A stretch of DNA of 64,000 nt from the IMG/VR virus record IMGVR_UViG_3300024054_000015, positions 16,046 through 80,045 of that record, one strand, 5' to 3'. Position numbers and translations under genes: made by a program. This document shows positions 1 to 64,000 of this stretch, piece by piece. This DNA comes from a virus. Within the stretch, counting starts at the first letter, position 1; the number at the start of each line of letters is the position of its first letter. The notes beneath the pieces are model-generated. The model was not told where the DNA came from. It did no database searches and was given only the letters and a program-made list of their open reading frames with translations.

Positions 1-2
1 CG

Positions 3-890
3 TTCTTCTTCCTTGGAGCCTTGTGGAGAAGAGACCTGTACGCCGTTGGTGGTAACGACGAGGAGTTCGTAAGCTACCAGGGATACGACGATGACTGGTT
101 TGCCAGATGCTTGGAGAATGGATTAGGTCTAAGGGCCGTTTATGTGGACTCAGTCGTGGGACACCACCAGTATCATGAGTGCCACGACACCAAGGAGAAG
201 TACACGCTCTCCAAAGCCTTTTATAGAAGGAAGTGCGAAATGGCTCAACAGGAGAATGTTTGGAGGGCTGCTGGAGGTCCTTGGCCTTACGAGGAGTCGT
301 TTGCCTCTGCCTATAAGAGCGGCGGTGATTGGAGCGGCCACGAGTCCGGTAGTGGTGAGGGGTCTTCCATCAAGGCCACTGAATCCATAAGGGTTATGCT
401 GAAGAACCTGATAGGGCTGCTGGACCTCAAGTCCATCCTGGACATACCTTGTGGAGACTTTAACTGGATGAGATGGGTGGAGCTAGGTGACGTGAAGTAC
501 CTGGGAGCCGACATCGTCAAGGAGCTAGTTCTGCAAAACCAAGAGAGGTTTCCAGGTAGAGAGTTCTTGTACCTGAACCTGCTAACGGAAAACCTGCCGA
601 CGGTAGACCTAGTTCTTTGCAGGGATTGCTTCGGGCACATGTCCTTTGAGGACTGCAACCGAGCCCTTGAGAACATCAAGCGTAGCAAGAGCAAGTACCT
701 GCTGATGACAACCTTTTGGAACCATGCTAACATGGACGGTAGGACAGGTCCTAGTTGGCACGCTAGGTCCATGACCAAGTCACCCTTCAACCTGCCACCA
801 CCCATGCTGACCGTGGACGAGTTGTGCCAGGAAGTCTATCCAAAGTACGCAGACAAGAGCTTAGGCTTATGGGAGGTTGCCAAGTTATGA
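3..890 (+). CDS. Glycosyltransferase-methyltransferase fusion (5' partial)
   Basis: The reading frame is open to the window edge (it begins Phe-Phe-Phe-Leu-Gly-Ala before a possible TTG at 21), so the start lies upstream. The first ~85 residues look like the C-terminal end of a family 2/GT-A glycosyltransferase: a GALWRRD-type strand, then GYDDDWFARC, where acidic residues would hold the metal and sugar nucleotide. From about residue 130 a class I SAM-dependent methyltransferase follows, with motif I ILDIPCGDFNW and a DLVLCRD strand. One polypeptide could therefore transfer and methylate a sugar. It overlaps the next gene by ATGA, so the operon is translationally coupled. The acceptor (virion glycan, host glycan or modified DNA base) cannot be told from sequence. 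Confidence 0.75.
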   Translation, partial: FFFLGALWRRDLYAVGGNDEEFVSYQGYDDDWFARCLENGLGLRAVYVDSVVGHHQYHECHDTKEKYTLSKAFYRRKCEMAQQENVWRAAGGPWPYEESFASAYKSGGDWSGHESGSGEGSSIKATESIRVMLKNLIGLLDLKSILDIPCGDFNWMRWVELGDVKYLGADIVKELVLQNQERFPGREFLYLNLLTENLPTVDLVLCRDCFGHMSFEDCNRALENIKRSKSKYLLMTTFWNHANMDGRTGPSWHARSMTKSPFNLPPPMLTVDELCQEVYPKYADKSLGLWEVAKL

Positions 891-1621
891 ACAGCATCGT
901 AGTCTGTGTGGAGTTCGACGATTTCCTAGCTCTTACTTTGCCAAGGAACAGGCGGCACTTTGGGCGGACGCTGGTAGTTACCTCCTGTGCTGATGTTTCC
1001 ACTCAGAAGCTGGCTCTGGAGAACTCCTGCGAGTGCTTCGTTACGAACTCGTTCTATGAACGTGGGGCGATGTTCAACAAGGGCTCGGCCTTGGAGAAGG
1101 GCCTGGACGTTCTCGGCAGGGAGGGCTGGATTTGCATCTGGGATGCAGACATTGTCATGCCGAACTCCATAGAGTTTGACAAGTCAGAGGAGTGCCTCTA
1201 TACAGCCCTACGCAGAACCCTAGACTTCCCGCAGGACTTCAACGACAACCTGGACTGGGAAACCGTTCCTGTTACTGGTCTCGAGTGCGAGTACCCTGGA
1301 TACTTTCAACTGTTCCATGTCTCAGCAGCTAGACAAAAGCCTTGGTACGAAACAGACTGGACGCACGCGGGCGGCTGTGATGGCAGCTTCCAGCACAGGT
1401 TCAAGAGGTTGGCTAGACCACCCTTCAACGTCCTGCACTTAGGCCCGAGCGTAGACGAAGCTCCACTATTCCATTTGAGAATAGGAAACAACTGGTGCGG
1501 CAGGACCACTCCCAGGTTAGACGGTAAACCACTGTCGCCAGATGCTAGGCTGCATCAAGTGGCCTCTATTTCAGAGAGTAGAAGGGTAGGTTGTGGCACA
1601 ATGAATGAGAAGCTGAAATGA
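887..1621 (+). CDS. Glycosyltransferase-like protein, GT-A type
   Basis: The ATG at 887 overlaps the previous stop (ATGA) and has GGGAGG upstream, so I reject the longer frame from 824. The protein has 244 residues. WICIWDADIVMP (residues 81-92) is a typical hydrophobic strand ending in a DxD metal site (D86, D88). Before it lies a short Rossmann-like half, and after it an ETDWTHAGGCDGSF segment that could be the acceptor-side loop. No family can be named with certainty. Position between two other glycosyltransferase genes supports the role. The stop overlaps the next start by 4 bases. Confidence 0.6.
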   Translation: MNSIVVCVEFDDFLALTLPRNRRHFGRTLVVTSCADVSTQKLALENSCECFVTNSFYERGAMFNKGSALEKGLDVLGREGWICIWDADIVMPNSIEFDKSEECLYTALRRTLDFPQDFNDNLDWETVPVTGLECEYPGYFQLFHVSAARQKPWYETDWTHAGGCDGSFQHRFKRLARPPFNVLHLGPSVDEAPLFHLRIGNNWCGRTTPRLDGKPLSPDARLHQVASISESRRVGCGTMNEKLK

Positions 1622-2481
1622 TTTCAAAGCGTATGGCGTTCTTCTGGGTTGGTCGCATGTCTTGGCTAAGGTGGCTGACCCTCAGTAGCTTCGTTAGGTT
1701 CAACCCAGACTGGGAGGTTGTGCTTTACACAGCCGACAGTGAGTTTGTCGGGTCAAAGCATTGGAAGTCTGACAACGACGACGATAGCTCCTACGAGGGG
1801 CCTGACTATTGGGAGCATATTCCAAAGCAGGTCATCGTCAAGAAGTTTGTACCACCTTCCGTAATGAGTGCTGCCCAGATGTGTGATCTGTTCCAGTGGT
1901 GGTACTTGGGCACAGAGGGTGGGTTCTATGCCGACATGGACATCCTGTGGCTCCGGCCTTTCGATGAGACTTATAGAACCTGTCTAAACTCTAACGCTGT
2001 GTTCTGCCTAGAGGGTACACTCCTAGCCATTGGCCTTGTAGGCTCTACACCGGATTGCCCACTGTTCAGGGCTATCTATAGCGGAGCCGAGATAGAGTCC
2101 AATGCCGACTATCAGCACTATGGGACTAACCTTGTCTACAGAGTGTTCGAGATTGGCTATGGTAAACCTCATCCCGGCAAGAAGTTTCTTAACCTAGCTA
2201 GAAGGATCTACCCGAATCTGCAAATAGAGGAGATCCCGCAGAATACGGTCTATCCATTTATCTGGGATGAGGCCGACAAGATCTTTGAGAGAAAGCTGCC
2301 TGTGCCTAACAGTTCTGTAGGAATCCACTGGTTTGGAGGAGGGCCAATCCCTAACAAATGGAACAGGTTATTGACCGAGGACTCCTGGACAAGCTACGAC
2401 AACACTTTCACTGCCAGATTGAATAGGATCTGCAAAGTTGAAGGTAACTTTAATCTATCCCCCACAGCAGTCGCGTCCTGA
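1618..2481 (+). CDS. Glycosyltransferase family 32-like protein
   Basis: The 287-residue protein carries the hallmark GGFYADMDILWLRPFD segment (DxD at residues 106-108) of GT32/OCH1-like and capsular mannosyl- or galactosyltransferases. It also has a C-terminal VGIHWFGGG histidine motif usual in this family. It would use a nucleotide sugar and a divalent metal. The ATG at 1618 overlaps the upstream stop. The end overlaps the next gene by 44 bases. Confidence 0.8.
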   Translation: MISKRMAFFWVGRMSWLRWLTLSSFVRFNPDWEVVLYTADSEFVGSKHWKSDNDDDSSYEGPDYWEHIPKQVIVKKFVPPSVMSAAQMCDLFQWWYLGTEGGFYADMDILWLRPFDETYRTCLNSNAVFCLEGTLLAIGLVGSTPDCPLFRAIYSGAEIESNADYQHYGTNLVYRVFEIGYGKPHPGKKFLNLARRIYPNLQIEEIPQNTVYPFIWDEADKIFERKLPVPNSSVGIHWFGGGPIPNKWNRLLTEDSWTSYDNTFTARLNRICKVEGNFNLSPTAVAS

Positions 2482-3796
2482 CATTCCCCACAAGCCAGAG
2501 GCTTCCCTAGCTTATCCTTATCTGGCTGGGGGTCTACTAGACCTTGGTGTAAGTGTCAGTATCTATGACGCCTGTGTAGGGAACAGTAAAGATCCTGAGG
2601 ACGTGTTCTACAACTCTGTGGACCTCCCTAGTGGGCTACGCAGATACGGGGTTTCAGACGACAGGATCTTAGAGGAGGTTAGCGACAGTGACCTAGTTGG
2701 CATCACTTCCATATTCACTGCTCAGGAAACGATGGCCCTGTACGTCGGCAGGCTCATCAAGAAACATTTTCCAGACAAGGTCTTGGTTTGTGGCGGCACC
2801 AATGCCAGAAGCAGACCTAGGATGTTCATCAAGTCTGGGTTTGACGTGGTCTGTATGTCTGAGGCCGACTACAGCATCCAAGCCATCGCCTACGCAGTAG
2901 AGAACCACAGGCCGACTAGAAGGTTCTACCGGCAACCACTGATCACCAACCTGGACCAGCTTCCCATGCCAGCTTGGGAGCTACACCAGAACGATCGGTA
3001 CTGGCAGTTAGGAAAGCCTCACGGTTCAGCCCAAGGTGAGGGCTTCAAGTACGCTCCCATCATGACCTCTAGAGGATGTGTGTTCAGGTGCAGCTATTGC
3101 CACATCTCAGGAGAGCAAGGCATCTGCAAGTTTCGTGTCAAGTCCTTGGACAGGGTTTCCTTAGAGTTGGAGAAGCTTCGCACCCTGGGTGTAGAGAACC
3201 TCTTCATTGAGGACGACACGCTATTCGGGAACAAGCCCAGGGGCCTTGACGTCTTGAGGCTAGTCCAGCAGTTCAGCTTTAAGGTCTGGGACATCAACGG
3301 CGTCAACATTGCCCACCTGTTCAAAGGCAGCGAGCCAGACCAAGAAGTCCTGGACACTCTTCAGGCTTGTGGCTTTGCAGCCCTGACCATTCCAGTAGAG
3401 TCTGGTAGCCAGAGGATCCTGGACAAGTACGCCTCCAGGAAGTGGCAGGTAGCCAGATACGACATATCGAAACTCATCAAGGGTCTGAACAGCAGAGGCA
3501 TCAAGGCAGGCGTGAACTACATGCTGGGCTATCCAGACGAGACCCTAGAGGAGATGCAGTCAACCATCGCTCTAGCTCAGAAGCTAAGAGACGCTGGGGC
3601 GAACAGTTCAAACTTCATGATCGTTATCCCACTGCCTGGAACTGCCATCTATGACATGGCTATTAGGGAGGGGTATCTGGATCTAGACTTTAACCCAGAT
3701 ACGTTCAACTGGAGGCAAGCCAGCATGAAGAATACAACCGTGCCAGCAAGTCAAATAGAGGAGATGCAAGCCGAAGCCTACGCCAAGCTAAACTAG
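2438..3796 (+). CDS. Radical SAM protein with B12-binding-like N-terminus
   Basis: The start is TTG at 2438 (protein begins MKVTLIYPP, the usual first strand of these enzymes), with AGGA about 9 bases upstream. Residues 1-160 form the Rossmann-like domain of the BchE/hopanoid-type family. It ends in LVCGGTNAR but lacks a clear DxHxxG cobalamin ligand. The radical SAM core has SRGCVFRCSYC (C214, C218, C221 for the 4Fe-4S cluster) and a GVNYMLGYPDET strand. Such enzymes methylate or rearrange unactivated carbons. Clustered with three glycosyltransferase-type genes, it may modify a sugar or a nucleobase; the substrate is unknown. It is the last gene before the inverted repeats at 3.8-4.0 kb. Confidence 0.8.
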   Translation: MKVTLIYPPQQSRPDIPHKPEASLAYPYLAGGLLDLGVSVSIYDACVGNSKDPEDVFYNSVDLPSGLRRYGVSDDRILEEVSDSDLVGITSIFTAQETMALYVGRLIKKHFPDKVLVCGGTNARSRPRMFIKSGFDVVCMSEADYSIQAIAYAVENHRPTRRFYRQPLITNLDQLPMPAWELHQNDRYWQLGKPHGSAQGEGFKYAPIMTSRGCVFRCSYCHISGEQGICKFRVKSLDRVSLELEKLRTLGVENLFIEDDTLFGNKPRGLDVLRLVQQFSFKVWDINGVNIAHLFKGSEPDQEVLDTLQACGFAALTIPVESGSQRILDKYASRKWQVARYDISKLIKGLNSRGIKAGVNYMLGYPDETLEEMQSTIALAQKLRDAGANSSNFMIVIPLPGTAIYDMAIREGYLDLDFNPDTFNWRQASMKNTTVPASQIEEMQAEAYAKLN

Positions 3797-3800
3797 GCTG

Positions 3801-4006
3801 TTTGGCGTAATGCCCAACAAGGCCCCTAGCTACCCTGTAGGCGAGCGCAAGCCGTAACAAGGTGCAGCTAGGCCACTAACTACCAGCGCTCGGCTACGGG
3901 CCTGCTAGGGGCTTTAATTGGCATACTACCTTTGGGGGTAAGGTAGGCAGCGCTCTCGCTCGGGTCCTGCTCCGCCCGTAGCTTGAGAGCGCTGCCCTAC
4001 CGTTCT
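3801..4006. terminator. Paired inverted repeats between convergent operons
   Basis: This gap separates a plus-strand and a minus-strand operon. Arms GCCCCTAGC (3822-3830) and GCTAGGGGC (3904-3912) pair across a long loop. A second, stronger pair is GGTAGGCAGCGCTCTC (3942-3957) with its near-exact complement at 3985-4001, one bulged base, and CGGG/CCCG inside the loop. The stems could end transcription from both sides, though no long T tract follows. The GC-rich words (AGCGCT, CTGCTAGGGGC) match those at 15.4-16 kb and 37.2 kb, so this may also be a copy of a dispersed palindromic element. Confidence 0.55.
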
Positions 4007-4007
4007 G

Positions 4008-4181
4008 CTACTGTTTACCCTCCAGCTTGATCCTGTCGTAAACTTCCTGTCTATGCACTGGCATCTCTTTCGGGGCCTCGATGGCTATGCCCACCTTGTC
4101 TCCCCTAATGTAAGAGATAGAGATCCTGATGTTGTCACCAATCATGATCGACTCGCCAGCGTGTCTACTGAGAACTAGCAT
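4008..4181 (-). CDS. csrA: CsrA-family RNA-binding regulator
   Basis: This is a 57-residue protein starting MLVLSRHAGESIMIGD, the unmistakable N-terminus of CsrA/RsmA. It continues with IRGDKVGIAIEAPKEM and the VHRQEVYDRI helix. CsrA dimers bind GGA motifs in hairpin loops of mRNA leaders and change translation or stability. Starting at 4181 puts AAGGAG at the right distance; the longer frame has no support. The length is close to the usual 60-65 residues. It is the last gene of the minus operon and overlaps the 3' end of a tiny upstream ORF. A phage copy could redirect host metabolism or tune its own leaders. Confidence 0.93.
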   Translation of the reverse strand: MLVLSRHAGESIMIGDNIRISISYIRGDKVGIAIEAPKEMPVHRQEVYDRIKLEGKQ

Positions 4182-4335
4182 CTTGAACTCCTTTACGATC
4201 TGGTTCTGACCCTGTCTCATCAACTATCCCTAGATCATAGGCCTCCTCTAGAGACAACTCTCCATGATGGAATGCACTTCGTGCGTCTTCTGTATCAATC
4301 GTTTGATCCAAGAAGTCGTCAGCCATATCTCCCAT
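4165..4335 (-). CDS. Small acidic protein, 56 aa, overlapping csrA
   Basis: The ORF starts at ATG 4335 (MGDMADDFLDQ) with AAGGAGT 8 bases upstream, placed in the end of the ligase gene. It is acidic, has no Cys, and contains a HHGELSLEEAYDLGI helix. The last 17 bases overlap the start of csrA in another frame, so translation of the two is probably coupled. I do not recognise the family. Confidence 0.6.
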   Translation of the reverse strand: MGDMADDFLDQTIDTEDARSAFHHGELSLEEAYDLGIVDETGSEPDRKGVQDASSQ

Positions 4336-4338
4336 AAC

Positions 4339-5244
4339 TTACTCCTTCGTTGTAGGAAGTGAAGACCGGAGACCTAAGTAGATCGGGAACCGTGGAGCAT
4401 CTCTAACTCCTGTGGGCTGGGACTTGTACTTGACAATCATACCACGTAGGAACTCTCTACAGTTCCAGAGAACCTTCCTGGTCTCATCGTCAAAGCCCGA
4501 TCCTATGTTGAATATCACGCCACTGTGAATGTCAATCACTGTTAGTGATCCCAATGTGTCCATTGGAATGAGATTGGCCTTGTGGGAGCTACGCTTGGTC
4601 CTGCCGAGCTCATCCAGCTTGGCCTCATTGGCGTTGTGCATCTTCTCCTCGACACCTATGATAACGGCCTCAGAATCTGAGAACCGTTTTATCTTGAGCA
4701 GCCACCCCTCCTTCTCGGTGCTGCGTCCGAACTTGTAAGGACCGTAGGGGTCACGAACCATCACACCTTCAAAGCCTAGTGATAGTACGTGATGCTCGTA
4801 CTCCTCCAGTTCTTCTGGGGTACTCATTCGGTCTGGTAGTACCAGTCGTACTGGATCACTCGGAGTGGGACTCTTGCCGAATTGGTCGGCCAGTCTAGTA
4901 ACCCTTATGTCGTATCCACACGTAGGGCTAGTTGCCAACCAGTCAAATACTTGATACTCGAAGTCAGGTGCTCCATCCCTGGACATGATGGCAGAACTGG
5001 TCTGCTGGAAAGTGCCCTCAGGTACGACCAACTCCCCGTCAAAGCCTACGGGGCAGATACTTTCTAGCTTGCCCCTAACGTACTCGTTGGGAATCGGCTT
5101 GAAGTTTCGGCTGACGGCAACCTTTCGATCGCCTTGCTGAATGATAAGACACCGAATGCCATCCAGCTTAGGCGTCGCCAGCACTGGATACTTCAGCTTG
5201 TTGATGTCCGAACATTTCCCCGCTAACATGGGTTTCTCGATCAT
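4339..5244 (-). CDS. ATP-dependent DNA ligase
   Basis: The protein has 301 residues from ATG 5244 (MIEKPMLAG), which has GGAAGG upstream; the earlier in-frame start has no ribosome site. Motif I is PKLDGIR with K26 as the adenylated lysine. FDGELV, EGVMVRDP and LLKIKR are motifs III, IV and V. The last ~90 residues form an OB-fold (LGSLTVIDIHSG, IVKYKSQPTGVRDAPRFP). It is a minimal ligase, somewhat shorter than that of T7, expected to seal nicks during replication and recombination. The 5' end overlaps the upstream small gene by 77 bases. Confidence 0.92.
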   Translation of the reverse strand: MIEKPMLAGKCSDINKLKYPVLATPKLDGIRCLIIQQGDRKVAVSRNFKPIPNEYVRGKLESICPVGFDGELVVPEGTFQQTSSAIMSRDGAPDFEYQVFDWLATSPTCGYDIRVTRLADQFGKSPTPSDPVRLVLPDRMSTPEELEEYEHHVLSLGFEGVMVRDPYGPYKFGRSTEKEGWLLKIKRFSDSEAVIIGVEEKMHNANEAKLDELGRTKRSSHKANLIPMDTLGSLTVIDIHSGVIFNIGSGFDDETRKVLWNCREFLRGMIVKYKSQPTGVRDAPRFPIYLGLRSSLPTTKE

Positions 5245-5539
5245 CTGGTTTCCTTCCAAACTTAACGGAAATTCCCTTGAGACCTAGCTTCTCGGCTAGG
5301 CCCCTAGCTTCCTCTAAACTCTTGACTAACCCCTGATCTGTATGCAACTCTAGGCTCCAACTAGAGGCATATACGGTAAGGTACTCTGGTCCTGAGTTGA
5401 TTCTGGAGTGAGTAAAGGCTTTGCTCTCCTCCAGTTCGTTTGGGACGCGTACCGAAACGTCCTCTCCGTTCAACACCCTAAGCTCGCGCTCGAGCCTCCT
5501 AAGCTGCTCCTCAAGGATCCGGGTCTGTAGAGACTTCAT
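5168..5539 (-). CDS. Unknown protein, 123 aa, N-terminal coiled coil
   Basis: ATG 5539 follows GGAGGA. The protein opens with a charged helix (ILEEQLRRLERELRVL) likely to form a coiled coil. A beta-rich middle (YLTVYASSWSLELHT) and a helix-strand (LAEKLGLKGISVKFGRKP) follow. The last 25 codons overlap the ligase start in another frame, so the tail may be less constrained. No family recognised. Confidence 0.6.
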   Translation of the reverse strand: MKSLQTRILEEQLRRLERELRVLNGEDVSVRVPNELEESKAFTHSRINSGPEYLTVYASSWSLELHTDQGLVKSLEEARGLAEKLGLKGISVKFGRKPDDRETHVSGEMFGHQQAEVSSAGDA

Positions 5540-5744
5540 CGCCAGAGTCCTCCAACTTCTGAAACTTCTTTACAGTTTTCATAAAGATCTCTGGAGGATC
5601 TTCGTCCTGAAACCAAACGTGTGGCGTCTTGTTCTCCTTGATTGTGTGAGCTCTGAGGGCCTCCCTATTCTCTGGTGAGAAATGGGTTTCCTTCACATAT
5701 AGAAAGTTCTCCGTGTCCTCCGGGTGCATTATGTAGATCTTCAT
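5511..5744 (-). CDS. Unknown small protein, 77 aa
   Basis: ATG 5744 (MKIYIMHPEDTENFLY) is preceded by GGAGA and forms TAATATG with the upstream stop. The longer frame from 5795 lies inside the upstream gene without a site. It contains HVWFQDEDPPEIF, a short block similar to HVWFEDERG in the gene at 6043-6255, so these two small proteins may be related. The 3' end overlaps the next gene by 29 bases. Confidence 0.65.
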   Translation of the reverse strand: MKIYIMHPEDTENFLYVKETHFSPENREALRAHTIKENKTPHVWFQDEDPPEIFMKTVKKFQKLEDSGDEVSTDPDP

Positions 5745-5745
5745 A

Positions 5746-6030
5746 TTATCTCCGGGAGATGTTAATCGCGTGATAGGTGTTGCCAGTGCGTTCATCCGTG
5801 ACCTCCGTCATGGTCACGTGGCAGTAATCCCTGACCATGCCGTGGACGATGTTCTTCCGCACCGTACTCTGTACGGCTCTAGGAGCACAGCGTACTGCGA
5901 GGTTGACGATTCGTCCAATCTTGATGGCCAGATCCTTAGCGTCGATGCCTGGATTAGCCGCCGTCAGATCATTGATCAAAGCCACCACTTCCTTACGACC
6001 TTCTTCTGCAATCTCTAAGTAACGAGCCAT
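5746..6030 (-). CDS. Unknown protein, 94 aa
   Basis: The start is ATG 6030 with AAAGGAG 6 bases upstream. The N-terminal half is helical (LEIAEEGRKEVVALINDL), the C-terminal half has strands (DYCHVTMTEVTD, GNTYHAINI). It is soluble and slightly basic. It sits in a chain of small genes typical of phage early regions. No function can be assigned. Confidence 0.7.
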   Translation of the reverse strand: MARYLEIAEEGRKEVVALINDLTAANPGIDAKDLAIKIGRIVNLAVRCAPRAVQSTVRKNIVHGMVRDYCHVTMTEVTDERTGNTYHAINISRR

Positions 6031-6042
6031 GACTTGCTCCTT

Positions 6043-6255
6043 TCAGTTGGATCTAGCTGCATCTGCCTTCGGACCGTACACTGCCATTGGACCATCCACT
6101 GGATCTAGAACAGTTCCTCTTTCATCCTCGAACCAGACATGGGTTACGTCATAGATCTCCTTTATGATCTTTCTGGTAAGCTCCCTATCGAACTCCGTCA
6201 CAGACAGGGCTTCGCCACATTGCATCCCGATAGCATCCGCTGTGTAGTATCTCAT
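6043..6255 (-). CDS. Unknown small protein, 70 aa
   Basis: ATG 6255 (MRYYTADAIGMQCGEAL) is joined to the helicase stop as TAACATG, with AAGGTG upstream. It contains THVWFEDERGTVLDPVDGP, resembling a block in the gene at 5511-5744. Unknown function, co-translated with the helicase. Confidence 0.65.
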   Translation of the reverse strand: MRYYTADAIGMQCGEALSVTEFDRELTRKIIKEIYDVTHVWFEDERGTVLDPVDGPMAVYGPKADAARSN

Positions 6256-6256
6256 G

Positions 6257-8137
6257 TTACACCTTGTACCTTGAAATTTCCCCATCCTCGGTGATAACCG
6301 ATACAAGGAACTTCCTGGAAATAGATCCGTCCTTGCGTACAACGTCTACGTACTGACCCATCTTTCCGCTGGGACCGCGTACGACCCATTTTCCGGTCAC
6401 CTTATCCATGGACCATGTGAACTCTCCTTCCGGTGGGCTTGAGGGTGTCGGTGGAATTACAGTTGGAATCTCTACTGGAATCGGTGTGGAGGCAATGATG
6501 TACTCCACATCCAAGCTATCATCTCCTGTAAAGGTAGGACACTCTGTTATGTCTAATTGTAGCTTGGCTCTGGTAACTGCGACGTAGACCAGCTTCTTGA
6601 TGGCGTCGTCGCACTTGCTAAGGGTTGGGAAGTCGCTGGCAAGTGCGACTGTATCCCACTCACGTCCTTTGGCCTTGTGAGCCGTGCTGATGATAAGATC
6701 CGCATCCTTTTCCTGCGGCATGTTCTTCAGGGCATCCTTGATCACCTTGGCCCCGAAGGTGTCAATCAGCTTAACCATCAGCCGCAGGTCTTCACCCTCG
6801 TCCTGTTTGCTGTACTCCTGCACTTCTGTCCAGGAAGCAAAGCAGGCAAGCTCTGGGTGAGAGGTAGGCTTCAGTTTCTGTAGGCACTCAGCAGCTTCTA
6901 CGAAGCTGATGACGTCTGAGCCGCCACCAACCAGGAAAGGTCGTAGACCGTTGCCAATCGCTGTGAGGAGCTTGGTCACTGCCATCGCATTGGTTCTGCA
7001 AAGGATGGCAACCGGATTCGCAATCGGTCCAACCACGCTCGGTATGCTCGGTAGACCTTTGAGCCTTAGAGGCGTCGGCTCATCCAACGTCTCAAGCACG
7101 GCATTGGCTACCTGAGCAATCGCCTCGCCAAAGCGAAAGCTCTGGCTTAAGAAGCAGCGTGGCGCGTCCGGAAAGAAGGACATCGCGTTGATGGCTCCAC
7201 GCCACTCATAGATCTGCTGGGCACTGTCGCCAACCAGGATCACTGGACACTTCTGCCGTCGTAGGATGTCCAGCATTACTGGCGCAGTGTCCTGAGCCTC
7301 ATCCAGTAGGATGTAGTCAGCAGAGATTACTGGATCGCTCAACTGCCAGATCTTGACGTAGTGGTCGTGTCCAAACGTCAGTTGCCCATCCTTGTCGCAC
7401 AGGTCCTTCCAAGCCTTCAACGCAAAGGGCAGCAGGTATTCCCTGACCTTCTTGTTGTTGGTGTAGGTTCTCCTTTCATCCACAGGAGCGTCGATACCAT
7501 CGATGTAACGAAAGTGATCGACCTTCAGTTCCATGTCTGCCGACTGGCAGAATCGCCGAATGGCGTCCAGCACCTTACCTGCCAGGAAGCCCGGAGCAAT
7601 TCGCCTGGTCTCATCACCAAGCTCAAACTCGAAGGCTTCCAGTTCCAGCATCCTTGCCACCTGCTCACTCTTGATCCTTGGTCGGTTGAGCTTGTGAGCA
7701 TACTGCTTTCCTACAGCCTGAAAGGCAAGGCTGTGAGTCGTGTTGCACTGTACTCGAGTCCCATGGAACTTGGGTTTCGTCTCGGCTACCAGTGCTGAAT
7801 TGAAAGCTGTGTACTGTCCACGACCTTCCATGACGTCTGCTAACATTCGCAGAGTCGTGGTTTTTCCAGTACCTGCTCCAGCTTCAATTATCAGACACTT
7901 CTTAACTCTACCTCCCTCAACCAAGATGACTTGCTGCTCCTTGGTTGGCTTCTTGTCACTCTTTGGTCCTGTGGGCGGTTTCAGCCTCTCTATTATTGAG
8001 GCTGTCTTCGTCTCACTTGCCACCACTTTCCTGGCAGTAGGGACACACTCTGGACACACGTTCCAGTTCCCTATTGCTCGGGGCCTGTTTGTCGGCTGTC
8101 CACAGATCTGACAGTCAACTGGTTGTTTCTTAGGCAT
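6257..8137 (-). CDS. UvrD/Rep-like superfamily 1 DNA helicase with zinc finger
   Basis: 626 residues. An N-terminal zinc knuckle (C9-x2-C12, C28-x2-C31) precedes the helicase core: Q-motif TKEQQ (65-69), Walker A GAGTGKTT (87-94), Walker B LLDEAQD (277-283), motif III GDSAQQIYEWRGA (303-315), then STAHKAKGREWD and YVAVTRAK as motifs V and VI. The compact 2A/2B region fits the FBH1-like/short UvrD group. It would translocate 3' to 5' on single strands in replication or recombination. Beyond residue ~550 lies a Pro-rich tail and a small beta domain not seen in UvrD. Confidence 0.9.
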   Translation of the reverse strand: MPKKQPVDCQICGQPTNRPRAIGNWNVCPECVPTARKVVASETKTASIIERLKPPTGPKSDKKPTKEQQVILVEGGRVKKCLIIEAGAGTGKTTTLRMLADVMEGRGQYTAFNSALVAETKPKFHGTRVQCNTTHSLAFQAVGKQYAHKLNRPRIKSEQVARMLELEAFEFELGDETRRIAPGFLAGKVLDAIRRFCQSADMELKVDHFRYIDGIDAPVDERRTYTNNKKVREYLLPFALKAWKDLCDKDGQLTFGHDHYVKIWQLSDPVISADYILLDEAQDTAPVMLDILRRQKCPVILVGDSAQQIYEWRGAINAMSFFPDAPRCFLSQSFRFGEAIAQVANAVLETLDEPTPLRLKGLPSIPSVVGPIANPVAILCRTNAMAVTKLLTAIGNGLRPFLVGGGSDVISFVEAAECLQKLKPTSHPELACFASWTEVQEYSKQDEGEDLRLMVKLIDTFGAKVIKDALKNMPQEKDADLIISTAHKAKGREWDTVALASDFPTLSKCDDAIKKLVYVAVTRAKLQLDITECPTFTGDDSLDVEYIIASTPIPVEIPTVIPPTPSSPPEGEFTWSMDKVTGKWVVRGPSGKMGQYVDVVRKDGSISRKFLVSVITEDGEISRYKV

Positions 8138-8151
8138 GACACTGATCCCTC

Positions 8152-8352
8152 TTAATGACCTTTGATCCTTCTCAACTCTGTACTAAATTCTAATGTTCCC
8201 CAATCAAGAACTTCCTGAACTCCTAGCTGCACACTTTTCGCTCCGAAAACTACTGGATCTTCTGCGGATCCCTTCACTGCCGAGCAGTTGCAGAACTTGA
8301 TCCAGTTAGCCTTGGTGAACTTCCACAATTCACCGTCAAGTAGAACATACAT
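8152..8352 (-). CDS. Unknown small protein, 66 aa
   Basis: AAGGAGG lies 7 bases before ATG 8352. The protein (MYVLLDGELWKFTKANW) is beta-rich and has a CNCS pair. It ends 14 bases before the helicase gene and is probably co-transcribed with it. Confidence 0.65.
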   Translation of the reverse strand: MYVLLDGELWKFTKANWIKFCNCSAVKGSAEDPVVFGAKSVQLGVQEVLDWGTLEFSTELRRIKGH

Positions 8353-8437
8353 CGTAACCTCCTTCTAGTAGAGTGTCAATCAACACTGCACACTGCCGCA
8401 GCAGATCTTTCCAGGATCCCTGCGGGAGTTTGAAGTG

Positions 8438-8731
8438 TTACATGCCGTACCTACTGTGAGGGAAAGCCTTCTTGCAGATCTGCTCCTGCCTCTTGCGAGG
8501 CTGCTTCTCCAACCACTCCACAGCCTCGTTGTCTCCGCCGTGGGACATCGGATATCCTCCAGTGAATCCGCAGGATGTAACCGACTCGATTACTTGGGAT
8601 CTGGTCATTACAGCCCGCTCGATGCTCTTGGCTTCCCCACAGTCAACCATGCACTGAAGGGTGTCCGGTCCAATCGCCTGCCATGTGGCATCCAGTGCGC
8701 GAATGGCTCGTTTCTCCATGTCGTCTGTCAT
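8438..8731 (-). CDS. Unknown protein, 97 aa
   Basis: The start ATG 8731 has AGGGAG 10 bases upstream and overlaps the upstream gene by 4 bases. The N-terminal half is helical (MEKRAIRALDATWQAIG), with CMVDCGEAKSIERAVM after it. Unknown function. Confidence 0.65.
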   Translation of the reverse strand: MTDDMEKRAIRALDATWQAIGPDTLQCMVDCGEAKSIERAVMTRSQVIESVTSCGFTGGYPMSHGGDNEAVEWLEKQPRKRQEQICKKAFPHSRYGM

Positions 8732-8955
8732 CTGTCAAGTCTCCCTTTGAATTGATTCACAGCATCAAAGAAGTTTTCGCTGTAGTGCCCGAACTCGGTA
8801 CTACCGTCTGGAAAGAATCTCCAGGAGACATACTCTCCATCAGGTCTACCTCCCTTGTTCCAATGGCAAAGAACATAAATGTTTCCGCAGCGGCTCTCCA
8901 TTCCTGTTAGGACTACCGCTCCGTTTTCTAGAATGGTTCCAGGTTTTGGAATCAT
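8728..8955 (-). CDS. Unknown beta-rich small protein, 75 aa
   Basis: GGAGG precedes ATG 8955 and the gene overlaps both neighbours by 4 bases, showing coupled translation. It begins MIPKPGTILENGAVVLTG and has a GNIYVLCHWNKGG strand pair, suggesting a small beta barrel. Not recognised. Confidence 0.65.
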   Translation of the reverse strand: MIPKPGTILENGAVVLTGMESRCGNIYVLCHWNKGGRPDGEYVSWRFFPDGSTEFGHYSENFFDAVNQFKGRLDR

Positions 8956-9167
8956 GATGGCCTCCGGCTCAGTCTACGAGGGGGCTCTCTGCGAACAGGC
9001 TGCTCCTCTGGAAGAAGAGGCTGTGCTAACGGCTCTTGCTCACAGGGGTCAATTGGTCTCACTTGTATGTCTCCGTCCATGTTGATACCGAATCCCATCA
9101 AGTTGGTCGTGATAGCCATGCGGCCTCTAACGACACCATCCACTACTAGTTCGTAATACTGAATCAT
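8952..9167 (-). CDS. Unknown small protein with basic-proline tail, 71 aa
   Basis: ATG 9167 follows GGGAGG. The first 40 residues look like a beta hairpin (YYELVVDGVVRGRMAI). The tail is low-complexity Pro/Glu/Arg (EEQPVRREPPRRLSRRPS). It overlaps the PcfJ-like gene by 4 bases. Confidence 0.6.
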   Translation of the reverse strand: MIQYYELVVDGVVRGRMAITTNLMGFGINMDGDIQVRPIDPCEQEPLAQPLLPEEQPVRREPPRRLSRRPS

Positions 9168-10396
9168 CTGATCGGACCTCCCTGAAAGTAGTCCTCAAAC
9201 AAGTGTCGAACTTCTTTACTCACTGGACTGTTGCACGGTCCACTCACCTGAACTATAGCTCCGGCTCTCGTTTCGATTTGGCCCAGAGCTATCGGCTTTC
9301 CACCTCCGTTTCTAAGAACCAGTAGCACACTGGTCCTCTTGTCTATGGGATCGTGGTAGTTGGCAGCACAGTTATGAAGAGCCACCCCAATCTCCACGAG
9401 CTCACCGTAAGTCCTAACTGGACCAATGGTCGTTTCACCAACCTCCACAGTTGGGAACCTGTCTACCCAATCGTAGACGTACTCTTTGGGAACCGTCGGC
9501 ACCCAAGGATGGCCCCATCTCTCACGATTCGCGGCGTCTATAGCCTCGATCGTAGCGAACAGCCTTTCTGGTGGCATGGCTAAGACTTGATCAAACTCTT
9601 CGTCACGAAGTCTGGTGACCTCGTCCAGTCTGCCCATTCTGTTCTCCACCCTAAACCAGTCTCTGTACCTCCAGATGTACTCCAGGAGTCGCTTGATCTC
9701 CAGGCGCTTCTCCTTGGACTTCCAATACCATTTAGATGGAGTTAGTATCCCCTGCGACGTACCATAGCCTAGAGCTATGATATAGTCTGGAGGAACTATC
9801 GCCAGATCATTGACTTGTTGCAGAACCGTCTGCAAGTCAAACTTCCAGAGGATGAAGAAGTCCTTTCCCCTTTTGTACTTCATCCAAGTCTCCCTGACGT
9901 AAGGATCCTCGCAGAAGCAGAACTCGAGGTTATCTCTGTGAGGAACCTTCTTGTCACCAAAGATCCTGGTGTAGTTGTCGGCAGCTTTGACTGCCCGAAG
10001 ATAGAACTTCGGCTGTGCAGCTTTGATGTGCCGATAGAGAATGCCTGCTGGAATGCAGTCCTTGTCCAACTCATCCAGCGTTACATTCCCTCTACAGGTG
10101 TTAGACAGAATCATCAGGAACCTCTCAATAGAGGTATCAATCCTGTTCCCTCCAGCCCAAGCTCTGAGCTTTCCATTCTTAAGAGTCGGTTCTAAAGAAG
10201 GAACACGGCTATGCCATACAGACTCTGCTGCTGCGATAGCCCATCTCACGGACAGCTCTCTACTGTGTCCGCGTTCCCGAGCCTTCTTGTAGTTCTCGAT
10301 CATCTTAACGGCATTCGGCAAGAGTGCATGATGCCGTCCGATGTCGTTTACCCAACGAGGCTTGCCTGAAGACAAGCATGGAGTGCTCCAAGGCAT
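9164..10396 (-). CDS. PcfJ-like protein
   Basis: 410 residues from ATG 10396 (MPWSTPCLSSGKPRW), which has GGAGGA upstream and overlaps the previous stop as TAATG; the earlier in-frame start is inside the upstream gene. The C-terminal ~120 residues match the PcfJ-like domain in shape: a helix ending ALHNCAANYHDPI followed by strands VLLVLRNGGGKPIALGQIE. PcfJ proteins are linked to plasmid and phage DNA transfer or replication, with no defined activity. The N-terminal 250 residues are helical with a VRETWMKYKRGKDFF segment. The long size and single domain suggest a DNA-associated role. Confidence 0.6.
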   Translation of the reverse strand: MPWSTPCLSSGKPRWVNDIGRHHALLPNAVKMIENYKKARERGHSRELSVRWAIAAAESVWHSRVPSLEPTLKNGKLRAWAGGNRIDTSIERFLMILSNTCRGNVTLDELDKDCIPAGILYRHIKAAQPKFYLRAVKAADNYTRIFGDKKVPHRDNLEFCFCEDPYVRETWMKYKRGKDFFILWKFDLQTVLQQVNDLAIVPPDYIIALGYGTSQGILTPSKWYWKSKEKRLEIKRLLEYIWRYRDWFRVENRMGRLDEVTRLRDEEFDQVLAMPPERLFATIEAIDAANRERWGHPWVPTVPKEYVYDWVDRFPTVEVGETTIGPVRTYGELVEIGVALHNCAANYHDPIDKRTSVLLVLRNGGGKPIALGQIETRAGAIVQVSGPCNSPVSKEVRHLFEDYFQGGPIR

Positions 10397-10686
10397 TACA
10401 AATCCTCCGCAGAAAGAACTGCGATCACAGTGGACATGTCTGAAGCCAACCCTCTTGGTGATACAGGGTGATCTGGCACCTTCTTGTGAGTGTTGTTCGG
10501 TCCATAAACCAGGATCACCCGCTGTCCTAGATATGAACTGTCCAGCATCTGGCACTCCAGCATGAACCATCCAGTAGGACGATAGTCACGCTTCTGCCTC
10601 AGCAAGATCTCTTTGAGACCTTCTGGAGTTTGCTCCTGTCTGTCGCAATACAGTTTTGCGAACTCATCGAACTTCACTTGCTTCAT
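10396..10686 (-). CDS. Unknown protein, 96 aa
   Basis: ATG 10686 is preceded closely by GGAAAGG. The sequence (MKQVKFDEFAKLYCDRQ) is mixed alpha/beta with a QRVILVYGPNNT strand-loop. The stop overlaps the next start as TAATG. Unknown. Confidence 0.65.
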   Translation of the reverse strand: MKQVKFDEFAKLYCDRQEQTPEGLKEILLRQKRDYRPTGWFMLECQMLDSSYLGQRVILVYGPNNTHKKVPDHPVSPRGLASDMSTVIAVLSAEDL

Positions 10687-10725
10687 TTCCTTTCCCCTAA
10701 ACTAAGGTTACCGAACTCTACCAAG

Positions 10726-10758
10726 AGCCAACCGAGGCTCACACTCCCTCGGTTGGTT
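10726..10758 (-). terminator. Hairpin terminator
   Basis: CCAACCGAGG (10728-10737) and CCTCGGTTGG (10747-10756) form a perfect 10-bp stem with a 9-base loop, extendable by a G-T and an A-T pair. It lies 8 bases past the stop of the minus-strand gene at 10765-11097. The T tract is short, so it may attenuate rather than stop transcription. Confidence 0.65.
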
Positions 10759-10764
10759 GCTTGG

Positions 10765-11097
10765 TCAGTTAGGTCGCTTGAATGTCAGGTGAATGTTGAA
10801 ACTGTTCGTCTTGGCACCATCAAAGAGCCAACCATCGTTTCTCATACGAGCGATGAATCTTTGTACGTTCTCCTCCTCTTCCAACTCGGTTGGGGGTCGT
10901 GGAATCACTATGACCTTGGTCGTGTAATCCTGATCCACTCGAGCCTTGCAGGGATTTTCTTCCAGACACTTATTCCACATGTCTGTTTCCTTTTGTGTAA
11001 TTCCCGGTCCTGCCGGAGCAGACTGTGCTAAGACCAGTCGCTTTGTGCTTTCCACGAACTTGCAGGCTTCGCAAACGCCGCAGCGAATTGTGATCAT
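10765..11097 (-). CDS. Unknown Cys-containing protein, 110 aa
   Basis: It starts MITIRCGVCEACKFVEST; the CGVCEAC cluster could bind zinc or be redox active. A strand-rich end (TKVIVIPRPP, FNIHLTFKRPN) follows. The start overlaps the upstream stop by 4 bases. Unknown. Confidence 0.65.
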   Translation of the reverse strand: MITIRCGVCEACKFVESTKRLVLAQSAPAGPGITQKETDMWNKCLEENPCKARVDQDYTTKVIVIPRPPTELEEEENVQRFIARMRNDGWLFDGAKTNSFNIHLTFKRPN

Positions 11098-11558
11098 GAT
11101 GCTCTTCCTATGCTGACGTTGAATTGAGCACAGAAGCTTCGCTTCGGGTTGGGTAACTCGATTCCGTCCAGTGTGTCAATGTCAAATGGCTCACTGGCAT
11201 TGCCGAGAGGGGCTGGCATCGTTCTGTACCACCACCACTTGACTCCATCACCATCCACATACTCCGGACAGTTCTCGTCCAAGCCTGCACAGGCTTTGGA
11301 GAAGTCACTGGTCATGTAGTCCTTCCAATCTCCATCACCCGGCTTGATGAGCCACCTTTCCAACTTGCCCTCATCAGCGGCCTCATCAAAGGCATCCTGA
11401 AGGTTAGAAGCAAACACGATGCACACCGGGAATCCATGGTCGTGAATCAACCACGGCACAACCTTGTGTGGATTGGACTCACCATCCGGAATCCAGTTGT
11501 CCAGATTCACGACATCGCTGTCAGAGAACTGGATTTCCCTGAACTTACTCATACTCAC
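11094..11558 (-). CDS. Unknown protein, 154 aa
   Basis: GTG 11558 has AGGAGAAG about 6 bases upstream; ATG 11552 two codons later is an alternative. It is Asp- and Trp-rich (VKWWWYRTMP), acidic and without membrane segments. Overlaps both neighbours by 4 bases. No family recognised. Confidence 0.7.
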   Translation of the reverse strand: MSMSKFREIQFSDSDVVNLDNWIPDGESNPHKVVPWLIHDHGFPVCIVFASNLQDAFDEAADEGKLERWLIKPGDGDWKDYMTSDFSKACAGLDENCPEYVDGDGVKWWWYRTMPAPLGNASEPFDIDTLDGIELPNPKRSFCAQFNVSIGRAS

Positions 11559-11896
11559 TGTTCTTCTCCTCTGTAGATCTCGTCCGCATCACCGGACTCG
11601 TCTGTATGGAGGTAAAGCTTCTGTCCACATGAACAGTAAGCGAATCCCTCCTTTACCTCCAGGATACCTTCAACAGCCCAATAGGTCTCACCGCAGGAGT
11701 CGTTCGGGTAGAACTTCCCGCAGTTGTGACACCAGAATCCTGCCCCTCCACACCAGAGCCGATTGTCTTCCTTGATCGATTCCGTGCATTCCTCTGCACA
11801 GGCAAGGTTCTTCCTGCCGCAGAATCCACAGATCTCATCAGGACCTTCGGCTGGTCCACAGTGAGGGTTCATGAACCACTCTTCTCTAGTAGTCAT
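11555..11896 (-). CDS. Zinc-ribbon-rich protein, 113 aa
   Basis: I use ATG 11896 because TAAGGAG lies 6 bases before it; ATG 11902 would abut the site. At least three CxxC pairs are visible (CGFC, CHNC, CSCG), so one or two zinc ribbons are likely. Such proteins bind nucleic acid or proteins. The gene overlaps the next by 4 bases. Confidence 0.7.
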   Translation of the reverse strand: MTTREEWFMNPHCGPAEGPDEICGFCGRKNLACAEECTESIKEDNRLWCGGAGFWCHNCGKFYPNDSCGETYWAVEGILEVKEGFAYCSCGQKLYLHTDESGDADEIYRGEEQ

Positions 11897-11949
11897 TGGC
11901 ATCTCCTTAGGTCTACTACGCTTCTCTCAGAGACTTCCCAACCGAAGGA

Positions 11950-12339
11950 TCACCACCGACCATGCGTCCACGTGCTCTCCTTGAGTTCGGACATCTTGTA
12001 GATCAAGGCCGGTTCTTTGAGGTACAACCCGTCCTCCGGATCCTCGTGCAGTTCCCAGTCCACGAAGGCTGCACTGTCGTATCGCAGCATGTCTTCCGGA
12101 AAGGAAAACAAGCCTCGGGCAACTCCGATGTGAACCCATCGGTACTTGACCGGACACTTCTTCAGGTCTGTGATCGGCAACCAGACGGCAGTCGCCGCTT
12201 GCGAGGGCACCATCCGCACGTAGATCTGTGCATCCGGTGCGTCGCTGGTCGGATAGGAAACCGTCTCCACTATCCGTCGTCTCTTGCTGGTTGGCAACTG
12301 AACCGTCGCCAACTCCCAAGGTTTCCACCTACTGTCCAT
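11950..12339 (-). CDS. Unknown protein, 129 aa
   Basis: ATG 12339 (MDSRWKPWELATVQL) has AGGAG 8 bases upstream, and the reading overlaps the upstream gene by 11 bases. Of the two overlapping frames here this one has normal composition; the frame at 11927-12328 is Gly/Arg/Ser-rich and is a shadow. Mixed alpha/beta, Trp-rich, function unknown. Confidence 0.65.
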   Translation of the reverse strand: MDSRWKPWELATVQLPTSKRRRIVETVSYPTSDAPDAQIYVRMVPSQAATAVWLPITDLKKCPVKYRWVHIGVARGLFSFPEDMLRYDSAAFVDWELHEDPEDGLYLKEPALIYKMSELKESTWTHGRW

Positions 12340-12535
12340 CAGCGTTCTCCTGACTGGCTGGAATCAAGACTTCCATCATGTTCCAGATGAGGTCATTGTA
12401 ACCGATGATCCCTTCCCACTGAAGGAATCTCTCCAAAACCTCTCGGGGCCGCATGTTGGCGATATCTTCCTCCGTGTACCCAGCATCATCCAGGGAATCC
12501 ACGACCATCATTGGTAGTCTTTCAACGTCGATCAT
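12329..12535 (-). CDS. Unknown acidic helical protein, 68 aa
   Basis: TTAGGAG precedes ATG 12535. The protein is acidic and helical (MVVDSLDDAGYTEEDIANM). It is the first gene after a structured leader (12541-12710) whose sequence just before the start matches the leader of the gene at 12764-13468. Confidence 0.7.
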   Translation of the reverse strand: MIDVERLPMMVVDSLDDAGYTEEDIANMRPREVLERFLQWEGIIGYNDLIWNMMEVLIPASQENADGQ

Positions 12536-12575
12536 ATTGACATCTCCTAAGCTAAACCGAACACTAGAAACACAG

Positions 12576-12621
12576 CCCTCACGGTAGGAATCGCACCTAC
12601 TCTCGATCGCGTCTGTGAGGG
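12576..12621 (-). ncRNA. tRNA-like minihelix in mRNA leader, copy 1
   Basis: On the minus strand CCCTCAC (12615-12621) pairs perfectly with GTGAGGG (12576-12582). Inside, GTAGG-TGCGATT-CCTAC (12584-12600) looks like a tRNA T-arm. There is no room for D and anticodon arms, so this is not a tRNA. The next bases, GGGCTGTGTTTC then GCTTAGGAG, recur in the leader at 13523-13564. I infer a structured leader element. Confidence 0.45.
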
Positions 12622-12640
12622 TTAGCCCATCTTTACGAGT

Positions 12641-12664
12641 TTACCAGACTCTGGGCTGTAGCAT
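12641..12664 (-). CDS. Possible 7-codon leader peptide
   Basis: AAGGAGGTGA, a full-length match to the 16S rRNA tail, lies 6 bases before ATG 12664. This opens Met-Leu-Gln-Pro-Arg-Val-Trp-stop just upstream of the minihelix. Such a strong site for so short an ORF suggests a regulatory peptide, but a chance match is possible. Confidence 0.25.
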   Translation of the reverse strand: MLQPRVW

Positions 12665-12680
12665 GGGTCACCTCCTTTCA

Positions 12681-12752
12681 TTTCGTTGCGCTTAGGGGAT
12701 GCAACGAAACCCATCAAAGGAGTCTGCTGGCAGAGTCAACCACCAGCAGACT
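12681..12752 (-). terminator. Tandem hairpins downstream of the coiled-coil gene
   Basis: AGTCTGCTGG (12721-12730) pairs with CCAGCAGACT (12743-12752), a 10-bp stem 11 bases past the stop of the gene at 12764. Next on the minus strand, TTTCGTTGC and GCAACGAAA (12681-12689, 12701-12709) form a second 9-bp stem with an 11-base loop. No clear T tract follows, so termination may be partial. Confidence 0.6.
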
Positions 12753-12763
12753 TGACCTCATGC

Positions 12764-13468
12764 TTACTCCTGGGCCTTGGCCTTCTTCAGTTCCTCACGA
12801 CCCTTGGCCGTGATCTTGAACCGCTTCCCTCGCACCCCCTCCTCCGGCACGAGCTCTTCGAGCAGCCCGCCTTCCACGATCTGGGGCAGCTTCTTGCCCT
12901 TCTGGATTCCAGTGCTGTCGGCGATCTCACTGGCAGTCCGAATGTTGCCGTCATCCATGGCCTCCAGCACCTTGATCATGTTCGGCGTCAAGCCATTGAA
13001 TGACTTCCGGCCTTCCCCCTTGGCCCTCGCCAGCTTCGGCAGCGGTCCAATCGAGGCCCGGTGCTTCTTGGCATCCTCCAGAATGCTCCACTCCTCGGTG
13101 TACTCCAGTTCCCGTTGGGCTTTCGCCACAGCGGCATCGGCCAGAGCGATCTCCTCCTCCTTCTTGGCCCTCTCAGCCAAGGCCAACTTCTTCTCGTTTT
13201 CCTTGGCCTCCTTCTTGGAGTTCTTCTCCTTTTTCTCCTTCTCCTGGGCTTGCTTCAGCTCCTTCTTGAGCTCCTCCATCTTCCGCTTGATGGCCTCCTT
13301 GGCCTCGTTCTGGGCCTTGGCCTTCTTGACGTTCTCCTCGTCCATCTTCTTCTCCTCGGGGGTCGTGGCGGGCTTCCCAACCGGCAGGGGCTTCGTGGTC
13401 CCCTCGGCGGCCTTCTTCTTCTGCTCCTCGGCCTTCTGCTGGTTCTGCGGGTTCTGATTCTTAGCCAT
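12764..13468 (-). CDS. Coiled-coil protein with C-terminal winged helix
   Basis: 234 residues from ATG 13468 (MAKNQNPQNQQ) with AGGAG 7 bases upstream; the ORF extension into the leader is not used. Residues 1-150 are Lys/Glu/Ala-rich helix without breaks, a long coiled coil. The last ~75 residues are a winged helix: LTPNMIKVLEAM, TASEIADSTGI, KKLPQIVEGGLLEEL and RGKRFKIT as the wing. The same domain forms the protein at 32906-33226, so the two are paralogues. It may be a DNA-binding scaffold or transcription regulator. Confidence 0.75.
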   Translation of the reverse strand: MAKNQNPQNQQKAEEQKKKAAEGTTKPLPVGKPATTPEEKKMDEENVKKAKAQNEAKEAIKRKMEELKKELKQAQEKEKKEKNSKKEAKENEKKLALAERAKKEEEIALADAAVAKAQRELEYTEEWSILEDAKKHRASIGPLPKLARAKGEGRKSFNGLTPNMIKVLEAMDDGNIRTASEIADSTGIQKGKKLPQIVEGGLLEELVPEEGVRGKRFKITAKGREELKKAKAQE

Positions 13469-13522
13469 CTGTTGCTCCTGCGCTCCTAAGCGCTGTAAAC
13501 GAAACGAAACACGAAACACAGC

Positions 13523-13564
13523 CCTCCGCCGAGTAACGACACTCGGTACGATCCTCTCCGGAGG
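13523..13564 (-). ncRNA. tRNA-like minihelix in mRNA leader, copy 2
   Basis: CCTCCG (13523-13528) pairs with CGGAGG (13559-13564), and CCGAGT (13529-13534) with ACTCGG (13541-13546), stacked directly as in acceptor and T-arm. The downstream bases GGCTGTGTTTCG and GCTTAGGAG match the leader at 12576. A similar stretch, without a full stem, occurs in coding sequence near 13683-13716. Confidence 0.45.
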
Positions 13565-13577
13565 CTCCAAGGATCAC

Positions 13578-13611
13578 TGCCAAAGTGGCAACCCTTGGCA
13601 AGCACTGGCAA
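13578..13611. promoter_or_regulatory. Phased TGGCAA boxes, candidate operator
   Basis: TGGCAA occurs at 13586, 13596 and 13606, exactly one helical turn apart. TGCCA (13578-13582) faces the first box as an inverted half-site. The array lies between a gene end and the leader of the coiled-coil gene, where a repressor or activator could bind one face of the helix. No clear -10 box was found beside it. Confidence 0.4.
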
Positions 13612-13631
13612 CTAGAGCAAATGCCGTGCCA

Positions 13632-13889
13632 TCACACGTATCCCCTTTCGCTCTTCCATGCGTCAAATGACAAGAGCAACGTCCTCTCTGCCGAGCGACG
13701 ATATTCGGTGATCCGGTCAAGCAGCTTCCCAAACTCGCAGTCGCTGCCGTACCGATTGAGGAGTTTGTGAGCCAAGAGCTCATCAATCTGAGACCTGGCT
13801 ATCTCTCCTGCGGCGTGCTGGATTTCATCCAGCGAGGTCCTCATCCTCCGGCTAGGACGCTTCATGACTTCTTCCCTTACTGGCTTCAT
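13632..13889 (-). CDS. Unknown basic helical protein, 85 aa
   Basis: ATG 13889 (MKPVREEVMKRPSRRM) follows AAAGGGA and overlaps the upstream stop as TGATG. It is helical throughout (DEIQHAAGEIARSQIDEL) and basic at the N-terminus. Unknown. Confidence 0.65.
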   Translation of the reverse strand: MKPVREEVMKRPSRRMRTSLDEIQHAAGEIARSQIDELLAHKLLNRYGSDCEFGKLLDRITEYRRSAERTLLLSFDAWKSERGYV

Positions 13890-14128
13890 CAGATGGATCC
13901 CTTTCGCGAGTAGACCCCGAGGATCTTCGCGTCCTCGCCACGGTCGTTGAGGTACCTCAAGAGGTCAGACATCTTCGCCGGTTGCGTGACGGCAAAGACG
14001 TCGAGGCCTCCATCCACTAACACAAGAACGACGTGATCCAGTTCAACCGGCTCAAAGTCCCGGTCAAATCCGTTGTAAACGGTCTCGGCACCTGAATCTG
14101 TCACAGTGAACTTTCTAGGCTTTAGCAT
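13889..14128 (-). CDS. Unknown protein, 79 aa
   Basis: The start is ATG 14128 (MLKPRKFTVTDSG) with GGGAG 7 bases upstream. Strands VELDHVVLVLVDGG and DVFAVTQ alternate with the helix MSDLLRYLND. Unknown; overlaps the next gene by one base. Confidence 0.65.
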   Translation of the reverse strand: MLKPRKFTVTDSGAETVYNGFDRDFEPVELDHVVLVLVDGGLDVFAVTQPAKMSDLLRYLNDRGEDAKILGVYSRKGSI

Positions 14129-14303
14129 CCGAGTCTCCCTTTCCTCCAACTACTTTCCACTGCCCGTAGTCCAACGCTGGACTACCACACTTCTTGCACA
14201 GCACATCCCTCCAGAGCTCTTTCGGTCCGGTATAGGTCGCCGGATCCTTGGCTCTCTGGCAATGGCCGCACTCCTGACACTCACGAATGAACCACTTAGT
14301 CAT
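14115..14303 (-). CDS. Zinc-ribbon protein, 62 aa
   Basis: ATG 14303 (MTKWFIRECQECGHCQR) has GGAG upstream. CQECGHC and CKKCG give a four-cysteine zinc ribbon. The end overlaps the next gene by 14 bases. Probably a small nucleic-acid or protein-binding factor. Confidence 0.65.
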   Translation of the reverse strand: MTKWFIRECQECGHCQRAKDPATYTGPKELWRDVLCKKCGSPALDYGQWKVVGGKGDSDAKA

Positions 14304-14557
14304 ACTCTCATCTCCCCAAGTGTCAACCATACTTCAGAGAGGTTCTGCTTGTCTCGCTTAACGTGCAAGATCTTGTATCCGTGTTTCTTGATCCTCATTC
14401 CAGCGACGCTAGCGATTCTTTGCTCATCCATACTCTTCCAGCGGTCGTAGACCTCCATGGCTCTGTCCCTGGCTTCCTTCATGGATCCAGCCTTAACCAG
14501 ATCCGTCCACACGAAGAGTCCAGCTTGAACTCTCACTTTCCAAAAAGAGTCGGTCAT
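14300..14557 (-). CDS. Unknown protein, 85 aa
   Basis: ATG 14557 (MTDSFWKVRVQAGLFVW) follows GGAGAAGTGAG and is joined to the upstream stop as TGAGATG. It has a helix KEARDRAMEVYDRW and a strand HGYKILHVKRD. The longer frame upstream is Arg/Thr/Ser-rich noise. Unknown. Confidence 0.65.
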   Translation of the reverse strand: MTDSFWKVRVQAGLFVWTDLVKAGSMKEARDRAMEVYDRWKSMDEQRIASVAGMRIKKHGYKILHVKRDKQNLSEVWLTLGEMRV

Positions 14558-14558
14558 C

Positions 14559-14729
14559 TCACTTCTCCAAGTGAACCAAGAGTCTGTCAACCAGATCCGA
14601 GTCGCGGTCGTCGACCTCCGCCGCGTCGTTGAATACCTCCAACGCATGCTCCAGTTCGTCTCTGGTTAAGTTCCCCAGCGGCACTCCCGCCAAGATCTCC
14701 TTCAGTTCTGCTACACTCAACATTTTCAT
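14559..14729 (-). CDS. Small acidic helical protein, 56 aa
   Basis: ATG 14729 (MKMLSVAELKEILAGVP) has AGGGAG 8 bases upstream. It ends 1 base before the next start, as tight as the rest of the operon. Acidic and helical (LTRDELEHALEVFNDAAEV). Function unknown. Confidence 0.65.
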   Translation of the reverse strand: MKMLSVAELKEILAGVPLGNLTRDELEHALEVFNDAAEVDDRDSDLVDRLLVHLEK

Positions 14730-14801
14730 CCTAGCACTCCCTAAGCAATCATCGAGGAATCTGCCTCATCAGTGCCGGTAGATCATCTCCGGCAGAGTCA
14801 G

Positions 14802-14996
14802 TCACTCCTGGCTTTCGGCTTTCCTCGCAAGCTCCATCAGGGCACTGGTAATCTGCTCCTCTGTTATTCTAGCCTTTCGGCTCTTTGTGTTGTCGGTCAT
14901 CTGTACAAAACATCTCAGCCTTCTATTCGTTTTCGCTCTTATCATGTTCTCCGTAACAAACACGGAATTCATTCCACCTAGTTCTCTAACGCTCAT
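14802..14996 (-). CDS. Unknown small protein, 64 aa
   Basis: ATG 14996 has GGGAG 8 bases upstream and overlaps the upstream gene by 4 bases. A basic middle (NTKSRKARITEEQI) precedes a helix. A 5-bp GCCGG/CCGGC hairpin lies just after the stop. Unknown. Confidence 0.6.
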   Translation of the reverse strand: MSVRELGGMNSVFVTENMIRAKTNRRLRCFVQMTDNTKSRKARITEEQITSALMELARKAESQE

Positions 14997-15397
14997 AGCT
15001 TTACTCCCAACTTTTCCATTCTGGCCGTTACCTCGGCCATCTCTTCATCACTCAAGGTTACTCCAGCCTGCTCGCAGGCTTGCAGTGCTGCCAACAGGGC
15101 TTGCATTTCATCCAGTTGCCCTCGCAGCTTCTTCGGCCTGTTCTTCTCTGCAATAAGTTCATTCTGCTTCTCGTTACTCTTATGGTAGCACGCCTGGCAT
15201 ACCGTCGTAACGTTCCAAGTGTCATAACCATTCTGGTTAATCAACAGCCTCGTAGCTTCCACTTCCTCCGCCTCCTCCACTGTAAGGCAAGGCTTGCAGT
15301 GGTAGGGGCAGTTTCGGCATCGTCCTATTCGGTACACTTCAGGTGGCATACTACCTGCCCTCCCGTCCTTATTTCCAAATGGTAATATTCTAATCAT
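14993..15397 (-). CDS. Zinc-finger protein, 134 aa
   Basis: I choose ATG 15397 (MIRILPFGNKDGR) over the GTG at 15406 because the purine-rich site fits better. CRNCPYHCKPC and CQACYHK suggest an HNH-like or zinc-knuckle fold around a helix rich in acidic residues. A C-terminal coiled coil follows (LDEMQALLAALQACEQ). No HNH catalytic His-Asn-His pattern is clear, so I do not call a nuclease. Confidence 0.65.
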   Translation of the reverse strand: MIRILPFGNKDGRAGSMPPEVYRIGRCRNCPYHCKPCLTVEEAEEVEATRLLINQNGYDTWNVTTVCQACYHKSNEKQNELIAEKNRPKKLRGQLDEMQALLAALQACEQAGVTLSDEEMAEVTARMEKLGVKL

Positions 15398-15474
15398 TCG
15401 CTCCACGCCTTACACTGCCTGCGCTGCCTGCTATACGCTGCGCCACTGTGTAGGCAAAAACCAATAGGCGCAAT

Positions 15475-15504
15475 AAAGCCCGTATGGCAAGCCATACGGG
15501 CTTT
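15475..15504 (-). terminator. Perfect hairpin terminator
   Basis: AAAGCCCGTATGGC (15475-15488) and its exact complement (15491-15504) form a 14-bp stem with a tiny loop. On the minus strand it lies 18 bases after the stop of the gene at 15522 and runs into a TTTATTG tail. The AAGCCCG/CGGGCTTTA arms recur near 37253-37283. Confidence 0.8.
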
Positions 15505-15521
15505 ACGTGCGCTGCGCTGTG

Positions 15522-15875
15522 TTACTTGCCAGCGCTTACCAGCATGTAGTAGGCTGTGCCACCAACGGTAGTACCGTTGTTGCCAACGTAGCCGCCAGTG
15601 GTAACGCTTACCACTTGGCCAGCGCTGGCAAGCTTGCGCAATGTGCCGCGCAGTGGTGCCCATACAAGCTTGCCATTGCTGCGCTTGCGCGGCTTAAAGC
15701 CGCAAGCTTGCGCTACTTGGCGCAGTGTGTAGGGCTTACCTGCCTGCAAGCTTGCAAGTACTGCGCTGCCTTGCGGCGCTGCCTGCGCTGTGCTGGCAAG
15801 CGCTGCCTGCAATGCTGCAAGCGCTGCCTGTTGGGGGCTGGTGGTGGTGCTGGTGGTGGTGCTGGTGGTTGCCAT
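15522..15875 (-). CDS. Winged-helix-like protein in a codon-outlier island
   Basis: 117 residues from ATG 15875, with AGGGGT upstream. It starts with a Thr/Ser stretch (ATTSTTTSTTTS) and an Ala/Gln helix. A compact domain follows: LRQVAQACGFKPRKRSNGK as a helix-turn-helix-like unit, LRGTLRKLASAG, and a Gly/Tyr-rich wing. Codon choice is unlike the neighbours: Arg is CGC, Ala GCA/GCG, Ser AGC, and AAGCTT and AGCGCT recur, while flanking genes use AGG and AGA. Its own terminator and this bias suggest recent transfer as a unit. DNA binding is inferred. Confidence 0.7.
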   Translation of the reverse strand: MATTSTTTSTTTSPQQAALAALQAALASTAQAAPQGSAVLASLQAGKPYTLRQVAQACGFKPRKRSNGKLVWAPLRGTLRKLASAGQVVSVTTGGYVGNNGTTVGGTAYYMLVSAGK

Positions 15876-16102
15876 GTGCGTTACCCCTAAGCTGGTGGTG
15901 CAGTACCGTTGCTGCCACATTGGCAGCAACCGGCGTAACAGTGGCAACAACCGCAAGCGCTGTGCCAATGGCGCGCAAAATGGCTACAAGTGGCAGCGCG
16001 CGCGCACATATATGTTGTGTGCGCGCGCCGCCCCTGCCGGTCATTCACCATACAGACTCATAGAAAGTTTGGATAACATGGAAATACGACTATTGGAAAT
16101 AT
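15876..16102. repeat. GC-rich simple-sequence region with palindrome
   Basis: Upstream of the codon-outlier gene, this gap carries the same biased words. It contains GCGCGCGCAC (15998-16007) facing GTGCGCGCGC (16019-16028) around an ATATATG loop. The frames open on the plus strand across it are low-complexity Cys/Ala/Leu and I do not call them. The promoter of the 15522 gene should lie here, but no convincing -10/-35 pair was found. Confidence 0.5.
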
Positions 16103-16141
16103 CTAGACCTCCATACAAGATCCGTTTGTATGGAGATCTAG
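16103..16141 (-). terminator. Hairpin terminator after the DGQHR-like gene
   Basis: A 16-bp stem with one G-T pair joins CTAGACCTCCATACAA (16103-16118) to its complement at 16126-16141 across a 7-base loop. It sits 10 bases beyond the stop of the minus-strand gene at 16152. Confidence 0.75.
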
Positions 16142-16151
16142 GTTAGACTGC

Positions 16152-17402
16152 TCATCCTTGTGACTTGTCCAAGCTTCCAATGTCAATACCCATCAGGTCA
16201 CCAAACACTTCCCCAACCGTTGGACAAGCTGCCAACCTTTCCACTCCATCCTGGTCCTTGATTAGATCAAGGGTGACGTCCTCCTCAGCCAACTTCTTGT
16301 TTTCTGCGAATTTCCACCAGGATTGGACGATTAGGGCGACCCTTTCCTGGAGAAAAGAGCCTCCAGCAGAGTCCATCAGTTCTGATACAGCTTGTATGAG
16401 CAGCTTCATGGACTTGTCGCCAGAAGCGATGGCAGTCCAAAAGCTGCAAGCCTTATCCCACATGTCCCAATTCAGCAAGTCCTCTGTGGGACAGTCGGCC
16501 TGGATGTAGCCTGTGCCCTCGGAGTTCTCCCGCTCGCTGCTACTGGACCCCATGAGGTACAGCAGTGCCGCAGCGTATCCAGGACTGGGATAATACTTGA
16601 GCTTGTCGTCATTTCCATTCTCCTCGTATATGTGCCGCACGCACTCCAGGAGCTTCGGATGGCGTTGGATGAAGTCCAAGCTCTCGGCATGTGTACGCCT
16701 GGGAGCAAAGGCGTTTTCGCTGGCTCCAGTGCGCTGCCAGAGCAGCCTCACAGCATAGTCTGCCATACGGCTGAGCATTTTCAGCTTACGCTTGTCCTTG
16801 GACCTGGAGGCGTCCATGTCTCCAAACAGCCCGGAGGCGTAGATGGCATCCGCCAAGCTACGAGGCTTGCCAGTGTTGATGGTGTTAATGCTTTGGATGT
16901 CTTCACGTACTCCAATGTTGATGAAGCAGTGAATCTTCGGCTCTTCTCCCCAATGGTGGTACTTGTCCGGATTGTTGAGCCATTCCTGCTCAGCCAGCAC
17001 TAAGCCGATTAGGCGATGCTTCCCGTCGATCACTAGGGCTGTGCGGCTGATAATGATCGACTCACCGTTCGCCTCGCCGCCATCGCCGTTCCAGTGCCCA
17101 CCGAGTATTTCGCCCATCCACTGCAAGGCAGTAGCCATATAGAACGGTCGCTGCTTCTCGACGTTAAAGCACTTGGTTGCGACTCCATTGCGGTCCTTCA
17201 GGAGAAATTCTGTGTAGGGCTTGTCGGCGTTGTCCGACTGCTTCCAGCCTAGGAAGGTTCGAGCCTGCTCGGCTGTTAGCCAACCTACCTTCCCCTTGAG
17301 CTCGGGGTAGATCACCTTACGCTCTTTGGGCGGCGCTGGCTCTTTGGACTGCTTCTTGCTCTTAGCCTTGGACTCTTCCAACTTTTCAACAAACTTCGGC
17401 AT
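16152..17402 (-). CDS. ParB/DGQHR-like protein
   Basis: 416 residues from ATG 17402 (MPKFVEKLEES) with AAGGAG upstream; the longer frame is rejected. A Lys-rich tail precedes a domain with ALVIDGKHRLIGLVLAE (DGKHR at 126-130), matching the DGQHR/ParB-like nuclease-fold signature. FINIGVREDIQ and INTGKPRS follow, where family members have a conserved Asn. Related proteins occur in DNA modification (DndB-type) and partition systems. The Gln to Lys change in the motif is unusual. The C-terminal half is helical and unknown. Confidence 0.6.
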   Translation of the reverse strand: MPKFVEKLEESKAKSKKQSKEPAPPKERKVIYPELKGKVGWLTAEQARTFLGWKQSDNADKPYTEFLLKDRNGVATKCFNVEKQRPFYMATALQWMGEILGGHWNGDGGEANGESIIISRTALVIDGKHRLIGLVLAEQEWLNNPDKYHHWGEEPKIHCFINIGVREDIQSINTINTGKPRSLADAIYASGLFGDMDASRSKDKRKLKMLSRMADYAVRLLWQRTGASENAFAPRRTHAESLDFIQRHPKLLECVRHIYEENGNDDKLKYYPSPGYAAALLYLMGSSSSERENSEGTGYIQADCPTEDLLNWDMWDKACSFWTAIASGDKSMKLLIQAVSELMDSAGGSFLQERVALIVQSWWKFAENKKLAEEDVTLDLIKDQDGVERLAACPTVGEVFGDLMGIDIGSLDKSQG

Positions 17403-17412
17403 GTGTTGCTCC

Positions 17413-17745
17413 TTAACCAAAATCAACTGCACTAGGTACAAACTGTTCCCTTTCGTCCAACTCTTCCTGAGGAACATCCTCAGGTTCTACTGGCTGTGCT
17501 GAAAGCGTTCTCCTTTCTTTGAGTTCTTCTTTTGTCAGGTACTGCCATCCACATAGACCCTCGTCTAGTTCTGGGGCTTCGTGGTTGGCAGTAGAGGTAC
17601 TAATGACCTTAATACCTATCCCTTTAGTAGTCCCACGGCCATTAGACCGTACGATGTGGTCCTCACTAGACCACCCTGCGCGAATTTTCGCAGTTTCCTG
17701 GGCAATTTCTTCCTCTGTGGGAAGATAGGGTGTAGCCCTCGGCAT
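17413..17745 (-). CDS. Unknown acidic protein, 110 aa, first gene of the minus operon
   Basis: AAAGGAGG stands 7 bases before ATG 17745. The protein starts MPRATPYLPTEEEIAQE and ends in a Pro/Glu-rich tail, likely disordered. It is the promoter-proximal gene of the long minus-strand operon, 45 bases from the -10 box at 17790. Confidence 0.7.
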   Translation of the reverse strand: MPRATPYLPTEEEIAQETAKIRAGWSSEDHIVRSNGRGTTKGIGIKVISTSTANHEAPELDEGLCGWQYLTKEELKERRTLSAQPVEPEDVPQEELDEREQFVPSAVDFG

Positions 17746-17789
17746 TTGGAACCTCCTTTAGTTGCTGGCTGTTGTTCCAAGTATGCCTA

Positions 17790-17818
17790 ATTATACACAA
17801 CTATTTATGTTTTAACAA
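17790..17818 (-). promoter_or_regulatory. Sigma70-type promoter of the minus operon
   Basis: On the minus strand TTGTTA (17813-17818) and a perfect TATAAT (17790-17795) are separated by exactly 17 bases. The region is AT-rich and divergent. Transcription would start about 35 bases before the first gene's ATG and read the 13.7-kb operon. Confidence 0.75.
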
Positions 17819-17985
17819 TAACCCCTTTGGGTGGGGCTAACAAGCAGTTCGGATCTACTTTGGATCTTCTTTAACTCTTACTCTAATAATATAATAATAA
17901 AATAATAAGAATACTGACCCATTGTAAGTATAGTGGAGAATGCCGCAAGTGCAAGGCCCGAGGCCGCGAATGGTGTGCGGCTCCC
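17819..17985. other. Divergent intergenic region
   Basis: There is no gene here. It holds CCCC/GGGG-flanked CCCCTTTGGGTGGGG, an AT-rich run of TAATAATATAATAATAA around 17885-17905 that could ease DNA opening, and a GC-rich stretch near 17950. I see no iterons and do not claim an origin. Confidence 0.4.
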
Positions 17986-18014
17986 TTGCAAAAGCCTTAT
18001 TTATGCTTTAACAT
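17986..18014 (+). promoter_or_regulatory. Candidate promoter placing +1 at a start codon
   Basis: TTGCAA (17986-17991), a 17-base spacer and TAACAT (18009-18014) match sigma70 boxes at 4 of 6 each. The expected start of transcription is at or next to GTG 18021, which has no usable ribosome site, so the mRNA may be leaderless. Confidence 0.45.
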
Positions 18015-18020
18015 AAAGGT

Positions 18021-18593
18021 GTGGCACCTTACCCTTCTCTTCAGAAAGTTGCGGCGATGCGGGAAGAATTCGAAAGGATGATTGAGTTAGGCAAATGCGG
18101 GTACAAGCTCGCAGTCCTCAAGATTGTTAGACCAGACACCGATCCCGAGTACACCTACCAGTTAAGGCTGGATGGGCTGCGCTATGGGCAGTTCGGCATT
18201 GTGCAGGAGGATGAGATCTTCTACGTGGTCCACGTGGGCTCGGGCAGAGTTTGCGGTGAGTTCACAGTTATTGAGACTGCTGAGCGTGAGGTTTTTCTTC
18301 TCAGAAAATTGACCGACTGGAGGAAGGTTGGCTGGAGTGACAATGAGAAGTTTCTAAAGAGTCCTTTCCGCTTCATCTGTGCTGAAGCTGCGGAGTATTG
18401 TGTAGGTCTGGACAAGCCATTTGACAGACTCGCCAAGGCTGTGAAGGCCGCTCTCCCTAAGACTAAGGAAGAGATCGTGGAAGAGTTTGCATTTGAGCTA
18501 CAGTCCACTCCATTCGGGGATGATGAGGAATTTGTACCTCCCAAGCGGTCTGAAGCCAAGAAAGACGATGGCTGGGGGCATACTATTACATAG
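18021..18593 (+). CDS. Unknown protein, 190 aa
   Basis: The frame opens with GTG 18021 at the predicted transcript start. In-frame ATGs at 18057 and 18078 are alternatives, and none has a strong ribosome site. The first half has paired strands (YKLAVLKIVRP, TYQLRLDGLRYGQFGIV, IFYVVHVGSG). The second half is helical with an acidic-basic tail. First gene of the plus-strand early/middle region. No family recognised. Confidence 0.7.
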   Translation: MAPYPSLQKVAAMREEFERMIELGKCGYKLAVLKIVRPDTDPEYTYQLRLDGLRYGQFGIVQEDEIFYVVHVGSGRVCGEFTVIETAEREVFLLRKLTDWRKVGWSDNEKFLKSPFRFICAEAAEYCVGLDKPFDRLAKAVKAALPKTKEEIVEEFAFELQSTPFGDDEEFVPPKRSEAKKDDGWGHTIT

Positions 18594-18641
18594 TGGCGGC
18601 GGCGGGCTTGCCTTATTACTGTTTGTGGTTACTATACTAAT

Positions 18642-18857
18642 ATGGCACATAAATACAGCAATTATCGTGGTCGTCCAAGGAAGTATCCATGGAAGACCTG
18701 GTTCAAAAACTCTGTGACCCATTTGGTTCGTGGTAAGGACTACCAGTGTGAACCTTATAGTCTGGCTATACAGATACGCAGGATGTCTAACATCCTGGAC
18801 ATTCCAGTTACGGTCTCCGTACATGCAGAGCGGGTGACCATTACGAGGTTGAAATGA
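18642..18857 (+). CDS. Small basic protein, possible DNA binding, 71 aa
   Basis: No ribosome site precedes ATG 18642, but TATACT lies just upstream. The basic start (YSNYRGRPRKYPWK) resembles an AT-hook, and the end is beta-rich. It overlaps the HNH gene by ATGA, which supports it being translated. Confidence 0.6.
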   Translation: MAHKYSNYRGRPRKYPWKTWFKNSVTHLVRGKDYQCEPYSLAIQIRRMSNILDIPVTVSVHAERVTITRLK

Positions 18858-19318
18858 ACTACACAGAGAAAGACTTAAAAAGGTTCTGGAGCAGAGTCAA
18901 CAAGTCTGGACCTGTTCATCCAGTTCATGGAACCTGTTGGAATTGGAAGACTTGGGATGGACGTAACTTCTATCACTATGGTGACTTCTTCTGCCAGGGA
19001 AGAATCTACAGGGCTCACAGGTTTTGCTGGGAGCTCCTTGTTGGACCAATTCCAGAAGGACTTATCGTCTGTCACAAGTGCGATAACGGAGGTTGTGTTA
19101 AGCCTAGTCATTTGTTCCTTGGCACTTACCAAGACAATATGACTGACGCCTCTGTTAAGGGTAGGATGAAAAGTCCTAAAGCTAAATTGAACAAGACTCA
19201 GGTTAGAAGAGTGAGGCAGGGTAAGGAATCCTTGGCCAAGCTGGCTAGGGAGTTTGGAATAACTGTTCCGGCGTTGATTCAAGTGAGAAAGAGAACTACT
19301 TACAAGTGGGTGAAATAA
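18854..19318 (+). CDS. Free-standing HNH homing endonuclease
   Basis: 154 residues. The core RAHRFCWELLVGPIPEG, VCHKCDNGGCVKPSHL and NMTD is the HNH_3-type fold: His for base activation, CxxC zinc pair, Asn and second His for metal. The last 45 residues are basic with a helix-turn-helix (LAREFGITVPALIQV) for target choice. Similar to the gene at 35139-35684 (about half the core residues shared). Such genes spread by cutting unoccupied sites. It sits between small genes without disturbing them. Confidence 0.85.
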   Translation: MNYTEKDLKRFWSRVNKSGPVHPVHGTCWNWKTWDGRNFYHYGDFFCQGRIYRAHRFCWELLVGPIPEGLIVCHKCDNGGCVKPSHLFLGTYQDNMTDASVKGRMKSPKAKLNKTQVRRVRQGKESLAKLAREFGITVPALIQVRKRTTYKWVK

Positions 19319-19818
19319 TGCCTAAGCTCCCTATTCCTATAGTCATTAAACCTGAACCTTGGTTCATTGGAGTAGATCCAGGTCAGTCTGGAGGAATCGC
19401 TGTAGTCTCTTTCAGTGTAAAGTGTGAGTACCTTTTCAAAATGCCTGAGACAGAGCAGGGCATTTGGGAGCTCTTTAGAGACCTATCAGTTGCATGTGAG
19501 TGTCGTGCTGTGATAGAGAAGGTTCACGCCATGCCTAAGCAGGGTGTATCATCCACATTCAAGTTTGGCTGTGGATATGGTGGGCTTAGGATGGCTCTAA
19601 CTGGAAACCTAATTCCATTTGAGGAGGTTTCTCCACAGACTTGGCAGAAGCAAATGGGTATCCGTCCTCGAGCAAAGACGGAGAGCAAGAACGATCACAA
19701 AAACAAGCTCTTAGCAGCCGCCCAGCGACTATTTCCTGGACCGAGAATTACCAAGGCTACTGCTGATGCTCTATTGCTGGCGGAATACCTGCGTCGTGAG
19801 TACAGGGGAGTCATGTAA
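19318..19818 (+). CDS. RuvC-like Holliday junction resolvase
   Basis: 166 residues from ATG 19318, overlapping the HNH stop as TAATG. The RNase H-fold is shown by FIGVDPGQSGGIAVV (D20), AVIEKVHAMP (Glu on strand 4) and KATADALLLAEY (the C-terminal Asp helix). Phage RuvC-type enzymes clear branched DNA before packaging. Followed with overlap by the UDG gene. Confidence 0.85.
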   Translation: MPKLPIPIVIKPEPWFIGVDPGQSGGIAVVSFSVKCEYLFKMPETEQGIWELFRDLSVACECRAVIEKVHAMPKQGVSSTFKFGCGYGGLRMALTGNLIPFEEVSPQTWQKQMGIRPRAKTESKNDHKNKLLAAAQRLFPGPRITKATADALLLAEYLRREYRGVM

Positions 19819-20387
19819 TGCCTAGAGTTGGCGATACTCCTTGGCAACGCTTTAAGCTCAAGTGGTCTGACTGTACGCAGTGTGAACTGTGTCAGGTACG
19901 GAAGAAGATCGTGCTGTGTCGTGGCAGTATCCCCTGTGATGTACTCCTGATTGGTGAAGCTCCTGGAGCCAGCGAAGACGTAATAGGTCAACCGTTCGTT
20001 GGACCTGCCGGTCACTTGTTGGATGAGCAGGTAGAGAATGTCATGAAGAACCTGGACTTCCCAGAGATCAGCTTCTGCTTCACCAACCTAGTATGCTGTA
20101 TCCCCAAGGTTCATGGCCGAAAGATCACTGAACCTATGGAGGAGCATGTGGACTCCTGCCAGCAGAGGAGGCTCGAGTTCATCCAGTTGTGCCAGCCTAA
20201 GATTATAGTCTCTGTTGGAGACTTGGCCTACAAGTACCTGGAGAGGGATGAGTTGGAAACCGTTAAGATCACTCATCCTGCGGCAATCCTCAGGGCTGAG
20301 GTTGTAAGGCAAGGACTTATGTATCAGAAAGTGGTGGTAACTCTAGAAAACGCCATAAGGGATCTGTTAGATGGACAAGTTCATTGA
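19818..20387 (+). CDS. Uracil-DNA glycosylase, family 4/5-like with Fe-S cysteines
   Basis: 189 residues; GGGGAG lies 9 bases before ATG 19818. CTQCELC (C19, C22), and C93/C94 or C114, could ligate a 4Fe-4S cluster. Motif A is GEAPGASEDVIGQPFVG (46-62), and THPAA (152-156) stands for motif B. This group excises uracil or related bases. In a phage that probably carries a modified uracil it may police misincorporated dU, or act in nucleotide or modification chemistry. The start overlaps the resolvase stop. Confidence 0.85.
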   Translation: MPRVGDTPWQRFKLKWSDCTQCELCQVRKKIVLCRGSIPCDVLLIGEAPGASEDVIGQPFVGPAGHLLDEQVENVMKNLDFPEISFCFTNLVCCIPKVHGRKITEPMEEHVDSCQQRRLEFIQLCQPKIIVSVGDLAYKYLERDELETVKITHPAAILRAEVVRQGLMYQKVVVTLENAIRDLLDGQVH

Positions 20388-20553
20388 GTTAATGATGGAA
20401 CCCGAACCGGAGTTGGTTAGGGAACAGTTGGAAATGCGTCGTGAGAGGTTCTTACCAGTTACACAGGAGCAGTTAGATGCCCAAGCTCGCCAGCAAGCTG
20501 AAGAAGATTCAAGAAGAAAGGCCGAAAGGCCCAGTCTGGCAGGGTCCATGTGA
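20371..20553 (+). CDS. Small charged protein overlapping two genes, 60 aa
   Basis: AAGGGA precedes ATG 20371. Met-Asp-Lys-Phe-Ile, then a Glu/Arg/Gln helix. It overlaps the UDG end by 17 bases and the nuclease start by 77 bases in another frame. The ribosome site of the nuclease is inside this ORF, so its translation may open that start. Real but low information. Confidence 0.5.
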   Translation: MDKFIELMMEPEPELVREQLEMRRERFLPVTQEQLDAQARQQAEEDSRRKAERPSLAGSM

Positions 20554-21595
20554 TCCTGGTCCCAATGGAGGAGTAACACAATCGTTACTCAACTCCTTTC
20601 TGGTGTGTCGGGAAAGGTTCAGAATCAAGTACATGGAGGGACTCCAGATACCGGATGACTTCAACCACCGGCTTGAGTATGGAAACATGTGGCACGCCTG
20701 TGAGGAAGGCTTGGCTGCAAAAGACAAGGATCCCTTCGAAAGACTCACAAAGCTGGTCGTGGAACTCTGTGAGAAGTATCCACTTAAGAAGGCTGATATC
20801 ATCCACTGGTACGAGATCTGTAGGATCCAGTTTCCAGTGTACCAAGCCTTCTGGGCTGAACACGAGGATACAGACAATCTCAGACCCGTTGCTCAAGAGC
20901 TTACGTTTAGGGTAGGCTTTCTACTGCCCAAAGGCAGGAAGGTCTGGCTGCGAGGCAAGTTCGACTCCATCGACAGAATTGGAACTAAGGTCTGGCTGCA
21001 AGAGAACAAGACCAAAGGAGACATTGACTCTGCTCTCATGCAGCGGCAGTTGTCGTTCGATCTGCAGACCATGCTATACCTCACAGCTATGCACAGTCAG
21101 GCGTGGACTGGTGAGGATGGAGCGCACTATGCTCCATCAGAGGTTGCCGGCGTCCGCTACAACGTGATCCGTAGACCTCTCAGCGGTGGTAAGGGTAGTA
21201 TCCGCCAAAAGAAGAACCAAACTTCTGAGGAGTTCTACCAGGAACTTGGTGAGTTGATCAAGAGTGCTACTGGCCCAGAGTGGGGAGTATTACCAAGAGA
21301 GCATTTCTTCTTCATGCGGTGGAAGGTGGCTGTAACCAATGCGGATATAGTCGCCTATGTGCAGCACTTCCTGATCCCAGTCCTGGAGATGTTGTGTGAC
21401 TGGTATGAGGAGCAGGTGGAGTTAAAGGAAATGAACCTTCGGCCCTTCGATGGTCATCACCACTTTAGGACACCTTATGGAATCTACTCTCCACTGTATG
21501 ATGGGAAGCCCACAGACGTGGATGAGTTTCTTTCTTCAGGGAGTACCGTAGGTCTTGTGAGAACCGAAAAGTTGTTTAAGGAGTTAGCAGAATGA
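20477..21595 (+). CDS. PD-(D/E)XK nuclease, RecB/Cas4-like
   Basis: 372 residues from ATG 20477 with AGGAG 8 bases upstream. An N-terminal SLLNSFLVCRERF helix and YGNMWHACEEGL (His of the RecB motif) precede RGKFDSIDRIG (Asp) and WLQENKTKG (E-x-K), then RQLSFDLQTMLYL (the Q-x-x-x-Y-like motif). This order fits RecB/AddB/Cas4-type exonucleases in phage recombination modules. The next genes encode a RecA-fold ATPase and an SSB-like protein. Confidence 0.85.
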   Translation: MPKLASKLKKIQEERPKGPVWQGPCDPGPNGGVTQSLLNSFLVCRERFRIKYMEGLQIPDDFNHRLEYGNMWHACEEGLAAKDKDPFERLTKLVVELCEKYPLKKADIIHWYEICRIQFPVYQAFWAEHEDTDNLRPVAQELTFRVGFLLPKGRKVWLRGKFDSIDRIGTKVWLQENKTKGDIDSALMQRQLSFDLQTMLYLTAMHSQAWTGEDGAHYAPSEVAGVRYNVIRRPLSGGKGSIRQKKNQTSEEFYQELGELIKSATGPEWGVLPREHFFFMRWKVAVTNADIVAYVQHFLIPVLEMLCDWYEEQVELKEMNLRPFDGHHHFRTPYGIYSPLYDGKPTDVDEFLSSGSTVGLVRTEKLFKELAE

Positions 21596-21822
21596 GTAAG
21601 AGAGTCAGTTCTTGGTGGCCCTATCTTCAAGCAGTGGTCTGGGGGATTGGGATTCTGGAAGTGTTGATCTTGTCACTTGAGGAAAATGAGAATGCCGTCG
21701 GTTCAGAAACAAACAGTGGGTCAAAGGCCAGTAGCAAGCGGAGTCCTCGGAAGAATCGTACCCGTAAGCAGCTTGTCAAAGGGGATGAAGCTGTTGGTGT
21801 ACGGAAGAGGAAAAACGGGTAA
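21592..21822 (+). CDS. Small membrane-anchored basic protein, overlapping ORF, 76 aa
   Basis: AAGGAG lies 8 bases before ATG 21592, which overlaps the nuclease stop. Residues 9-28 form one membrane segment (YLQAVVWGIGILEVLIL), and the rest is Lys/Arg/Ser-rich. The last 131 bases overlap the ATPase gene in another frame. Either it is a true overlapping gene or the ribosome site serves re-initiation at 21692. Confidence 0.45.
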   Translation: MSKRVSSWWPYLQAVVWGIGILEVLILSLEENENAVGSETNSGSKASSKRSPRKNRTRKQLVKGDEAVGVRKRKNG

Positions 21823-22519
21823 GACCCGTCTGTTCTCCACGTTTCCAAAGCCTGCTCTACTGGTAGGTACTGAGGATGGAACCAACAGTATCGCCGACGT
21901 GAAGGGCCTGGACTTTATCTACCTCAGGGAAAGCTCTGAGTTGGATGAAGTTTGTACGATGCTCAAGAGTGGCAAGTACAAGTCCGTAGGCTTGGACACG
22001 GCAGGTGGATTGCAGGACTTGATCCTCAAGGAAGTGTTGGGTTTGGATAACGTACCTGTTCAGCGTAGCTGGGGAATGGCCCAGCAACGTGATTGGGGTA
22101 CAGTTGGTGTCCAACTCAAGGAACGGCTACGCAGGTTGCTAGACCTAGCTGATGCTGGTATAATGGATGTAATGGTCATCGCTCACGAAAGAAACTTCAA
22201 CGATGAGGGTGGTAGTGAGCTCATGACCCCCACAGTAGGTGCTGCCCTCAGTCCTTCTGCTGCCGGTTGGCTTAATGGAGCCACCGACTACATCTGTCAA
22301 ACTTTTATCAAGGAAGCCACCCAGACAACTACACAAAAGGTGGCGGGAAAGGAGATTAGCCAAACGAAGAAGACGGGCAAGGCTGAGTATTGCCTTAGAA
22401 TTGGAGCCCATCCTGTGTATATTACAGGGTTCAGGGTAAGAAAGTCTGCCCAACAGTTGCCTGACATGATTGTGGACCCCAGCTACGAGAAGATTCGCAA
22501 ACTCATTGACGTTTCTTGA
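21692..22519 (+). CDS. RecA-fold ATPase, Sak4-like recombination protein
   Basis: 275 residues from ATG 21692, placed by GAGG 9 bases upstream. Walker A is GRGKTGKT (38-45), SVGLDTAGGL is the Walker B strand, and a VMVIAHERN strand ends in the sensor position. Phage Sak4 and related AAA_24 proteins are single-domain RecA-like annealing factors that work with an SSB. The neighbours (RecB-type nuclease before, SSB-like protein after) fit that module. Confidence 0.8.
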   Translation: MPSVQKQTVGQRPVASGVLGRIVPVSSLSKGMKLLVYGRGKTGKTRLFSTFPKPALLVGTEDGTNSIADVKGLDFIYLRESSELDEVCTMLKSGKYKSVGLDTAGGLQDLILKEVLGLDNVPVQRSWGMAQQRDWGTVGVQLKERLRRLLDLADAGIMDVMVIAHERNFNDEGGSELMTPTVGAALSPSAAGWLNGATDYICQTFIKEATQTTTQKVAGKEISQTKKTGKAEYCLRIGAHPVYITGFRVRKSAQQLPDMIVDPSYEKIRKLIDVS

Positions 22520-22533
22520 GAAAGGAACCCTGT

Positions 22534-23697
22534 ATGGCGAAGAAAGTGACGAAGAGTTCGTTCGCGGAGCGCTTGGCTCAGGCTCACGAGGAGCATAAGG
22601 GAGACGAAACACGAGTAGGAAGTGGTGGAGATCTGCCGCCCGGTATCGATCAGGGAGTAGCACGGCTGGTCGATGTCAAGGTTGGCACCTTCCAGAAGGG
22701 TGACAATAAGGGGCAACCGTTCTTCATGGCTGCTGGAACTGTGCTGGAACCTGACACCATCACAGTGGTTGACCAGAAGACAAAGAAGTCTCGCGTGATC
22801 CACGTCAAGGGCTTGCGTACCCAGATTGGGCCGGAACCCATCTGTGATACAACCGCCAAGAAGACTGGCGTGGTGACTTCCTTGTCGGACCATTGGGATC
22901 GCGTGCTCAACCACTTGCGGTTGTTGGGAATCGATACTAAAACTATTTCTCCAGAAGATGTGATCGCGGAGGCTGAAAATGGTGAGTTTAGCTCTGGTGC
23001 TGTGTTGGAAGCACTTCTGGAAGCTGCTCCGACATTTCGTTTCCGTACTTGGCAGGGCAAGCCTAGTGCAGAGTACCCCGATCCGCGTGTGAACCACGAT
23101 TGGCGAGGGGCCTTTGACTACAGCGAGAATGGAGACGGGGATGCTGTGCAAGACTCCTCTGGGGAAAAGCCTAAGTGGGAGTCGGATGCTGAGGCTGAGG
23201 CCGGGGCCACAGAGGAAGAGGCACCCGTAGAGGAAGAGCCTGAAACCGAAGCTACTGAAGAGCCTGAAGAGGATGAGAAGGTGGACTACCTCGCCTTGGC
23301 AAAGCTGGCTGATGCTGGCAAGCCCAAGAAGGAAGCCCTGGCAGCAGCCAAGACCTTGTCTGATCACGCCAAGATGCTTGGAATCGAGGGAGCTGAGGAC
23401 ATGGCTTCCTGGGTAGAGGTGGCCGAGGCAATCGTAGCAGAGGAGCAGCCCGAGGCCGAGGAAGAGGAGGAAGAGCCTCAGGAGGAGGAAGAGTACCAGG
23501 AAGAGCCTGAGGAGTGGGCACCCTCTGAGGGCGAAGTGTGCTACCTCAGCAACGGAGCTAAGAAGGCTCCCACTGAGTGTGAGATTGTCAAGGTGTACGG
23601 CAAGGTTCAGAAGGCCGACATCAAGCGTTTGGACACCAAGAAGATTATCAAGGGTGTTCCATTCGCGAAGCTGGGGCCGGATGAGATTCCGTTCTAA
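22534..23697 (+). CDS. SSB-like protein with acidic tail ending DEIPF
   Basis: 387 residues from ATG 22534 (MAKKVTKSSF) with AAAGGA upstream. Residues 25-190 are strand-rich and may hold an OB-fold (VARLVDVKVGTFQKGDNKG, FFMAAGTVLE). Then comes a ~60-residue Glu-rich run, a small helical domain, a second Glu-rich run and a final domain. The last residues GPDEIPF copy the protein-docking tip of bacterial SSB (DDDIPF). I infer a single-strand binding protein. Its large acidic linkers are unlike classical SSB. A terminator follows. Confidence 0.6.
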   Translation: MAKKVTKSSFAERLAQAHEEHKGDETRVGSGGDLPPGIDQGVARLVDVKVGTFQKGDNKGQPFFMAAGTVLEPDTITVVDQKTKKSRVIHVKGLRTQIGPEPICDTTAKKTGVVTSLSDHWDRVLNHLRLLGIDTKTISPEDVIAEAENGEFSSGAVLEALLEAAPTFRFRTWQGKPSAEYPDPRVNHDWRGAFDYSENGDGDAVQDSSGEKPKWESDAEAEAGATEEEAPVEEEPETEATEEPEEDEKVDYLALAKLADAGKPKKEALAAAKTLSDHAKMLGIEGAEDMASWVEVAEAIVAEEQPEAEEEEEEPQEEEEYQEEPEEWAPSEGEVCYLSNGAKKAPTECEIVKVYGKVQKADIKRLDTKKIIKGVPFAKLGPDEIPF

Positions 23698-23702
23698 GTG
23701 AT

Positions 23703-23767
23703 CCCTTTCCCAACCCTTCCCATCACGGTGGAATGCTGGCTCTGCCGTGGTTGGGAAGGGTATTTTA
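23703..23767 (+). terminator. Rho-independent terminator
   Basis: CCCTTTCCCAACC (23703-23715) pairs with GGTTGGGAAGGG (23749-23760) with one bulged T. CACGG/CCGTG extends the stem inside, and TATTTTAT follows. It closes the recombination operon. Confidence 0.8.
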
Positions 23768-23768
23768 T

Positions 23769-23861
23769 ATGACCCATTTGGACTACCAACTGAAACCCGC
23801 CCGCAAAATGCTCGCTGGGTCCAAACCAGTGGAGAAACGGGCTATGGCTCAACACTGGTAG
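23769..23861 (+). CDS. Possible 30-codon ORF
   Basis: ATG 23769 follows GGGAAGGG by about 8 bases, but that run is also the terminator arm. The peptide (MTHLDYQLKPARKMLAGS) is basic. Weak evidence; reported because the gap is otherwise empty. Confidence 0.2.
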   Translation: MTHLDYQLKPARKMLAGSKPVEKRAMAQHW

Positions 23862-23887
23862 GAGGGTCTTATTCTTGCGGAGAAGTT

Positions 23888-24172
23888 ATGACGCCGGAAG
23901 AACACATACAGCAAGCCGAGTTGAAGATCAGGTGGTGGCGGTCGATCATTGCCAAGAAGCCGATTACTATTCAGGTTTTCGATAAGTGTAGGAGGGAGTG
24001 GGTTGTGATTAAGGATCCTTCCTGGGATTCGATAAACACCTATCGTGAGAAGCCTAAGCCCTTTGAGGGTTGGGTAGCGACAGCCGATTGCTACCGCACC
24101 CAAGAAGACGCGAGTCGTGCTATGGGTGACACTTTCCATAGGCTGATTCACGTCCGTGAAGTGGAGGAGTGA
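23888..24172 (+). CDS. Unknown protein, 94 aa
   Basis: I place the start at ATG 23888 (MTPEEHIQQAELKIRWWR) with GGAGAAG upstream; the longer frame begins inside the terminator. Helical start, then strands (ITIQVFDKCRREWVVIKD). Unknown. Confidence 0.65.
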   Translation: MTPEEHIQQAELKIRWWRSIIAKKPITIQVFDKCRREWVVIKDPSWDSINTYREKPKPFEGWVATADCYRTQEDASRAMGDTFHRLIHVREVEE

Positions 24173-24174
24173 GG

Positions 24175-24561
24175 ATGAGTCTACCAAAGCTCGAAGATCT
24201 GATCCGAGAAAAGATCGATTACAACGGCTATACGCTCAGCTACGTTAATGTCTCGGATGCTCTTAGGCTGTTGGAGCAGTGCCGACAACTCCAGATGGAA
24301 TTAGCACAAGCTCGTGCGACCCCTAATCCTACGCGAGACTTTGTTACAGAATGTAATGAAGCCTTAGATTCAAAGAATAAGGTAATTAAGCAGTTGGCTA
24401 CAGAAGTGGAGCGGTTGCGCAATGCGCTGGAACAGTACGCCGACAGAAATCGCTGGGCTGGAGTGGATCACCAAGTAACCTGGATCAGAACTGAAGGGCC
24501 GCAGAGGGATCAGAATTACCCTGGTTGGCGGATAGCTGAGGAGGCGCTGAGGTATGAGTAA
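24175..24561 (+). CDS. Coiled-coil protein, 128 aa
   Basis: ATG 24175 follows GGAGGAG. Heptads run through LLEQCRQLQMELAQA and VIKQLATEVERLRNAL. The end has RIAEEALRYE. The VERLR(N/K)AL block is shared with the next gene and resembles the C-terminal coil of the cargo gene at 24784, suggesting a common origin. Confidence 0.65.
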   Translation: MSLPKLEDLIREKIDYNGYTLSYVNVSDALRLLEQCRQLQMELAQARATPNPTRDFVTECNEALDSKNKVIKQLATEVERLRNALEQYADRNRWAGVDHQVTWIRTEGPQRDQNYPGWRIAEEALRYE

Positions 24562-24787
24562 AATCTATGAACCATTGGATATGCACACAGAGTGTCGGCG
24601 GATAATCAAGCTCCGCATTGCGGAGCTTGGGCTCCTGCGGGCGGAAGTGGAGCGGTTGCGGAAGGCGTTGCTGTGTCCAGAGTGCGCTGGGAAAGGACAA
24701 GTGGCTGTGTTTGGTATCACTACCGTTAACTGGATGGACTGCCCCAACTGCGAGGCAGCGAAGATCCGAAAGGAAGCACAGAAATGA
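24554..24787 (+). CDS. DnaJ-type zinc-finger protein with leucine zipper, 77 aa
   Basis: A helix (LGLLRAEVERLRKALL) is followed by CPECAGKGQVAV and CPNCEAAK, the CxxCxGxG style of DnaJ zinc fingers. Overlaps neighbours by 8 and 4 bases. It may be a small chaperone-like or RNA-binding adaptor. Confidence 0.7.
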   Translation: MSKIYEPLDMHTECRRIIKLRIAELGLLRAEVERLRKALLCPECAGKGQVAVFGITTVNWMDCPNCEAAKIRKEAQK

Positions 24788-26280
24788 GTAAGACTAGAAA
24801 GTTGCAGTTTGAGAATCTCGAGTCCCGTCAGTTGCTCTCGACCGATCTATGGCCGAAAGGGGTGGGACTGAAGGCCGATGTCTTCGTCGATGGCGGGGTT
24901 GAATTGTCGAAGGTGTCGTTGGCAAAATCCGCCAACCTCGCTGGACTCACACGCGAAGTGTTCTTCACCAACAGTGGTGCGACGACGCGCGCTGTGATCG
25001 GTGGCAATGCCAACGATACCAACGGTGCTCTGCTGTTCCCGGATGGCCAGCCGCGATTTGGCACCATCTATGTCAACGGCGGATCGGCGGGTCATGCCAA
25101 GATAATGGGCGCGGCGGGGCGACAAGCAATAGAAACCTTCTATGCCCACGGAGGTTCCTACACCGGCTCGTGTGCTGGTGAGTTTGTGGCAGCACGTCGT
25201 ATTCCGTCGCTTTGGGGCGGGAAGGTTGGTAATCAAGGTAACACAGGAAGACAAACCATTACGTTTGATGAAACCGACCATCCGCTGGTGCAGGATTTGA
25301 TGCGCTGGAACGGCGGCAGTAATGTCGTCACCAACGTCCCGCACTATTGGGGACCGACGAACCGGGAATCTTATCCGCATCCCGAGGGGACGCTGTTCCT
25401 CGGCACGATTACGGGCGGGCTGTATCGTGGAACCGATTTCCTCGTCGAATACCAACGCGATGCGGAATCGGGGGTAACGGTGCTCAGCCCCTCCCATCCT
25501 GAGTATGGTAGGCAGGCTAGTCATACAGCCTTGATGGCGTCGATACTAAAGCGGGCCAACGATCTGTCGCGCACCACACCGGACCTGAAGGGCACGCTGG
25601 TTAGCGACCAGTCCTTGGAAATGAGCGGCCCGGAACAGAAAGTCGGTGATGGGCAGTATCACAGATATACGCTCGAGGTTCCAGAGGGAACGAGCGTACT
25701 GTACGTGGGTCTCACCAACCTTAGCGGCAACGCTGACCTCTTTATACAGAAGGATGGCGTAGCGCACGCTGGTAGCTACCTAGTGAAGTCAACCAACGTC
25801 GGCGATGACATGGTGGCAATTCCAAGCCCGGAGGCTGGCACGTATGAGATCAGTGTGTTCGGGGCACATACGGTGTTGAATGGTGCAGCCTACACTTTGT
25901 CAGTGAAAGCTCAAGCGGTGGACATGGTACTAGCGGAAGCGGAGATGAACATGAGTGACGAGGTGAAGGTCGAAGGTCCGTACACCTTCGGGTTGACCCC
26001 TGGCTCCAAGTTGGAGGTCCAGACCATTGAAGGTCAGGAGATCGATCGCCTGCGGGTGGAAATGGATCAGTTACAAAAGAAACTGGATGAGGCTAACAAG
26101 TTGTTGGCCGCGTCGATGCGACTGTTGAAGAATCGCGATTACTATTGGAGTTGGAACTATAAGCTGGAGCAATACGGCTACTTCAGCCAGGGTGAGTACG
26201 TCGGTACGGAGTTACTGGACGTGGTGAAACTGGAGGCCAGACTCGCAAATGAAAGAGCCAGCAACAGTAACGCCAGTTGA
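24784..26280 (+). CDS. Chimeric cargo protein: GATase1-like domain, PPC domain, coiled coil
   Basis: 498 residues. The N-terminus QFENLESRQLLS (8-19) is the LExRxLLS signature of exported planctomycete proteins. Residues ~25-260 resemble a class I glutamine-amidotransferase/BPL_N fold: TIYVNGGSAG, then GGSYTGSCAG with C130 at the nucleophile elbow. Residues ~285-378 are a pre-peptidase C-terminal (PPC) beta domain (YTLEVPEGTSVLYVGL, NADLFIQKDG). The last 110 residues are a coiled coil (RLRVEMDQLQKKLDEANKLL) like the phage proteins just upstream. DNA of the first ~1.1 kb is more GC-rich than its surroundings. I infer a host gene captured and joined to a phage coil. Confidence 0.75.
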   Translation: MSKTRKLQFENLESRQLLSTDLWPKGVGLKADVFVDGGVELSKVSLAKSANLAGLTREVFFTNSGATTRAVIGGNANDTNGALLFPDGQPRFGTIYVNGGSAGHAKIMGAAGRQAIETFYAHGGSYTGSCAGEFVAARRIPSLWGGKVGNQGNTGRQTITFDETDHPLVQDLMRWNGGSNVVTNVPHYWGPTNRESYPHPEGTLFLGTITGGLYRGTDFLVEYQRDAESGVTVLSPSHPEYGRQASHTALMASILKRANDLSRTTPDLKGTLVSDQSLEMSGPEQKVGDGQYHRYTLEVPEGTSVLYVGLTNLSGNADLFIQKDGVAHAGSYLVKSTNVGDDMVAIPSPEAGTYEISVFGAHTVLNGAAYTLSVKAQAVDMVLAEAEMNMSDEVKVEGPYTFGLTPGSKLEVQTIEGQEIDRLRVEMDQLQKKLDEANKLLAASMRLLKNRDYYWSWNYKLEQYGYFSQGEYVGTELLDVVKLEARLANERASNSNAS

Positions 26281-26428
26281 GTGTCGGGTGTGCGACGGCT
26301 ATGGGGTTCTGTATCGCACCGTCGTGCAGAGAGACGGTGAAGAATACGAGGTAGCCGATGAGTGTCCAGCGTGCGGCGGGCATGGGTGGACCGTAGAACT
26401 TGTCAAAGGTGGTGTTGTTTCTGTTTAG
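26249..26428 (+). CDS. Small DnaJ-type zinc-finger protein, 59 aa
   Basis: ATG 26249 lies in the end of the cargo gene with GGAGG 11 bases upstream. CRVCDGYGVLY and CPACGGHGW form a CxxCxGxG pair, as in the protein at 24554. Unknown partner. Confidence 0.65.
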   Translation: MKEPATVTPVECRVCDGYGVLYRTVVQRDGEEYEVADECPACGGHGWTVELVKGGVVSV

Positions 26429-26448
26429 TTTCTGTAAGGAGAATGATG

Positions 26449-26892
26449 ATGGTGCGAAGGATGTTGATGGTGTTCGTGGTGTTGGTGTTGGTGTCTGACG
26501 TGAATGCAGGTATCTTCAACTGGCGAAGAGCTCGCTGCTCCAATGGATCCTGTGGTACAGCTTCAGCAGTACAAAAGGAAACTGCTGTGCAGAAGGAAGC
26601 CGTTCAAAAGGAGGCTGTGCAGAAAGAGGCCGTGCAAAAGTCCGTGGTGGTCACGCAAGGTAGTCCACTTTACGGGATCTGCCTCCGCAAAGCTCGTCTA
26701 CAGGCGGCACGCGGACGAGTGTTTCATCCAGGAGGTAGTATGGGCAGTTGCCATTACGAAGGATGTGGTAGTGGTTCTACAGCCGCTCAAGCTCTGGCTA
26801 ATTGCTGCTTCACTGGAAAGCGACGTTGTGCAGCCTCAGCAGTAGTGCGAGGGGCGAACGGTCGTTACTACGCTACCAAACTCTTCTGGTAG
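26449..26892 (+). CDS. Exported Cys-rich planctomycete-type protein with QKEAV repeats
   Basis: Three ATGs stand in a row; 26449 has the best spacing to AAGGAG. A signal peptide (MVRRMLMVFVVLVLVSDVNA) is followed by a tandem QKEAV repeat (about five copies, one altered to QKETAV). The C-terminal domain has HPGGSMGSCHYEGCG and ALANCCFTGKRRCAA. This arrangement (HPGG, EG-G-S, CC-G-R) is one I associate with small exported planctomycete proteins, so it is probably host-derived. It would act outside the cytoplasm; role unknown. Confidence 0.6.
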   Translation: MVRRMLMVFVVLVLVSDVNAGIFNWRRARCSNGSCGTASAVQKETAVQKEAVQKEAVQKEAVQKSVVVTQGSPLYGICLRKARLQAARGRVFHPGGSMGSCHYEGCGSGSTAAQALANCCFTGKRRCAASAVVRGANGRYYATKLFW

Positions 26893-26898
26893 TCTACG

Positions 26899-26984
26899 GG
26901 CCTGATAGTGTAATCGGTAGCACATTGCTGTTCAAGATCGGTGGCTTGGCAGTGAAGGTGTGGGTTCGAATCCCACTAAGGTCC
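26899..26984 (+). tRNA. Class II tRNA, probably Leu (anticodon CAA)
   Basis: Acceptor GGCCTGA pairs with TAAGGTC (one mismatch, one G-T). The D-arm is GTGT-AATCGGTA-GCAC, the variable arm is long (18 bases, CTT/AAG stem), and the T-arm is a perfect GTGGG-TTCGAAT-CCCAC. The AATCGGTA D-loop and long variable arm fit tRNA-Leu with loop TTCAAGA, anticodon CAA. By strict numbering the loop would be GTTCAAG, anticodon TCA. The anticodon stem is weak in both readings. CCA is not encoded. Confidence 0.7.
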
Positions 26985-27251
26985 TTGAAAACAAGACTGT
27001 AAATCTGGCAGCAGTAATGTCGCAACGCACAGTCTACAACCGACCTCACGGACGCTCGCGAAAGCGTTGGTCTGGCAGGTTTGTGCGTAGCTGTAGAAAT
27101 GTCTGGTCTTTGTTCGCGGGAGCTGGACCGTCTCCACGGAGACGTTTCGAGCCTACACTCCTTTCCACAGATGGGCTTTTGTCCGGGTTAGCCGCCGGAC
27201 GCTGGTGGGCTCCGGAAGCTAATGTCCGTCCCACCCAACTAAGCAGTACCT
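26985..27251 (+). other. Gap after the tRNA, no confident gene
   Basis: An ORF runs through it from inside the tRNA (26960-27355), Arg/Ser-rich, without a ribosome site; I do not call it. It contains a small ACGCT/AGCGT hairpin near 27052. I found no second tRNA T-arm here. Confidence 0.35.
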
Positions 27252-27917
27252 ATGGTCATATCTACCGCCTGCTGGGGCGGAAGAAAGAAATACCAGCTAG
27301 AGTTTTACAAGAATTATCATACAGAATGGAGTCAATTAGTGGGACCATTTCTTGATAAGTTAAGGAAGACTCTGGACGAGAAGCCAGTAGCTATATGGAC
27401 GCCTAGGCCAGAAGTCTTGCTTCTTCCGCAGATTCCCAAACCCATGCACGGACTTGCTCCTAGGGTAATCCTTGGAGACAAGTGGTGGAATGAGACTAGA
27501 CGTGCTGCCTACAATAAAACTGACAATCATTGTATCGCCTGTGGAGTTCACAAAACCCGAGCTAAGGGTCCAAAATGGATGGAGGCCCACGAGGTCTACC
27601 GTACTAACTATCTACAGGGCAGAATGGTCTTTCTGGAAGCTGTTCCACTGTGTCACTACTGTCACAACTTCATACATAGTGGGCGTCTGCAGGCCCTCTT
27701 GGATAAGCACAGAATCACACAGCAGCGGTTTACCTCTATTATCCAACATGGTGAGCGCGTGCTTGGTCAGGCTGGTTTGGAGAAGGCTCCGCCATACGAA
27801 GGTAAAATCGCGCCGTGGTCAAGCTGGCGTCTCGTGTTGAACCGTAAGATGTATAAGCCACGCTTCAAGTCAGCAGAGGCTTGGGCTAAACACTTCGGGG
27901 TAGAATTGGAGGAGTAA
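27252..27917 (+). CDS. HNH endonuclease-like protein, 221 aa
   Basis: The core is NHCIACGVHKTRA, MEAHEVYRTNYLQGRM and LCHYCHNFIHSG: two CxxC zinc pairs around an HE pair and a closing H-N-F-I-H, as in HNH nucleases. The N-terminal 80 residues are helical with a Trp/Pro-rich link. GTG/TTG alternatives exist, but ATG 27252 gives a natural N-terminus. It may be a homing or packaging-type nuclease. It lies directly before the DNA polymerase gene. Confidence 0.7.
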   Translation: MVISTACWGGRKKYQLEFYKNYHTEWSQLVGPFLDKLRKTLDEKPVAIWTPRPEVLLLPQIPKPMHGLAPRVILGDKWWNETRRAAYNKTDNHCIACGVHKTRAKGPKWMEAHEVYRTNYLQGRMVFLEAVPLCHYCHNFIHSGRLQALLDKHRITQQRFTSIIQHGERVLGQAGLEKAPPYEGKIAPWSSWRLVLNRKMYKPRFKSAEAWAKHFGVELEE

Positions 27918-27918
27918 G

Positions 27919-29925
27919 GTGCCGAAAGTAAAGGAGCATATCTATGCCTTGGATACCGAAGCTACAGGGTTAGATCTAAGGCATGGGGCTAGGCCGTTCT
28001 TTGTCAGCATTTGCACACAGGACAACGAGGTACACTATTGGGAAGCTACAGTTGATCCACTAACTAGGAGGCCTTATTGGAAAGAGGAGGACTTGTATGA
28101 AATCCAGGAGATGATAGATGAGGCCGATACCTTGGTCCTGCAAAACCCTCGGTACGACTTTCGTGGGCTGGACCTGTTGGGACTCAGGGCTGGTACTCCA
28201 AGGAATTGGATCAAGGTCCGCGATACGTTAATGGCTGGGCATCTGCTAGTGTCCAATCAGCCACATGATCTAACCACTATGGCTATGATCTATCTGAGGC
28301 TGAACATTCAACCACTTGAGGACAAGCTGGAGGCAGCGGTTAAGGAGGCCGTTAGGATTGCCAAGCGCAAGTACCCTAAGTGGAGGTTGGCTAAGAAAGA
28401 CCTGCCCGAGATGCCTAGTGCCAAGGACAAGGTCTGGAAGTACGACTCCTGGCTACCCAAGGCTATTGCCGCAGCAGAGGGCTACGAGCCTGACCATGAC
28501 TGGTGGACCGTTCTAGCAAACTACGGCAACGGCGACAGTAGTGTGACCCTGCCGTTGTACTTAGCCCAGGAGAAGCTGCTAATCAAGGCTGGGCTTTACA
28601 GTATCTACAAGTTCCGGCTCAAGCTGTTGCCAACCATCTACAAGATGGAAACACATGGCATGACTATGAGTAAGGAGCGGACCACCGAACTACTGGCTAG
28701 GCTCACAGATGAATCCGAGCAGTGTCGCGCTAACTGTATAGAGCTCTCTGATGGAGAGTTGGAGGACTTGCCCGTTAATGGAATGAGCAATGCTCTACGG
28801 CATGTGCTGTTTGAGAAGTTCTCCTTACACTCACCTAAGCAAACAGCCGCAGGAAAGTCCAGTGCTGACAAGTTCGTGCTGGACCACTGGATCGCTACTC
28901 TTCCAGAAAGTTCCAGGGCTTGGAAGTTTGTTAACGACCTGAAGAGGTACCGAAAGCGTAAGACTGCCATAGGGTACATTCACTCCTATGAGAAGTTCTG
29001 GCAGCATACGGTAGTCACGCTGCGTGGTAGTGGTACTGTCATGATAGTGTACCCCTCGTATAATCCGACGGGCACAGATACGCTGCGGTTCAGTAGCCAG
29101 AACCCTAATGCCCAACAGGTCAGCAAGCAGGAGGAGGTCAACACTCGCTACTGCTTTGGTCCAGCCCCAGGTCGTGAGTGGTGGTCCATAGACTTCTCCA
29201 ACCTGGAGTTGCGTATCCCAGCCTACGAGTCGGGCGAAGAGGAGATGATATTCCTGTTCGAGCATCCGAACGATCCACCCTACTATGGCTCCTACCACAT
29301 GATGATCTTCGACACGCTGCACCCTAACCTGTTCCTGGAACATGGTATGGAGTGCAAGAAGGTCTTCGAGTCTACGTGGTATCAGTGGACCAAGAATGGA
29401 AACTTTGCTGTGCAGTATGGGGCTGTGGAGCATAGTGGTACGGCAGATAAAGCCTACCACGTACTAGGAGCCCAGCGTAAGATCATGTCGCGGTTCACTA
29501 GGATCAAGCAACTCAGCAATCGGTGGATCGAGTTCGCCAATAAGTCTGGCTATGTGGAAACAATGCCCGACAAGACAGTGGACCCTATTCGGGGTTATCC
29601 CCTATACTGTACCCGCACCAACTACGGCAAGGTCTTGGAAACAGTGCCTCTAAGCTACCACGTTCAGGGTACTGCCATGTGGATCACCTGTAGGGCGATG
29701 ATTGACTGCCAGAACTACTTGGACATACATAAGAGTAGTGGTGGCAGGATAATCTCACAGATCCATGACGAGATCCTGTTCGACTTCCCGGTAGGTGTAG
29801 GCAAGCACCATGTTGGGAATCTTAGGAAGCTAATGGAGCAGGTAGGTCAGGATATTGGGGTTCCATTGGCAACCACTTGCGGCTATCATCCAGTAACTTG
29901 GGCCAAGTCGGAGAACTATCAGTGA
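27919..29925 (+). CDS. Family A DNA polymerase with 3'-5' exonuclease
   Basis: 668 residues from GTG 27919, preceded by GGAGGAG. The exonuclease motifs are YALDTEATG (D12, E14), NPRYDFRGLD and YGNGDSSVT. The polymerase motif A is DFSNLELRIPAY (~424), the O-helix is TKNGNFAVQYG, and motif C is QIHDEILFDF (~616). Layout and length match T7-like replicative polymerases, without a 5'-3' exonuclease. Motif A has Asn-Leu in place of the usual Gln-Ile, which may suit altered nucleotides. Confidence 0.95.
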   Translation: MPKVKEHIYALDTEATGLDLRHGARPFFVSICTQDNEVHYWEATVDPLTRRPYWKEEDLYEIQEMIDEADTLVLQNPRYDFRGLDLLGLRAGTPRNWIKVRDTLMAGHLLVSNQPHDLTTMAMIYLRLNIQPLEDKLEAAVKEAVRIAKRKYPKWRLAKKDLPEMPSAKDKVWKYDSWLPKAIAAAEGYEPDHDWWTVLANYGNGDSSVTLPLYLAQEKLLIKAGLYSIYKFRLKLLPTIYKMETHGMTMSKERTTELLARLTDESEQCRANCIELSDGELEDLPVNGMSNALRHVLFEKFSLHSPKQTAAGKSSADKFVLDHWIATLPESSRAWKFVNDLKRYRKRKTAIGYIHSYEKFWQHTVVTLRGSGTVMIVYPSYNPTGTDTLRFSSQNPNAQQVSKQEEVNTRYCFGPAPGREWWSIDFSNLELRIPAYESGEEEMIFLFEHPNDPPYYGSYHMMIFDTLHPNLFLEHGMECKKVFESTWYQWTKNGNFAVQYGAVEHSGTADKAYHVLGAQRKIMSRFTRIKQLSNRWIEFANKSGYVETMPDKTVDPIRGYPLYCTRTNYGKVLETVPLSYHVQGTAMWITCRAMIDCQNYLDIHKSSGGRIISQIHDEILFDFPVGVGKHHVGNLRKLMEQVGQDIGVPLATTCGYHPVTWAKSENYQ

Positions 29926-30311
29926 AGGCTAAGTGTGTAGCTATCTTAGATACTATGTGGGGAGGATCTGGCAAGGCTCCAGGTATGTTTAGGATAAACC
30001 CTAAGAACCACACAGGCCGGAGGCTGTACTGGTTCCTCGGCCACAAGGATCTATGGGTTACGAATGCCTGCACAGAGTACGTCGCCAATGCCAAGCTGCA
30101 CGGGAGGCCAGACCCTAAGAGGTTGGCAACTAACCTCCAGAGAGTCACCTGTGACCTATTGCTGGTCTGTGGTTCGGTGGCTGCTAAAGCCTTTAGGAAG
30201 TGTGGCTACAAACCGAAGTGTAGGGTCATATACATTCCGCATCCAGCTTGGCGTGGTTGGACAATGGAGCACTTGGAAGAAGTGAGAAGGAGAATACAAG
30301 ATGAAGATTGA
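29922..30311 (+). CDS. Uracil-DNA-glycosylase-fold protein, 129 aa
   Basis: GTG 29922 overlaps the polymerase stop (GTGA) and has GGAG 9 bases upstream. It has an ILDTMWGGSGKAPG loop, a LLLVCGSVAAKAF strand-helix and VIYIPHPAWRGW, which line up with the GxAPG-like, central and HPS/HPA motifs of UDG-superfamily proteins in order. It is shorter than true UDGs and lacks the catalytic Asp/Asn pattern I would expect. It is followed directly by the hypermodification genes, so it may bind or act on modified uracil. Confidence 0.55.
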   Translation: MKAKCVAILDTMWGGSGKAPGMFRINPKNHTGRRLYWFLGHKDLWVTNACTEYVANAKLHGRPDPKRLATNLQRVTCDLLLVCGSVAAKAFRKCGYKPKCRVIYIPHPAWRGWTMEHLEEVRRRIQDED

Positions 30312-31179
30312 AGATGTTAGGAAGCTAAGCCCAGAAGGGAGGTTTCTGTATTGGGTTGGGGAAAGATGGAATATCCTTAGCAAGAGAAGGAGTGGCTATG
30401 TAAGGCCCTGGACGAATGACAAGATCTTACAGTCCTACTACTTTACCAATGTGAAGCGTAAGGATGACAAGGTCACCATCTGGGTTACTGAGAACATTAT
30501 TGGACCAATGCAATGGGATCCACTGGTCATCTTTGCAGTCCTAGCCTTTCGGTGGTTCAACCAACCCCAACCTTCTGGAGAGTATCTAGTAAGTCATGAT
30601 CTTCTAAAGCTGTGGAACTGCGAGTTGGCAGTGAAGGGACTTACAGGGTTCAAGAACGCGGGCTTGAAAGTGTTCACTGGAGCCTTTAACATTTCCAATG
30701 GAGGTAGTAGCAAGCCTAAAGTCAACCGCGTCTGCGAGGACTACATCCAGCCAGTATGGGAGTGTCGAGAGAACTTACTGAACCGTATATTAGAGCCCAA
30801 GGAGCGTACCCTCGCAAGAGCCTTTGAGGTAATCTCCGAGTATCCAGGTATGGGTGGCAGTGGCTTCATGGCTGCTCAGGTTGTCTGTGATCTAGCCTAC
30901 ACACACTTTCTAGAGGATGCTAAGGACTTTGAAACATGGTGTTCCTGGGGTCCGGGAAGTAGACGTGGTATGAATAGAGTGTGTGGCTTTGATGAAAACT
31001 TTCCAATGCCAGCAGGGGATTGGAATGTTAGACTTCAACGCTTGCGTGGGGTCATCAGTAGGAAGCTTGGCCTAAACCTCCATGCCCGCGATGTTCAGAA
31101 CTGTCTATGTGAGTTCTCGAAATACGAAAGGGCTTTGTGGAATCAAGGTCACTTAAAGAGGAGGTACAAGGGTGCCTAG
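30301..31179 (+). CDS. aGPT-pyrophosphorylase/5-hmdU kinase helical-domain protein
   Basis: 292 residues, AAGGAG 8 bases before ATG 30301. The block RPWTNDKILQSYYFTNVKR (35-53) plus KDDKVTIWV is the hallmark of the all-helical, glycosylase-related family (alpha-glutamyl/putrescinyl thymine pyrophosphorylase and the helical part of 5-hydroxymethyl-dU DNA kinase). These enzymes act on 5-hydroxymethyl-dU in phage DNA so that amines or sugars can be attached. No P-loop kinase domain is fused here. Followed, with 8 bases of overlap, by a TET-associated-type glycosyltransferase. Confidence 0.75.
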   Translation: MKIEDVRKLSPEGRFLYWVGERWNILSKRRSGYVRPWTNDKILQSYYFTNVKRKDDKVTIWVTENIIGPMQWDPLVIFAVLAFRWFNQPQPSGEYLVSHDLLKLWNCELAVKGLTGFKNAGLKVFTGAFNISNGGSSKPKVNRVCEDYIQPVWECRENLLNRILEPKERTLARAFEVISEYPGMGGSGFMAAQVVCDLAYTHFLEDAKDFETWCSWGPGSRRGMNRVCGFDENFPMPAGDWNVRLQRLRGVISRKLGLNLHARDVQNCLCEFSKYERALWNQGHLKRRYKGA

Positions 31180-32089
31180 AATACAGGAGCAGTTGATTGT
31201 CTATGTCCCCACTAGGGGAAGAGCTCGCAAGCAGACAACCCTCAAGCAGTTTGACCTCTATAAAAGGCCAGACGTGTTTGTAGTGGTTCCAGAGTGTGAA
31301 CGCAGGTTGTGGACTAGGGATGTGCTGGTAGTTCCAGACGACTACAAGTTTTCTGACATTCGGCAGTTCATCCTTAACTGTCCTGGGAAGTACCATCTGG
31401 TGTTGGATGACGACCTAAGACCCGCGGTCAGAAGGATCGACGATCCAACTAAGTTCACCAACCTAGAGGTTATGGACAGGGCTTCTAGGGCAGACCATAT
31501 TGACCAACTGTTTGATACGATACTGTCGTTACTCCAAGAGGGATGGGTGCATGGAGGCATTGCGGCTCGGCAAGGGGCCAACAACGACACCAATCAGTAT
31601 CAGTTCTGTAGTCGGGTGGTAAGAGCCCACTTCTACAACGCAGAGATTGTGAAGAGTCTAGGACACGACTTTCGGCAGTTCGTTATTAAGCAGGACTATG
31701 ACTTCATCCTGTCCATGCTGTGTAAGGGGATCCCTAACATAGTGATAAACGAATATGTCCAGGATCAGGTTGGCAGTAACACTTCAGGAGGTTGCTCCAG
31801 GTATAGGACAAGCTCGGTGCTAGAGGAAGGAGCTAATCTACTACACCAGAAGTATCCAGACTTCGTAAAGGTGGTGCATAAGCACCCCAAGACTTCCTGG
31901 GGAGGAAAGCCTAGAGTGGATGTAGTGATCCAGTGGAAGAAAGCCTATAAGGAGGGGTTAGAGTATGCCCGTCATTTACAGAGAAAGAATCCGGCCTCCA
32001 TGGACAATAAAGATAGAGCAATCGCGCGGTTGCAACCTCTCATGCAAGTTCTGTCCAATAAACTACTTGAAGGAAATCAACCAAAGTAG
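31172..32089 (+). CDS. TET-associated-type glycosyltransferase (TAGT)
   Basis: 305 residues from GTG 31172, GGAGG 7 bases upstream. LIVYVPTRGRARKQTTL (8-24), VFVVVPECE, LVVPDDYKFSDIRQF and YHLVLDDDLRP (D79-D81) follow the pattern of the TAGT family, GT-A enzymes that attach sugars to oxidised 5-methyl groups of bases in phage DNA. KQDYDFILSML gives a later acidic motif. In this cluster the acceptor is likely 5-hydroxymethyl-dU or a derivative. No TET/JBP oxygenase is visible in the window, consistent with the hydroxymethyl group coming from the TS homologue instead. Confidence 0.7.
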   Translation: MPRIQEQLIVYVPTRGRARKQTTLKQFDLYKRPDVFVVVPECERRLWTRDVLVVPDDYKFSDIRQFILNCPGKYHLVLDDDLRPAVRRIDDPTKFTNLEVMDRASRADHIDQLFDTILSLLQEGWVHGGIAARQGANNDTNQYQFCSRVVRAHFYNAEIVKSLGHDFRQFVIKQDYDFILSMLCKGIPNIVINEYVQDQVGSNTSGGCSRYRTSSVLEEGANLLHQKYPDFVKVVHKHPKTSWGGKPRVDVVIQWKKAYKEGLEYARHLQRKNPASMDNKDRAIARLQPLMQVLSNKLLEGNQPK

Positions 32090-32861
32090 GAAGTTCCTAA
32101 GCCCCTCAATGTGTAGGATTATTACTCGGCAGGCAGTGGAGCTAAAGCCCAACCTGAGAGTGGAACTGACCCTTAGAGGGGAGCCTACTCTAAACCCGCA
32201 CATTCTGGAGAACCTCTCCATTATTAGAGAGGAGGCGCCTGAGTTCCAGATAAGTCTGTTCACCAATGGGGTGAAGACCTTTGGTGATCCGTCCCTGATC
32301 GTAGCGTTGCTGGATGCAGGTGTGAACATCCTGTGCATCGATTGCTACAACAATACCTACCAGAGATTTCTCGAAGCTGCCAAGAGAACCAAGGAGCAGG
32401 TCGTGGACTTCAGGGAGTTCTCTGCCTACAAGAGATACAGGAACGGTCATAGGCTACGGGTTATCAACCTAGTACCCGACATCCAGGAGGGATCTGTAGA
32501 CGTCAGGAAGATCCACAATAACGCTGGAAACGTGGACCCCGAGTACCTGTCTAAACTTGAGGGCTACGTTAAGCAAGCCCTACCATTGGCCCGAGGATGC
32601 TCTAGACCATTCACTGAGGTTGTGGTCTACTACAATGGGGATGTTCCAATCTGCTGTAGTGATTGGAAGGCTGAGTATGTCCTAGGTAATGTTATGGACC
32701 AAGACCTATCGGACATCTGGTATGGTAAGAGACACTACGAAGCCTTGGTGAAGCTTCACATGTCTAGGGCAGATAGAAGTCTACCTCCATGTGCCAAGTG
32801 TGACTACCACGGTGGGTATCGTCTTGGACTTCTGCAAGATCCAATAAAAAACCCCCGCTGA
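31965..32861 (+). CDS. Radical SAM/SPASM protein
   Basis: 298 residues; AAGGAGGGG precedes ATG 31965, which lies 125 bases inside the glycosyltransferase gene. QSRGCNLSCKFCP gives C23, C27, C30 of the radical SAM cluster, and LTLRGEPTLNP the SAM-binding GE motif. The C-terminal GCSRPFTEVVV, VPICCSDW and PPCAKCDY supply Cys ligands for SPASM auxiliary clusters. Such enzymes modify peptides, sugars or bases by radical chemistry. The strong overlap with the TAGT gene implies a linked step in base or sugar tailoring. Confidence 0.8.
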   Translation: MPVIYRERIRPPWTIKIEQSRGCNLSCKFCPINYLKEINQSRKFLSPSMCRIITRQAVELKPNLRVELTLRGEPTLNPHILENLSIIREEAPEFQISLFTNGVKTFGDPSLIVALLDAGVNILCIDCYNNTYQRFLEAAKRTKEQVVDFREFSAYKRYRNGHRLRVINLVPDIQEGSVDVRKIHNNAGNVDPEYLSKLEGYVKQALPLARGCSRPFTEVVVYYNGDVPICCSDWKAEYVLGNVMDQDLSDIWYGKRHYEALVKLHMSRADRSLPPCAKCDYHGGYRLGLLQDPIKNPR

Positions 32862-32880
32862 ACACCGTTCAACGAGGGTT
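32850..32880. terminator. Bidirectional terminator
   Basis: A 14-bp stem with two imperfect pairs, AACCCCCGCTGAAC (32850-32863) and GTTCAACGAGGGTT (32867-32880), has a 3-base loop. A6 lies on the left side and TTGTTTGTGTT on the right, so it can end both the plus-strand operon and the minus-strand gene at 32906. Confidence 0.85.
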
Positions 32881-32905
32881 GTTTGTGTTGATCGTAGTTG
32901 CCGTG

Positions 32906-33226
32906 TTAGCTCTTTGATTCCTTCAGGGCTTTTTCCAGGGCTTTTCGACCAACGGGTGTAATCTTGAATCTCTTGCCACGCTTGCCTTCCTCGGCCACCA
33001 GTTCCTGTAGATATCCTTTCTCCACAAGCTCGGGCAGTCGGCGTCCCTTGTCGATCCCGGTCGAGGAACTGATCTCAGCGGCAGTCAACACGCTACCACT
33101 CTTCAGCGAGTCCAACACCTTCATCATGTTGGGAGTAAGATCCTTTGGCTCCCGAGGGGTTTGCTCCTTCTTCTCCTCCTTGGCGACCTTTCCCTTCTTC
33201 ACTGGAAGTTCTGCTGTCTTGGGCAT
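32906..33226 (-). CDS. Winged-helix regulator, paralogue of the 12.8-kb protein
   Basis: 106 residues from ATG 33226 with AAAGGAG upstream. A Lys/Glu tail precedes LTPNMMKVLDSLK, TAAEISSSTGI, RRLPELVEKGYLQEL and RGKRFKITPVGRKAL, more than half identical to the C-terminus of the protein at 12764-13468. It is a lone minus-strand gene inside the plus-strand region with its own promoter, the usual placement of a regulator. Confidence 0.8.
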   Translation of the reverse strand: MPKTAELPVKKGKVAKEEKKEQTPREPKDLTPNMMKVLDSLKSGSVLTAAEISSSTGIDKGRRLPELVEKGYLQELVAEEGKRGKRFKITPVGRKALEKALKESKS

Positions 33227-33272
33227 CAAATGCTCCTTTAGAAATGTAACCAACAAAACACCACTACCTTGC

Positions 33273-33300
33273 ATTGTAGGGTATAATGAAGTATTGGCAA
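33273..33300 (-). promoter_or_regulatory. Sigma70-type promoter of the winged-helix gene
   Basis: On the minus strand TTGCCA (33295-33300), 16 bases and TACAAT (33273-33278) match 5 of 6 consensus bases each. On the plus strand the same region has TATAAT at 33282-33287, so a divergent promoter for the thymidylate synthase homologue may overlap, though I see no good -35 for it. Confidence 0.65.
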
Positions 33301-33366
33301 GTCCTAGCTGAAAAATTTGTTCAAATAGTTGCAACTCGTGTTCCCACTCTCACTTAGGAGCAGACA

Positions 33367-34413
33367 ATGCACCTGTCTTACATGAATGTGAACGCCGCTT
33401 TCAACGACTTGGTGTGCAAGTTCCACTACAGTGAAATCCCCATAACTGTAGCCCCTAGTAGGAATGGGGACGTGATCATGGCGACCCAGCCCATGACCAT
33501 CACCTACCTGAACCCCAAGCAAAGAGTCTTGTTTAACGAGGCTCGGGATTGCAACCCATTCTTTCATCTGTTTGAGTCCTTGTGGATACTGGCTGGCAGG
33601 GATGACGTCGCTCCTCTGAAGTATTTTGTGTCTACGATTAATGAGTTCTCTGACACAGGTTTCACGTTCAATGGTGCCTATGGTCAGAGATTGAGGTACT
33701 TCCATAGGATTGATCAGATTAAAGAGGCCATTGCCCAACTGAAGCACAACCCAAACTCTAGAAGGGTAGTGCTACAGATGTGGACTCTCTCAGACATGAT
33801 GAAAGCTGACAACAGACATGGAACCATGTCCAAGGACGTTCCATGCAACACACATGCCTACGTCTCTATCAACCCACTTGGCCTAGAACTAACTGTCTGT
33901 AACCGAAGCAACGACATGATCTGGGGAATGCTGGGAGCCAATGTCGTACACTTCTCTTTCCTTCAGGAATACTTGGCGGCTTGTATAGGAGTTCCGGTCA
34001 ACGTCTACAATCAGTTCACTAACAACCTACACGTTTACCGAAGCAACTGGAAGCCAGATGAATGGTTGAGTGACCGGACCGAGGATCTGTATAGTATGCC
34101 ACGCGTCTTGAGAGCAGTGCCCTTAGTAAAAGACGTAGAGAGGTTCAACTACGAGTGTGCAGAGTTCATAGACCTAAAGGAGGATGGAGTCTATCAGGAA
34201 CCATTTCTTAACGACGTAGCTGTCTGGGCTTGCTTGGGGTACAGACACCATAAGAACCGGGAGTACCCTCGAGCTCTGGAAGCTGTGTCCAGGATAGAGT
34301 CTGATGATTGGAGAGTTGCTTGTCGTAGGTGGTTGGAACGAAGGTCAGTAGCTTGGAGGAAGAAGAATGGAGATGTCGAAAGAGCCGAGAGTTGTGATAA
34401 CGCTGAGGCTTAG
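33367..34413 (+). CDS. Thymidylate synthase homologue, probable dUMP hydroxymethylase
   Basis: 348 residues, TTAGGAG before ATG 33367. The fold is shown by NGAYGQRLR (phosphate-binding region), SRRVVLQMW, DVPCNTHAYVSI with nucleophile C160, CNRSNDMIWGM and NQFTNNLHVY. Classical TS has PCH after the Cys loop and QRSxD; here Asn follows the Cys and QRS is NRS, as often seen in hydroxymethylase variants. N192 keeps the position that favours uracil over cytosine. I infer 5-hydroxymethyl-dUMP formation, but plain dTMP synthesis is not excluded. Confidence 0.8.
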   Translation: MHLSYMNVNAAFNDLVCKFHYSEIPITVAPSRNGDVIMATQPMTITYLNPKQRVLFNEARDCNPFFHLFESLWILAGRDDVAPLKYFVSTINEFSDTGFTFNGAYGQRLRYFHRIDQIKEAIAQLKHNPNSRRVVLQMWTLSDMMKADNRHGTMSKDVPCNTHAYVSINPLGLELTVCNRSNDMIWGMLGANVVHFSFLQEYLAACIGVPVNVYNQFTNNLHVYRSNWKPDEWLSDRTEDLYSMPRVLRAVPLVKDVERFNYECAEFIDLKEDGVYQEPFLNDVAVWACLGYRHHKNREYPRALEAVSRIESDDWRVACRRWLERRSVAWRKKNGDVERAESCDNAEA

Positions 34414-34645
34414 TAAGCTCGAGAGGGACAAGTTGATTGACAAGGCTAACAAGATGGGCATTAGCCTGAACGAGTACCTGAGGTTTAGATTAGGATTCCC
34501 CCTAAATGAAAAGAGTACCAAGATCATCAGCGCTCCAAACCCCTATCTCATCAACGAACTTTCCAGATCTATCGCTACCGAACTTGCCAGACAGGAGGCC
34601 AGTCCTAACAAAGCAGGACTTTGCCCGCCGGTATCGTTCGGGTGA
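34367..34645 (+). CDS. Ribbon-helix-helix protein, 92 aa
   Basis: GGAGGAAG precedes ATG 34367, 47 bases inside the TS gene. RVVITLRLSKLERDKLIDKA then LNEYLRFRLG is a strand-helix-helix as in Arc/MetJ-type DNA-binding proteins. The tail past residue 55 is probably disordered and overlaps the next gene. May autoregulate the modification operon. Confidence 0.65.
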   Translation: MEMSKEPRVVITLRLSKLERDKLIDKANKMGISLNEYLRFRLGFPLNEKSTKIISAPNPYLINELSRSIATELARQEASPNKAGLCPPVSFG

Positions 34646-35129
34646 GTTCGGCAATGCCGCCCCTACGTGGGATTGCAGTATCGAGCTACTCCGTTCTGGC
34701 TATCTAGATCCAGTACATCTACGCTGTAGGGAGTCTAGTGGAGCAACCTTCTACAACCTGGAGCCTTCAGAAGCTCTACGCATGTGGAAGGCAATGCCCT
34801 TCCCAGAGATGTACTACTGCTCGGCAATGGCTCCACATGGTAGGGGAACCATCCAAGGCGAAGTACAGCAAACAGAAAGGGGTTTGTCACTGTTGGCCTT
34901 TAGTGCCGACATAACTATGCGGGATGCTATGGCAAGGCGTGGTGTGGAGCTACATGGCATCCTTGCCGTCCACTTACTGAAGATGAACATGTGTCCTAAG
35001 AGCTATGACTGGCTTCAGTTCCTACTGGAGGCCTATCCACTTCATGTTGTGGAGTTCACTTGCTTTGATTGTAATTGGGGTACGTTACCTGGATTCAACA
35101 CCGTCTTTTGGGAGGTCCGCCTGTATTAG
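34506..35129 (+). CDS. Unknown protein, 207 aa, beside the modification genes
   Basis: ATG 34506 lies in the overlap with the ribbon-helix-helix gene, and its site (AGGA) is weak. The well-formed part starts near residue 34 (LTKQDFARRYRSGEFGN), so a later non-ATG start is possible. It has many aromatic residues, a GVELHGILAVHLLKMNMC helix and a FTCFDCNWGTLPGFN loop. I do not recognise it. Location suggests nucleotide or base metabolism. Confidence 0.6.
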   Translation: MKRVPRSSALQTPISSTNFPDLSLPNLPDRRPVLTKQDFARRYRSGEFGNAAPTWDCSIELLRSGYLDPVHLRCRESSGATFYNLEPSEALRMWKAMPFPEMYYCSAMAPHGRGTIQGEVQQTERGLSLLAFSADITMRDAMARRGVELHGILAVHLLKMNMCPKSYDWLQFLLEAYPLHVVEFTCFDCNWGTLPGFNTVFWEVRLY

Positions 35130-35138
35130 GAGTTCTAA

Positions 35139-35684
35139 ATGCCGTTTACACAGAAAATTTTAGACAGATTCTGGTCCAAGGTAGATAAGAAAGGTCCTAT
35201 CCATACAGCCTATGGGAAATGTTGGACCTGGAGTAGTGCAATTAACAATAAAGGATACGGTGTGTTTAGCCTACGTAGAGGTAGAAATTCCTACTCTCAC
35301 AGGCTATCTTGGAGGATTCATTATGGTAAGATTCCGGACGGGATGTGTGTACTTCACAAGTGCGACAACCCAAGATGTGTAAATCCAAGCCATTTATTTC
35401 TTGGATCTCACAAGGACAACACGCAGGACATGATTAGAAAGGGAAGGAGAGGATACACTGGAGTATCTGGAGACTCAAATCCTTCCAGGACTCATCCAGA
35501 GTGTTTAGCTAGAGGCTCTAGTCATGGAATGGCAAAGCTATCAGAAGGTCAAGTTTTAGAAATTCTTAAACTTAGAAAGGTTGGGTATACGCAGGCCAGA
35601 TTAGGAAAGATGTTTGGTGTTAGCAGGGAGCAGATTAAGAATATTGTCAACAATAAGCAGTGGAGACATGTCGTATGTCAATGA
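35139..35684 (+). CDS. Free-standing HNH homing endonuclease, 181 aa
   Basis: The core SHRLSWRIHYGKIPDG, VLHKCDNPRCVNPSHLFLG and NTQDM matches the enzyme at 18854-19318. The C-terminus has a helix-turn-helix (YTQARLGKMFGVSREQI) typical of NUMOD-like target modules. Codons are AT-richer than nearby genes. It sits between the unknown gene and mazG. Confidence 0.85.
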   Translation: MPFTQKILDRFWSKVDKKGPIHTAYGKCWTWSSAINNKGYGVFSLRRGRNSYSHRLSWRIHYGKIPDGMCVLHKCDNPRCVNPSHLFLGSHKDNTQDMIRKGRRGYTGVSGDSNPSRTHPECLARGSSHGMAKLSEGQVLEILKLRKVGYTQARLGKMFGVSREQIKNIVNNKQWRHVVCQ

Positions 35685-36292
35685 CTCTAAAAGAGTATCA
35701 ACAGTTAGCTCTACGAACGGAATGTGATCAAAATCGCAGTCTTAACAACATTGTTCATCATCAGCCTCCACTTATTACTGTTAGGGCGCTACACAGTGTG
35801 ATTGGAATGTCTGGAGAAGTAGGTGAATTATCTGGGTCCATAGAGAAATGGATCTACTATGGACAACCCTTGGATGTTTTGAATATCAAAGAGGAGATAG
35901 GAGACCTACTATGGTATGTGAATCAGTTATGCAGCGTGTTACATCTGGACCTAGGACAGATCATGGAGGCCAACATTGCCAAGCTGAGACAACGCTATCC
36001 CCAGAAGTTCGAGGAAGTCTTAGCCAAGGAAGAGAACCGCGACCGTGCTGCTGAGGCGGAGTGTGTAGCCTGTAGCACAGGTGGAAACATGAACTGTTCG
36101 GAGGAAGTCACGGAGAGTGGATCCGACTTCATCAAGCATCAAATGCTGAATAAGCCTAGGACTGCTCTCTGCCCTCATTGTGGTGGGCATCTGAATAGAC
36201 AGGCTTGTAACAGGGCTGCTGAGGGTGGTAGGTCCGTAGCGTGCCCAGACTGCTTGAAATCGTTTTCCGTTAAGGAGATCAGATACGCATGA
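35675..36292 (+). CDS. MazG-like NTP pyrophosphohydrolase with zinc ribbon
   Basis: 205 residues from ATG 35675, GGAG 9 bases upstream, 10 bases of overlap with the HNH gene. GEVGELSG (47-54) and IKEEIGDLLWYV (71-82) give the E-x-x-E and E-x-x-x-D metal motifs. The last 55 residues carry CPHCGGH and CPDCLK, a zinc ribbon not usual in MazG. It would hydrolyse dNTPs to dNMPs, for example removing normal or damaged pyrimidine nucleotides in a phage with modified bases. Confidence 0.85.
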   Translation: MSMTLKEYQQLALRTECDQNRSLNNIVHHQPPLITVRALHSVIGMSGEVGELSGSIEKWIYYGQPLDVLNIKEEIGDLLWYVNQLCSVLHLDLGQIMEANIAKLRQRYPQKFEEVLAKEENRDRAAEAECVACSTGGNMNCSEEVTESGSDFIKHQMLNKPRTALCPHCGGHLNRQACNRAAEGGRSVACPDCLKSFSVKEIRYA

Positions 36293-37182
36293 CAGAGGAT
36301 CTGCCAGCAAAGATAAGACCTTTTGTGTTTCATGGACTGACTTTATCAAAGAGAAACAACGAGTACGTAGGAGCCTGCCCCTTTTGTGATAAGGAGAAGT
36401 TCTCGGTCAACTGTATCACAGGACTCTGGAAGTGTTGGTACTGCGCCACTGGTAGCGAGAAGGCCGGAGGCAACATTAGCACTTTCATCCAGAAGTTTCA
36501 TGGGATGTGCATGGAAGCCACTAAGCCCAGCGAGTATTCCAAACTAGCTGAGGACCGTAGCTTTGTGGATGGCATGGCTGTAGTGGAATGGCAGTTGGCT
36601 CTATCAACCACTACGGGCGATTGGCTAGTCCCAGGGTACAACCATCAGCGAACGCTGTGTTCCCTGTATCGCTACATCCACCAGAGAGATGGTGGCTATA
36701 GGCTGATCCCTACTCCCACACTAGGTCATCACATTCATGGGATGAACTTATGGGTCAAGAGCAAGCCTGTAGTCTACATCTGTGAAGGGCCTTGGGATGC
36801 CATCGCCTTATGGGAATGCTTGATTGCTGCTAAGAACTCTTCCAATGGTCTAGCTCTCACTGCCAGCAGAGAGTCTAGCCTAGCTTCTCAAGCTAACGTG
36901 ATAGCTGTTCCTGGATGTGAGGTATTCTACGAGCCGTGGCTATCTCTGTTCGAGGGCAAGATCGTTAACCTGATGTACGATAGCGATCATCCTCGTAAGC
37001 ATCCGAATACAGGACACATCACAGAGGGTGCTGGCTACAGAGCCATGAAGAGGATCACGGAGTTGTTCTCTAAGTCTAAACATCAACCAGAGGAGTTGAA
37101 TTACTTATGTTGGGGTCCAGAGGGTTACGATCCCAAGAGAAAGTCTGGGTTCGACGTTAGGGACTTCATCGTTAGGGGATAG
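36289..37182 (+). CDS. DnaG-type primase with zinc finger and TOPRIM domain
   Basis: 297 residues. CPFC (30-33) and CWYC (49-52) form the template-binding zinc ribbon. VVYICEGPWDAIALWE is the TOPRIM Glu strand, and IVNLMYDSDHP the DxD strand. It would synthesise RNA primers for the family A polymerase, and is followed by a replicative-type helicase/ATPase. ATGA overlap with mazG. Confidence 0.85.
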   Translation: MTEDLPAKIRPFVFHGLTLSKRNNEYVGACPFCDKEKFSVNCITGLWKCWYCATGSEKAGGNISTFIQKFHGMCMEATKPSEYSKLAEDRSFVDGMAVVEWQLALSTTTGDWLVPGYNHQRTLCSLYRYIHQRDGGYRLIPTPTLGHHIHGMNLWVKSKPVVYICEGPWDAIALWECLIAAKNSSNGLALTASRESSLASQANVIAVPGCEVFYEPWLSLFEGKIVNLMYDSDHPRKHPNTGHITEGAGYRAMKRITELFSKSKHQPEELNYLCWGPEGYDPKRKSGFDVRDFIVRG

Positions 37183-37184
37183 AT

Positions 37185-38561
37185 ATGCCGAGATTGCCAG
37201 CACTTGAAGAGCCCTTACAGCCTGCCACCCAAACAAGCCCAGCAAGGCCCCTACAAGCCCGTTTAACGCATTTGCGGGCTTTATTGGGGTTGGTGCAGCC
37301 TGTACCGCGCGCGTGGCTTGTAGGGGCTGCTAGGGGCCTTAAAAGCCATGCCACTAGTTCGGGGGGTGAAGAAACTACCATTAGACTTAAATCCTGCGAG
37401 TCGTATCAAGATCTCGTGAAGGCTTGGCGTAAGGCCCTCAAGTGGTCTCCAGGTCTTGATAACACGTTAGCAGTGATGTTAGCCTCGAGCTTCTCTACAC
37501 AGTTCGTTGGAGAGCAGTTGTGGCTTAAAGTCATCGGGCCTCCTAGTTGTGGAAAGACAACCCTAATGGAAGGGTTAGCCACTGCTAGGAAGTGGTATTT
37601 GAGTAAAGATACCATACGAGGCTTTCATAGTGGTTGGAAGCGTGAGGACAATGCAGACGTATCGTTAGCCGATATGGTCAAGGGAATGACATTAGGGACT
37701 AAGGATGGCGATACACTCCTCAAGGCTCCCAACCTCAAACAGATACTAGCCGAGGCTCGAGCTCTCTACGATCGTGTATCCAGAACCAACTACCGCAACG
37801 ATACCAATCGTGAGTACCAAGGTCATCGCATGACTTGGCACCTAGCAGGCACTAACGCTCTTAGGGAGATCGACGACTCAGAGCTTGGTGTAAGGTTTCT
37901 GGACGTAGTGGTAATGGATAAGATTGATGACGAGTTCGAGTACGAGGTCTGCTGGAGGGCTGTCAACCAAGAGATGATCAACATGCGTCATCTCTCTGAC
38001 GGAAAACCCGAAACGCAGTATCCTGAGGATTTGGCTAATGCAATGGCCCTTTCTGGAGGATATCTCGACTTCCTCAGGACTAATGCTGTGGAGCTAGCTC
38101 GTAGTCTAGAGTTGTCTGATGAAAGCGTCGTTAATCGCTGTATTCAGCTAGGGATCTTCACAGCCTTTATGCGTGCTAGATCTGGTGCTAACTCCGAGGA
38201 AGCTACTCGTGAGTTTGGCCCTAGACTAACGACACAGTTAGGGCGATTGGCTACAGGATTAGCCTGTGTCTTCAACAAGCCTAGAGTTGATGATGAGGTC
38301 ATGCACAAGACTTGGCAAGTCGCTATGCACACATCCAGAGGGCCTACGTTAGAGCTCGTGAAGGTTCTACACAAGATCCCTCAAGGGATAGAAGTGCGTG
38401 GTTTAGCAGCCCTAATGCGTGCTAATGATGACAAGCTGCGCGCGCAGTTAAGATTCTTGCGAGCTATTGGTGTAGTGGAAACTGATGTGAACTTTAAGCG
38501 TTGGCGTATAACTCCCAAGCTATCCAAGCTCTATGAGGCTGTCAATGCCCAGAGATCCTAA
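37185..38561 (+). CDS. Replication ATPase/helicase with palindromic insert near its start
   Basis: 458 residues from ATG 37185 (AGGGGATAGAT upstream). Walker A is GPPSCGKTTL (118-127), a LKQILAEARALYDRV Walker B-like region and a HLAGTNALREIDDSELG sensor follow. The C-terminus is a winged helix (EVRGLAALMRANDDKLRAQL). Residues 1-60 are Pro/Ala/Leu-rich and coded by a GC-rich palindromic stretch (37243-37340) unlike the rest, so the original start may have lain nearer residue 65. Probably the phage replicative helicase or loader. Confidence 0.75.
   Translation: MPRLPALEEPLQPATQTSPARPLQARLTHLRALLGLVQPVPRAWLVGAARGLKSHATSSGGEETTIRLKSCESYQDLVKAWRKALKWSPGLDNTLAVMLASSFSTQFVGEQLWLKVIGPPSCGKTTLMEGLATARKWYLSKDTIRGFHSGWKREDNADVSLADMVKGMTLGTKDGDTLLKAPNLKQILAEARALYDRVSRTNYRNDTNREYQGHRMTWHLAGTNALREIDDSELGVRFLDVVVMDKIDDEFEYEVCWRAVNQEMINMRHLSDGKPETQYPEDLANAMALSGGYLDFLRTNAVELARSLELSDESVVNRCIQLGIFTAFMRARSGANSEEATREFGPRLTTQLGRLATGLACVFNKPRVDDEVMHKTWQVAMHTSRGPTLELVKVLHKIPQGIEVRGLAALMRANDDKLRAQLRFLRAIGVVETDVNFKRWRITPKLSKLYEAVNAQRS
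37243..37340. repeat. In-frame palindromic element in the helicase gene
   Basis: GCCCCTACAAGCC (37246-37258) and GGCTTGTAGGGGC (37315-37327) are exact inverted repeats. AAGGCCCCTA and TAGGGGCCTT lie at the outer edges, and AAGCCCG/CGGGCTTTA inside. CTGCTAGGGGC also occurs at 3902-3912. The 98 bases keep the reading frame open. Confidence 0.6.
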
Positions 38562-38718
38562 CACTTATGGAGAGGTTCTTAAGGAAAGGCTGAGGAATTG
38601 GGCATTTCCTGTTTGCATGGATGCTCTTAGGGAAATAGAGCGCTTAGAACGTCTTTTAAGAGAGAAAGACAGAGAGATAGAAGAGTTAACCTCTAAGCGC
38701 AAGTATATTAGATTGTAA
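38545..38718 (+). CDS. Small coiled-coil protein, 57 aa
   Basis: ATG 38545 (MPRDPNTYGEVLKERL) overlaps the helicase end, with GAGG 6 bases upstream. Heptads in LREIERLERLLREKDREIEEL. Unknown. Confidence 0.65.
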   Translation: MPRDPNTYGEVLKERLRNWAFPVCMDALREIERLERLLREKDREIEELTSKRKYIRL

Positions 38719-38798
38719 TTATATCAAGTGTTTTCGGGCTTGCAAGTGACATTTGTGCGTGGTAAGTTGCACTTGTGGAGACACCCTGGGAGCAGACT

Positions 38799-39359
38799 AT
38801 GAACGGATTGGTGTACGATCTGGAGATTGTCAAGGGTATCCCTTTAGGACATAAAGAAGAGGGTGTGGAGTACTGTGACGGATGGACAGACTATGCTAAC
38901 ATGGGCATCAGTGTTCTCTGTGCCTACGACTTCGTGAGCAAGTCTTTTAGGGTCTTCTGTCAGGACAACCTTCAGGAGTTCTTTGAGTTAGCAGCCCAAA
39001 GGGATCCATTGATTGGGTTCAACTCTGTAGGATTCGATAACAACGTCCTCTCATGCTTTGGTACTCTTCCAGAGGGTAAGGACTACTACGATATCCTTCA
39101 GGAGATCTATCGCACGGTTGGCAAAAGATTCAAGGGTAGTGGTCTTGATGCTATCTGTACTCTGAATGGGTTGGGTAGCAAGTCTGGAAATGGTGCTCTA
39201 GCTCCTGTGCAATGGCAGAGAGGGCAAATTGGTAGTGTCATTGATTACTGCTTGAGGGATGTAAGGCTTACGAGGGATCTCTTCGTCCTCAGTCAGAAGG
39301 CTATCATCAAGACTCCTAAGGGAAACCTCTCGTTGAGGAAGGTTGATGATGCTGATTAA
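38799..39359 (+). CDS. DEDD-type 3'-5' exonuclease
   Basis: 186 residues from ATG 38799 (MNGLVYDLEIVKG), GGGAG 7 bases upstream. D7 and E9 form ExoI, LIGFNSVGFDNNVL is ExoII, and DYCLRDVRLTRDLF supplies ExoIII. The polymerase already has its own proofreading domain, so this enzyme may process DNA or RNA ends elsewhere. It is the first gene after the replication block and overlaps the first tagged protein. Confidence 0.75.
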   Translation: MNGLVYDLEIVKGIPLGHKEEGVEYCDGWTDYANMGISVLCAYDFVSKSFRVFCQDNLQEFFELAAQRDPLIGFNSVGFDNNVLSCFGTLPEGKDYYDILQEIYRTVGKRFKGSGLDAICTLNGLGSKSGNGALAPVQWQRGQIGSVIDYCLRDVRLTRDLFVLSQKAIIKTPKGNLSLRKVDDAD

Positions 39360-39921
39360 CCCTTTCACTGGTCAAGTCTTGAATGCTAATCCAGAGGGGC
39401 ATAACCAGTATTGGAACCCTAATGGACCTTCTGCAGACTTCTCTCTGCCTCTGAAGCCCTCTATCTCTCCAGGAAGTCTATCGAGGGGGTTGGCTAAGAG
39501 AAGGTCTAGGGAGGCTATTCGCCTTCTTAAAGTTGCCTCTAGAGCTCCTGGCACAAGTCTTGATAAGTTCATGTCTAAAATGACTGGAGTTGACGCTGAT
39601 AGCCGAGTGGCTGAGGAAGCTAAGGATCAGCTAGAGAGACTTAGGAGTAGTAGAAAGCCCTCAAAACACGCTCTGGTTGCTAAGAAGCTCAGGGACATCT
39701 ACGAAAACGAGGAATTCCTCATGGTTGATGAGGCAGATGCCCTAAAGAGACTCTCCGGCGCAAATCAGAGAGCAGCAGATGCCTATGCCGTGGCTAAGAA
39801 GATTAGATCAAGGAGAAACGCCAGTAGTGGTCAATTCGTGAAGAAGAGTGGTGATTTGATTCCAGTTCAACCCTTCAATCAACCTTTCTGGACTCCTCGT
39901 GAGTACCCTGAACCTGACTAG
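39346..39921 (+). CDS. INPFTGQVLN-tagged protein 1, 191 aa
   Basis: GAGG lies 7 bases before ATG 39346. After Met-Met-Leu comes INPFTGQVLNANPEGHNQY, the tag also found at 40826, 41893, 43973 and 44985. The rest is basic and helical (EEAKDQLERLRSS, ADALKRLSGANQRAADAYA) without a recognised domain. The basic body and the shared tag suggest a capsid-internal protein; this is inference. Confidence 0.7.
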   Translation: MMLINPFTGQVLNANPEGHNQYWNPNGPSADFSLPLKPSISPGSLSRGLAKRRSREAIRLLKVASRAPGTSLDKFMSKMTGVDADSRVAEEAKDQLERLRSSRKPSKHALVAKKLRDIYENEEFLMVDEADALKRLSGANQRAADAYAVAKKIRSRRNASSGQFVKKSGDLIPVQPFNQPFWTPREYPEPD

Positions 39922-39933
39922 TGGAGACCTATC

Positions 39934-40167
39934 ATGACTGAAGGCTGGCAACAACGACTCATTGACGAAGCAGAGGACCTCGAGATCAGGATCAAGAAGC
40001 TCTCTGAGTTTGCTAACACCGAGGAGTTCAAGAGCCTTGACAGTACTCATCGTGATTTCGTGAGGATTCAGCAGTATCACATGGGGTGGTATCTCTGGGC
40101 TCTGAAGGCTCGAATCAAGAGACTTTCTGAGCCTGCTCCTCCGGTTATCATTCCGTTGAATAAATAA
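39934..40167 (+). CDS. crAss001_48-related-type small phage protein, 77 aa
   Basis: GGAG precedes ATG 39934. QRLIDEAEDLEIRIKKLSEF and FVRIQQYHMGWYLWALKARI follow the two-helix pattern of small proteins common beside terminase genes in many phages. Function unknown. Confidence 0.65.
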   Translation: MTEGWQQRLIDEAEDLEIRIKKLSEFANTEEFKSLDSTHRDFVRIQQYHMGWYLWALKARIKRLSEPAPPVIIPLNK

Positions 40168-40191
40168 TGTCTAGTGGTGGATGGGACAGAA

Positions 40192-40851
40192 ATGCCATCT
40201 GTGATTCTCAAGAAACGTGATCTTGATTCCTTGAATGATATGGAATTGAGATTCGTCAAGGCTTTGATCGCTGACGATCTTTGGAGACCTGTTCAGGCAG
40301 CTAGGACTGTTGGATATAAGAGCCCTTCATTAGCTGCTACGAGGTTGATGAAGAAGCCCGTAGTAGCAGCAGCCTTAGGAAGAGAACAACGTCGCAGATT
40401 AGAACGTCTTCAGTTGAAAGCTGATGAAGTTCTGCACATGCTCGCTACTGGACTCTTCTTCAATCCACTTTCACTCTTTAAGCCTTCTGCTGATGGAAAG
40501 TGGGTCGTAGAGGACTTGGACAAAGTCCCTGCGGAAATAGGACGTTGTGTAGAGGAAGTCAAGTGTCGTACTGTGGACAGTATGGACGACGATGGGAACG
40601 TGACTTCCACAACGTACTTTGAACTGAAGATGATGTCCAAGACGAAGCTCTTAGAGCTTGCGATGAAACACTGCGGAGTTGACGGCACGCAGAAGATAGA
40701 GCATACGGGCAATCTGGGTCTACAGATCGGCCTCAGCAATGGGATCAATGGGCTGCTGATGGCCATTGAGAACACACGCTCTTCCCAAGTGGTCGATGGT
40801 ACAGTGTTGGAGAAAGAGGTAACAGATGTTACTAATCAATCCGCTGACTAG
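40192..40851 (+). CDS. terS: Terminase small subunit
   Basis: 219 residues from ATG 40192; GTG codons at 40174 and 40177 are less likely. LNDMELRFVKALIAD, AARTVGYKSPSLAATRLM and VAAALGREQ are the helix-turn-helix of the Terminase_2 family that binds pac or cos DNA. Its middle (ADEVLHMLATGLFFNP) is the usual oligomerisation region. The large subunit lies 1.5 kb downstream, separated by small and tagged genes. Confidence 0.85.
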   Translation: MPSVILKKRDLDSLNDMELRFVKALIADDLWRPVQAARTVGYKSPSLAATRLMKKPVVAAALGREQRRRLERLQLKADEVLHMLATGLFFNPLSLFKPSADGKWVVEDLDKVPAEIGRCVEEVKCRTVDSMDDDGNVTSTTYFELKMMSKTKLLELAMKHCGVDGTQKIEHTGNLGLQIGLSNGINGLLMAIENTRSSQVVDGTVLEKEVTDVTNQSAD

Positions 40852-41299
40852 GCAAGTTCTAAACCACATGCAAGGAAGGCATGATCAGTCAGGACATGGA
40901 CAGGAGGCTTTGCCAGACAAGTTCTACAAGAAGAGAAGGGATTCTACTTCCAGTAGGTTGGCCAAGAGAATCTTTGAGGGACCATTTGACAGTTTTGAAG
41001 AGGCTGCTGCTCACTCGTACGTGTTGGATGACCTGGACACTAGGAAGTCTTCCCTGGATAAAGGCTTTCTGATGGGAGCTCATGGGAAAGCAATCCCTGT
41101 CACCAAAGGCTCTTATCTTCAGGAGGATATCACAGGAGGAAATGAGGGAGACATTCACGACTACAACAAGAGTGGAGATCGTATCCCTATAAGGCATAGG
41201 ATTGTCCCGGTAAGGAGTGTGGCAAAGCTCCGACCCAAAAGAGTGAACATGATGGCAGACGTGATAGCAGAACTTAGGCAGAGAAGGGGATTAGACTGA
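40826..41299 (+). CDS. Tagged protein 2 (INPLTRQVLN, HDQSGHG), 157 aa
   Basis: GAGG precedes ATG 40826. The tag variant LLINPLTRQVLN is followed by QGRHDQSGHG, another short motif seen in phage head proteins and effectors. The body has AAAHSYVLDDLD, KGSYLQEDITGGNEGD and IRHRIVPVRSV; a nicking or ADP-ribosyl-like fold is imaginable, but I cannot support it. Overlaps terS by 26 bases. Confidence 0.65.
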   Translation: MLLINPLTRQVLNHMQGRHDQSGHGQEALPDKFYKKRRDSTSSRLAKRIFEGPFDSFEEAAAHSYVLDDLDTRKSSLDKGFLMGAHGKAIPVTKGSYLQEDITGGNEGDIHDYNKSGDRIPIRHRIVPVRSVAKLRPKRVNMMADVIAELRQRRGLD

Positions 41300-41688
41300 T
41301 GTCCAACGAGATACAGGTAACGATTCAGCTTAGTTGTGCTAAGGGTGAGTTCTATCAGCCTGCCCTTGGAACGCCTCAATCAGTAGACCAGAACGGTCTA
41401 GGTGGAGGCAATCCAGGGTTCATTAACGTAGGGGCCTCTGAGGAGGACGTTAGCTTGGGAGACCTTACGACTCCAGGCTATTGCTACATCAAGAACCTTG
41501 GCCCTTTGACTGGCACGGCTCAGCCTGTGATCACCTTTGGTCCTAAGAGTGGCGGAGCTATGGTCGGCTTCTGTAGTCTAAAGACTGGCGAGGAAGCGTG
41601 CTTTAGGCTCACGGACACAACTCCCACGCTGCGCATTGTCAGCGATATCGCGAATACAGGCGTGCAGATAGTCATCCTGGAGGATTAG
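41299..41688 (+). CDS. Beta-rich protein, possible virion component, 129 aa
   Basis: Starts MSNEIQVTIQLSCAKGEF right at the previous stop. Short strands, Gly/Thr loops (LGPLTGTAQPVITFGPKSGG) and a final VQIVILED suggest a small beta-sandwich like head or tail accessory proteins. No family recognised. Confidence 0.65.
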   Translation: MSNEIQVTIQLSCAKGEFYQPALGTPQSVDQNGLGGGNPGFINVGASEEDVSLGDLTTPGYCYIKNLGPLTGTAQPVITFGPKSGGAMVGFCSLKTGEEACFRLTDTTPTLRIVSDIANTGVQIVILED

Positions 41689-41689
41689 C

Positions 41690-41896
41690 ATGGCTACGAT
41701 TCATCTAGCAGGTCCAATAGTAACTGTAGACAGCAGAGTCGTTCAGCGTTGTGCTGTCTGTGGACAGAAGCTAGTGGACTTGGACGCTTTCGAGCCAGGA
41801 AAGCCTGTAGTGGAAGAGGGCTGTCAGTTGAAGACAGTGCAGAACGTAGATATGTACCATAGCTCCGACCTGTGCGTGACCTTGGTGGAGAAATGA
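41690..41896 (+). CDS. Small zinc-ribbon protein, 68 aa
   Basis: ATG 41690 follows the previous stop directly. CAVCGQK with later C-residues (EEGCQ, DLCV) and His may hold one zinc. ATGA overlap with the tagged peptidase. Unknown. Confidence 0.6.
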   Translation: MATIHLAGPIVTVDSRVVQRCAVCGQKLVDLDAFEPGKPVVEEGCQLKTVQNVDMYHSSDLCVTLVEK

Positions 41897-42378
41897 CCAT
41901 GCTCATCAATCCGTTTACAGGTCAGGTACTCAACGTCAATCCACAGGGATACAATCAGTACACTGGAAAGGGTCCGGAGTCTAACAGGAAGAGACTTCAG
42001 CAGATCGCTGGAGATGATGTCCGTATTGAGTACAAGATCCCAGAGGCCTACGAGAAGAGCGTGAGGCTGTCTGGAGACTACTTTCCTCCAGAGGTAGACT
42101 GGGACACTGAAGAGGTAACGAAGCCAGCGACTATCTTTGTTTCTCCAGGCAGATACGAAGGTGCTATAGCTGCCCATGAGATAGGGCATCATAAGCTAGG
42201 TCACACGCAGGATGTGGAATACGAAGATGATGCAGAGAGCCGTGAAAGAGATGCCTGGCGATATGCTCTTAAGAACAGAAAGAGTATGGCAGTCTCTAAG
42301 AGGAAACTGTTCCGCCTTATGAGGACTGCTGAGGTTCTGGCTAAGAAGTCTAGAGGAACTTTCGGACCAGCTAAGTGA
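41893..42378 (+). CDS. INPFTGQVLN-tagged HEXXH metallopeptidase
   Basis: 161 residues. ATG 41893 overlaps the upstream stop; ATG 41899 has better GGAG spacing and gives MLINPFTG exactly as in its relatives. After the tag (INPFTGQVLNVNPQGYNQY) comes a domain with AAHEIGHHKLGH (zinc H95, H99, catalytic E96, possible third ligand H104) and acidic residues in EDDAESRERDAW, the pattern of ImmA/IrrE-like and other zincins. A head-packed protease could act on the prohead or, if injected, on host proteins. Confidence 0.75.
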   Translation: MTMLINPFTGQVLNVNPQGYNQYTGKGPESNRKRLQQIAGDDVRIEYKIPEAYEKSVRLSGDYFPPEVDWDTEEVTKPATIFVSPGRYEGAIAAHEIGHHKLGHTQDVEYEDDAESRERDAWRYALKNRKSMAVSKRKLFRLMRTAEVLAKKSRGTFGPAK

Positions 42379-43976
42379 TCAACTCCGAAGCTGACCTACT
42401 CTCTGATCCCTTTAACTTTCTTGCTCTGTGTTGGCCAGACATCAAGCTGACCAAGCCGCAAGCCAAGATCGTACATAGCATTGTCCACAATCACACTACT
42501 GTCGTGCCTGCTGGCAACGATCAAGGCAAGGACTTTATTGCAGCCTTTATCTGCGTCTGGTTCTTCTGCTCTCGTAGCCCTTGCAAGATTGTGACCCATT
42601 CGGTAGATCAGCCTCAGCTTAAAGGCGTTCTCTGGGGCGAAATGAAGAGGTTTATTCAGACCTCGAGATATCCTCTGCCGCTGAACGTGCGTGAGGATAT
42701 GTTCATGCAGTTCGTGCGTCCTGATGGTACAGCCGATCCCTTGAGCTACCTCATTGGCCGTGTCACACGTAAGGGTGAGGGATTGCTGGGTCATCATATC
42801 GCTAACACAGAGAGCGATAGACTGCCCGATGGCTCTATGCTTCCTCGTACGCTGTTCGTAGCTGATGAAGCCAGCGGTATTGACGACGAGGCATGGGAGA
42901 AGGTGGACACCTGGAGTCATCGTAAGCTCGCTATCGGCAATCCCTATCCCACTACGAACTTCTTCTATAAGGCCACGAAGGCCGGAGATATCCCGCACCC
43001 CAGGCTCAAGGGACGTTTCCTTCAGAAGGTTATCCACATCGATTGCGATGATAGTCCGCACGTAGAGCGGGCTAAGTCGATGATGGACATTGGTCTAGAC
43101 CCTGATGACAAGGTCTTGATCCCAGGCATCCTCAGTTGGCAGGAATACGAGCGACGTCTCAAGGTCTGGGATGAGATGCGGCAGTGCATCGGCCTACATG
43201 GGAAGTTCTATGAAGGTCGTGAAGTCAAGCTATTTCCTCCCAACTGGCTAGACCGTGCTGAGGAAGTCGCTGAGAGGTTGCCGAAGGATCGCATAGGCAA
43301 AGCGATGGGAGTGGACGCTGCTGAAGGTGGCGATAACTCCGTGTGGTGCATAGTGGACGAGTTGGGCTTGATCTACATGGAGGCCCATAAGACAAATGAC
43401 ACAAATGATATTCCTGGACTTTCCATTGCCATCGGGAAGCGTTTCGGTGTTGCTCCTGAGCGTTGGGTATTCGATCGTGGGGGTGGCGGCAAGCAACATG
43501 CCGATCGGTTACGAGCAATGGGGTATGAGTGTGCTTCCATCGGTTTTGGTGAGGGTGTGGTAGATCCACAAGCCTGGAAGCGTACTGCGGACTATATCCC
43601 GAAGAAAGAAGTGCGGGAGGCTACAGAAGAGAGGTACATCTACAAGAACCGTAGAGCCGAGATGTACGGCACGCTTAGGCTTGCATTAGATCCGACTGTG
43701 TTGCAAAATGGCTTCGGGCTACCAAAAGAGTTGATTCGGGTGAAACGGTTGGACGGTGGACCTTCCCTCAGAGATCAGTTAGAGATACTACCGCTGCTCT
43801 ACGATCCTGAGGGAAGGCTCTACTTGCCGCCTAAGCAGAAGAAGAATGCGGACGACAAAACAGTCACGATCAAAGATATGCTGGGCGACTATAGCCCAGA
43901 CGAGGCAGACGCGCTTGTGCTCGCCTGCTATGGAATGACCTTTAAGAGTCCTCCAGTCATCAGGAGTATGATATGA
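42375..43976 (+). CDS. terL: Terminase large subunit
   Basis: 533 residues from GTG 42375 overlapping the previous stop. The ATPase has a deviant Walker A (PAGNDQGKDF, ~45-54) and Walker B TLFVADEASGID. The C-terminal RNase H-like nuclease has GVDAAEGGDNSVW, VFDRGGGGKQHADRL and SPDEADALVLA for the metal-binding Asp residues. It powers DNA packaging and cuts concatemers. The odd Walker A (Asp-Gln before Gly-Lys-Asp) resembles some Mu-like and T5-distant terminases. Confidence 0.93.
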   Translation: MINSEADLLSDPFNFLALCWPDIKLTKPQAKIVHSIVHNHTTVVPAGNDQGKDFIAAFICVWFFCSRSPCKIVTHSVDQPQLKGVLWGEMKRFIQTSRYPLPLNVREDMFMQFVRPDGTADPLSYLIGRVTRKGEGLLGHHIANTESDRLPDGSMLPRTLFVADEASGIDDEAWEKVDTWSHRKLAIGNPYPTTNFFYKATKAGDIPHPRLKGRFLQKVIHIDCDDSPHVERAKSMMDIGLDPDDKVLIPGILSWQEYERRLKVWDEMRQCIGLHGKFYEGREVKLFPPNWLDRAEEVAERLPKDRIGKAMGVDAAEGGDNSVWCIVDELGLIYMEAHKTNDTNDIPGLSIAIGKRFGVAPERWVFDRGGGGKQHADRLRAMGYECASIGFGEGVVDPQAWKRTADYIPKKEVREATEERYIYKNRRAEMYGTLRLALDPTVLQNGFGLPKELIRVKRLDGGPSLRDQLEILPLLYDPEGRLYLPPKQKKNADDKTVTIKDMLGDYSPDEADALVLACYGMTFKSPPVIRSMI

Positions 43977-44575
43977 GCAAAGAGCCAATCGTGAATCCGT
44001 TTACTGGAGAAGTGGTGGCGAACTTCAGTCTTAGGGGAATCGGAGAGGTATTTGACCTGGGAAGGAAGGCCCAGAAGCTCGGTCAGATGGCAGGAACTAA
44101 GTCAGGTGCGGTTGAGTCCAGGTGGGCTAAACTTCGCGGTAAAGACGCTGGTCTCTCTAGGAGAGCTTCCAGAAGGATCTACCGAGCCGGTGCTGGAACC
44201 CAGAAGGCCATAGAAGCCGCGAAGAAGCACTCCTTCAAGACGGGAGTGGCGACTGGTGCGGTTGCTGGTGCTGCCTCTACAGGAGCCGCCATGAAGTACT
44301 CCAAGTCCAAGAAGAAGCAGATGGCTCACAACATCCTCGGCATGGCTCTGGGAAAGGTCAGGAACCCTCTGCAAGATGCCCTCACCAAACCCTTCCGCAA
44401 GAAGAAGACCACTGTCGGTGGCGTGCTGAAGGGCGGACTCACAGGCGTTAGGAACGAGAGCCATCTTGGCCTCATTACGCCTTCCAAGGCTAGGAAGCGT
44501 AAGCTCATCTCTTCTGCAGAGCAAGATGCCAAGAAGAGGGGATTGGTCCTCAAGCCCGTCGGGAGCTTCAGATGA
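43973..44575 (+). CDS. VNPFTGEVV-tagged basic protein with glycine-zipper segment
   Basis: 200 residues. The tag is PIVNPFTGEVVANFSLRG. The body is very basic; GVATGAVAGAASTGAAM (~90-106) is a glycine-zipper-like hydrophobic segment, next to KSKKKQMAHNILGMAL. The same zipper then Lys/Arg then Asn-hydrophobic order recurs in the polyprotein at 49668 and in 53518. May insert into a membrane during DNA entry (inference). Confidence 0.65.
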   Translation: MSKEPIVNPFTGEVVANFSLRGIGEVFDLGRKAQKLGQMAGTKSGAVESRWAKLRGKDAGLSRRASRRIYRAGAGTQKAIEAAKKHSFKTGVATGAVAGAASTGAAMKYSKSKKKQMAHNILGMALGKVRNPLQDALTKPFRKKKTTVGGVLKGGLTGVRNESHLGLITPSKARKRKLISSAEQDAKKRGLVLKPVGSFR

Positions 44576-44760
44576 CTCTTGGACAAATCGCTTACGAAGC
44601 CTACTGCAAGTTCAGTGACAACAAGTCTCTGGTCTCTGGGCAAGAGCTACCAAGCTGGGGAAACCTCAACAGTCGCATTAAGGCTGCTTGGGAAGCATGT
44701 GCTAAAGAGGTTGGCAGGTATGTGATGACAGAATTGGCAGACCTTGCCAAAGGAGACTAG
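44572..44760 (+). CDS. Small phage protein of packaging region, 62 aa
   Basis: Starts MTLGQIAYEAYCKFSDNKS and has SLVSGQELPSWGNL then RIKAAWEACA, a pattern I know from small proteins beside portal genes in many phages. ATGA overlap upstream. Confidence 0.65.
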   Translation: MTLGQIAYEAYCKFSDNKSLVSGQELPSWGNLNSRIKAAWEACAKEVGRYVMTELADLAKGD

Positions 44761-44985
44761 GTGGACAAGCCTAAGACCATTGCTGACCTGGGCGACAACA
44801 CCGAACGTGATAAGCCCATTATCGGCAAGTCCATGATAGACCATGGACCTAAGTCGGTAAGTCGTCGCATTGAGGAAGCCCAGAAGCGGCATGAGGAAGA
44901 GCAGAAGCTGCTAGAGGCTGGCGGCTATGACTATGGCGGCACAGAGGCTTTCGAACGAGCCATGAGGAACGTGGGGAGATGGTGA
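44761..44985 (+). CDS. Unknown charged protein, 74 aa
   Basis: GTG 44761 with AAAGGAG upstream, immediately after the previous stop. Acidic/basic helix RRIEEAQKRHEEEQKLLE, then GGYDYGGTEAF. Unknown. Confidence 0.6.
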   Translation: MDKPKTIADLGDNTERDKPIIGKSMIDHGPKSVSRRIEEAQKRHEEEQKLLEAGGYDYGGTEAFERAMRNVGRW

Positions 44986-45515
44986 TGATTCTAGTCAATC
45001 CATTCACTGGCCAAGTGCTTATCAACGCCAACCCTAGAGGCGACAATCAGTACATCAATCCCGATGGGCCTAGCCAGAAGCCTGTTAGAACAGCGAAGCA
45101 TCTCGTTAAACGTCTGACTGCTGGCGTGCTAGGACCTGTCTCGGCAGATCGTGTTGCTGGATTTGCACTGCCTGACGACAGTCTAGTGGGAGGCCTGGGC
45201 AAGATGCATGAGGATCTGGTGCGAGAGGATCCTGAGAAGTTCGGAATGGACAGAGGAGACATGCCAAGAGATCCAGTGGCCAAGGCTATCTCCAAGGGAG
45301 CCATACGCTTTCGTGGAGTTTCCCTAGAGCTCGACTCTAGCAGACACACTCCAGGGAAGATTGGCATGATGATCTCCAGCGGTAAGTTGCCCTCTACTAC
45401 CGAAGGTCATGTCTACATTGACTCTGCAGACTTCAATGGTGCAGCCCATGTGGATGAGTTGCTGATGGCCAAGTCTTGGAGACATCTAGCTTACGGGAAG
45501 AAAAGACTAAGATAA
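44985..45515 (+). CDS. VNPFTGQVL-tagged protein, 176 aa
   Basis: ATG 44985 has GGGGAG 6 bases upstream. The tag is ILVNPFTGQVLINANPRGDNQY, then NPDGPSQKP. The body may be an ADP-ribosyltransferase-like or other small enzyme fold: AIRFRGVSLELDSSRH, GKIGMMISSGKLPSTTEGHVYI, and a late Asp/Glu pair. This is only a guess from the R...S/T...E order. Directly upstream of the portal gene. Confidence 0.65.
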   Translation: MILVNPFTGQVLINANPRGDNQYINPDGPSQKPVRTAKHLVKRLTAGVLGPVSADRVAGFALPDDSLVGGLGKMHEDLVREDPEKFGMDRGDMPRDPVAKAISKGAIRFRGVSLELDSSRHTPGKIGMMISSGKLPSTTEGHVYIDSADFNGAAHVDELLMAKSWRHLAYGKKRLR

Positions 45516-45525
45516 GGAAATAAGA

Positions 45526-48144
45526 ATGCCCACAGCAGAACGCAAGCGCCTGGCCTTGGAGCAGATGGCCAACTCCAAAGACTTCGTCATGAACGCTGAG
45601 TTCCAGGCCAAGTTCTTAGACCTCGTGCAAAACGAGTTCCTTAGTCGTGGAGCTTTCATTCAACGCTGGATGGACCCACGTCGGGACTACAACCGTGAGT
45701 GCGGCTATCCCGAGACGTATGAGATCACCAGTGAGAAGTGGCAGGACTACTACGAACGTCATCCCATTGCTGCCCGCGTTGTGGAGATCATGCCTAGCGA
45801 GTGCTGGCAGATAACGCCAGATCTGTACGAGGTTGATGACCCCAACGTCAACACTCCGTTCGAACAGGGCTTTAAGGACTTGGCTGGGGACCTGCGTGGA
45901 GTCCAGTCGTACTACAAGCCTGAGGAAGAGGTCGTGCATCCGCTGTGGGAGTACTGCCGACGGCTAGACATTCTCTCAGGAATTGGTCAGTTCGGTGTGA
46001 TGCTGCTAGGGTACGACGATGGCATTTCCCTGAACCAACCTGTAGAGGGTTGGCAAGAGCCAGAGGTAGGGAACATCACCTGGAACCAAGAGGCACTGCC
46101 TTTCCTCAGAGAGTTGTCCAAGCACTTCCATATCACCGCTAACGGTGAGCTAATATGGAATGCACCAACTCCCGATGAAGAAGAGCAGTTGAAGAAAAAG
46201 TCCAAGTCTGTGCCTGAGGCAACTAACGGCAAGAAGCCCAAGGAGAAGAAGGTCACCGACAAGGAGAACATGCAGAGCTCAGAAGGCTATCTGCCTCCAG
46301 AGCCTACAGGGAAGTCCATGCCTAGTCCTGCGGCCTTCGGTAATGTCAACCCGCAGCAGGGAAAGTATCACGATCCCATGGACCCAGAGGCTTTGAAGGA
46401 CATCCAGCCTCAAGGGCCAGAGCAGCCAGAGTTTGGGGACTTTACTACTGAGGACCAACGCCAACAGCCAGGAATGCAGACCGCTCCCACAGGCAGACGT
46501 AGGCTGATCTATGTGCGAGTGTTCCCCGAGGCGTTAGTGCAGATCATGCGATACGAGCAGAACATGGCGAGTCCACGCTTTGGACAGCCTACCATGTATC
46601 GCATCACGCTCAATGACCCCATGCAGAACCAGACGGGAGTGGGACTGCCTCTAAGCACCATTGAGGTCCACTACTCGCGGGTTATTCACGCTGCTGATTT
46701 GGGAGCTAATGCCGGATCTAGTGAAATCTTCGCTCCTCCTCGCATGAGGCCGGTGCTGAACAACCTCATCGATCTACAGAAGATCTATGGAGCTTGCGGG
46801 GAAGGCTACTGGAAGAACGCTTTCGCAACGCTGGCAGCAGAGACACATCCTCAACTCGGTGGAGATGTTACTCTGGACGTAGAAGCCATGCGGGAGCAGA
46901 TGAAGAAGTGGAGAGATAGCCTGGATCGTGTGCTGGCAGCTACGGGCGTCACTTGGAGGACTATCAGCCCGCAACTGATTGATCCCAATAGCTACGTGCA
47001 GAATCACCTGACTGCCATTTGCATCAAGCTCGGCTGTCCGTTGCGAGTGTTCATGGGCAGCGAACAAGGAGTGTTGGCCGCGAGCCAGGACTCGTACTCT
47101 TGGGGATTGCGAGTTCAAGAGCGTCGCAAGAACTACCTGACTCCTCGGCTAATCGTGCCGTTGATTGACAGACTCATCACCGTAGGCGTGCTGCCTGCTC
47201 CGCAAGAGTCGTACATGGTCAACTGGAACGATGAGCAGAAGCTGACTCCTCAGGAGCAGGCGAGCATCGGTGGAGCAATCACTGGAGCGATGGCAACCTA
47301 CATCAGTGGCCAAGTTGACCAACTGATTGAGCCTGTGACCTGGATGACAGAGGTTCTGGGCTGGAATAGGGAGAAGGCTCAGTCTGTGGTAGATGCCACG
47401 ATGGAGCATATCCTCAAGCAGCAAGAGCAGCAGGCGATGCAGGGGCAGCAGATGATTGACCCCATGACGGGTCAGCCCATGCAGCAGGACGAGATGGGAC
47501 AGTTCATTGATCCCAATACGGGCGAGCCTGCTCCGACAGATGAGATGGGCAAGCCGATGGTGATGGATCCCAATACTGGACAACCGATGCCCGCTCAGCC
47601 TCAGTCGCCACAAGAGAGCCAAGGCCCGCTAGGGGCAGAGGCTTCAGAGGCCGCTCAGGTTAGCCAAGAGATGGATCCTGGAGTTGAGGCACCAGAAGAG
47701 CAGATGGAACCCGAGGAAGAAGAGTTGCCCACAGACCCCGACTCTGGGTTGATGATCGACGAGGAAGCAGGACTAGCTCTTGATCCAGAGACAGGTGACG
47801 TGTACGACATAGAGACTGGAGAAGTAGTAGGGAACGTGAACGATGATGAGCAATATGCTGACGAGTTTGATCAGGAGCAACCGGATCAAGAAGATGGTTC
47901 TGAACTGGAAACTGAAGAACCCGAGGACGGCTTTGAAGACATGGAAGGTGATCAAGAGCTTGGTCAAGAAGACCCGATGGAAGAAGCCCAGGAGCCAGAA
48001 CATCAGATAGATCCAGAAACGGGTCGCATCGTTAACCCTGAGAATGGCTATCAGCTTGATCAGGAAACGGGCGACATCTACACACCTGAAGGCGAGTTGT
48101 GGGGAAATATCAATGACGAGGATGACCAGGAAGAGATGGAATAG
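45526..48144 (+). CDS. Portal protein (DUF1073-like) with acidic DPxTG-repeat tail
   Basis: 872 residues; ATAAGGA before ATG 45526. Residues ~40-620 resemble DUF1073-type portals: DYYERHPIAARVVEIMPSE, IGQFGVMLLGYDD, RLIYVRVFPEALVQI, EVHYSRVIHAADL, LGCPLRVFMGSEQG and NWNDEQKLTPQE. A flexible insert lies at 220-325. Residues 640-872 are low-complexity and very acidic with DPxTG units (IDPMTGQP, IDPNTGEP, MDPNTGQP, LDPETGDV, IDPETGRI). Typical portals are 450-550 residues, so the tail is an addition that may face the capsid interior. Confidence 0.85.
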   Translation: MPTAERKRLALEQMANSKDFVMNAEFQAKFLDLVQNEFLSRGAFIQRWMDPRRDYNRECGYPETYEITSEKWQDYYERHPIAARVVEIMPSECWQITPDLYEVDDPNVNTPFEQGFKDLAGDLRGVQSYYKPEEEVVHPLWEYCRRLDILSGIGQFGVMLLGYDDGISLNQPVEGWQEPEVGNITWNQEALPFLRELSKHFHITANGELIWNAPTPDEEEQLKKKSKSVPEATNGKKPKEKKVTDKENMQSSEGYLPPEPTGKSMPSPAAFGNVNPQQGKYHDPMDPEALKDIQPQGPEQPEFGDFTTEDQRQQPGMQTAPTGRRRLIYVRVFPEALVQIMRYEQNMASPRFGQPTMYRITLNDPMQNQTGVGLPLSTIEVHYSRVIHAADLGANAGSSEIFAPPRMRPVLNNLIDLQKIYGACGEGYWKNAFATLAAETHPQLGGDVTLDVEAMREQMKKWRDSLDRVLAATGVTWRTISPQLIDPNSYVQNHLTAICIKLGCPLRVFMGSEQGVLAASQDSYSWGLRVQERRKNYLTPRLIVPLIDRLITVGVLPAPQESYMVNWNDEQKLTPQEQASIGGAITGAMATYISGQVDQLIEPVTWMTEVLGWNREKAQSVVDATMEHILKQQEQQAMQGQQMIDPMTGQPMQQDEMGQFIDPNTGEPAPTDEMGKPMVMDPNTGQPMPAQPQSPQESQGPLGAEASEAAQVSQEMDPGVEAPEEQMEPEEEELPTDPDSGLMIDEEAGLALDPETGDVYDIETGEVVGNVNDDEQYADEFDQEQPDQEDGSELETEEPEDGFEDMEGDQELGQEDPMEEAQEPEHQIDPETGRIVNPENGYQLDQETGDIYTPEGELWGNINDEDDQEEME

Positions 48145-48358
48145 AGCCAAGTGGCTAGGGATGCTAGGACGCGATCAGGAGGAGCTCCACCAACGCGAAA
48201 GGTTAGAAACGGGACAAGACCCGGACGAGTACACGATCTGGCACGTTCTGTGCCCTGCCATACGAAAGGGCTGGACGAAAGCTATGGAGCGTGACAGAAG
48301 GGCCTATGGTCGTAGGCTGGCAGTTACGATTCAAGAAGTCTCTGGCAAATCGACATGA
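48113..48358 (+). CDS. Unknown basic protein, 81 aa
   Basis: Starts near ATG 48113 inside the portal end (GGGG upstream); ATG 48122 is an alternative. Arg/Lys/Trp-rich (TRKRWNRAKWLGMLGRDQ), helical. Overlaps the next gene by 4 bases. Unknown. Confidence 0.55.
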   Translation: MTRMTRKRWNRAKWLGMLGRDQEELHQRERLETGQDPDEYTIWHVLCPAIRKGWTKAMERDRRAYGRRLAVTIQEVSGKST

Positions 48359-49347
48359 GCATCCTTCGCGTAGACCCCACTCGCACTACTAGACTTCGTC
48401 GTCAGTTCACTAGTGCGATTAACGTGCGGTTCACCATGTTCAAGAAGGACCTATTGCATCTGTTTCAGCATGGAATGCTGGGCATGGTCCGCCCTACCCT
48501 TAACGCCGAGTGGACCTTTCCCACAGAGCATAAGCTGCAAGAGCTCAAGCGATGGCTTCAGTTTAAGACTGGTCAGCTATTCCTAAAGAACTATATGGAG
48601 GACTCTGCACAGTCTTGGGTTGGGGAGTACATACAGCAGTCGTACCAGCGAGGCTTGAAGAGATCTTGGGGCGACTGGCGTAGGCCGACTCAGGTTATGA
48701 CCATGCCTGGAGACGTAGGAGCTATCTTCCAGAAGGGTGGCGAAGCAGAGTTTATGCGGCAGTCTTTTGGTGGACCTATTCCTGTAGAGAAGGTAAGACT
48801 ACTCTCAACACGCACCTACAGTGACTTGGCTAACGTCACAGAGCAGATGTCCGCACAGATCTCTCGAACTCTGCTGGACGGTGCTGTTAGTGGACTCAAT
48901 CCCCGCAAGGTCGCCAAGCAACTGTCTAAGCTCGTAGACATGAGTAAGGGTCGGGCCTACATGGTCGCCCAGACAGAGACGATCAGGAGCTTTAACGAGG
49001 GAGCCTTAGATGGATTGGAGAACCTGGGAGCTAAGGCTGTAGGCGTGATGGTGGAATGGTCCGTGTCAGGGCTGGGCTACACCGAAAAGGGCTATCCTTC
49101 ACCCTGCAAGAAGTGTGCCCCTTTGGCGGGACTGGTGCTGACCGTTGATGAGGCTAGAGGGATGCTGCCTCGGCATCCGCGTTGTCGGTGCAGTTTCATA
49201 CCCGCGAACGTAGGAGAAAAGACCGCCAAGCAAGTCCGTGATGCTGAACGCATACGAGCGGCCATTGCCCGTTCTGCTAGTGGTGACACCCGTTGGATTG
49301 GAGCAAGTAAGACTATCTCTTCAGAAAGACCAGTGGAGGCCTCATGA
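48355..49347 (+). CDS. Phage head morphogenesis protein (Mu F/SPP1 gp7-like)
   Basis: 330 residues. The C-terminal part has RAYMVAQTETIRSFNEGAL, CKKCAPLAG and HPRCRCSFIP, the signature of the minor head protein family found next to portals. These proteins join the capsid interior at the portal vertex. Helical N-terminus. Confidence 0.9.
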   Translation: MSILRVDPTRTTRLRRQFTSAINVRFTMFKKDLLHLFQHGMLGMVRPTLNAEWTFPTEHKLQELKRWLQFKTGQLFLKNYMEDSAQSWVGEYIQQSYQRGLKRSWGDWRRPTQVMTMPGDVGAIFQKGGEAEFMRQSFGGPIPVEKVRLLSTRTYSDLANVTEQMSAQISRTLLDGAVSGLNPRKVAKQLSKLVDMSKGRAYMVAQTETIRSFNEGALDGLENLGAKAVGVMVEWSVSGLGYTEKGYPSPCKKCAPLAGLVLTVDEARGMLPRHPRCRCSFIPANVGEKTAKQVRDAERIRAAIARSASGDTRWIGASKTISSERPVEAS

Positions 49348-49604
49348 GTGGAGTCAATGGATTTACACCCACGGAGCGTAGAATGCTAGAGCTCCTTAAG
49401 GACGGCAAGCCTCATAGAAGGGAGGAGTTGCACTCGTGCTTGCAGGATGAGCTTGCAGACTTGTCTGCGATACAGCCGCATATCTCAAACATCAGGAAAC
49501 GTATCAGGAACCTTGGTGAGGAGATCGTGTGCGAGTTCTATCAGAGATCGTTGCACTACAGACACGTAAGGCTCCTTAGTTCTCCGTATGATGGTAGAGT
49601 TTAA
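49344..49604 (+). CDS. Winged-helix DNA-binding protein, 86 aa
   Basis: TPTERRMLELLKDGKPHRREEL, then IQPHISNIRKRIRNLGEEI and strands IVCEFYQ, HYRHVRLL form a winged helix like response-regulator output domains. ATGA overlap with the head gene. Candidate late-gene regulator. Confidence 0.7.
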   Translation: MSGVNGFTPTERRMLELLKDGKPHRREELHSCLQDELADLSAIQPHISNIRKRIRNLGEEIVCEFYQRSLHYRHVRLLSSPYDGRV

Positions 49605-49633
49605 GGCTTAGGCCAAAGGCTCTCATCCATTGA

Positions 49634-49661
49634 TTGCTCAAGAACCCTAAGTTGGTATATT
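49634..49661 (+). promoter_or_regulatory. Candidate promoter for a leaderless transcript
   Basis: TTGCTC (49634-49639), 16 bases, TATATT (49656-49661, 5 of 6). The predicted transcript start falls on ATG 49668, and no ribosome site exists between. Confidence 0.4.
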
Positions 49662-49667
49662 TGCATT

Positions 49668-52600
49668 ATGAACATTCCACGAGAAATGTCTCCAAAGTCG
49701 TACAGGCTGGTTTCGTCAATTCTCCACAATGAATGGAGTGATGAAGCCCGGAAGAAGTCTGCCGAGTCTAGGAAGCGCAAAGCCCAACAGCGTGGATCTT
49801 GGTTAGGGTCTACAGCGAAGGCTGTGGGCAAGGCTGGGCTGATCGCCGGTGGAGTAGTCGCTGGAGGACTCCTTGGGGGAAGGATAGCTCCTAGAGTCTT
49901 CGGTAAGGGAAGACTAGCTAGGGTTGGAGAGAACCTCACCGGAAAGGTCGTCTACACCGTTCCGCCTAAGAACTTGGAAGGATTCGAGAAGTGGTCTATA
50001 GGGGCTGCAATTCCAGTCGGTAGGAAGCGGAGTCTAGGCTCGGTACTGGAAGAACAGGGCAAAAGAGCTGGACTCAGAGGAAGAGTTGCCAGAAGACTCA
50101 GTGCCATAGAGAAGTGGTTCGGGATCCCTGAACGACATTACGGTGTTGGCACTGACAAGGGTCACGTGACTCACTTCTCTCCGCATGGAGTAAAGAAGCA
50201 CACCAAAGGTGAGTTCGGGGCCTACTGGTCTGAAAGAATGTCAGATCGCGAGCCTCGTAACATCTGGGTTGTGGACGAGGGTCTGGTAAGCGGAAAGAAG
50301 GGAAGTGTAAGGAAGGCAGAGCTCGCTGCGGTTAAGTCCAGGCTTGCAGCTAGGAGAAACTGGAGAGGCAGAGAACTTAGATGCCTTGGCAAGAAGAACT
50401 GCGAGACCTTCGCTAGAGAGATCTCCAGCGGCAGAAAGCAGTACAAGAGCCGATTGGCTCTTACAGGTGCAGCCGGAATCGCAGGTGGTGGAACCACTGG
50501 TGGAGCGGTCACTGGAGCCGCTACCCTACTCGGCGGGAAGAAAAAGAAGGACTCCAAGAGAAGGATGGTCAGAAACGTCCTACAAGTGATCAACGGTGGT
50601 CCAGGCTCAGGCTTCCGTGGGCACAAGGGAAGACCGGGTCAAAGGGGTGGGTCAGCTCCGGAAGGTGGCGGAATGCTGGGATCGACTACTTATAGACCAG
50701 CTTCGCTTCCATTGTCAGAGTCTCCTCAGGCTCGAGCCAAGCGAATTAAGCTGATCTACACTAAGGCCTCTAGACTGGCCGATGTGTACGGGGATCATGC
50801 GAACAAGCTCGAGCAGAAGAGGCGCAGCAAGCTCCTTCCGCTGAACAGGCGAGAACTGATCGATCTGTTGGAAGCCCACAAGAACGCTGCTGACAACTTC
50901 CGGGCGAGTGCCGAGCAGTCTACCTTGGTCAAGAGATTCACTCCCGAGCAGCAACTCCAACGCTTGGAGCAGGCGAGTCGTCACGAGGAGATGGCAGCTA
51001 AATACCTCAAGAGGCTAAACCGTGAGATCCCAGGTAAGGACTTCGTTAAGGCTGTGGGCAAGACATTCCTCGGAGAACTGGTTGGGGATCTTCCTTCAGA
51101 GATTGGTCGCATGGGTGCGGACATCACTAGGGAATCGATCCGAGGCGGCTTCAAGTCTTTGGTCGGTAAGAGCCCTTCGCTGGGCAAGTTTGGAGAGGGT
51201 GTCTTTAAGGGTGGAAAGGCCAAGGCCGAGGAGTACAAGAATTCAATCCTAGAAGGCGGAAGGATTAGGGACAAGTCCAAAATGCTGAGAGCCGCCATGG
51301 AAGAGGTCAAGAGGCTTCAAGCTATCGACAAGAACATCAAGAAGCAACTCCATGCTCTTGGTGGTCGGGTCAGTCGAGGCAAGCCTAAGTCAGCTTCCGA
51401 GAAGCCGAAGCAATTCAGTGCAGACGCTATTCGGAAAGCTCTAATCGAGGCCGCTAATCAGAAGCTGGCTGATGCCGAAGAGAGGGTTCTGGCCTCGAAT
51501 GAGTTCACAGCCCTGGTGTCTAACCTTGAAGGTCAGGTGCGTCGGGAAACGCTGCACGACCGCGAGTATCTAGTGGCACCCCTAACGATGATCGTTCCAG
51601 GCGTCTTGGCAGGAAGCAAAGGCCCACTTCTATACCCAGAAGAGGAAGTTGCTAAGAACCCGAGCGCCTGGAACGGTATGCCCATCGTGGTCAATCACCC
51701 GATGAAAGACGGGATGCCGGTAGAGGCTCGCAACCCTGCCATCCTCAATCAGTACCAGATCGGTACTGTCTTCAACACCAAGTACAACGGCAAGCTCGTA
51801 GCTGAGGGCTGGTTCGACGTGGACCGCACTCGCAAGACCAACATCGGCATCTACGAGCAGTTGGTCAACAACCGGCCGATTGAGTTGAGTACGGGTCTGT
51901 ACACGGACAACGAGTCCTCTGAGGGAACCTGGAACGGTCGCCCTTATAGCTACGTGGCTCGCAACTATCGCCCGGATCATCTGGCGATCTTGCTGGGCTC
52001 CAAAGGTGCTTGCAGCATTAAGGACGGCTGTGGAGTGCTGATCAACGAAACTGATCCCGTAACCAACATCGTCCAGAAGACTGGTGGAGGCTACAAGCTC
52101 GTCAGCCATAAGGGCAAGAACCTCGGCACGGCCAAGACTAAGGCTGGTATCCTCAAGCGTGAGCGTCAGGTGGAGTACTTCAAGCACGTGAGAAACGAAG
52201 TGCGAGAAGTGATAGACCTCATCAACAACGGTCCCTATCGTGCTGCCGCAGGAAGCTTGTGGAAGGCTGTCAAGTTAGGTGGTGGTCAGGCCATTAAGGA
52301 CGTGCTGGGAGTTGCCAAGAAGACATCTAAGACTAGAAGGTTTATCAAGAAGTTCCCGAAGACTTCTACAGCCGTAGCTGCCGGTGGAATCGGTTATGCT
52401 GCTGGAAAGCGTAAGAGGAGCCAGACGAACAATGCCCTCAAGGCTGGGATCGTAAACATACCCTTCATCAGCAAGAACCGTGCCAAGGCTCGGCGTCAAG
52501 TCGCTGGCTTTGCTGGAGGGGCGGCTGCTGGAGCCTATGGCACAGTCAAGGGTGCTGCTATAGGAACCGCTGTAGGTGGACCAGTTGGAGGGATTATAGG

Positions 52601-53153
52601 AGGGGCTGCTGGTGGTGCGACTGGAGCCTGGGGCGCTCGCAAGATTGCCAAGAGACTTGGCGGTAGCAGTGCTGAGTCCGGTGCAGACCTGGGAGGCCTA
52701 GCAGGTACGTTCGCTCCCATAGGTTCTGGGGCTGCTAGAGCCGCTGGAGCAGCCGTTAAAGCTTCCAGAACCAAAAGGATTATCGGCGGTGCTGGAAGAT
52801 TGGGTGCAGATTATGCAGCTTATGAGGGAACTACTAGAGGTCTGGATAAGCTGGCTTCAAAGTTCAGCAGACGTAGGAAACGCTCTGTGGTAAGTAATGC
52901 CTGGACTGAGGAAGCCCGCCGCAAGTCGCTAGAGACCCGTAGGCGTCATGCTGTAGGTGGAACTGATATTGGATTGGGGATAGCTGGCGGCATGGCTGTG
53001 GGAAAGATTGGGTCGAAACTGGTAGAGCCTGAAATCGACGCAGCGGTGGACAGAATCCGACAGGCTATCATCAGGTCTTTTAAGGATGTGAAGAGGAATC
53101 CGGGTCTTGGTCGTAGAGTGATCAGGCTTCTCAAGTCAATCAGGAGAGTCTAA
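49668..53153 (+). CDS. Polyprotein: LRAT/NlpC-like domain, DUF2213 prohead protease, glycine zippers
   Basis: 1161 residues. (1) 17-35 NEWSDEARKKS linker motif and a hydrophobic GLIAGGVVAGGLLGG. (2) ~150-250: RHYGVGTDKGHVTHFSPHG and KKNCETFARE, the His and Asn-Cys motifs of permuted papain (LRAT/NC) enzymes. (3) zipper, then NGGPGSGFRGHKGRPG (~309). (4) coiled coil ~350-600. (5) ~628-785: DUF2213 prohead maturation protease (APLTMIVPGVLAG, YPEEEVAKNP, NGMPIVVNHP, ARNYRPDHLAIL). (6) GGGYKLVSHKGKNLGT. (7) a ~70-residue Ala/Gly zipper. (8) a second NAWTEEARRKS motif and zipper. Prohead proteases are usually ~200-400 residues. I infer a self-cleaved precursor releasing effector-like and membrane-active pieces. 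Confidence 0.7.
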   Translation: MNIPREMSPKSYRLVSSILHNEWSDEARKKSAESRKRKAQQRGSWLGSTAKAVGKAGLIAGGVVAGGLLGGRIAPRVFGKGRLARVGENLTGKVVYTVPPKNLEGFEKWSIGAAIPVGRKRSLGSVLEEQGKRAGLRGRVARRLSAIEKWFGIPERHYGVGTDKGHVTHFSPHGVKKHTKGEFGAYWSERMSDREPRNIWVVDEGLVSGKKGSVRKAELAAVKSRLAARRNWRGRELRCLGKKNCETFAREISSGRKQYKSRLALTGAAGIAGGGTTGGAVTGAATLLGGKKKKDSKRRMVRNVLQVINGGPGSGFRGHKGRPGQRGGSAPEGGGMLGSTTYRPASLPLSESPQARAKRIKLIYTKASRLADVYGDHANKLEQKRRSKLLPLNRRELIDLLEAHKNAADNFRASAEQSTLVKRFTPEQQLQRLEQASRHEEMAAKYLKRLNREIPGKDFVKAVGKTFLGELVGDLPSEIGRMGADITRESIRGGFKSLVGKSPSLGKFGEGVFKGGKAKAEEYKNSILEGGRIRDKSKMLRAAMEEVKRLQAIDKNIKKQLHALGGRVSRGKPKSASEKPKQFSADAIRKALIEAANQKLADAEERVLASNEFTALVSNLEGQVRRETLHDREYLVAPLTMIVPGVLAGSKGPLLYPEEEVAKNPSAWNGMPIVVNHPMKDGMPVEARNPAILNQYQIGTVFNTKYNGKLVAEGWFDVDRTRKTNIGIYEQLVNNRPIELSTGLYTDNESSEGTWNGRPYSYVARNYRPDHLAILLGSKGACSIKDGCGVLINETDPVTNIVQKTGGGYKLVSHKGKNLGTAKTKAGILKRERQVEYFKHVRNEVREVIDLINNGPYRAAAGSLWKAVKLGGGQAIKDVLGVAKKTSKTRRFIKKFPKTSTAVAAGGIGYAAGKRKRSQTNNALKAGIVNIPFISKNRAKARRQVAGFAGGAAAGAYGTVKGAAIGTAVGGPVGGIIGGAAGGATGAWGARKIAKRLGGSSAESGADLGGLAGTFAPIGSGAARAAGAAVKASRTKRIIGGAGRLGADYAAYEGTTRGLDKLASKFSRRRKRSVVSNAWTEEARRKSLETRRRHAVGGTDIGLGIAGGMAVGKIGSKLVEPEIDAAVDRIRQAIIRSFKDVKRNPGLGRRVIRLLKSIRRV

Positions 53154-53504
53154 GTGACTACTGTAACCATCAACAACGCTCAGCAGCGAGAGATCGAGTC
53201 TCGTATGCTGATGAAATCTCTTACGATCAACATTCCTGGATATGCCCCTAAGAAGCGTGGACTCGTTCGTCGTACGTTAGGGGCTGGATTAGGAGCAGTC
53301 GGCGGTGGCATCAAAGGAATGATGGGTGGAGCGGTCAAGGGTGGTACAGTTGGAGGACTTGGTGGTTCGATGGTTGGAGCGGCTCCTATGGGAGCCACTG
53401 CTGGAGCTCTTGGTGGTGGTGCCATTGGCGGAATTCGTGGAGCCATGCGGGGGGCTGCTTACGGAGCTCGTAAGTTCTCGAAACCTAAGGTCATTTATCA
53501 ATAG
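53154..53504 (+). CDS. Glycine-zipper protein with INNAQQRE tag, 116 aa
   Basis: GTG 53154 directly after the polyprotein stop. The tag TTVTINNAQQREIESRML recurs in the next two genes. Then a basic PKKRGLVRR and a ~60-residue Gly/Ala/Met zipper (GAVGGGIKGMMGGAVKGG). Likely membrane-active or capsid-internal. Confidence 0.65.
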   Translation: MTTVTINNAQQREIESRMLMKSLTINIPGYAPKKRGLVRRTLGAGLGAVGGGIKGMMGGAVKGGTVGGLGGSMVGAAPMGATAGALGGGAIGGIRGAMRGAAYGARKFSKPKVIYQ

Positions 53505-53517
53505 CGGGAGAAGCACG

Positions 53518-54306
53518 ATGCCCACAACGGTAACGATCAACAGATCGGAACAGCAGCGAGTTGAGAACCAACTTGTTGCTAATGGACTTGCTAAGGACAT
53601 CGGTCATGGATGGTCCTTCAGCAGGGACTTGATAAAGTCTGGAATAAAGAAAAGACCACGGATGGTCGATCCAAACCTGGGGTTCTCTGTGGGGTTTGAA
53701 GGTCACCGTCTGAAGGAAGCTATCAAAAGGCATCCAAAGACGACCGCAGGCGTTGCTGGAGTAGGAGCTGGTCTGGTTGGTGCTGGCTATCTTGCAGGGA
53801 AGAGGAAAGGCAAAAAGAAAACCACCAACAACGAGGTTTTGATCAACCACTCCGAGCAGCAACGAGTTGAGCGGCAGATGTTGATCAATCAACTGTCACA
53901 GAACTACCAGCCAGTGGAGATGATCGACAATGCCTCCATAGGAAAGATGGTGAAGGGTGGTAAGGCAATGGCCCGGCGAGGATTTAAGAGGTTGTCCTCT
54001 GGAGTCCAGTCATTCAAGACTGGAAGTGAGGTTGGCACCAAGTATGGCGCGAAGGCTAGAAAAGGTATAGGAAAGTCAAGCACTCCTGCCAGCTACAAAG
54101 CTGGGGTGATCTTTGGATCCACCGCTGGAAGGGCTGGAAAGGCTGCTGCAATCCAAGCCAAGCGAGCCGGGCTTAGAGCGAAGAAATTTGCTAAGAGCCC
54201 TGCTGGAAAAATGACTGGAGTAGGTGCGGCGGCTGCTGGTGGAGCCGCTTTTGGAAGTACGGTTAGTAGCCGCGCTCGTCGCAAGAAGGCTAGAAACGAT
54301 TATTGA
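53518..54306 (+). CDS. Basic protein with two INxSEQQRVE tags and zipper segments, 262 aa
   Basis: ATG 53518 has GGGAG 7 bases upstream. The tag TINRSEQQRVENQL opens the protein and a second copy, LINHSEQQRVERQM, follows GAGYLAGKRKGKKKTTNNE near residue 105. So it is built of two units, each tag plus basic body plus glycine zipper (GVAGVGAGLVGAGYL, GVGAAAAGGAAFG). Very basic overall, fitting an internal DNA-associated capsid protein cleaved into two. Confidence 0.65.
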   Translation: MPTTVTINRSEQQRVENQLVANGLAKDIGHGWSFSRDLIKSGIKKRPRMVDPNLGFSVGFEGHRLKEAIKRHPKTTAGVAGVGAGLVGAGYLAGKRKGKKKTTNNEVLINHSEQQRVERQMLINQLSQNYQPVEMIDNASIGKMVKGGKAMARRGFKRLSSGVQSFKTGSEVGTKYGAKARKGIGKSSTPASYKAGVIFGSTAGRAGKAAAIQAKRAGLRAKKFAKSPAGKMTGVGAAAAGGAAFGSTVSSRARRKKARNDY

Positions 54307-54354
54307 CCAACAATTCACAGACGACCATTGTTGGCTCGTCTAAACGTTCGTTTA
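54307..54354 (+). promoter_or_regulatory. Overlapping hairpins before the scaffold-like gene
   Basis: CCAACAAT/ATTGTTGG (54307-54314, 54327-54334), AGACGA/TCGTCT (54319-54324, 54336-54341) and TAAACG/CGTTTA (54341-54346, 54349-54354). The first two cannot form together, so they are alternative folds, as in attenuators or RNA-processing sites. A ribosome site follows. Confidence 0.45.
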
Positions 54355-54368
54355 CAAGGAGAGCCTAA

Positions 54369-55082
54369 ATGGCCAGAATGACTTTGAACCAAGCAGAGAG
54401 GCGAGAGTTGATCTCGTCAATGGTCACCAACTGCGCTGGTTGGGACAAAGAGGACTTGGACATTCTTCACAACATGAGCGACGACAAGCTCTGGGTCCAT
54501 GCCCGAGGCTGTGCGCAGTTGATCGCCAATGAGGAAGAAGACGCCGGTGACCTTAGCGACGAAATCGAACCCTCGGCTGCGACAGAGTTGGAAAGCTCTG
54601 CCACAGAAGGGCTTGAGGATGAAGAGGTTGATGGCAATCAGGGTGAGCAAGGTCCACCCGCTGTGGAGCCTGACGCCGAGACCAAGGATCAACCCAAGAA
54701 GTGTTGGGATGAGGAAGGAAACGAGACCTCTTGCCCCGAAGAAACGGCTGATGGTGAAAACGTGACTGAAAACCAATACCTGAACTTTCTGCCGCCTCGT
54801 ATCCGCAGCGTGGTCGTCAACGCCATCAAGTTTGAGCAGGCCCAGAAAGCTCAGTTGGTTGGTTCCATCACGGCCAACAGTCGCAACCGCTTCAGTTCTC
54901 AGTACCTGATGCGCATGAGCTTGGACGAACTCCAGGCTCTGGCGGATCTGGCCTCGCCTCGTCGTTCGAATCAGCTTTATGTTGGAGCCGCTGGCGGTCC
55001 GGTTCTCAACCAGTCGGACGTTGACCGCGAAGACATTCTGACTGTTCCGACTCTCGAGTTCACCATGAGCTCGAAGGGTTGA
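54369..55082 (+). CDS. Scaffold-like acidic protein with tag, 237 aa
   Basis: AAGGAG before ATG 54369. MTLNQAERRELISSMVTN is a version of the tag in the two genes upstream. Residues 55-135 are acidic and disordered (Glu/Asp, two Cys). The rest is helical with RNRFSSQYLMRMSLDELQAL. Position right before decoration and capsid genes, acidity and helices suggest an internal scaffold or the tail of a protease-scaffold pair. Confidence 0.65.
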   Translation: MARMTLNQAERRELISSMVTNCAGWDKEDLDILHNMSDDKLWVHARGCAQLIANEEEDAGDLSDEIEPSAATELESSATEGLEDEEVDGNQGEQGPPAVEPDAETKDQPKKCWDEEGNETSCPEETADGENVTENQYLNFLPPRIRSVVVNAIKFEQAQKAQLVGSITANSRNRFSSQYLMRMSLDELQALADLASPRRSNQLYVGAAGGPVLNQSDVDREDILTVPTLEFTMSSKG

Positions 55083-55113
55083 GTAACAATCGCCAAACAA
55101 AGGAGGTTCTACA

Positions 55114-55608
55114 ATGGGTGCTGTTGACAGTCACAACACGATTGTGTTGACTCCGGCTCCGGCTGGACGATTTCTGGAGGGTCTCCTGGACGTAACCACG
55201 TCCTTGAAGCCTGGACACTTGATGGCCATCAAGGCGGCTACCGAGCCGGTCGGTGGTCGTCACACCTGGACGAAGTATGAAGGCACTGCTGGTCATCGCA
55301 CACTGATTGCGATTCTGCTGGAAAACGAGATGGTGGGACTCACCTGCGAAGACGCCATCAGCGACGGTCAGCGTATTCGCCTGTACTGTCCGATTCCTGG
55401 AGATGAGTTGCTGGTTCGCGTTAGTGCCGCTGGTACGGGTACTGGCGATGCCTTGGCCATTGGAGATAAGGTGATTGCCTCTAACGATGGAACGTTTAAG
55501 GCCAACACTGGCTCTCCAGAGTCTGAGCCGTTCATTGTCATGGAGACAGTGGCAGACGTGACTGCGTCTCCTGGTGATCTGGTTCACGTGATGTTCACAG
55601 GATTCTAA
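55114..55608 (+). CDS. Head decoration-like protein, 164 aa
   Basis: AAAGGAGG before ATG 55114. Beta-rich, no Lys-rich runs: TIVLTPAPAGRF, GLTCEDAISDGQRIRLYCP, GDALAIGDKVIASNDGTF. The order of small beta protein then major capsid protein is that of gpD-like decoration proteins. Confidence 0.7.
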   Translation: MGAVDSHNTIVLTPAPAGRFLEGLLDVTTSLKPGHLMAIKAATEPVGGRHTWTKYEGTAGHRTLIAILLENEMVGLTCEDAISDGQRIRLYCPIPGDELLVRVSAAGTGTGDALAIGDKVIASNDGTFKANTGSPESEPFIVMETVADVTASPGDLVHVMFTGF

Positions 55609-55653
55609 CTGATCAGCTCCTCATGCTGACGTCTCTTTTTAAGGAGGTTTGAA

Positions 55654-56907
55654 ATGTTTGTTGATTCCTTTGTTCAGAATGAGGGCTGGTCCGGTGATTC
55701 GCTGGGCAGCGCCCTCGAACTCGTAAGGGACCGTGGGACCATTTGGGATCCAGGTCTCATGCGACCGTACCTGGACAGTAAGGGCCGAGCCTGTGTGACA
55801 GTGAACACAGGTCGCAAGGCCCCTCGCAGGGACGAGCGCGGTGGTGGATTCATTACCAACGAGCATGGGATGCCCAAGATGTTTCCCATTCTCGAGAAGC
55901 AACTGATCTCCGAGCGTGCCGCTCGAGGACTGGCAGTTCCAACGGTCAACGCAGGCAACCTGCTCACGAAGGAAGCCTGGGTGATGTTGGACAACGCGGT
56001 CCTGGAAGCTGCACGGAATCGCCTGCGTGCTTGGGCAGATCTTCGCGCTGCCAACACGTATGGTGGTTTCGACGGGATGGCCAATCCCATCCTGGAGTTC
56101 GAACGAGTGACGGACGTGGGTGAGGCCGTAGAAGACATGGACGGCATGACCGAGGCCCGCTCGTTTGCTCCGAAGTTTGACTTGCAAGGAATGCCCTTGC
56201 CGATCACGCACAGTGACTTCTTCCTGTCGGCTCGCTTCTTGGCCGTCAGCAAGAACAAGTCACAGCCCATGGACACCATGCGTGCGGAGATGGCTGGACG
56301 CCGTATTGGTGAGCGTATTGAGCAAGTCACTATCGGTTCAGCAACAGGGATGCTCTATGGTGAGGCCGCTGGCAGTCGCTACACTTATGCGAACGACAGT
56401 CAGGTCTACGGCTATATGACCCATCCGGATCGGTTGACGTCCAGTGGACTCACTACTCCTACTGGATCCAACGGTACGACCATTTTGGGTGATTGGCTGT
56501 CTATTCGTGAAACGATGTACACGAACAAGTTCTTTGGCCCGTACATCGTGTACACGTCCACGGATTGGGATCAGTATCTGGACAACCTGTTCAGCACGAC
56601 TGAGCCGAGTGCGGGCACGTTGCGCAAGCGATTGCTGGAGATCTCTGATATCCAAGACATTCGTCGCTTGGATTATCTCACGAGTGCCAGCTATCCCTTC
56701 ACAACGATCTGGGTCCAAATGACTCCAGAAACAGCACGGGCTGTCAACGGTATGGAGATCACCACTGTTCAGTGGCCCTCCATGGGTGGCATGCGCTTGA
56801 ACTTCAAGGTCATGTGCATCCAGGTGCCGCAGATTCGCTCTCGCTTCACTGGTCCCAACACGACCACGGCGAAAGCTGGTGTCTGCATTGGTACTCACAC
56901 TTCGTAG
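55654..56907 (+). CDS. Major capsid protein, HK97 fold, encapsulin-like
   Basis: 417 residues with a very strong AAGGAGG site before ATG 55654, fitting high expression. AARGLAVPTVNAGNLLTKEAW (E-loop side), VTIGSATGMLYGEAAGS, FGPYIVYTSTDWDQYL, TLRKRLLEISDIQDI and FKVMCIQVPQIRSRF follow the encapsulin/linocin-like major capsid group. A terminator lies after the stop. Confidence 0.88.
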   Translation: MFVDSFVQNEGWSGDSLGSALELVRDRGTIWDPGLMRPYLDSKGRACVTVNTGRKAPRRDERGGGFITNEHGMPKMFPILEKQLISERAARGLAVPTVNAGNLLTKEAWVMLDNAVLEAARNRLRAWADLRAANTYGGFDGMANPILEFERVTDVGEAVEDMDGMTEARSFAPKFDLQGMPLPITHSDFFLSARFLAVSKNKSQPMDTMRAEMAGRRIGERIEQVTIGSATGMLYGEAAGSRYTYANDSQVYGYMTHPDRLTSSGLTTPTGSNGTTILGDWLSIRETMYTNKFFGPYIVYTSTDWDQYLDNLFSTTEPSAGTLRKRLLEISDIQDIRRLDYLTSASYPFTTIWVQMTPETARAVNGMEITTVQWPSMGGMRLNFKVMCIQVPQIRSRFTGPNTTTAKAGVCIGTHTS

Positions 56908-56920
56908 TCCCCTTCCAAGC

Positions 56921-56963
56921 GCGCTGAGGGTTGAGAGAATGGGCTCAGCCCTCAGCGCTTTTA
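56921..56963 (+). terminator. Rho-independent terminator after the capsid gene
   Basis: GCGCTGAGGG (56921-56930) and CCCTCAGCGC (56949-56958) form a 10-bp stem followed by TTTTACTT. Confidence 0.88.
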
Positions 56964-56979
56964 CTTCCTAGGAGCAGCC

Positions 56980-57363
56980 ATGTCCACAGTACAGCAAGAA
57001 TACCGCTATGCTTTCAAGCTCAAGAGCGGATCTCATTACGACTTTAAGCGAAAGCTCAGTATTGAGGCTGGAGAGATCTACCACACCGATACGGACATGA
57101 TCAAGCTTCACGGCAAAAACCGTTGGGAGCTTGTTGGTGAAGGTGAAGAGTCGATCGACAGTCTCCGAAACAAGATCAAACAGCTTGAAAGCCGTCTACC
57201 CCAAGCTCAGCCCGTAGCCAAAGACCAGGACGACCTGGACGCAAAGTCCATCAAGGACTTGCGAACAATGGCTGCTGAGATGTCTCCGCCAGTTGACCTA
57301 ACGACCTGTACTGGCAAGGCCGAGATCATCAACGCCATTCGCCAAGCTATGGACGCCGCCTGA
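56980..57363 (+). CDS. Protein with C-terminal SAP/HeH-like helix domain, 127 aa
   Basis: TAGGAG before ATG 56980. Beta-rich start, a coiled coil (SLRNKIKQLESRLP) and a final DAKSIKDLRTMAAEM, GKAEIINAIRQ helix-extension-helix as in Rho-N/SAP proteins often next to capsid genes. May bind DNA at the head. Confidence 0.7.
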   Translation: MSTVQQEYRYAFKLKSGSHYDFKRKLSIEAGEIYHTDTDMIKLHGKNRWELVGEGEESIDSLRNKIKQLESRLPQAQPVAKDQDDLDAKSIKDLRTMAAEMSPPVDLTTCTGKAEIINAIRQAMDAA

Positions 57364-57376
57364 CAGGAGCTAGTCA

Positions 57377-57814
57377 ATGCCTAGAGCCACTAAAGATGCG
57401 GTTATTGAAGTGGTAGAGTGGCAGGACGGAACTATCTCCGAAGAGTCCGCCATTTCTTTAACTCCATTTCTTAGGCAGGCTAACATCCTAGTTGACTGGT
57501 TGCACAGTAAGGACACAGACAACGAACTCAACGATGCAGCCCTGACAGCTATCGAAGTTCAGTTGGCTGCACACTTCTACTCTGTGCAGCGTGATCCGCA
57601 GCTTCAGTCTAAGAGTACAGATGGAGCCTCTGGTTCGTATCAAGGGGCTACAGGCTTCAGTCTACAAGCCACTCACTACGGACAGACTGCAATGCTGTTG
57701 GATGTAACTGGTAACTTGACCAAGAGAAACATCGAGGCTCAGCAAGGTAAGAGAGTCTCCGTGACAACTTGGTTGGGATGGCAAGACCATTCAGAGGATC
57801 CGTACGATGCCTGA
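57377..57814 (+). CDS. Head-tail connector-like protein, 145 aa
   Basis: Helices LTPFLRQANILVDWL and LNDAALTAIEVQLAAHFYSV followed by a Gly/Ser loop fit gp6-type adaptor proteins, third gene after the capsid. Start ATG 57377 with GGAGC. Overlaps the next gene by 8 bases. Confidence 0.65.
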   Translation: MPRATKDAVIEVVEWQDGTISEESAISLTPFLRQANILVDWLHSKDTDNELNDAALTAIEVQLAAHFYSVQRDPQLQSKSTDGASGSYQGATGFSLQATHYGQTAMLLDVTGNLTKRNIEAQQGKRVSVTTWLGWQDHSEDPYDA

Positions 57815-58172
57815 CGTACATCTACTAGTTCTAACGAATTGGTGTACTGTCTGGCAGCGGCAAGACACGAAGACTCGGTATGGTCAAGCTAGGGTTTCTT
57901 CTCCAGAGAATATGAAGTGTCGGTGGACGGTAAGAGATGCCGACAGTGTGGGACAGGATTCTACTACTGAGTTCTACCCTAGATCAGTCATGGTTGCAAA
58001 ACAGGTTGCTCTAGGGAGTTACGTGGCGAGGGGAAAGATTGCAGATCTTCCAACGTCACCTCAGTATTTTGAAGTGGTAGGAATTGACGAAATCTCCGAT
58101 GTGAAGGGTAGACATACGTCTTATCGGCTAACTCTTCAGAAGGCTTCCAAGACCCTTCCGGAAGTCATCTAA
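57807..58172 (+). CDS. Head-closure-like protein, 121 aa
   Basis: Strand-rich with VMVAKQVALGSYVARGKIAD and RHTSYRLTLQKA, the size and place of a head-closure (stopper) protein. Assignment is from position and beta content only. Confidence 0.5.
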   Translation: MPDVHLLVLTNWCTVWQRQDTKTRYGQARVSSPENMKCRWTVRDADSVGQDSTTEFYPRSVMVAKQVALGSYVARGKIADLPTSPQYFEVVGIDEISDVKGRHTSYRLTLQKASKTLPEVI

Positions 58173-58187
58173 CGAAAGGAGCATTCA

Positions 58188-58472
58188 ATGAACGCTGAAG
58201 CTTTCTATGACCTGATCAACGAAGCCATGCCGGAGGCTTCTGGCGAAGAGGAAATGGTCGGGGCCGAAGGGGGTATGATTACGAGCTTGCTGACATCCGT
58301 TCTGTTCAAGAAGGTCAGCGACCTGATCTTGGAGTACGGTTGTGAGAATGCCGACTCCATCATGGAAGCCGTCAACCGCATTATCGACGAGCGTGTCAAG
58401 AATCCTATCTTCAAGATGGCTCTCAAGTCTGGTTCGGAAGCTCTGCGTGGAGCCCTTTGCAATCAAGCGTAG
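58188..58472 (+). CDS. Unknown helical protein, 94 aa
   Basis: AAAGGAG before ATG 58188. Acidic N-terminus, then two helices (ITSLLTSVLFKKVSDLILEYG, SIMEAVNRIIDE) and AALRGALC-type end. Unknown. Confidence 0.65.
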   Translation: MNAEAFYDLINEAMPEASGEEEMVGAEGGMITSLLTSVLFKKVSDLILEYGCENADSIMEAVNRIIDERVKNPIFKMALKSGSEALRGALCNQA

Positions 58473-58522
58473 CCGAGCCCGCTGGTCGGACGTGAGGGGT
58501 GGGCACGGAGGCCCATTTTGAA

Positions 58523-58921
58523 ATGAAGTGGTTCATCGTTCTAGTTCTGCTGTGTGGATGCAACTACCAGTTCCCTGAGTGTCCAGCGGAACCTGAAGCC
58601 TACCAAGGAGAGGTTCAGGAATGTGCCAAGCTGGCTCGTAAGTATAGAGCCAAGACTGAGGTACGCTTAGAGGATGGTACTCGCTGTGATCTGGTCAACG
58701 ACACGTATGCCATCGAATGCGAGTACCCGGACAAGTGGGCTGAGGCCATCGGCCAGTCGCTGTACTACGGCATTCAGTTGAACAAGAAACCTGCCATACT
58801 CTTTCTCATCAAGGACGTACCCAGAGAAGCGAAGTTTGTTCGCAGGTGCAAGGTCGTTGCCAAGCAACACGAAATCGAAGTATTTGAAGAGTACATTGGT
58901 CCTATAGGAGCAAAGTCATGA
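58523..58921 (+). CDS. Lipoprotein with PD-(D/E)XK-like core, 132 aa
   Basis: I start at ATG 58523 with GGAGG upstream. MKWFIVLVLLCGC is a lipoprotein signal with C13 as the lipid site. KTEVRLEDGTRCDLV, AIECEYPDKWAEAIGQSLYY and KPAILFLIKD match the order D...E-x-(D/K)...QxxxY of restriction-nuclease-like folds (D in RCD, E-C-E, K-W). A membrane-tethered nuclease-fold protein could block superinfecting DNA (inference). Confidence 0.6.
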   Translation: MKWFIVLVLLCGCNYQFPECPAEPEAYQGEVQECAKLARKYRAKTEVRLEDGTRCDLVNDTYAIECEYPDKWAEAIGQSLYYGIQLNKKPAILFLIKDVPREAKFVRRCKVVAKQHEIEVFEEYIGPIGAKS

Positions 58922-59643
58922 ATCTGTTAGCCTTAGCTCTCTGCTGCCTAATGGGAGCAGACGCCGGAATCGGTGTAGTAGGTCCGAACAAGGCAGAGGT
59001 CAACAATGCCGTAAGACTATCTCTTCAGGGATTACCTCCGGTAGACTTGACCAAGGCGATGAACGAGCAACTGTCTTGGGTCAGCGATGTAGCCATCTTT
59101 GTTGATACACCAACCTCCGTAGACCCAGGTCAGTACACCCTTAGCAAGAAGCTCTCTATTGACGTCTCACCATTTCGCTGGGCATTTGAGTTGGACTTTG
59201 TTGCCAACAAGCCTGGGGATTATGTACTGATTATCGACTGGAACAAAGCTCCTTTTGAGCTCTGCCATCACCGTATCACCATAGGTGGAGGCACGGCTCC
59301 GGCGGACCCTACGAAACCAGTCGACCCTACGAAACCCCAGCCCCCCAACCAGAAGATAACCCGCGTGACGTGGGTGTGGGAGAAGGACGAAGGCCCAATC
59401 CCACGGTACGTCGCTACAGCCCTCCAAAAGCTCAGCGACCCCGCTGGGGGTTATTCCGTCGTCGCAACTGACTTCGAAGACGATACTACGGACGGTGATG
59501 GACAGGTGCCGGAGCAGTATAAGCTCGCCCTGGAAACCTCCAAGACGACAGGTGTGCCAGTGCTGGTCCTCCAGTCCGATGGCATAGTAGTCAAGACCTT
59601 GAAGCCCAAAACTGAAGCTGAAATTCTGGAGGCTGTGCGATGA
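58918..59643 (+). CDS. Exported protein with proline linker and thioredoxin-like end
   Basis: MNLLALALCCLMGADAG is a signal peptide. An N-terminal beta domain (~20-125), a DPTKPVDPTKPQPP linker, then a C-terminal alpha/beta domain (ITRVTWVWEKDEGPI, VVATDFEDDTTDGDG, VPVLVLQSDG). The last resembles a thioredoxin-like fold without the CxxC. The build is like exported planctomycete proteins. It overlaps both neighbours by 4 bases. Confidence 0.6.
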   Translation: MNLLALALCCLMGADAGIGVVGPNKAEVNNAVRLSLQGLPPVDLTKAMNEQLSWVSDVAIFVDTPTSVDPGQYTLSKKLSIDVSPFRWAFELDFVANKPGDYVLIIDWNKAPFELCHHRITIGGGTAPADPTKPVDPTKPQPPNQKITRVTWVWEKDEGPIPRYVATALQKLSDPAGGYSVVATDFEDDTTDGDGQVPEQYKLALETSKTTGVPVLVLQSDGIVVKTLKPKTEAEILEAVR

Positions 59644-60551
59644 CTGGCAAAATCAACCCTGCCCTGATCGACGTGACCATCCCGGACATCACAGGCTACC
59701 CGGAGGAGTTCGAGCTTGAGGACACCCGCGACGTGTTGATGTGTGCCGTGCGGGATCTGGCGGGTTTAGACCCCCGTATCAAGGCCACCGACTTTCCCAA
59801 GGAGATGTGGATCGAGCGCAAGGATTGGTTGGAAGTGCAGAAGCTGGGCGAAAAGAATCGCACGCGGGCCATCGACTTCCTGGACCGCTTCACCAATCAA
59901 TCGCCTACGCATGAGTGTACCTGTCACGCTGCTACCTCGGCTCAGGCCGCGATTCGCAATCGTTCCCGTCGTATCGCCCTCGGTCCACCTGTTGCTCATC
60001 AACAGTTGCCGATCTCGGCTCAATCTGCGAGTGTGTGGCTATCACCACTCTCGGTCTATGCTGAGGCCAATCCCCGCAAGTGGGGTGGAGCCAATGTGCG
60101 ACAAGTGTTGGAGATCATGCTCAAGCGTGGTATCCTGCCAGACAAGAAGCAGCCCCGGGATTGGGGATTCAAGCACACGCTGACTGGGACCAACGGCAAG
60201 GGTAATGAATGCCAGTCCAGCGGTGATTGGGTGCGGCTTTCCAAGTTCCCTGAAGGCTGGCGGGAAACATCCAAGCACTTCCGGCCCCTGGAAGTCATCT
60301 TCCCAGAGAACTTCGAACAGCTAGTCTGCTTGCTGCTGGGCGGTCCCGAAGCAATGGGCCTGCCCGTCGTCGTGGGCGGTCGCGGGCACTCCATCCCTTA
60401 CATGTTCGTAGACGTCGAGGAGCAGGTCATCGGCTATCCTGATTCCTATGACGTGATCCGCTACGATTCCTTCCGCAACTACCGTTCAGGAGGCATGTAT
60501 GCTCCGGTCAGTTGCACCCTTCCTGATGACTGGAACAAACCCGCAGGTTGA
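59640..60551 (+). CDS. Papain-like cysteine protease fold protein, 303 aa
   Basis: QSPTHECTCHAATSAQA could hold the nucleophile Cys helix and GRGHSIPYMFVD the His, in papain order with a late Asn/Asp strand. The middle is Pro/Trp-rich. If active it could be a virion or lysis-related peptidase. From here on, codon use is GC-richer than upstream. Confidence 0.5.
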   Translation: MTGKINPALIDVTIPDITGYPEEFELEDTRDVLMCAVRDLAGLDPRIKATDFPKEMWIERKDWLEVQKLGEKNRTRAIDFLDRFTNQSPTHECTCHAATSAQAAIRNRSRRIALGPPVAHQQLPISAQSASVWLSPLSVYAEANPRKWGGANVRQVLEIMLKRGILPDKKQPRDWGFKHTLTGTNGKGNECQSSGDWVRLSKFPEGWRETSKHFRPLEVIFPENFEQLVCLLLGGPEAMGLPVVVGGRGHSIPYMFVDVEEQVIGYPDSYDVIRYDSFRNYRSGGMYAPVSCTLPDDWNKPAG

Positions 60552-60574
60552 TATACAGGTTGAAAGGATAACTC

Positions 60575-61162
60575 ATGAATCCACGACGAGCCGACGCCTC
60601 TCGTCCCGACGCCGACCCGCCCAAGATTGAAGGGAACCTAGTCGTGCTTAAAAGTACGGTTGATTGGGTGTTGCAAAAGGTTGACAAGCACGGAGTTGCT
60701 GTTGTGGGTCTGGTGGTCATCACTTCGATTCTCTGGTTTGGCTTTGTAGTTCCGCAGAACGCGGATCGCACGGCGGTGCGCACCGAACGTGAAACGCTGA
60801 TGAAGTCGATGGTTGCTACCAATGAGAATCTGAATAAGAACAATGATCGGATAGCTGAAGTCTTGGCTGAACTCAAATCGGCTTTTGATCGCTACAGTCA
60901 AGACACGCGGGATTCTGTGGATGCTGGTTTTGAGGTAGTGCAGAGTAACGCCAATATCCTAGCGGGGGTACAACGTACTCATGAGCTTCAGACGCAGCAG
61001 CTAAATGAGCTGAAGGATCTCAGCAAAAACACCAATACATTGATGGAGAACGCCGCGACTATGATGGCTCCGGCTAATTCTGATCGCAGAGAAATGATTA
61101 CCCTCCTTAAAGAACTGGCTGAGGAGAGTAAGCGTAAGGCAGAGCCCCCAGCTAACCCGTGA
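60575..61162 (+). CDS. Single-pass membrane coiled-coil protein, 195 aa
   Basis: GAAAGGA before ATG 60575. One membrane helix (GVAVVGLVVITSILWFGFVV, ~40-59) then a ~120-residue coiled coil. Looks like a spanin- or methyl-accepting-type stalk; role in lysis or attachment not settled. Confidence 0.65.
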   Translation: MNPRRADASRPDADPPKIEGNLVVLKSTVDWVLQKVDKHGVAVVGLVVITSILWFGFVVPQNADRTAVRTERETLMKSMVATNENLNKNNDRIAEVLAELKSAFDRYSQDTRDSVDAGFEVVQSNANILAGVQRTHELQTQQLNELKDLSKNTNTLMENAATMMAPANSDRREMITLLKELAEESKRKAEPPANP

Positions 61163-61171
61163 GGCACTAGC

Positions 61172-63682
61172 ATGAATTCCGGCGCACCATACGCAGCAGT
61201 CGTGGGCGCACCGTTCATGGGGACCACCCACGGCGGTCATGTCCACCGTAATGCCACGACGGGACTGCAAGAACTGAAGAAGTCGAATCTCATCGCCACG
61301 ACCGATCCCACGGTGGGCGATGACACTGACGACGGCTACGCAGTCGGCTCACAATGGATCAACGTCAGTTCGGGCTCGGTCTTCACCTGCACGAACGCTG
61401 CGGCGGGTGCTGCCAACTGGACGCTCTTGGGTGGTGGGTCTGGCGTAGGCATCCCGGCGGGCTCTGGTACGGAAGTCCAATACCGCGTCAACGCCACCAC
61501 GTTCGGTGCCGTGACTGGTTCCTCGTGGGACGGCACGACGCTGACGCTGCCGAAGACGAACTTCTCGGGCGTTGTTGGTGCGGCGGCCGGTTCTGCCGCT
61601 GCTCCCTCGCTCTCCTTCTCAGGAGATACCGACACCGGCTTCTTCCTGAGCGCCGCCAATAAAATCGGTGTGGCGTCGGCGGGTGGCGAGATGTTCACGA
61701 TCAGTACCACATCAGGTATCACACCCACCATAGGATCACTATATGGATTCGGTAGCGGTAGTCTCTCCTGGCTGACGGGCTTGTTTGATCGAATCAACGC
61801 GGCAACTGCTGGGAATAACAAAACCGTTTTCAATATGAGTTCCGCCGGCACGTACTACGGGGCTATCATGGTAGACCCGGCTGGTGTGGCTGCTGGAGCA
61901 TGGTCGCTAGGTTATTCGGCAGCAACGACAAACGCCTACGGCACTCCGGTCCTCACTTGGACGGGAGACGGTCGTGTCGGCATCGGCACCGCGACACCAA
62001 TAGCTCTTGCACATATCAATAGCTCTACAGTCTCCTCACGGATTAAGCTGACCAATTCCACGACTGGCGTCACGGCTACAGACGGCTTCGATCTTCAGAT
62101 GGAATCGTCGGCAGCTTACGTGTGGAACTATGAAAACGGACCGCTGTATGTAGGGGTGAACAACGCCACCGCCATCACAGTGACCGCTGCTGGCAGAGTG
62201 GGGATTGGAATTACTGGACCCGGAGCAGCATTGGAGGTCGCCAGTGACAATATAACGCTCTCCAATATGAATCTCACTGATACTCGCTCTATGGCAATCA
62301 CTTGCGGCGGGCAAGTGTATTTCTGGGGCAAGTACACCAGCGGCGGAGCGTATGCTGCATTCGGACAAGTCAGTGGTTCCAAAGAGAGTGGTACGAGCGG
62401 ACAGACGCAAGGCAGTCTCGTCTTCCAGGTCAATACGGGTGGTGGTGCGACTGCCGTGTTCGAGAAGATGCGGTTGACGAGTGCCGGGTATCTGGGTATC
62501 GGCAAGACCGCACCCGCTGCAGCGTTGGACGTGATGCTGAGCGCCCAGATCAGCGTACCCGGACTAGCGTTCAACGAGATTTCCAGCCTTGTGTTTCAGG
62601 CAACTCGTCCTGCCTCTACAGCGGCCTTGAACGCCGGCAAGATTTACGGCAAGTATTTCGGCGGGGGACTCGATACGTCGGCTTTGATCTTCCAGGTCAT
62701 CGACGCGGGTGGTTCCGGTGTCGATGCCATGTGCATCACGAACGGCGGCAACGTCGGCATCGGTATTGCGTCGGGCCTTGGGAACCTTCTGCACGTGCGC
62801 GGAACCGCCAACCAAACTGGTCTGCGGGTTGATTCGGGAGCCTCATACACCTGCTCCGTGGTTGAACTCTACAACGCAAACACCGGAGCCACGGCAGCTA
62901 GAAACTGGCGGTTAGCGAGTAACTATACAGCTAACGGGATGTTTGAGATTCAACGCTCATTGGCCGCGGATGCTGCCGCAACAACTACTGCCTTAGCCTT
63001 TGATTCCAACGGCAACGTCGGTATCGGCACAACAAGTCCATCCACCAAGCTGCACGTCATCCAGACCGCCGAGCAACTGCGCCTGGGATACGATGCCACT
63101 AAGTACACGACATTCACCGTTGATGTTGGTGGTGATTTGAACGTCACGCCGAGTGGCAACTTTATGGTACTCAACGGAAAACTGGTCGTCACTGCTACGG
63201 GATCTAACGTAGCTTATATCAGCTACCAACAGCCGGTCGATGGTCAAGGTGGTTACATCCTCCTTCGCGGCGGAGTAGCCGGCACTACCGTAAGAGGCTA
63301 CGTCGGCTTCACGCACAATGGTGTGGGTGCCTCCACATTATTCACCGGGGAAACCGCAGACTATGTGGCACTGCGTGGTGAAAACGGCGTGCATCTGGGG
63401 GTTAGCACGAACCTCTACGCCACACTGGCATCTTCGGCCATCACCGTTGCCGAGGGTATCAATCTGGCTGCGGGCACTACGACCGGCACCAAGATTGGCA
63501 CGGCTACGAATCAGAAACTCGGTTTCTGGAACGCGACTCCTGTCATCCAGCAAACCACGGGAGCTTCTGCGGCGACGTTTGTGCAGAATAGCGGCAATGC
63601 CGTCAACGATGCGAGTACGTTCGACGGTTACACGATTGCTCAAATGGCGAAGATCATTCGAACTTTAGGATTGGCGGCATAA
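61172..63682 (+). CDS. Tail fibre-like protein, 836 aa
   Basis: N-terminal HTHGGHVHRNATTGLQEL-type start, then long Gly/Thr/Ala-rich beta repeats with many R/N-VGIGTxxP units (RVGIGTATP, NVGIGTTSP) typical of tail fibre and spike shafts, and DTDTGFFLSAANKIGVA. It ends FDGYTIAQMAKIIRTLGLAA. No intramolecular chaperone domain with a clear SD catalytic pair. Likely binds host surface. Confidence 0.8.
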   Translation: MNSGAPYAAVVGAPFMGTTHGGHVHRNATTGLQELKKSNLIATTDPTVGDDTDDGYAVGSQWINVSSGSVFTCTNAAAGAANWTLLGGGSGVGIPAGSGTEVQYRVNATTFGAVTGSSWDGTTLTLPKTNFSGVVGAAAGSAAAPSLSFSGDTDTGFFLSAANKIGVASAGGEMFTISTTSGITPTIGSLYGFGSGSLSWLTGLFDRINAATAGNNKTVFNMSSAGTYYGAIMVDPAGVAAGAWSLGYSAATTNAYGTPVLTWTGDGRVGIGTATPIALAHINSSTVSSRIKLTNSTTGVTATDGFDLQMESSAAYVWNYENGPLYVGVNNATAITVTAAGRVGIGITGPGAALEVASDNITLSNMNLTDTRSMAITCGGQVYFWGKYTSGGAYAAFGQVSGSKESGTSGQTQGSLVFQVNTGGGATAVFEKMRLTSAGYLGIGKTAPAAALDVMLSAQISVPGLAFNEISSLVFQATRPASTAALNAGKIYGKYFGGGLDTSALIFQVIDAGGSGVDAMCITNGGNVGIGIASGLGNLLHVRGTANQTGLRVDSGASYTCSVVELYNANTGATAARNWRLASNYTANGMFEIQRSLAADAAATTTALAFDSNGNVGIGTTSPSTKLHVIQTAEQLRLGYDATKYTTFTVDVGGDLNVTPSGNFMVLNGKLVVTATGSNVAYISYQQPVDGQGGYILLRGGVAGTTVRGYVGFTHNGVGASTLFTGETADYVALRGENGVHLGVSTNLYATLASSAITVAEGINLAAGTTTGTKIGTATNQKLGFWNATPVIQQTTGASAATFVQNSGNAVNDASTFDGYTIAQMAKIIRTLGLAA

Positions 63683-64000
63683 TGGCAATCTCACTCTTAC
63701 AGCACGGCGGCGTGGCAGCGATCGGGTACGACTCCGCGACCAACGAGCGCGGTTTCCTGTTGAAGATGCTCAACAAGACCGGCGTATCGTCGGTCAAAGG
63801 GGAACTGGTTGCGCAGCACTCGTCCAACAACCGTGAAGTAACTCTGCAAACCGGCGAATACGATACAATCGGTATCGTCCAGGAAGCAGGAGTTGCTGAA
63901 GGTTCCGAAATGTGGGTTTGGCAGATCGGCAGCGTGTGCCAAGCGCTGCTCAAGAACACCGTGTCCGCGTCTCGTGCTAATTTGGCGATTGCGGCTGACA
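63682..64000 (+). CDS. Small structural protein (3' partial)
   Basis: ATG 63682 overlaps the fibre stop (TAATG); the frame is open to the window end. MAISLLQHGGVAAIGYDS, then DTIGIVQEAGVAEGSEMWV and LLKNTVSASRANLAI resemble small beta proteins encoded after fibres in many phages. Not recognised further. Confidence 0.7.
   Translation, partial: MAISLLQHGGVAAIGYDSATNERGFLLKMLNKTGVSSVKGELVAQHSSNNREVTLQTGEYDTIGIVQEAGVAEGSEMWVWQIGSVCQALLKNTVSASRANLAIAAD

Follow-up and report, generated by a model that had tools for sequence, protein, structure and literature searches.

A viral gene set joining HMUDK_hel, a TAGT-family glycosyltransferase and a BtrN-like radical SAM protein: a candidate sugar branch of 5-hydroxymethyluracil-based DNA hypermodification

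The cassette of M6/YuA-type phages leads from 5hmdU, by way of a kinase, an amino acid:DNA transferase (ADDT) and a radical SAM enzyme, to 5-(2-aminoethyl)dU. Beside their 5hmU kinase, M6-like phages encode HMUDK_hel, the 5-hmdU DNA kinase helical domain (alias aGPT-Pplase1). A radical SAM gene is included in the M6-like thymidine hypermodification cassette (PMC9476957). Glycosylation is the route in other phages: the TAGT of T2/T6 puts glucose on glucosyl-5hmC, where it is the second glucose to be added (PMC13216743), while SP-15 bears a sugar on a thymine-derived base and an oligosaccharide on thymidine has been proposed for YerA41 (PMC5977210, PMC9023294). SP-15 relies on Thy1 synthases of the flavin type and on a gene cluster that resembles those for teichoic and teichuronic acids, and the excerpts of these two sources make no mention of HMUDK_hel or TAGT. 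Genes 38-41 of Brevibacterium phage LuckyBarnes encode a thymidylate synthase (TS) homologue, two TAGT proteins and HMUDK_hel; kinase and ADDT were not found in this phage. LuckyBarnes gene 38 is annotated merely as hypothetical.

The window analysed here, 64,000 nucleotides of viral DNA, spans positions 16046-80045 of an 80,045-base IMG/VR virus record; the record is possibly incomplete, and the absences reported below refer to it. Four intact ORFs on the + strand of the window encode an HMUDK_hel protein (30301..31179, 292 aa), a TAGT-family glycosyltransferase (31172..32089, 305 aa), a BtrN-like radical SAM/twitch protein of SPASM type (31965..32861, 298 aa) and a TS homologue (33367..34413, 348 aa). 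The initial annotation had read these genes as a cluster for modifying a 5-hydroxymethyl-pyrimidine in DNA, a reading that the analysis supports: all four family calls hold, each over its Pfam cut-off and with PHROGs agreeing for 30301, 31172 and 33367, and the motifs it had named (PWTND, FTNVKR, PCN and NRS) are found in the sequence. The types of gene shared with LuckyBarnes are TS, TAGT and HMUDK_hel, whereas LuckyBarnes has two TAGT genes and no radical SAM gene. With M6 the locus shares the TS homologue, HMUDK_hel and the presence of a radical SAM gene, but M6 has a 5hmU kinase and ADDT where this virus has a glycosyltransferase. The gene set is most likely a variant branch of 5hmU-based phage DNA hypermodification in which the kinase of the known relatives is replaced. 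A DNA similarity search against known phages gave no match for the locus. A small protein just upstream (29877..30311, + strand, 11-base overlap with the HMUDK_hel gene) resembles the UDG superfamily only very weakly (PF03167, E = 0.19, under the Pfam cut-off); a search for its homologues in phages gave none, and it was excluded from the gene set. A separate sugar-type cluster lies on the same contig, far to the left.

The TS homologue scores 74.2 bits against Thymidylat_synt (PF00303, cut-off 24.3), matches the thymidylate synthase family phrog_5131 (4e-93) and is 39% identical to its M6 counterpart. It combines a TS fold and catalytic Cys with the PCN motif and the Asn-type pyrimidine site of SPO1 gp29. 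PCN at C160 (window 33844-33846) and Asn192 (33940-33942) are common to 33367, SPO1 gp29 and M6 gp58, and both GAN and PCN are shared with SPO1 gp29, which is annotated as a dUMP hydroxymethylase, whereas T4 gp42, a dCMP hydroxymethylase, has Asp in place of the Asn. These SPO1-like active-site residues suggest hydroxymethyl rather than methyl transfer, making 33367 a candidate dUMP hydroxymethylase (5-hmdUMP synthase). As initially annotated, dUMP is the likely starting nucleotide rather than dCMP, because of the Asn (Asp in T4) and because PCN and GAN are common to the SPO1 enzyme. The annotation had also seen no TET oxygenase, in line with a Tet_JBP (PF12851) search, run without a ringing positive control, that matched nothing in ten relatives or in the 80-kb record; the TS homologue is the proposed source of the hydroxymethyl group.

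The HMUDK_hel protein matches PF18723 over nearly the whole model (residues 7-277 of 281; 133.4 bits against a cut-off of 25, 1.4e-38) and falls in phrog_2396. It is 25-38% identical to HMUDK_hel homologues that adjoin TAGT and 33% identical to M6 gp55, and it keeps the family-invariant residues R22, N50, R53, D56, F189, D209, G217, G219, G223, C270, E271 and K274. A fold search with its AF2 model (pLDDT 95.6) returned no significant match, and comparison of its sequence profile with the PDB was empty. A DNA-glycosylase-like (HhH) fold is not claimed, since the DNA-glycosylase-like proteins topping the fold list have E ~1.

Neither the 5hmU kinase (PF18748) nor ADDT (PF18724) of the M6/ViI-type kinase pathway was detected in the 80-kb record by searches in which M6 rang as positive control, in agreement with the kinase-free reading first given to the cluster. 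Across viral records HMUDK_hel adjoins a kinase or a glycosyltransferase, and almost never both together. Among 49 records collected with HMUDK_hel only, 31 have the kinase, 6 have TAGT and 1 has both (P = 0.02), and where the kinase is present it lies within 400 bases of HMUDK_hel in 25 of 31. Conversely, HMUDK_hel is present in 73/80 TAGT loci, at 400 bases or less from TAGT in 56/80, and the kinase occurs in 0/50 records supplied by the searches for TAGT and for radical SAM, co-occurrence being inflated here as both profiles were seeded mainly from HMUDK_hel loci. On the HMUDK_hel tree at least 7 changes between kinase and TAGT are forced (10 in the most-parsimonious reconstruction). HMUDK_hel thus recurrently partners a glycosyltransferase in place of the kinase, and the arrangement is not peculiar to this virus; the exclusion is not absolute, as kinase, ADDT and TAGT all occur in one locus (L017). 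That locus would suit a reading in which a diverged or host kinase phosphorylates 5hmU, with M6-type amino-acid hypermodification proceeding and glycosylation as a side branch, and so would the P-loop proteins of L005 and L024, both HMUDK_hel loci, whose kinase scores are sub-threshold or nil. We regard this as highly improbable given that neither PF18748 nor PF18724 is found in the record and that the TAGT/radical SAM records lack the kinase. The pairing of TAGT with HMUDK_hel may have been described before.

The glycosyltransferase itself aligns with residues 2-204 of the 205-residue TAGT model (PF20691; 40.5 bits against a cut-off of 27.5, 3.6e-10) and with phrog_842, 'beta-glucosyl-HMC-alpha-glucosyltransferase' (5e-35); a search of its profile against the PDB gave chance matches only. 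It has the acidic motif of the family, a DDD at residues 79-81 (window 31406-31414) that, like R64/Q65, is invariant in a 10-sequence alignment of relatives. The TAGT of T2/T6-like phages belongs to the same PF20691 family, yet its acceptor is a cytosine derivative while the TS homologue here points to 5hmU; unlike in T-even systems, no second DNA glucosyltransferase could be recognised in this gene set. Both family names derive from 5hmC glucosylation, and with the T2/T6 reaction (PMC13216743) they favour a sugar on 5-hydroxymethylcytosine as in T-even phages, 33367 then either hydroxymethylating dCMP or acting as an ordinary thymidylate synthase. Such a route is rather improbable: 33367 has Asn192 and SPO1-like GAN/PCN instead of the Asp type of T4 gp42, every typed TS homologue of the TAGT loci has Asn (81 typed of 84), and most of these loci have an adjoining HMUDK_hel, a 5hmU-pathway protein.

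The radical SAM gene overlaps the TAGT gene by 125 bases. An RBS-like AGGAGG (31951..31956, + strand, from reading of the sequence) stands immediately upstream of its start codon (ATG, 31965) and within the TAGT frame, and this start falls at the same alignment point as that of a relative (L054); the overlap, which had been noted at the outset, is real. The protein scores 42.4 bits with Radical_SAM (PF04055, cut-off 29.5) and 50.6 bits with SPASM (PF13186, cut-off 21.5). Its CX3CX2C motif (C23, C27 and C30; window 32031-32054) and the cysteines of a single four-Cys auxiliary (twitch) cluster (C212, C230, C276 and C279) are invariant in 19 relatives. BtrN is its best match both by profile (3.5e-24) and by fold (8e-14), and SpeY, a 'twitch radical SAM dehydrogenase', is likewise matched. 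All three have the fold, the CX3CX2C cluster and the four-Cys auxiliary pattern in common, but identity is about 18%, 31965 has an extra invariant cysteine (C231) directly after auxiliary C230, and the substrates of BtrN and SpeY are, as far as known, small aminocyclitol-type molecules and not DNA. BtrN is 2-deoxy-scyllo-inosamine dehydrogenase, and the viral family most resembles this dehydrogenase of a sugar-like alcohol. Other twitch enzymes such as MoaA carry out different chemistry. To our knowledge radical chemistry on a DNA-borne sugar has no precedent. The reaction of BtrN is oxidation of an aminocyclitol alcohol (PMC9012708), and the putative reaction of 31965 would most likely be a two-electron alcohol oxidation. 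A single-sequence search of viral contigs for relatives found nothing, and alignment-based searches were needed; in cultured phages the only matches, in Campylobacter phages, are ~24% identical and too distant to use. Homology to M6 gp53 was rejected, its comparison with 31965 giving no BLAST similarity.

The neighbours of this radical SAM family bear on its target. TAGT lies within 3 kb in 47/80 radical SAM loci and a GT-B-like gene in 17 more, such a gene adjoining in most loci that have no TAGT; 20/80 loci contain the full set of HMUDK_hel, TS, TAGT and radical SAM. This branch of DNA modification recurs in dozens of uncultured viruses. In 23 of the loci, judged within 6-kb flanks, radical SAM is paired with TAGT without HMUDK_hel or TS. 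One virus encodes a 579-aa TAGT-radical SAM fusion (L059), and sugar-editing genes are found nearby in others (PIG-L deacetylase, L057; FkbM methyltransferase, L066 and L152; GT61, L152). Contigs L155 and L156, whose radical SAM protein is 41% identical to 31965, have no recognisable glycosyltransferase adjoining. Members of a 'qnd' family (~290-380 aa) adjoin HMUDK_hel or radical SAM in five loci (L009, L029, L153, L159 and L180); they were not counted as glycosyltransferases, since the three members scanned had no Pfam match.

Because glycosyltransferases of more than one fold accompany the radical SAM protein, also without HMUDK_hel or TS, and because it resembles BtrN, we consider the sugar its more likely target, after or during glycosylation; the order initially proposed, radical chemistry and then sugar, is probably reversed. 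In that proposal the radical SAM enzyme would alter the base, converting 5hmU to another 5-substituted uracil (by hydroxymethyl oxidation or carbon-chain building, for example) before TAGT glycosylates the product. A radical SAM protein does belong to M6-like hypermodification, alongside TS, HMUDK_hel and the kinase (PMC9476957, and seen among the M6 genes), and there are loci in which radical SAM accompanies HMUDK_hel and TS but TAGT is lacking. We nevertheless hold action on the base to be unlikely, in view of the fusion, the radical SAM-TAGT loci without HMUDK_hel and TS, the GT-B-like genes that stand in for TAGT and the closeness to BtrN rather than M6 gp53. Those same glycosyltransferase pairs outside 5hmU loci, and the sugar-type cluster far to the left, would also suit a non-DNA target for both enzymes, such as a virion protein or host glycan, with the 5hmU genes adjoining for other reasons. 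The close spacing of HMUDK_hel and TAGT and their repeated exchange against a DNA kinase make this quite unlikely. The expectation of a new pathway stands in part: kinase-free sets recur widely and M6-like cassettes already contain a radical SAM gene (PMC9476957), but 31965 is without BLAST similarity to M6 gp53.

The best explanation overall, to which we give even chances on the strength of these sequence comparisons, is a post-replicative sugar-modification pathway on 5-hydroxymethyluracil in viral DNA. The TS homologue would turn dUMP into 5-hmdUMP which, once phosphorylated, would replace some of the thymine in DNA. HMUDK_hel would be the DNA-side partner, recognising or presenting 5hmU, and TAGT, at the kinase's usual place, would glycosylate the hydroxymethyl oxygen directly, so that kinase and ADDT would be dispensable. 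The BtrN-like protein would then edit the sugar, most likely by dehydrogenation of a hydroxyl to a ketone. Counting against this pathway, the TAGT members of known product act on cytosine derivatives and not on 5hmU (T2/T6: PMC13216743), the HMUDK_hel fold matches nothing significantly, L155/L156 have the radical SAM protein without a recognisable glycosyltransferase adjoining, L017 combines kinase, ADDT and TAGT, and the seeding of the profiles inflates co-occurrence. The wider proposal, that HMUDK_hel is a general 5hmU-presenting subunit serving kinase, GT-A and GT-B partners while the BtrN-like viral family edits sugars (for example to keto-sugars), is tentative, and we place it somewhat short of even.

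If the pathway is correct, amino-acid-type and sugar-type branches of thymine hypermodification would differ by a one-gene swap beside a constant HMUDK_hel, giving a function to a domain so far known just as a kinase's 'helical domain', and gene order would allow DNA chemistry to be predicted for many uncultured viruses. The enzymes could serve as new tools to label or protect 5hmU DNA, and the cultured LuckyBarnes makes the kinase-free half of the pathway experimentally accessible. A radical-edited sugar on DNA would be relevant to escape from restriction and DNA-glycosylase defences and, were HMUDK_hel a general 5hmU-presenting subunit, thymine in the DNA of these viruses would be sugar-modified by a combinatorial system.

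The four open reading frames of the initial annotation are all intact and lie on the + strand, and its family calls are borne out by profile searches: HMUDK_hel (PF18723, the 5-hmdU DNA kinase helical domain; 30301-31179), TAGT glycosyltransferase (PF20691; 31172-32089), Radical_SAM plus SPASM (31965-32861) and Thymidylat_synt (33367-34413) all score above the curated Pfam cut-offs, with concordant PHROGs. The cluster, in a window within an 80,045-base IMG/VR record, is surrounded by terminase, primase, DNA polymerase and further phage genes. The HMUDK_hel gene shares 8 bases with TAGT, and TAGT shares 125 with the radical SAM gene, so that 30301-32861 has the layout of a single translationally coupled unit; the radical SAM start (ATG 31965) within TAGT closely follows an AGGAGG motif and is also backed by alignment to the related viral locus L054. 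The thymidylate synthase (TS) homologue lies downstream, beyond a minus-strand ORF. Flanking genes encode a small UDG-like protein (29877-30311; E 0.19) that overlaps the HMUDK_hel start and has no homologue in the phage collection searched, and a MazG pyrophosphohydrolase followed by a possible zinc ribbon in the same protein (35660-36292).

Two motifs of the TS homologue, the PCN that surrounds the catalytic Cys and a GAN whose Asn contacts the pyrimidine, recur in SPO1 gp29, an annotated dUMP hydroxymethylase, and in M6 gp58; the second motif has Asp in the dCMP hydroxymethylase T4 gp42. Asn is present in all 81 of the TS homologues that could be typed by motif, among 84 in TAGT-carrying loci. 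From these motifs and established knowledge of the families 5hmdUMP is the expected product, in which case a TET enzyme would not be needed; none was found in a search run without a positive control.

The partner of HMUDK_hel changes between viruses. In M6, a phage with kinase-type thymidine hypermodification, the 5hmU kinase (gp54, PF18748) and HMUDK_hel (gp55) are on separate genes, together with the amino acid:DNA transferase ADDT (gp51). A search with HMUDK_hel only gave 49 viral records, with the kinase in 31 (25 of them placing it no more than 400 bases from HMUDK_hel), TAGT in 6 and both in 1. An overlap this small has a chance probability of P = 0.02, a weaker but independent result, free of the bias of the TAGT and radical SAM profiles, whose seeds came mostly from HMUDK_hel loci. 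ADDT occurs in no kinase-free TAGT record; the sole exception to kinase/TAGT exclusion, the virus L017, carries kinase, ADDT and TAGT. The 18 kinase-free HMUDK_hel loci include five with TAGT, one with a GT-B-like gene and two with diverged P-loop proteins (L005, L024). Conversely, HMUDK_hel is present in 73 of 80 loci found by TAGT alignment (within 400 bases in 56). A kinase model that detects M6 and others matched nothing in 50 records drawn from the TAGT and radical SAM sets. With L017 set aside, all 32 kinase/HMUDK_hel loci lack any TAGT or GT-B-like gene up to 3 kb from HMUDK_hel. Across the sets many of the records are fragments, and the loci include near-copies. A tree of 86 HMUDK_hel proteins contains 10 changes of kinase/TAGT label, at least 7 across well-supported branches. 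The HMUDK_hel structure model is of high confidence (pLDDT 95.6) and gave no significant match in the fold search; the list is headed by an 8-oxoguanine DNA glycosylase and DUF2419, a queuine salvage enzyme, at E near 1, which is no more than a hint.

The radical SAM family (19 diverse members) conserves CX3CX2C, four more invariant Cys and an extra adjacent Cys. BtrN is its best profile match (3.5e-24) and best fold match (8e-14; TM 0.78 by BtrN length), and SpeY, a twitch radical SAM dehydrogenase according to its PDB entry, was matched as well. BtrN acts on an aminocyclitol, of which it oxidises one alcohol group, and its auxiliary cluster probably accepts the second electron (PMC9012708). 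The family search found 229 relatives and yielded 80 viral loci. TAGT lies within 3 kb in 47 of them; a further 17 have a GT-B-like gene (by the model also used for the HMUDK_hel loci above, which was built from the loci it counted) and another 9 only an unassigned family alongside. TAGT-like proteins in L157 and L214 score below threshold. HMUDK_hel is present in 34 and all four genes in 20. TAGT is found without HMUDK_hel or TS in 23 loci (6-kb flanks, some cut by contig ends), which argues that the radical SAM enzyme goes with the sugar and not with 5hmU. In one virus (L059) TAGT and the radical SAM enzyme are fused in a single 579-aa chain. Other loci have further sugar-tailoring genes at the same place, for a PIG-L deacetylase (L057, radical SAM protein 50% identical to that of the window), for FkbM-type methyltransferases (L066, L152), and for a GT61 and an acyl-carrier-like protein (both L152; the latter at 5702-5995). 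A pattern search of 84,980 cellular genomes matched no more than two contigs, both from Patescibacteria MAGs, L152 being a contig of this kind. HMUDK_hel and TS adjoin the radical SAM gene in each of the two, so they may be viral. A second similar-looking radical SAM protein of about 450 aa lies near the twitch gene, with no HMUDK_hel nearby, in L117 (7906-9351), L159 (7105-8505), L172 (1694-3028; the only one Pfam-confirmed) and L174 (5225-6559). A family of about 290-380 aa with a WVQxDYxI-like motif, possibly another glycosyltransferase, adjoins HMUDK_hel or the radical SAM gene in L009, L029, L153, L159 and L180.

Taking each functional step from family membership and gene context, we propose that 5hmdUMP would be made and built into DNA, that 5hmU would be recognised with the help of HMUDK_hel and glycosylated by TAGT, and that the radical SAM enzyme would then edit the sugar, most probably giving a keto-sugar. 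This would reverse the order in the initial annotation, which had placed radical chemistry on the base before glycosylation. Alternatively, the radical SAM enzyme may epimerise the sugar, or its substrate may be the activated sugar prior to transfer.

Elsewhere, the record carries a second, separate sugar-type cluster, left of the window (contig 12472-13515, 14852-15589) and in it (21-890, 1618-2481, 2438-3796), whose genes encode glycosyltransferases of the Caps_synth and Gly_transf_sug families, a methyltransferase and two radical SAM proteins, one matching SPASM weakly and the other of B12-binding type. A tRNA gene (26898-26985; Rfam tRNA 41.8 bits) is read by ARAGORN with a four-base anticodon (caag). 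The protein at 24784-26280 has a PPC domain and a weak Planctomycete extracellular signal match, a possible hint of a planctomycete host.

Virus glycosyltransferases acting on 5hmC were reportedly described by Pyle et al. in 2024, and combinations of thymidine-hypermodification genes are said to have been listed by Lee et al. in 2022. A 5hmU kinase route is presumed for modification of 5hmdU after replication in M6, ViI and phiW-14 (PMC6449724), and the M6-like cassette comprises hydroxymethylase, HMUDK_hel (aGPT-Pplase1), kinase, radical SAM, PLP enzyme and aGPT-Pplase2 (PMC9476957). T2/T6 TAGT adds glucose onto glucosyl-5hmC, and TAGT occurs without T4 alpha- or beta-glucosyltransferase, in a role described as unknown, in 288 of 753 surveyed phage genomes (PMC13216743). 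The set in the window unites the M6-like thymidine-hypermodification and TAGT worlds, a union that may have been described before. Read most simply, HMUDK_hel would have a shared role in kinase and TAGT chemistry, presumably in handling 5hmU within DNA, and the adjoining enzyme would set the chemistry.

Follow-up and report, generated by a model that had tools for sequence, protein, structure and literature searches.

A recurring N-terminal tag on unrelated phage head-region proteins as a probable prohead-protease cleavage site joined to modular cargo tags

In phage T4, a short common leader (CTS) is carried by unrelated packaged proteins, the internal proteins and Alt, including an ADP-ribosyltransferase. 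The leader is removed by the prohead protease gp21 at an x-x-P1 site, and proteases of the gp21 family cut after L/I-x-E. In HK97, the described substrates of processing are the shell and the protease, and not tagged cargo. The T4 propeptides are mentioned as targeting elements in the available part of a report which also covers the phiKZ-type phage SPN3US, where one protease, gp245, acts at one A-x-E motif and propeptides are found on shell, portal, and ejected proteins (PMC10052503). From the available parts of two further sources, multi-domain packaged "polyvalent" proteins carry ART, 2H, and other domains (Iyer et al., 2017, PMC5512222), and effectors are fused to the MuF protein, the portal, and the protease (PMC9503650). 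In the open-licence literature in PMC, we found no description of the tag modules or the P1 tuning considered here.

The analyzed stretch of 64,000 nucleotides (hereafter, the window) comprises positions 16046–80045 of an 80-kb IMG/VR virus record. A preliminary description had noted a tag on at least five head-region proteins with differing bodies, and this was confirmed, with both the coordinates and the motif correct. The motif (I/V)NP(F/L)T(G/R)(Q/E)V is found near the N-termini of the ORFs starting at 39346, 40826, 41893, 43973, and 44985, that is, in five of the 281 window ORFs, compared to none in 1000 shuffled proteomes; the fuller pattern at these five starts (39346–45515) is M..(I/V)NP(F/L)T(G/R)(Q/E)V..N. 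Past residue ∼30, no two bodies match, save for two weak alignments starting inside the tag (40826 vs. 44985, 69 aa, E=0.002; 41893 vs. 43973, 38 aa, E∼0.01). The one recognized body among the five, that of 41893, is metallopeptidase-like, with the HEIGH motif and a match to phrog_87 (E 5e-5). An AlphaFold model of protein 44985 had pLDDT of 34 and no usable fold. The neighbors of the tagged ORFs are genes of the terminase small and large subunits, the portal, a MuF protein, a DUF2213 protein, a possible scaffold (E=0.05), a decoration protein, and the capsid protein. Hence, as with the T4 CTS, a short leader is common to otherwise unrelated head-region proteins.

Within the tag, two segments can be told apart: first a leader, whose last residues are [VIL]-x-N, and then a module, which varies from protein to protein. 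The module types in the window are NPxGxNQY, HxxGRHDQxxHG, and xWSxEARxxS, plus GGxGSGxxGHxGxPGxxGGS within the DUF2213 polyprotein. All features listed below are on the + strand, and predicted cuts are marked by an arrow. Protein 39346 starts with MMLINPFTGQVLN↓ANPEGHNQY, where the leader (39346–39384) would be cut after its final N and the module ANPEGHNQYWNPNGPS (39385–39432) is the predicted mature N-terminus. The start of protein 40826 is MLLINPLTRQVLN↓HMQGRHDQSGHG, comprised of the leader (40826–40864) and an HDQ-type second module, HMQGRHDQSGHGQ (40865–40903), a variant of the HDQxTHG module of many phages. The metallopeptidase-like protein 41893 begins with MTMLINPFTGQVLN↓VNPQGYNQYT (leader, 41893–41934; module VNPQGYNQYTGKGP, 41935–41976), and protein 44985 with MILVNPFTGQVLIN↓ANPRGDNQY (leader, 44985–45026; module ANPRGDNQYINPDGPS, 45027–45074). 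The basic protein 43973 starts with MSKEPIVNPFTGEVVAN↓FSLRG (leader, 43973–44023) and has no recognizable second module. The earlier observation of NPxGxNQY after the tag therefore holds for three proteins of the five, the exceptions being 40826 and 43973.

Similar sites are predicted in the adjacent head genes. The portal protein (45526–48144) has a predicted N-terminal site FVMN↓AEFQ, with P1' at 45595, and its C-terminal tail, from about 47455, carries DPxTG repeats like the leader. All nine [DN]PxTG motifs of the 281 ORFs are confined to four leaders and this tail (IDPETGRIVNPENG vs. INPFTGQVLNANPEG); therefore, the leader and the portal tail may share a binding partner, which provides a lead on the leader function. 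The DUF2213 polyprotein (1161 aa, 49668–53153) places a head maturation protease beside the head genes, with the protease domain lying between predicted ...N↓ junctions and tagged units. Its EWSDEAR, GGPGSG, and AWTEEAR modules each directly follow an N, and the corresponding junctions are SILHN↓EWSDEARKKSAESRKRK (49731–49781), LQVIN↓GGPGSGFRGHKGRPGQRGGS (50595–50654), and SVVSN↓AWTEEARRKSLETRRRHA (52899–52952). The protease domain starts at the junction ALVSN↓LEGQVRRETLHDREYLVAP (51525–51581) and is followed by a possible junction GVLIN↓ETDPVTNIVQKTGG (52047–52088). Further downstream are a head-region gene (53518–54306) with a second leader family, ...EQQRVENQLVAN↓GLAKD and ...EQQRVERQMLIN↓QLSQN; a scaffold-like protein (54369–55082) with a related leader, NQAERRELISSMVTN↓CAGWD; and the major capsid protein (55654–56907), whose predicted maturation site is VPTVN↓AGNLLTKEAW, with the P1' codon at 55951.

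We believe with good confidence that each tag combines a cleavage site for the prohead protease with a modular cargo tag, and that the cargo is cut free in the prohead. Both the entry of the tagged proteins into the head and the cutting of the tags are what we infer from the sequences. The proteins would enter the assembling prohead on the short N-terminal leader (M..LINPFTGQVLN) or fused to the portal or the protease; targeting by the leader, suggested in the preliminary description, is plausible. The resident head-maturation protease (DUF2213 in the window) would then cut behind a P1 residue particular to the phage, in this case [VILAT]-x-N↓, and the site would be of the type at which it would also trim its own N-terminus and the N-arm of the capsid protein. 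Release follows from entry and cutting: the cargo would be freed inside the head with the flexible module (NPxGxNQY, GRHDQxxHG, xWSxEARxxS, or GGPGSG-type) as the new N-terminus. Judging by domain content and precedent, the freed cargo would remain in the head, be ejected with the DNA, and act early in the host. As for the module, its role may be in exposing the site, in holding the cargo, or in aiding ejection.

Compatible with this scheme, the tags could be an injection or translocation signal read at ejection or in the new host, with cutting merely exposing it. A module as the mature N-terminus and effector-like cargo would fit such a signal, but one phage is served by several dissimilar modules, and we consider this reading possible, although somewhat doubtful.

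For the cleavage scheme, the T4 CTS/gp21 and SPN3US A-x-E systems may serve as working analogues. The likeness to T4 lies in the short N-terminal leader common to several unrelated proteins, its removal and packaging being predicted here. Unlike T4, the proteases would be DUF2213 or others and not gp21, and the predicted P1 is N, D, K, R, or L and not E, so the L/I-x-E site of the gp21 family is not seen; moreover, conserved modules extend past the cut, and sites are also internal to polyproteins. In effect, this might be a T4-like leader system generalized to other protease families. SPN3US and the phiKZ-type phages similarly have N-terminal propeptides on head proteins at one motif, cuts being predicted in our case, but they use another protease, and the available part of the report describes no conserved post-cut module and shows no phage-to-phage switching of P1. 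The polyvalent proteins and the effectors fused to MuF or portal would represent the same cargo class, with ART-PolyVal found in one tagged protein (in L293), but no domain-border tag or cleavage code is described in the available parts of those sources. The HK97-type N-arm processing is similar in that a phage protease cleaves after a fixed residue, and differs in that tagged cargo is among the predicted substrates here.

In a related virus (L074/L077), with 76% identity to the window in the terminase and 86% in the protease domain, the INPFT leader is shared with the window and followed by NAWTxAARKASxxxRKRK. Homology to 41893 was found for two of its tagged proteins (E 4e-21 and 4e-17), each of which has the HEVGH motif. 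As these homologous bodies carry another module (NAWTEAARKAS in L074), the module has been exchanged on homologous cargo. An IMG/VR scan for NPFTGQV as a leader found none beyond near-identical copies of the window virus, other matches being coincidental; therefore, the leader is particular to its lineage, and the code common to the phages resides in P1 and the modules.

To characterize the residues before the modules, we scanned IMG/VR for GGxGSGxxGHxG. Among the matches listed, this module is present in 2–13 copies per phage, on separate proteins or between polyprotein domains. The residue before it is fixed per phage and varies between phages, being N, D, K, R, or L. In particular, among the matches listed, it is N in 12/12 copies in G006, L in 13/13 in G011, R in 7/7 in G003 and 11/12 in G017, D in 6/6 in G008, and K in 5/5 in G013. 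An initial sample of 60 sites from 19 contigs gave a within-contig identity at −1 of 0.88 vs. 0.18 in shuffled data, and of 0.29 vs. 0.09 at −3. When the sample was enlarged to 122 sites in 23 phages, partly the same as before, the identity was 0.87 vs. 0.18 at −1 (0/2000 shuffles) and 0.27 vs. 0.12 at −3, and did not exceed 0.11 at −5 to −14, at or near the shuffled background. The strong constancy at −1 and the weaker one at −3 form the pattern expected of a protease P1 with a weaker P3 preference. The same residue also precedes unrelated modules: L stands before GGPGSG, HGEHDQKTHG, and GFDxxQPRDERGRW in G004, and N before both GGPGSG and xWSxEAR in the window and in G020 (xWSEAAR in the latter). 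A scan for HDQKTHG yielded 199 distinct sites in 80 loci among the matches listed, with the consensus [hydrophobic]-x-K↓H. P1 is mixed in G007 (Y, Q, M, H, D), while in L264, L300, and G019 it is a mixture of L and A or differs from the phage's own capsid site. Since [VIL]xN by itself carries little information, specificity must come in part from the module.

The P1 residue was compared with the maturation site of capsid proteins. In the alignment of DUF2213-type capsid proteins, where local gaps shift some sites by one or two columns, one column contains N in the window (TVN↓AGNLL), G020 (TIN↓TGNLL), L079 (VAN↓ATSL), L076 (VLN↓ATML), L080 (TFN↓ASAL), Brevundimonas phage StAshley ((AL)RTN↓ATLL), and phage Sf11 (ALN↓ATAL(V)), and other residues in G004 (RAL↓APMQ), G019 (RAL↓SPLS), and G007 (QTY↓GTLR). 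The capsid sites are themselves predicted, with Shigella phage Sf11 as the anchor: the published capsid model spans residues 46–355, mass-spectrometry coverage is 40–356, and N-arm cleavage was inferred by the authors (PMC12724387). The N of ALN↓A is residue 45, and the model begins right behind it, which probably anchors the column; coverage from 40, not 46, leaves the exact cut approximate.

The tag P1 coincides with the capsid residue for N, L, A, and Y in the aligned column, and also for D and K; the sites in the D phages (VND↓AYAF, AND↓GLAF, RFD↓S), the K phages (CYK↓AVQG, CFK↓AVQG), and G006 (AKN↓SMTI) were picked by eye and carry less weight. Over 21 phages, the mean match between tag P1 and capsid P1 is 0.86 vs. 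0.24 in permutations (0/20000), and for the DUF2213-type column alone, 0.79 vs. 0.42 (0/20000). With one phage per lineage, the observed match was reached by 4/5040 permutations. A search with the G004/G019 capsid proteins gave 70 loci, in which the column is mostly R-x-[LA]↓[ASGT]P. For instance, the L253 capsid has RAL and its tags RML, RLL, KAL, KTL, RTL, RVL, RGL, KTL, and RAL; the L260 capsid has RAA and its tags RHA, RVA, and RTA. All 38 tags in the R-x-[LA] phages have L or A at P1, and 32/38 have R or K at P3. No capsid protein was identified in the phages with R as the tag P1. The tags and the predicted sites of their own capsid proteins thus have a cleavage motif in common. This is strong comparative evidence for the proposed cutting after a phage-specific P1, and the leader/module border is strongly supported as a putative head-maturation protease site.

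These data also bear on the remaining alternatives. Modules conserved across phages of differing P1, and swapped on homologous cargo, could act as a packaging or retention signal that binds the scaffold, the shell, or DNA without cleavage, the preceding residue being incidental. This explanation, which leaves both the constancy of −1 within phages and its match to the capsid site unaccounted for, seems improbable. A mobile N-terminal cassette or a DNA-level element with no peptide role, such as a duplicated translation start or a recombination target, would explain the seemingly portable tags and their recurrence on unrelated genes. However, the copies of the five-ORF tag differ in synonymous codons, so the tag is conserved as protein, and a DNA-level repeat was rejected for this reason; many copies are internal to polyproteins, and −1 covaries with the protease substrates, making such an element very unlikely. 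Equally hard to credit is recent within-phage duplication of tags, as opposed to selection, as the source of the −1 constancy, since, despite near-identical tags in some phages such as G011, identity at −5 to −14 is about that of the background, the same −1 precedes unrelated modules, and capsid proteins share it.

Returning to cleavage, we considered candidate proteases. DUF2213 is present in 9 of 20 tagged contigs and in none of 40 IMG/VR contigs picked without regard to tags. Together with the agreement between −1 and the predicted capsid site, this favors the DUF2213-type protease proposed in the preliminary description; the cut is predicted mid-tag (VLN↓ANPEG), and not behind the tag as that description had it. 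The DUF2213 N-termini appear to bear the same residue as the tags: KISD↓N and RISD↓N in the D phages G008 and G012, VIRLD↓ in G001 and G018, IRTL↓H in the L phage G004, and VSN↓L and TAN↓V in N phages. As short N-terminal motifs are easily found, this is supportive only. Peptidase S78 was not found in the 20 tagged contigs, and a Clp-type protease was found in 1 of 11 contigs tested; phrog_530 had no match anywhere, and so says nothing on presence or absence. A search of solved structures with the DUF2213 domain gave no convincing relative. In G002 and G009, both K-tag phages, the capsid proteins are HK97-type and have K at the predicted site, and the G009 protease weakly matches a protease/capsid fusion model. 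In HDQ phages such as L321, the adjoining ORF, as judged by eye, resembles an XkdF-type protease. Therefore, the modules appear to work with more than one protease family.

The tag module had no match in Pfam, and in PHROG only matches with E of 0.01 to two unknown families. Short tblastn queries found no tags in cultured phages, where low-complexity masking may hide them, and there were none in the examined regions of Mx1, Tunturi_5, and Bumble. One Bumble match was rejected, the annotated genes there being on the other strand.

Similar tags in many uncultured viruses suggest a widespread system loading host-modifying proteins into heads. We lean, with less confidence than for the cleavage site itself, towards a general packaging code of tailed phages, in which interchangeable modules would mark cargo, the −1 residue would be tuned to the resident protease, and polyproteins of takeover enzymes would be cut to effectors in the head, with several unrelated protease families involved. 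If so, the packaged head proteins, cut places, and specificity of uncultured phages could be read from sequence alone, and prohead-protease specificity, known for few phages, would become predictable and testable. Many unstudied host-modifying domains would be exposed, and pairs of proteases and cargo tags would form a natural toolkit for loading proteins into phage heads.

Several effector domains per chain are seen in relatives (G011, L293, L264), while in the window 41893 alone has a recognized body. In G011, a single tagged protein of 1266 aa combines four modules with three ADP-ribosyltransferase stretches, the latter being relatives of Alt-like enzymes. Consecutive modules lie a median of 261 residues apart. 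In L264, the portal is followed by a 2H domain and three modules in one chain, and other tagged proteins elsewhere carry ART, ART-PolyVal, or 2H phosphoesterase domains. The L293 units are similar to proteins from the virions of Pseudomonas phages, among them H66 and phiC725A.

The C-terminal tail of the portal protein in the window (47455-48144) carries about seven (D/N)PxTG-like repeats, which look like the cargo leader. A similar C-terminal tail is found on the portal of the related phage L074, and the portals of the untagged relatives L079, L080, and L076 are shorter by at least 300 residues. A second leader family, hTIN..EQQRxExxLVxN, is present at 53154-55082, on a possible scaffold protein and its neighbours; as in the cargo leader, its final residue is N.

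One unit of the DUF2213 polyprotein (50133-50438) yielded a weak LRAT/NlpC-like match (E 0.04), and it is possible that this unit is an enzymatic cargo domain. In the uncultured phage L212, at least 13 modules are arrayed within one 20-kb stretch, which also contains several ADP-ribosyltransferase units.

The residue preceding the predicted cut (marked here by a slash) is mixed in the exceptional phage L209, being Y, Q, M, H, or D; nonetheless, its capsid site ends in Y, and GAY/N precedes its DUF2213 domain. Phages with the HDQKTHG module (L320-L399) have up to ten distinct sites each, and their junctions are mostly of the form [hydrophobic]-x-K/H.

In addition, ARAGORN reported a tRNA-like gene at 26898-26985 of the window, with a four-base anticodon (caag) and without amino acid assignment.
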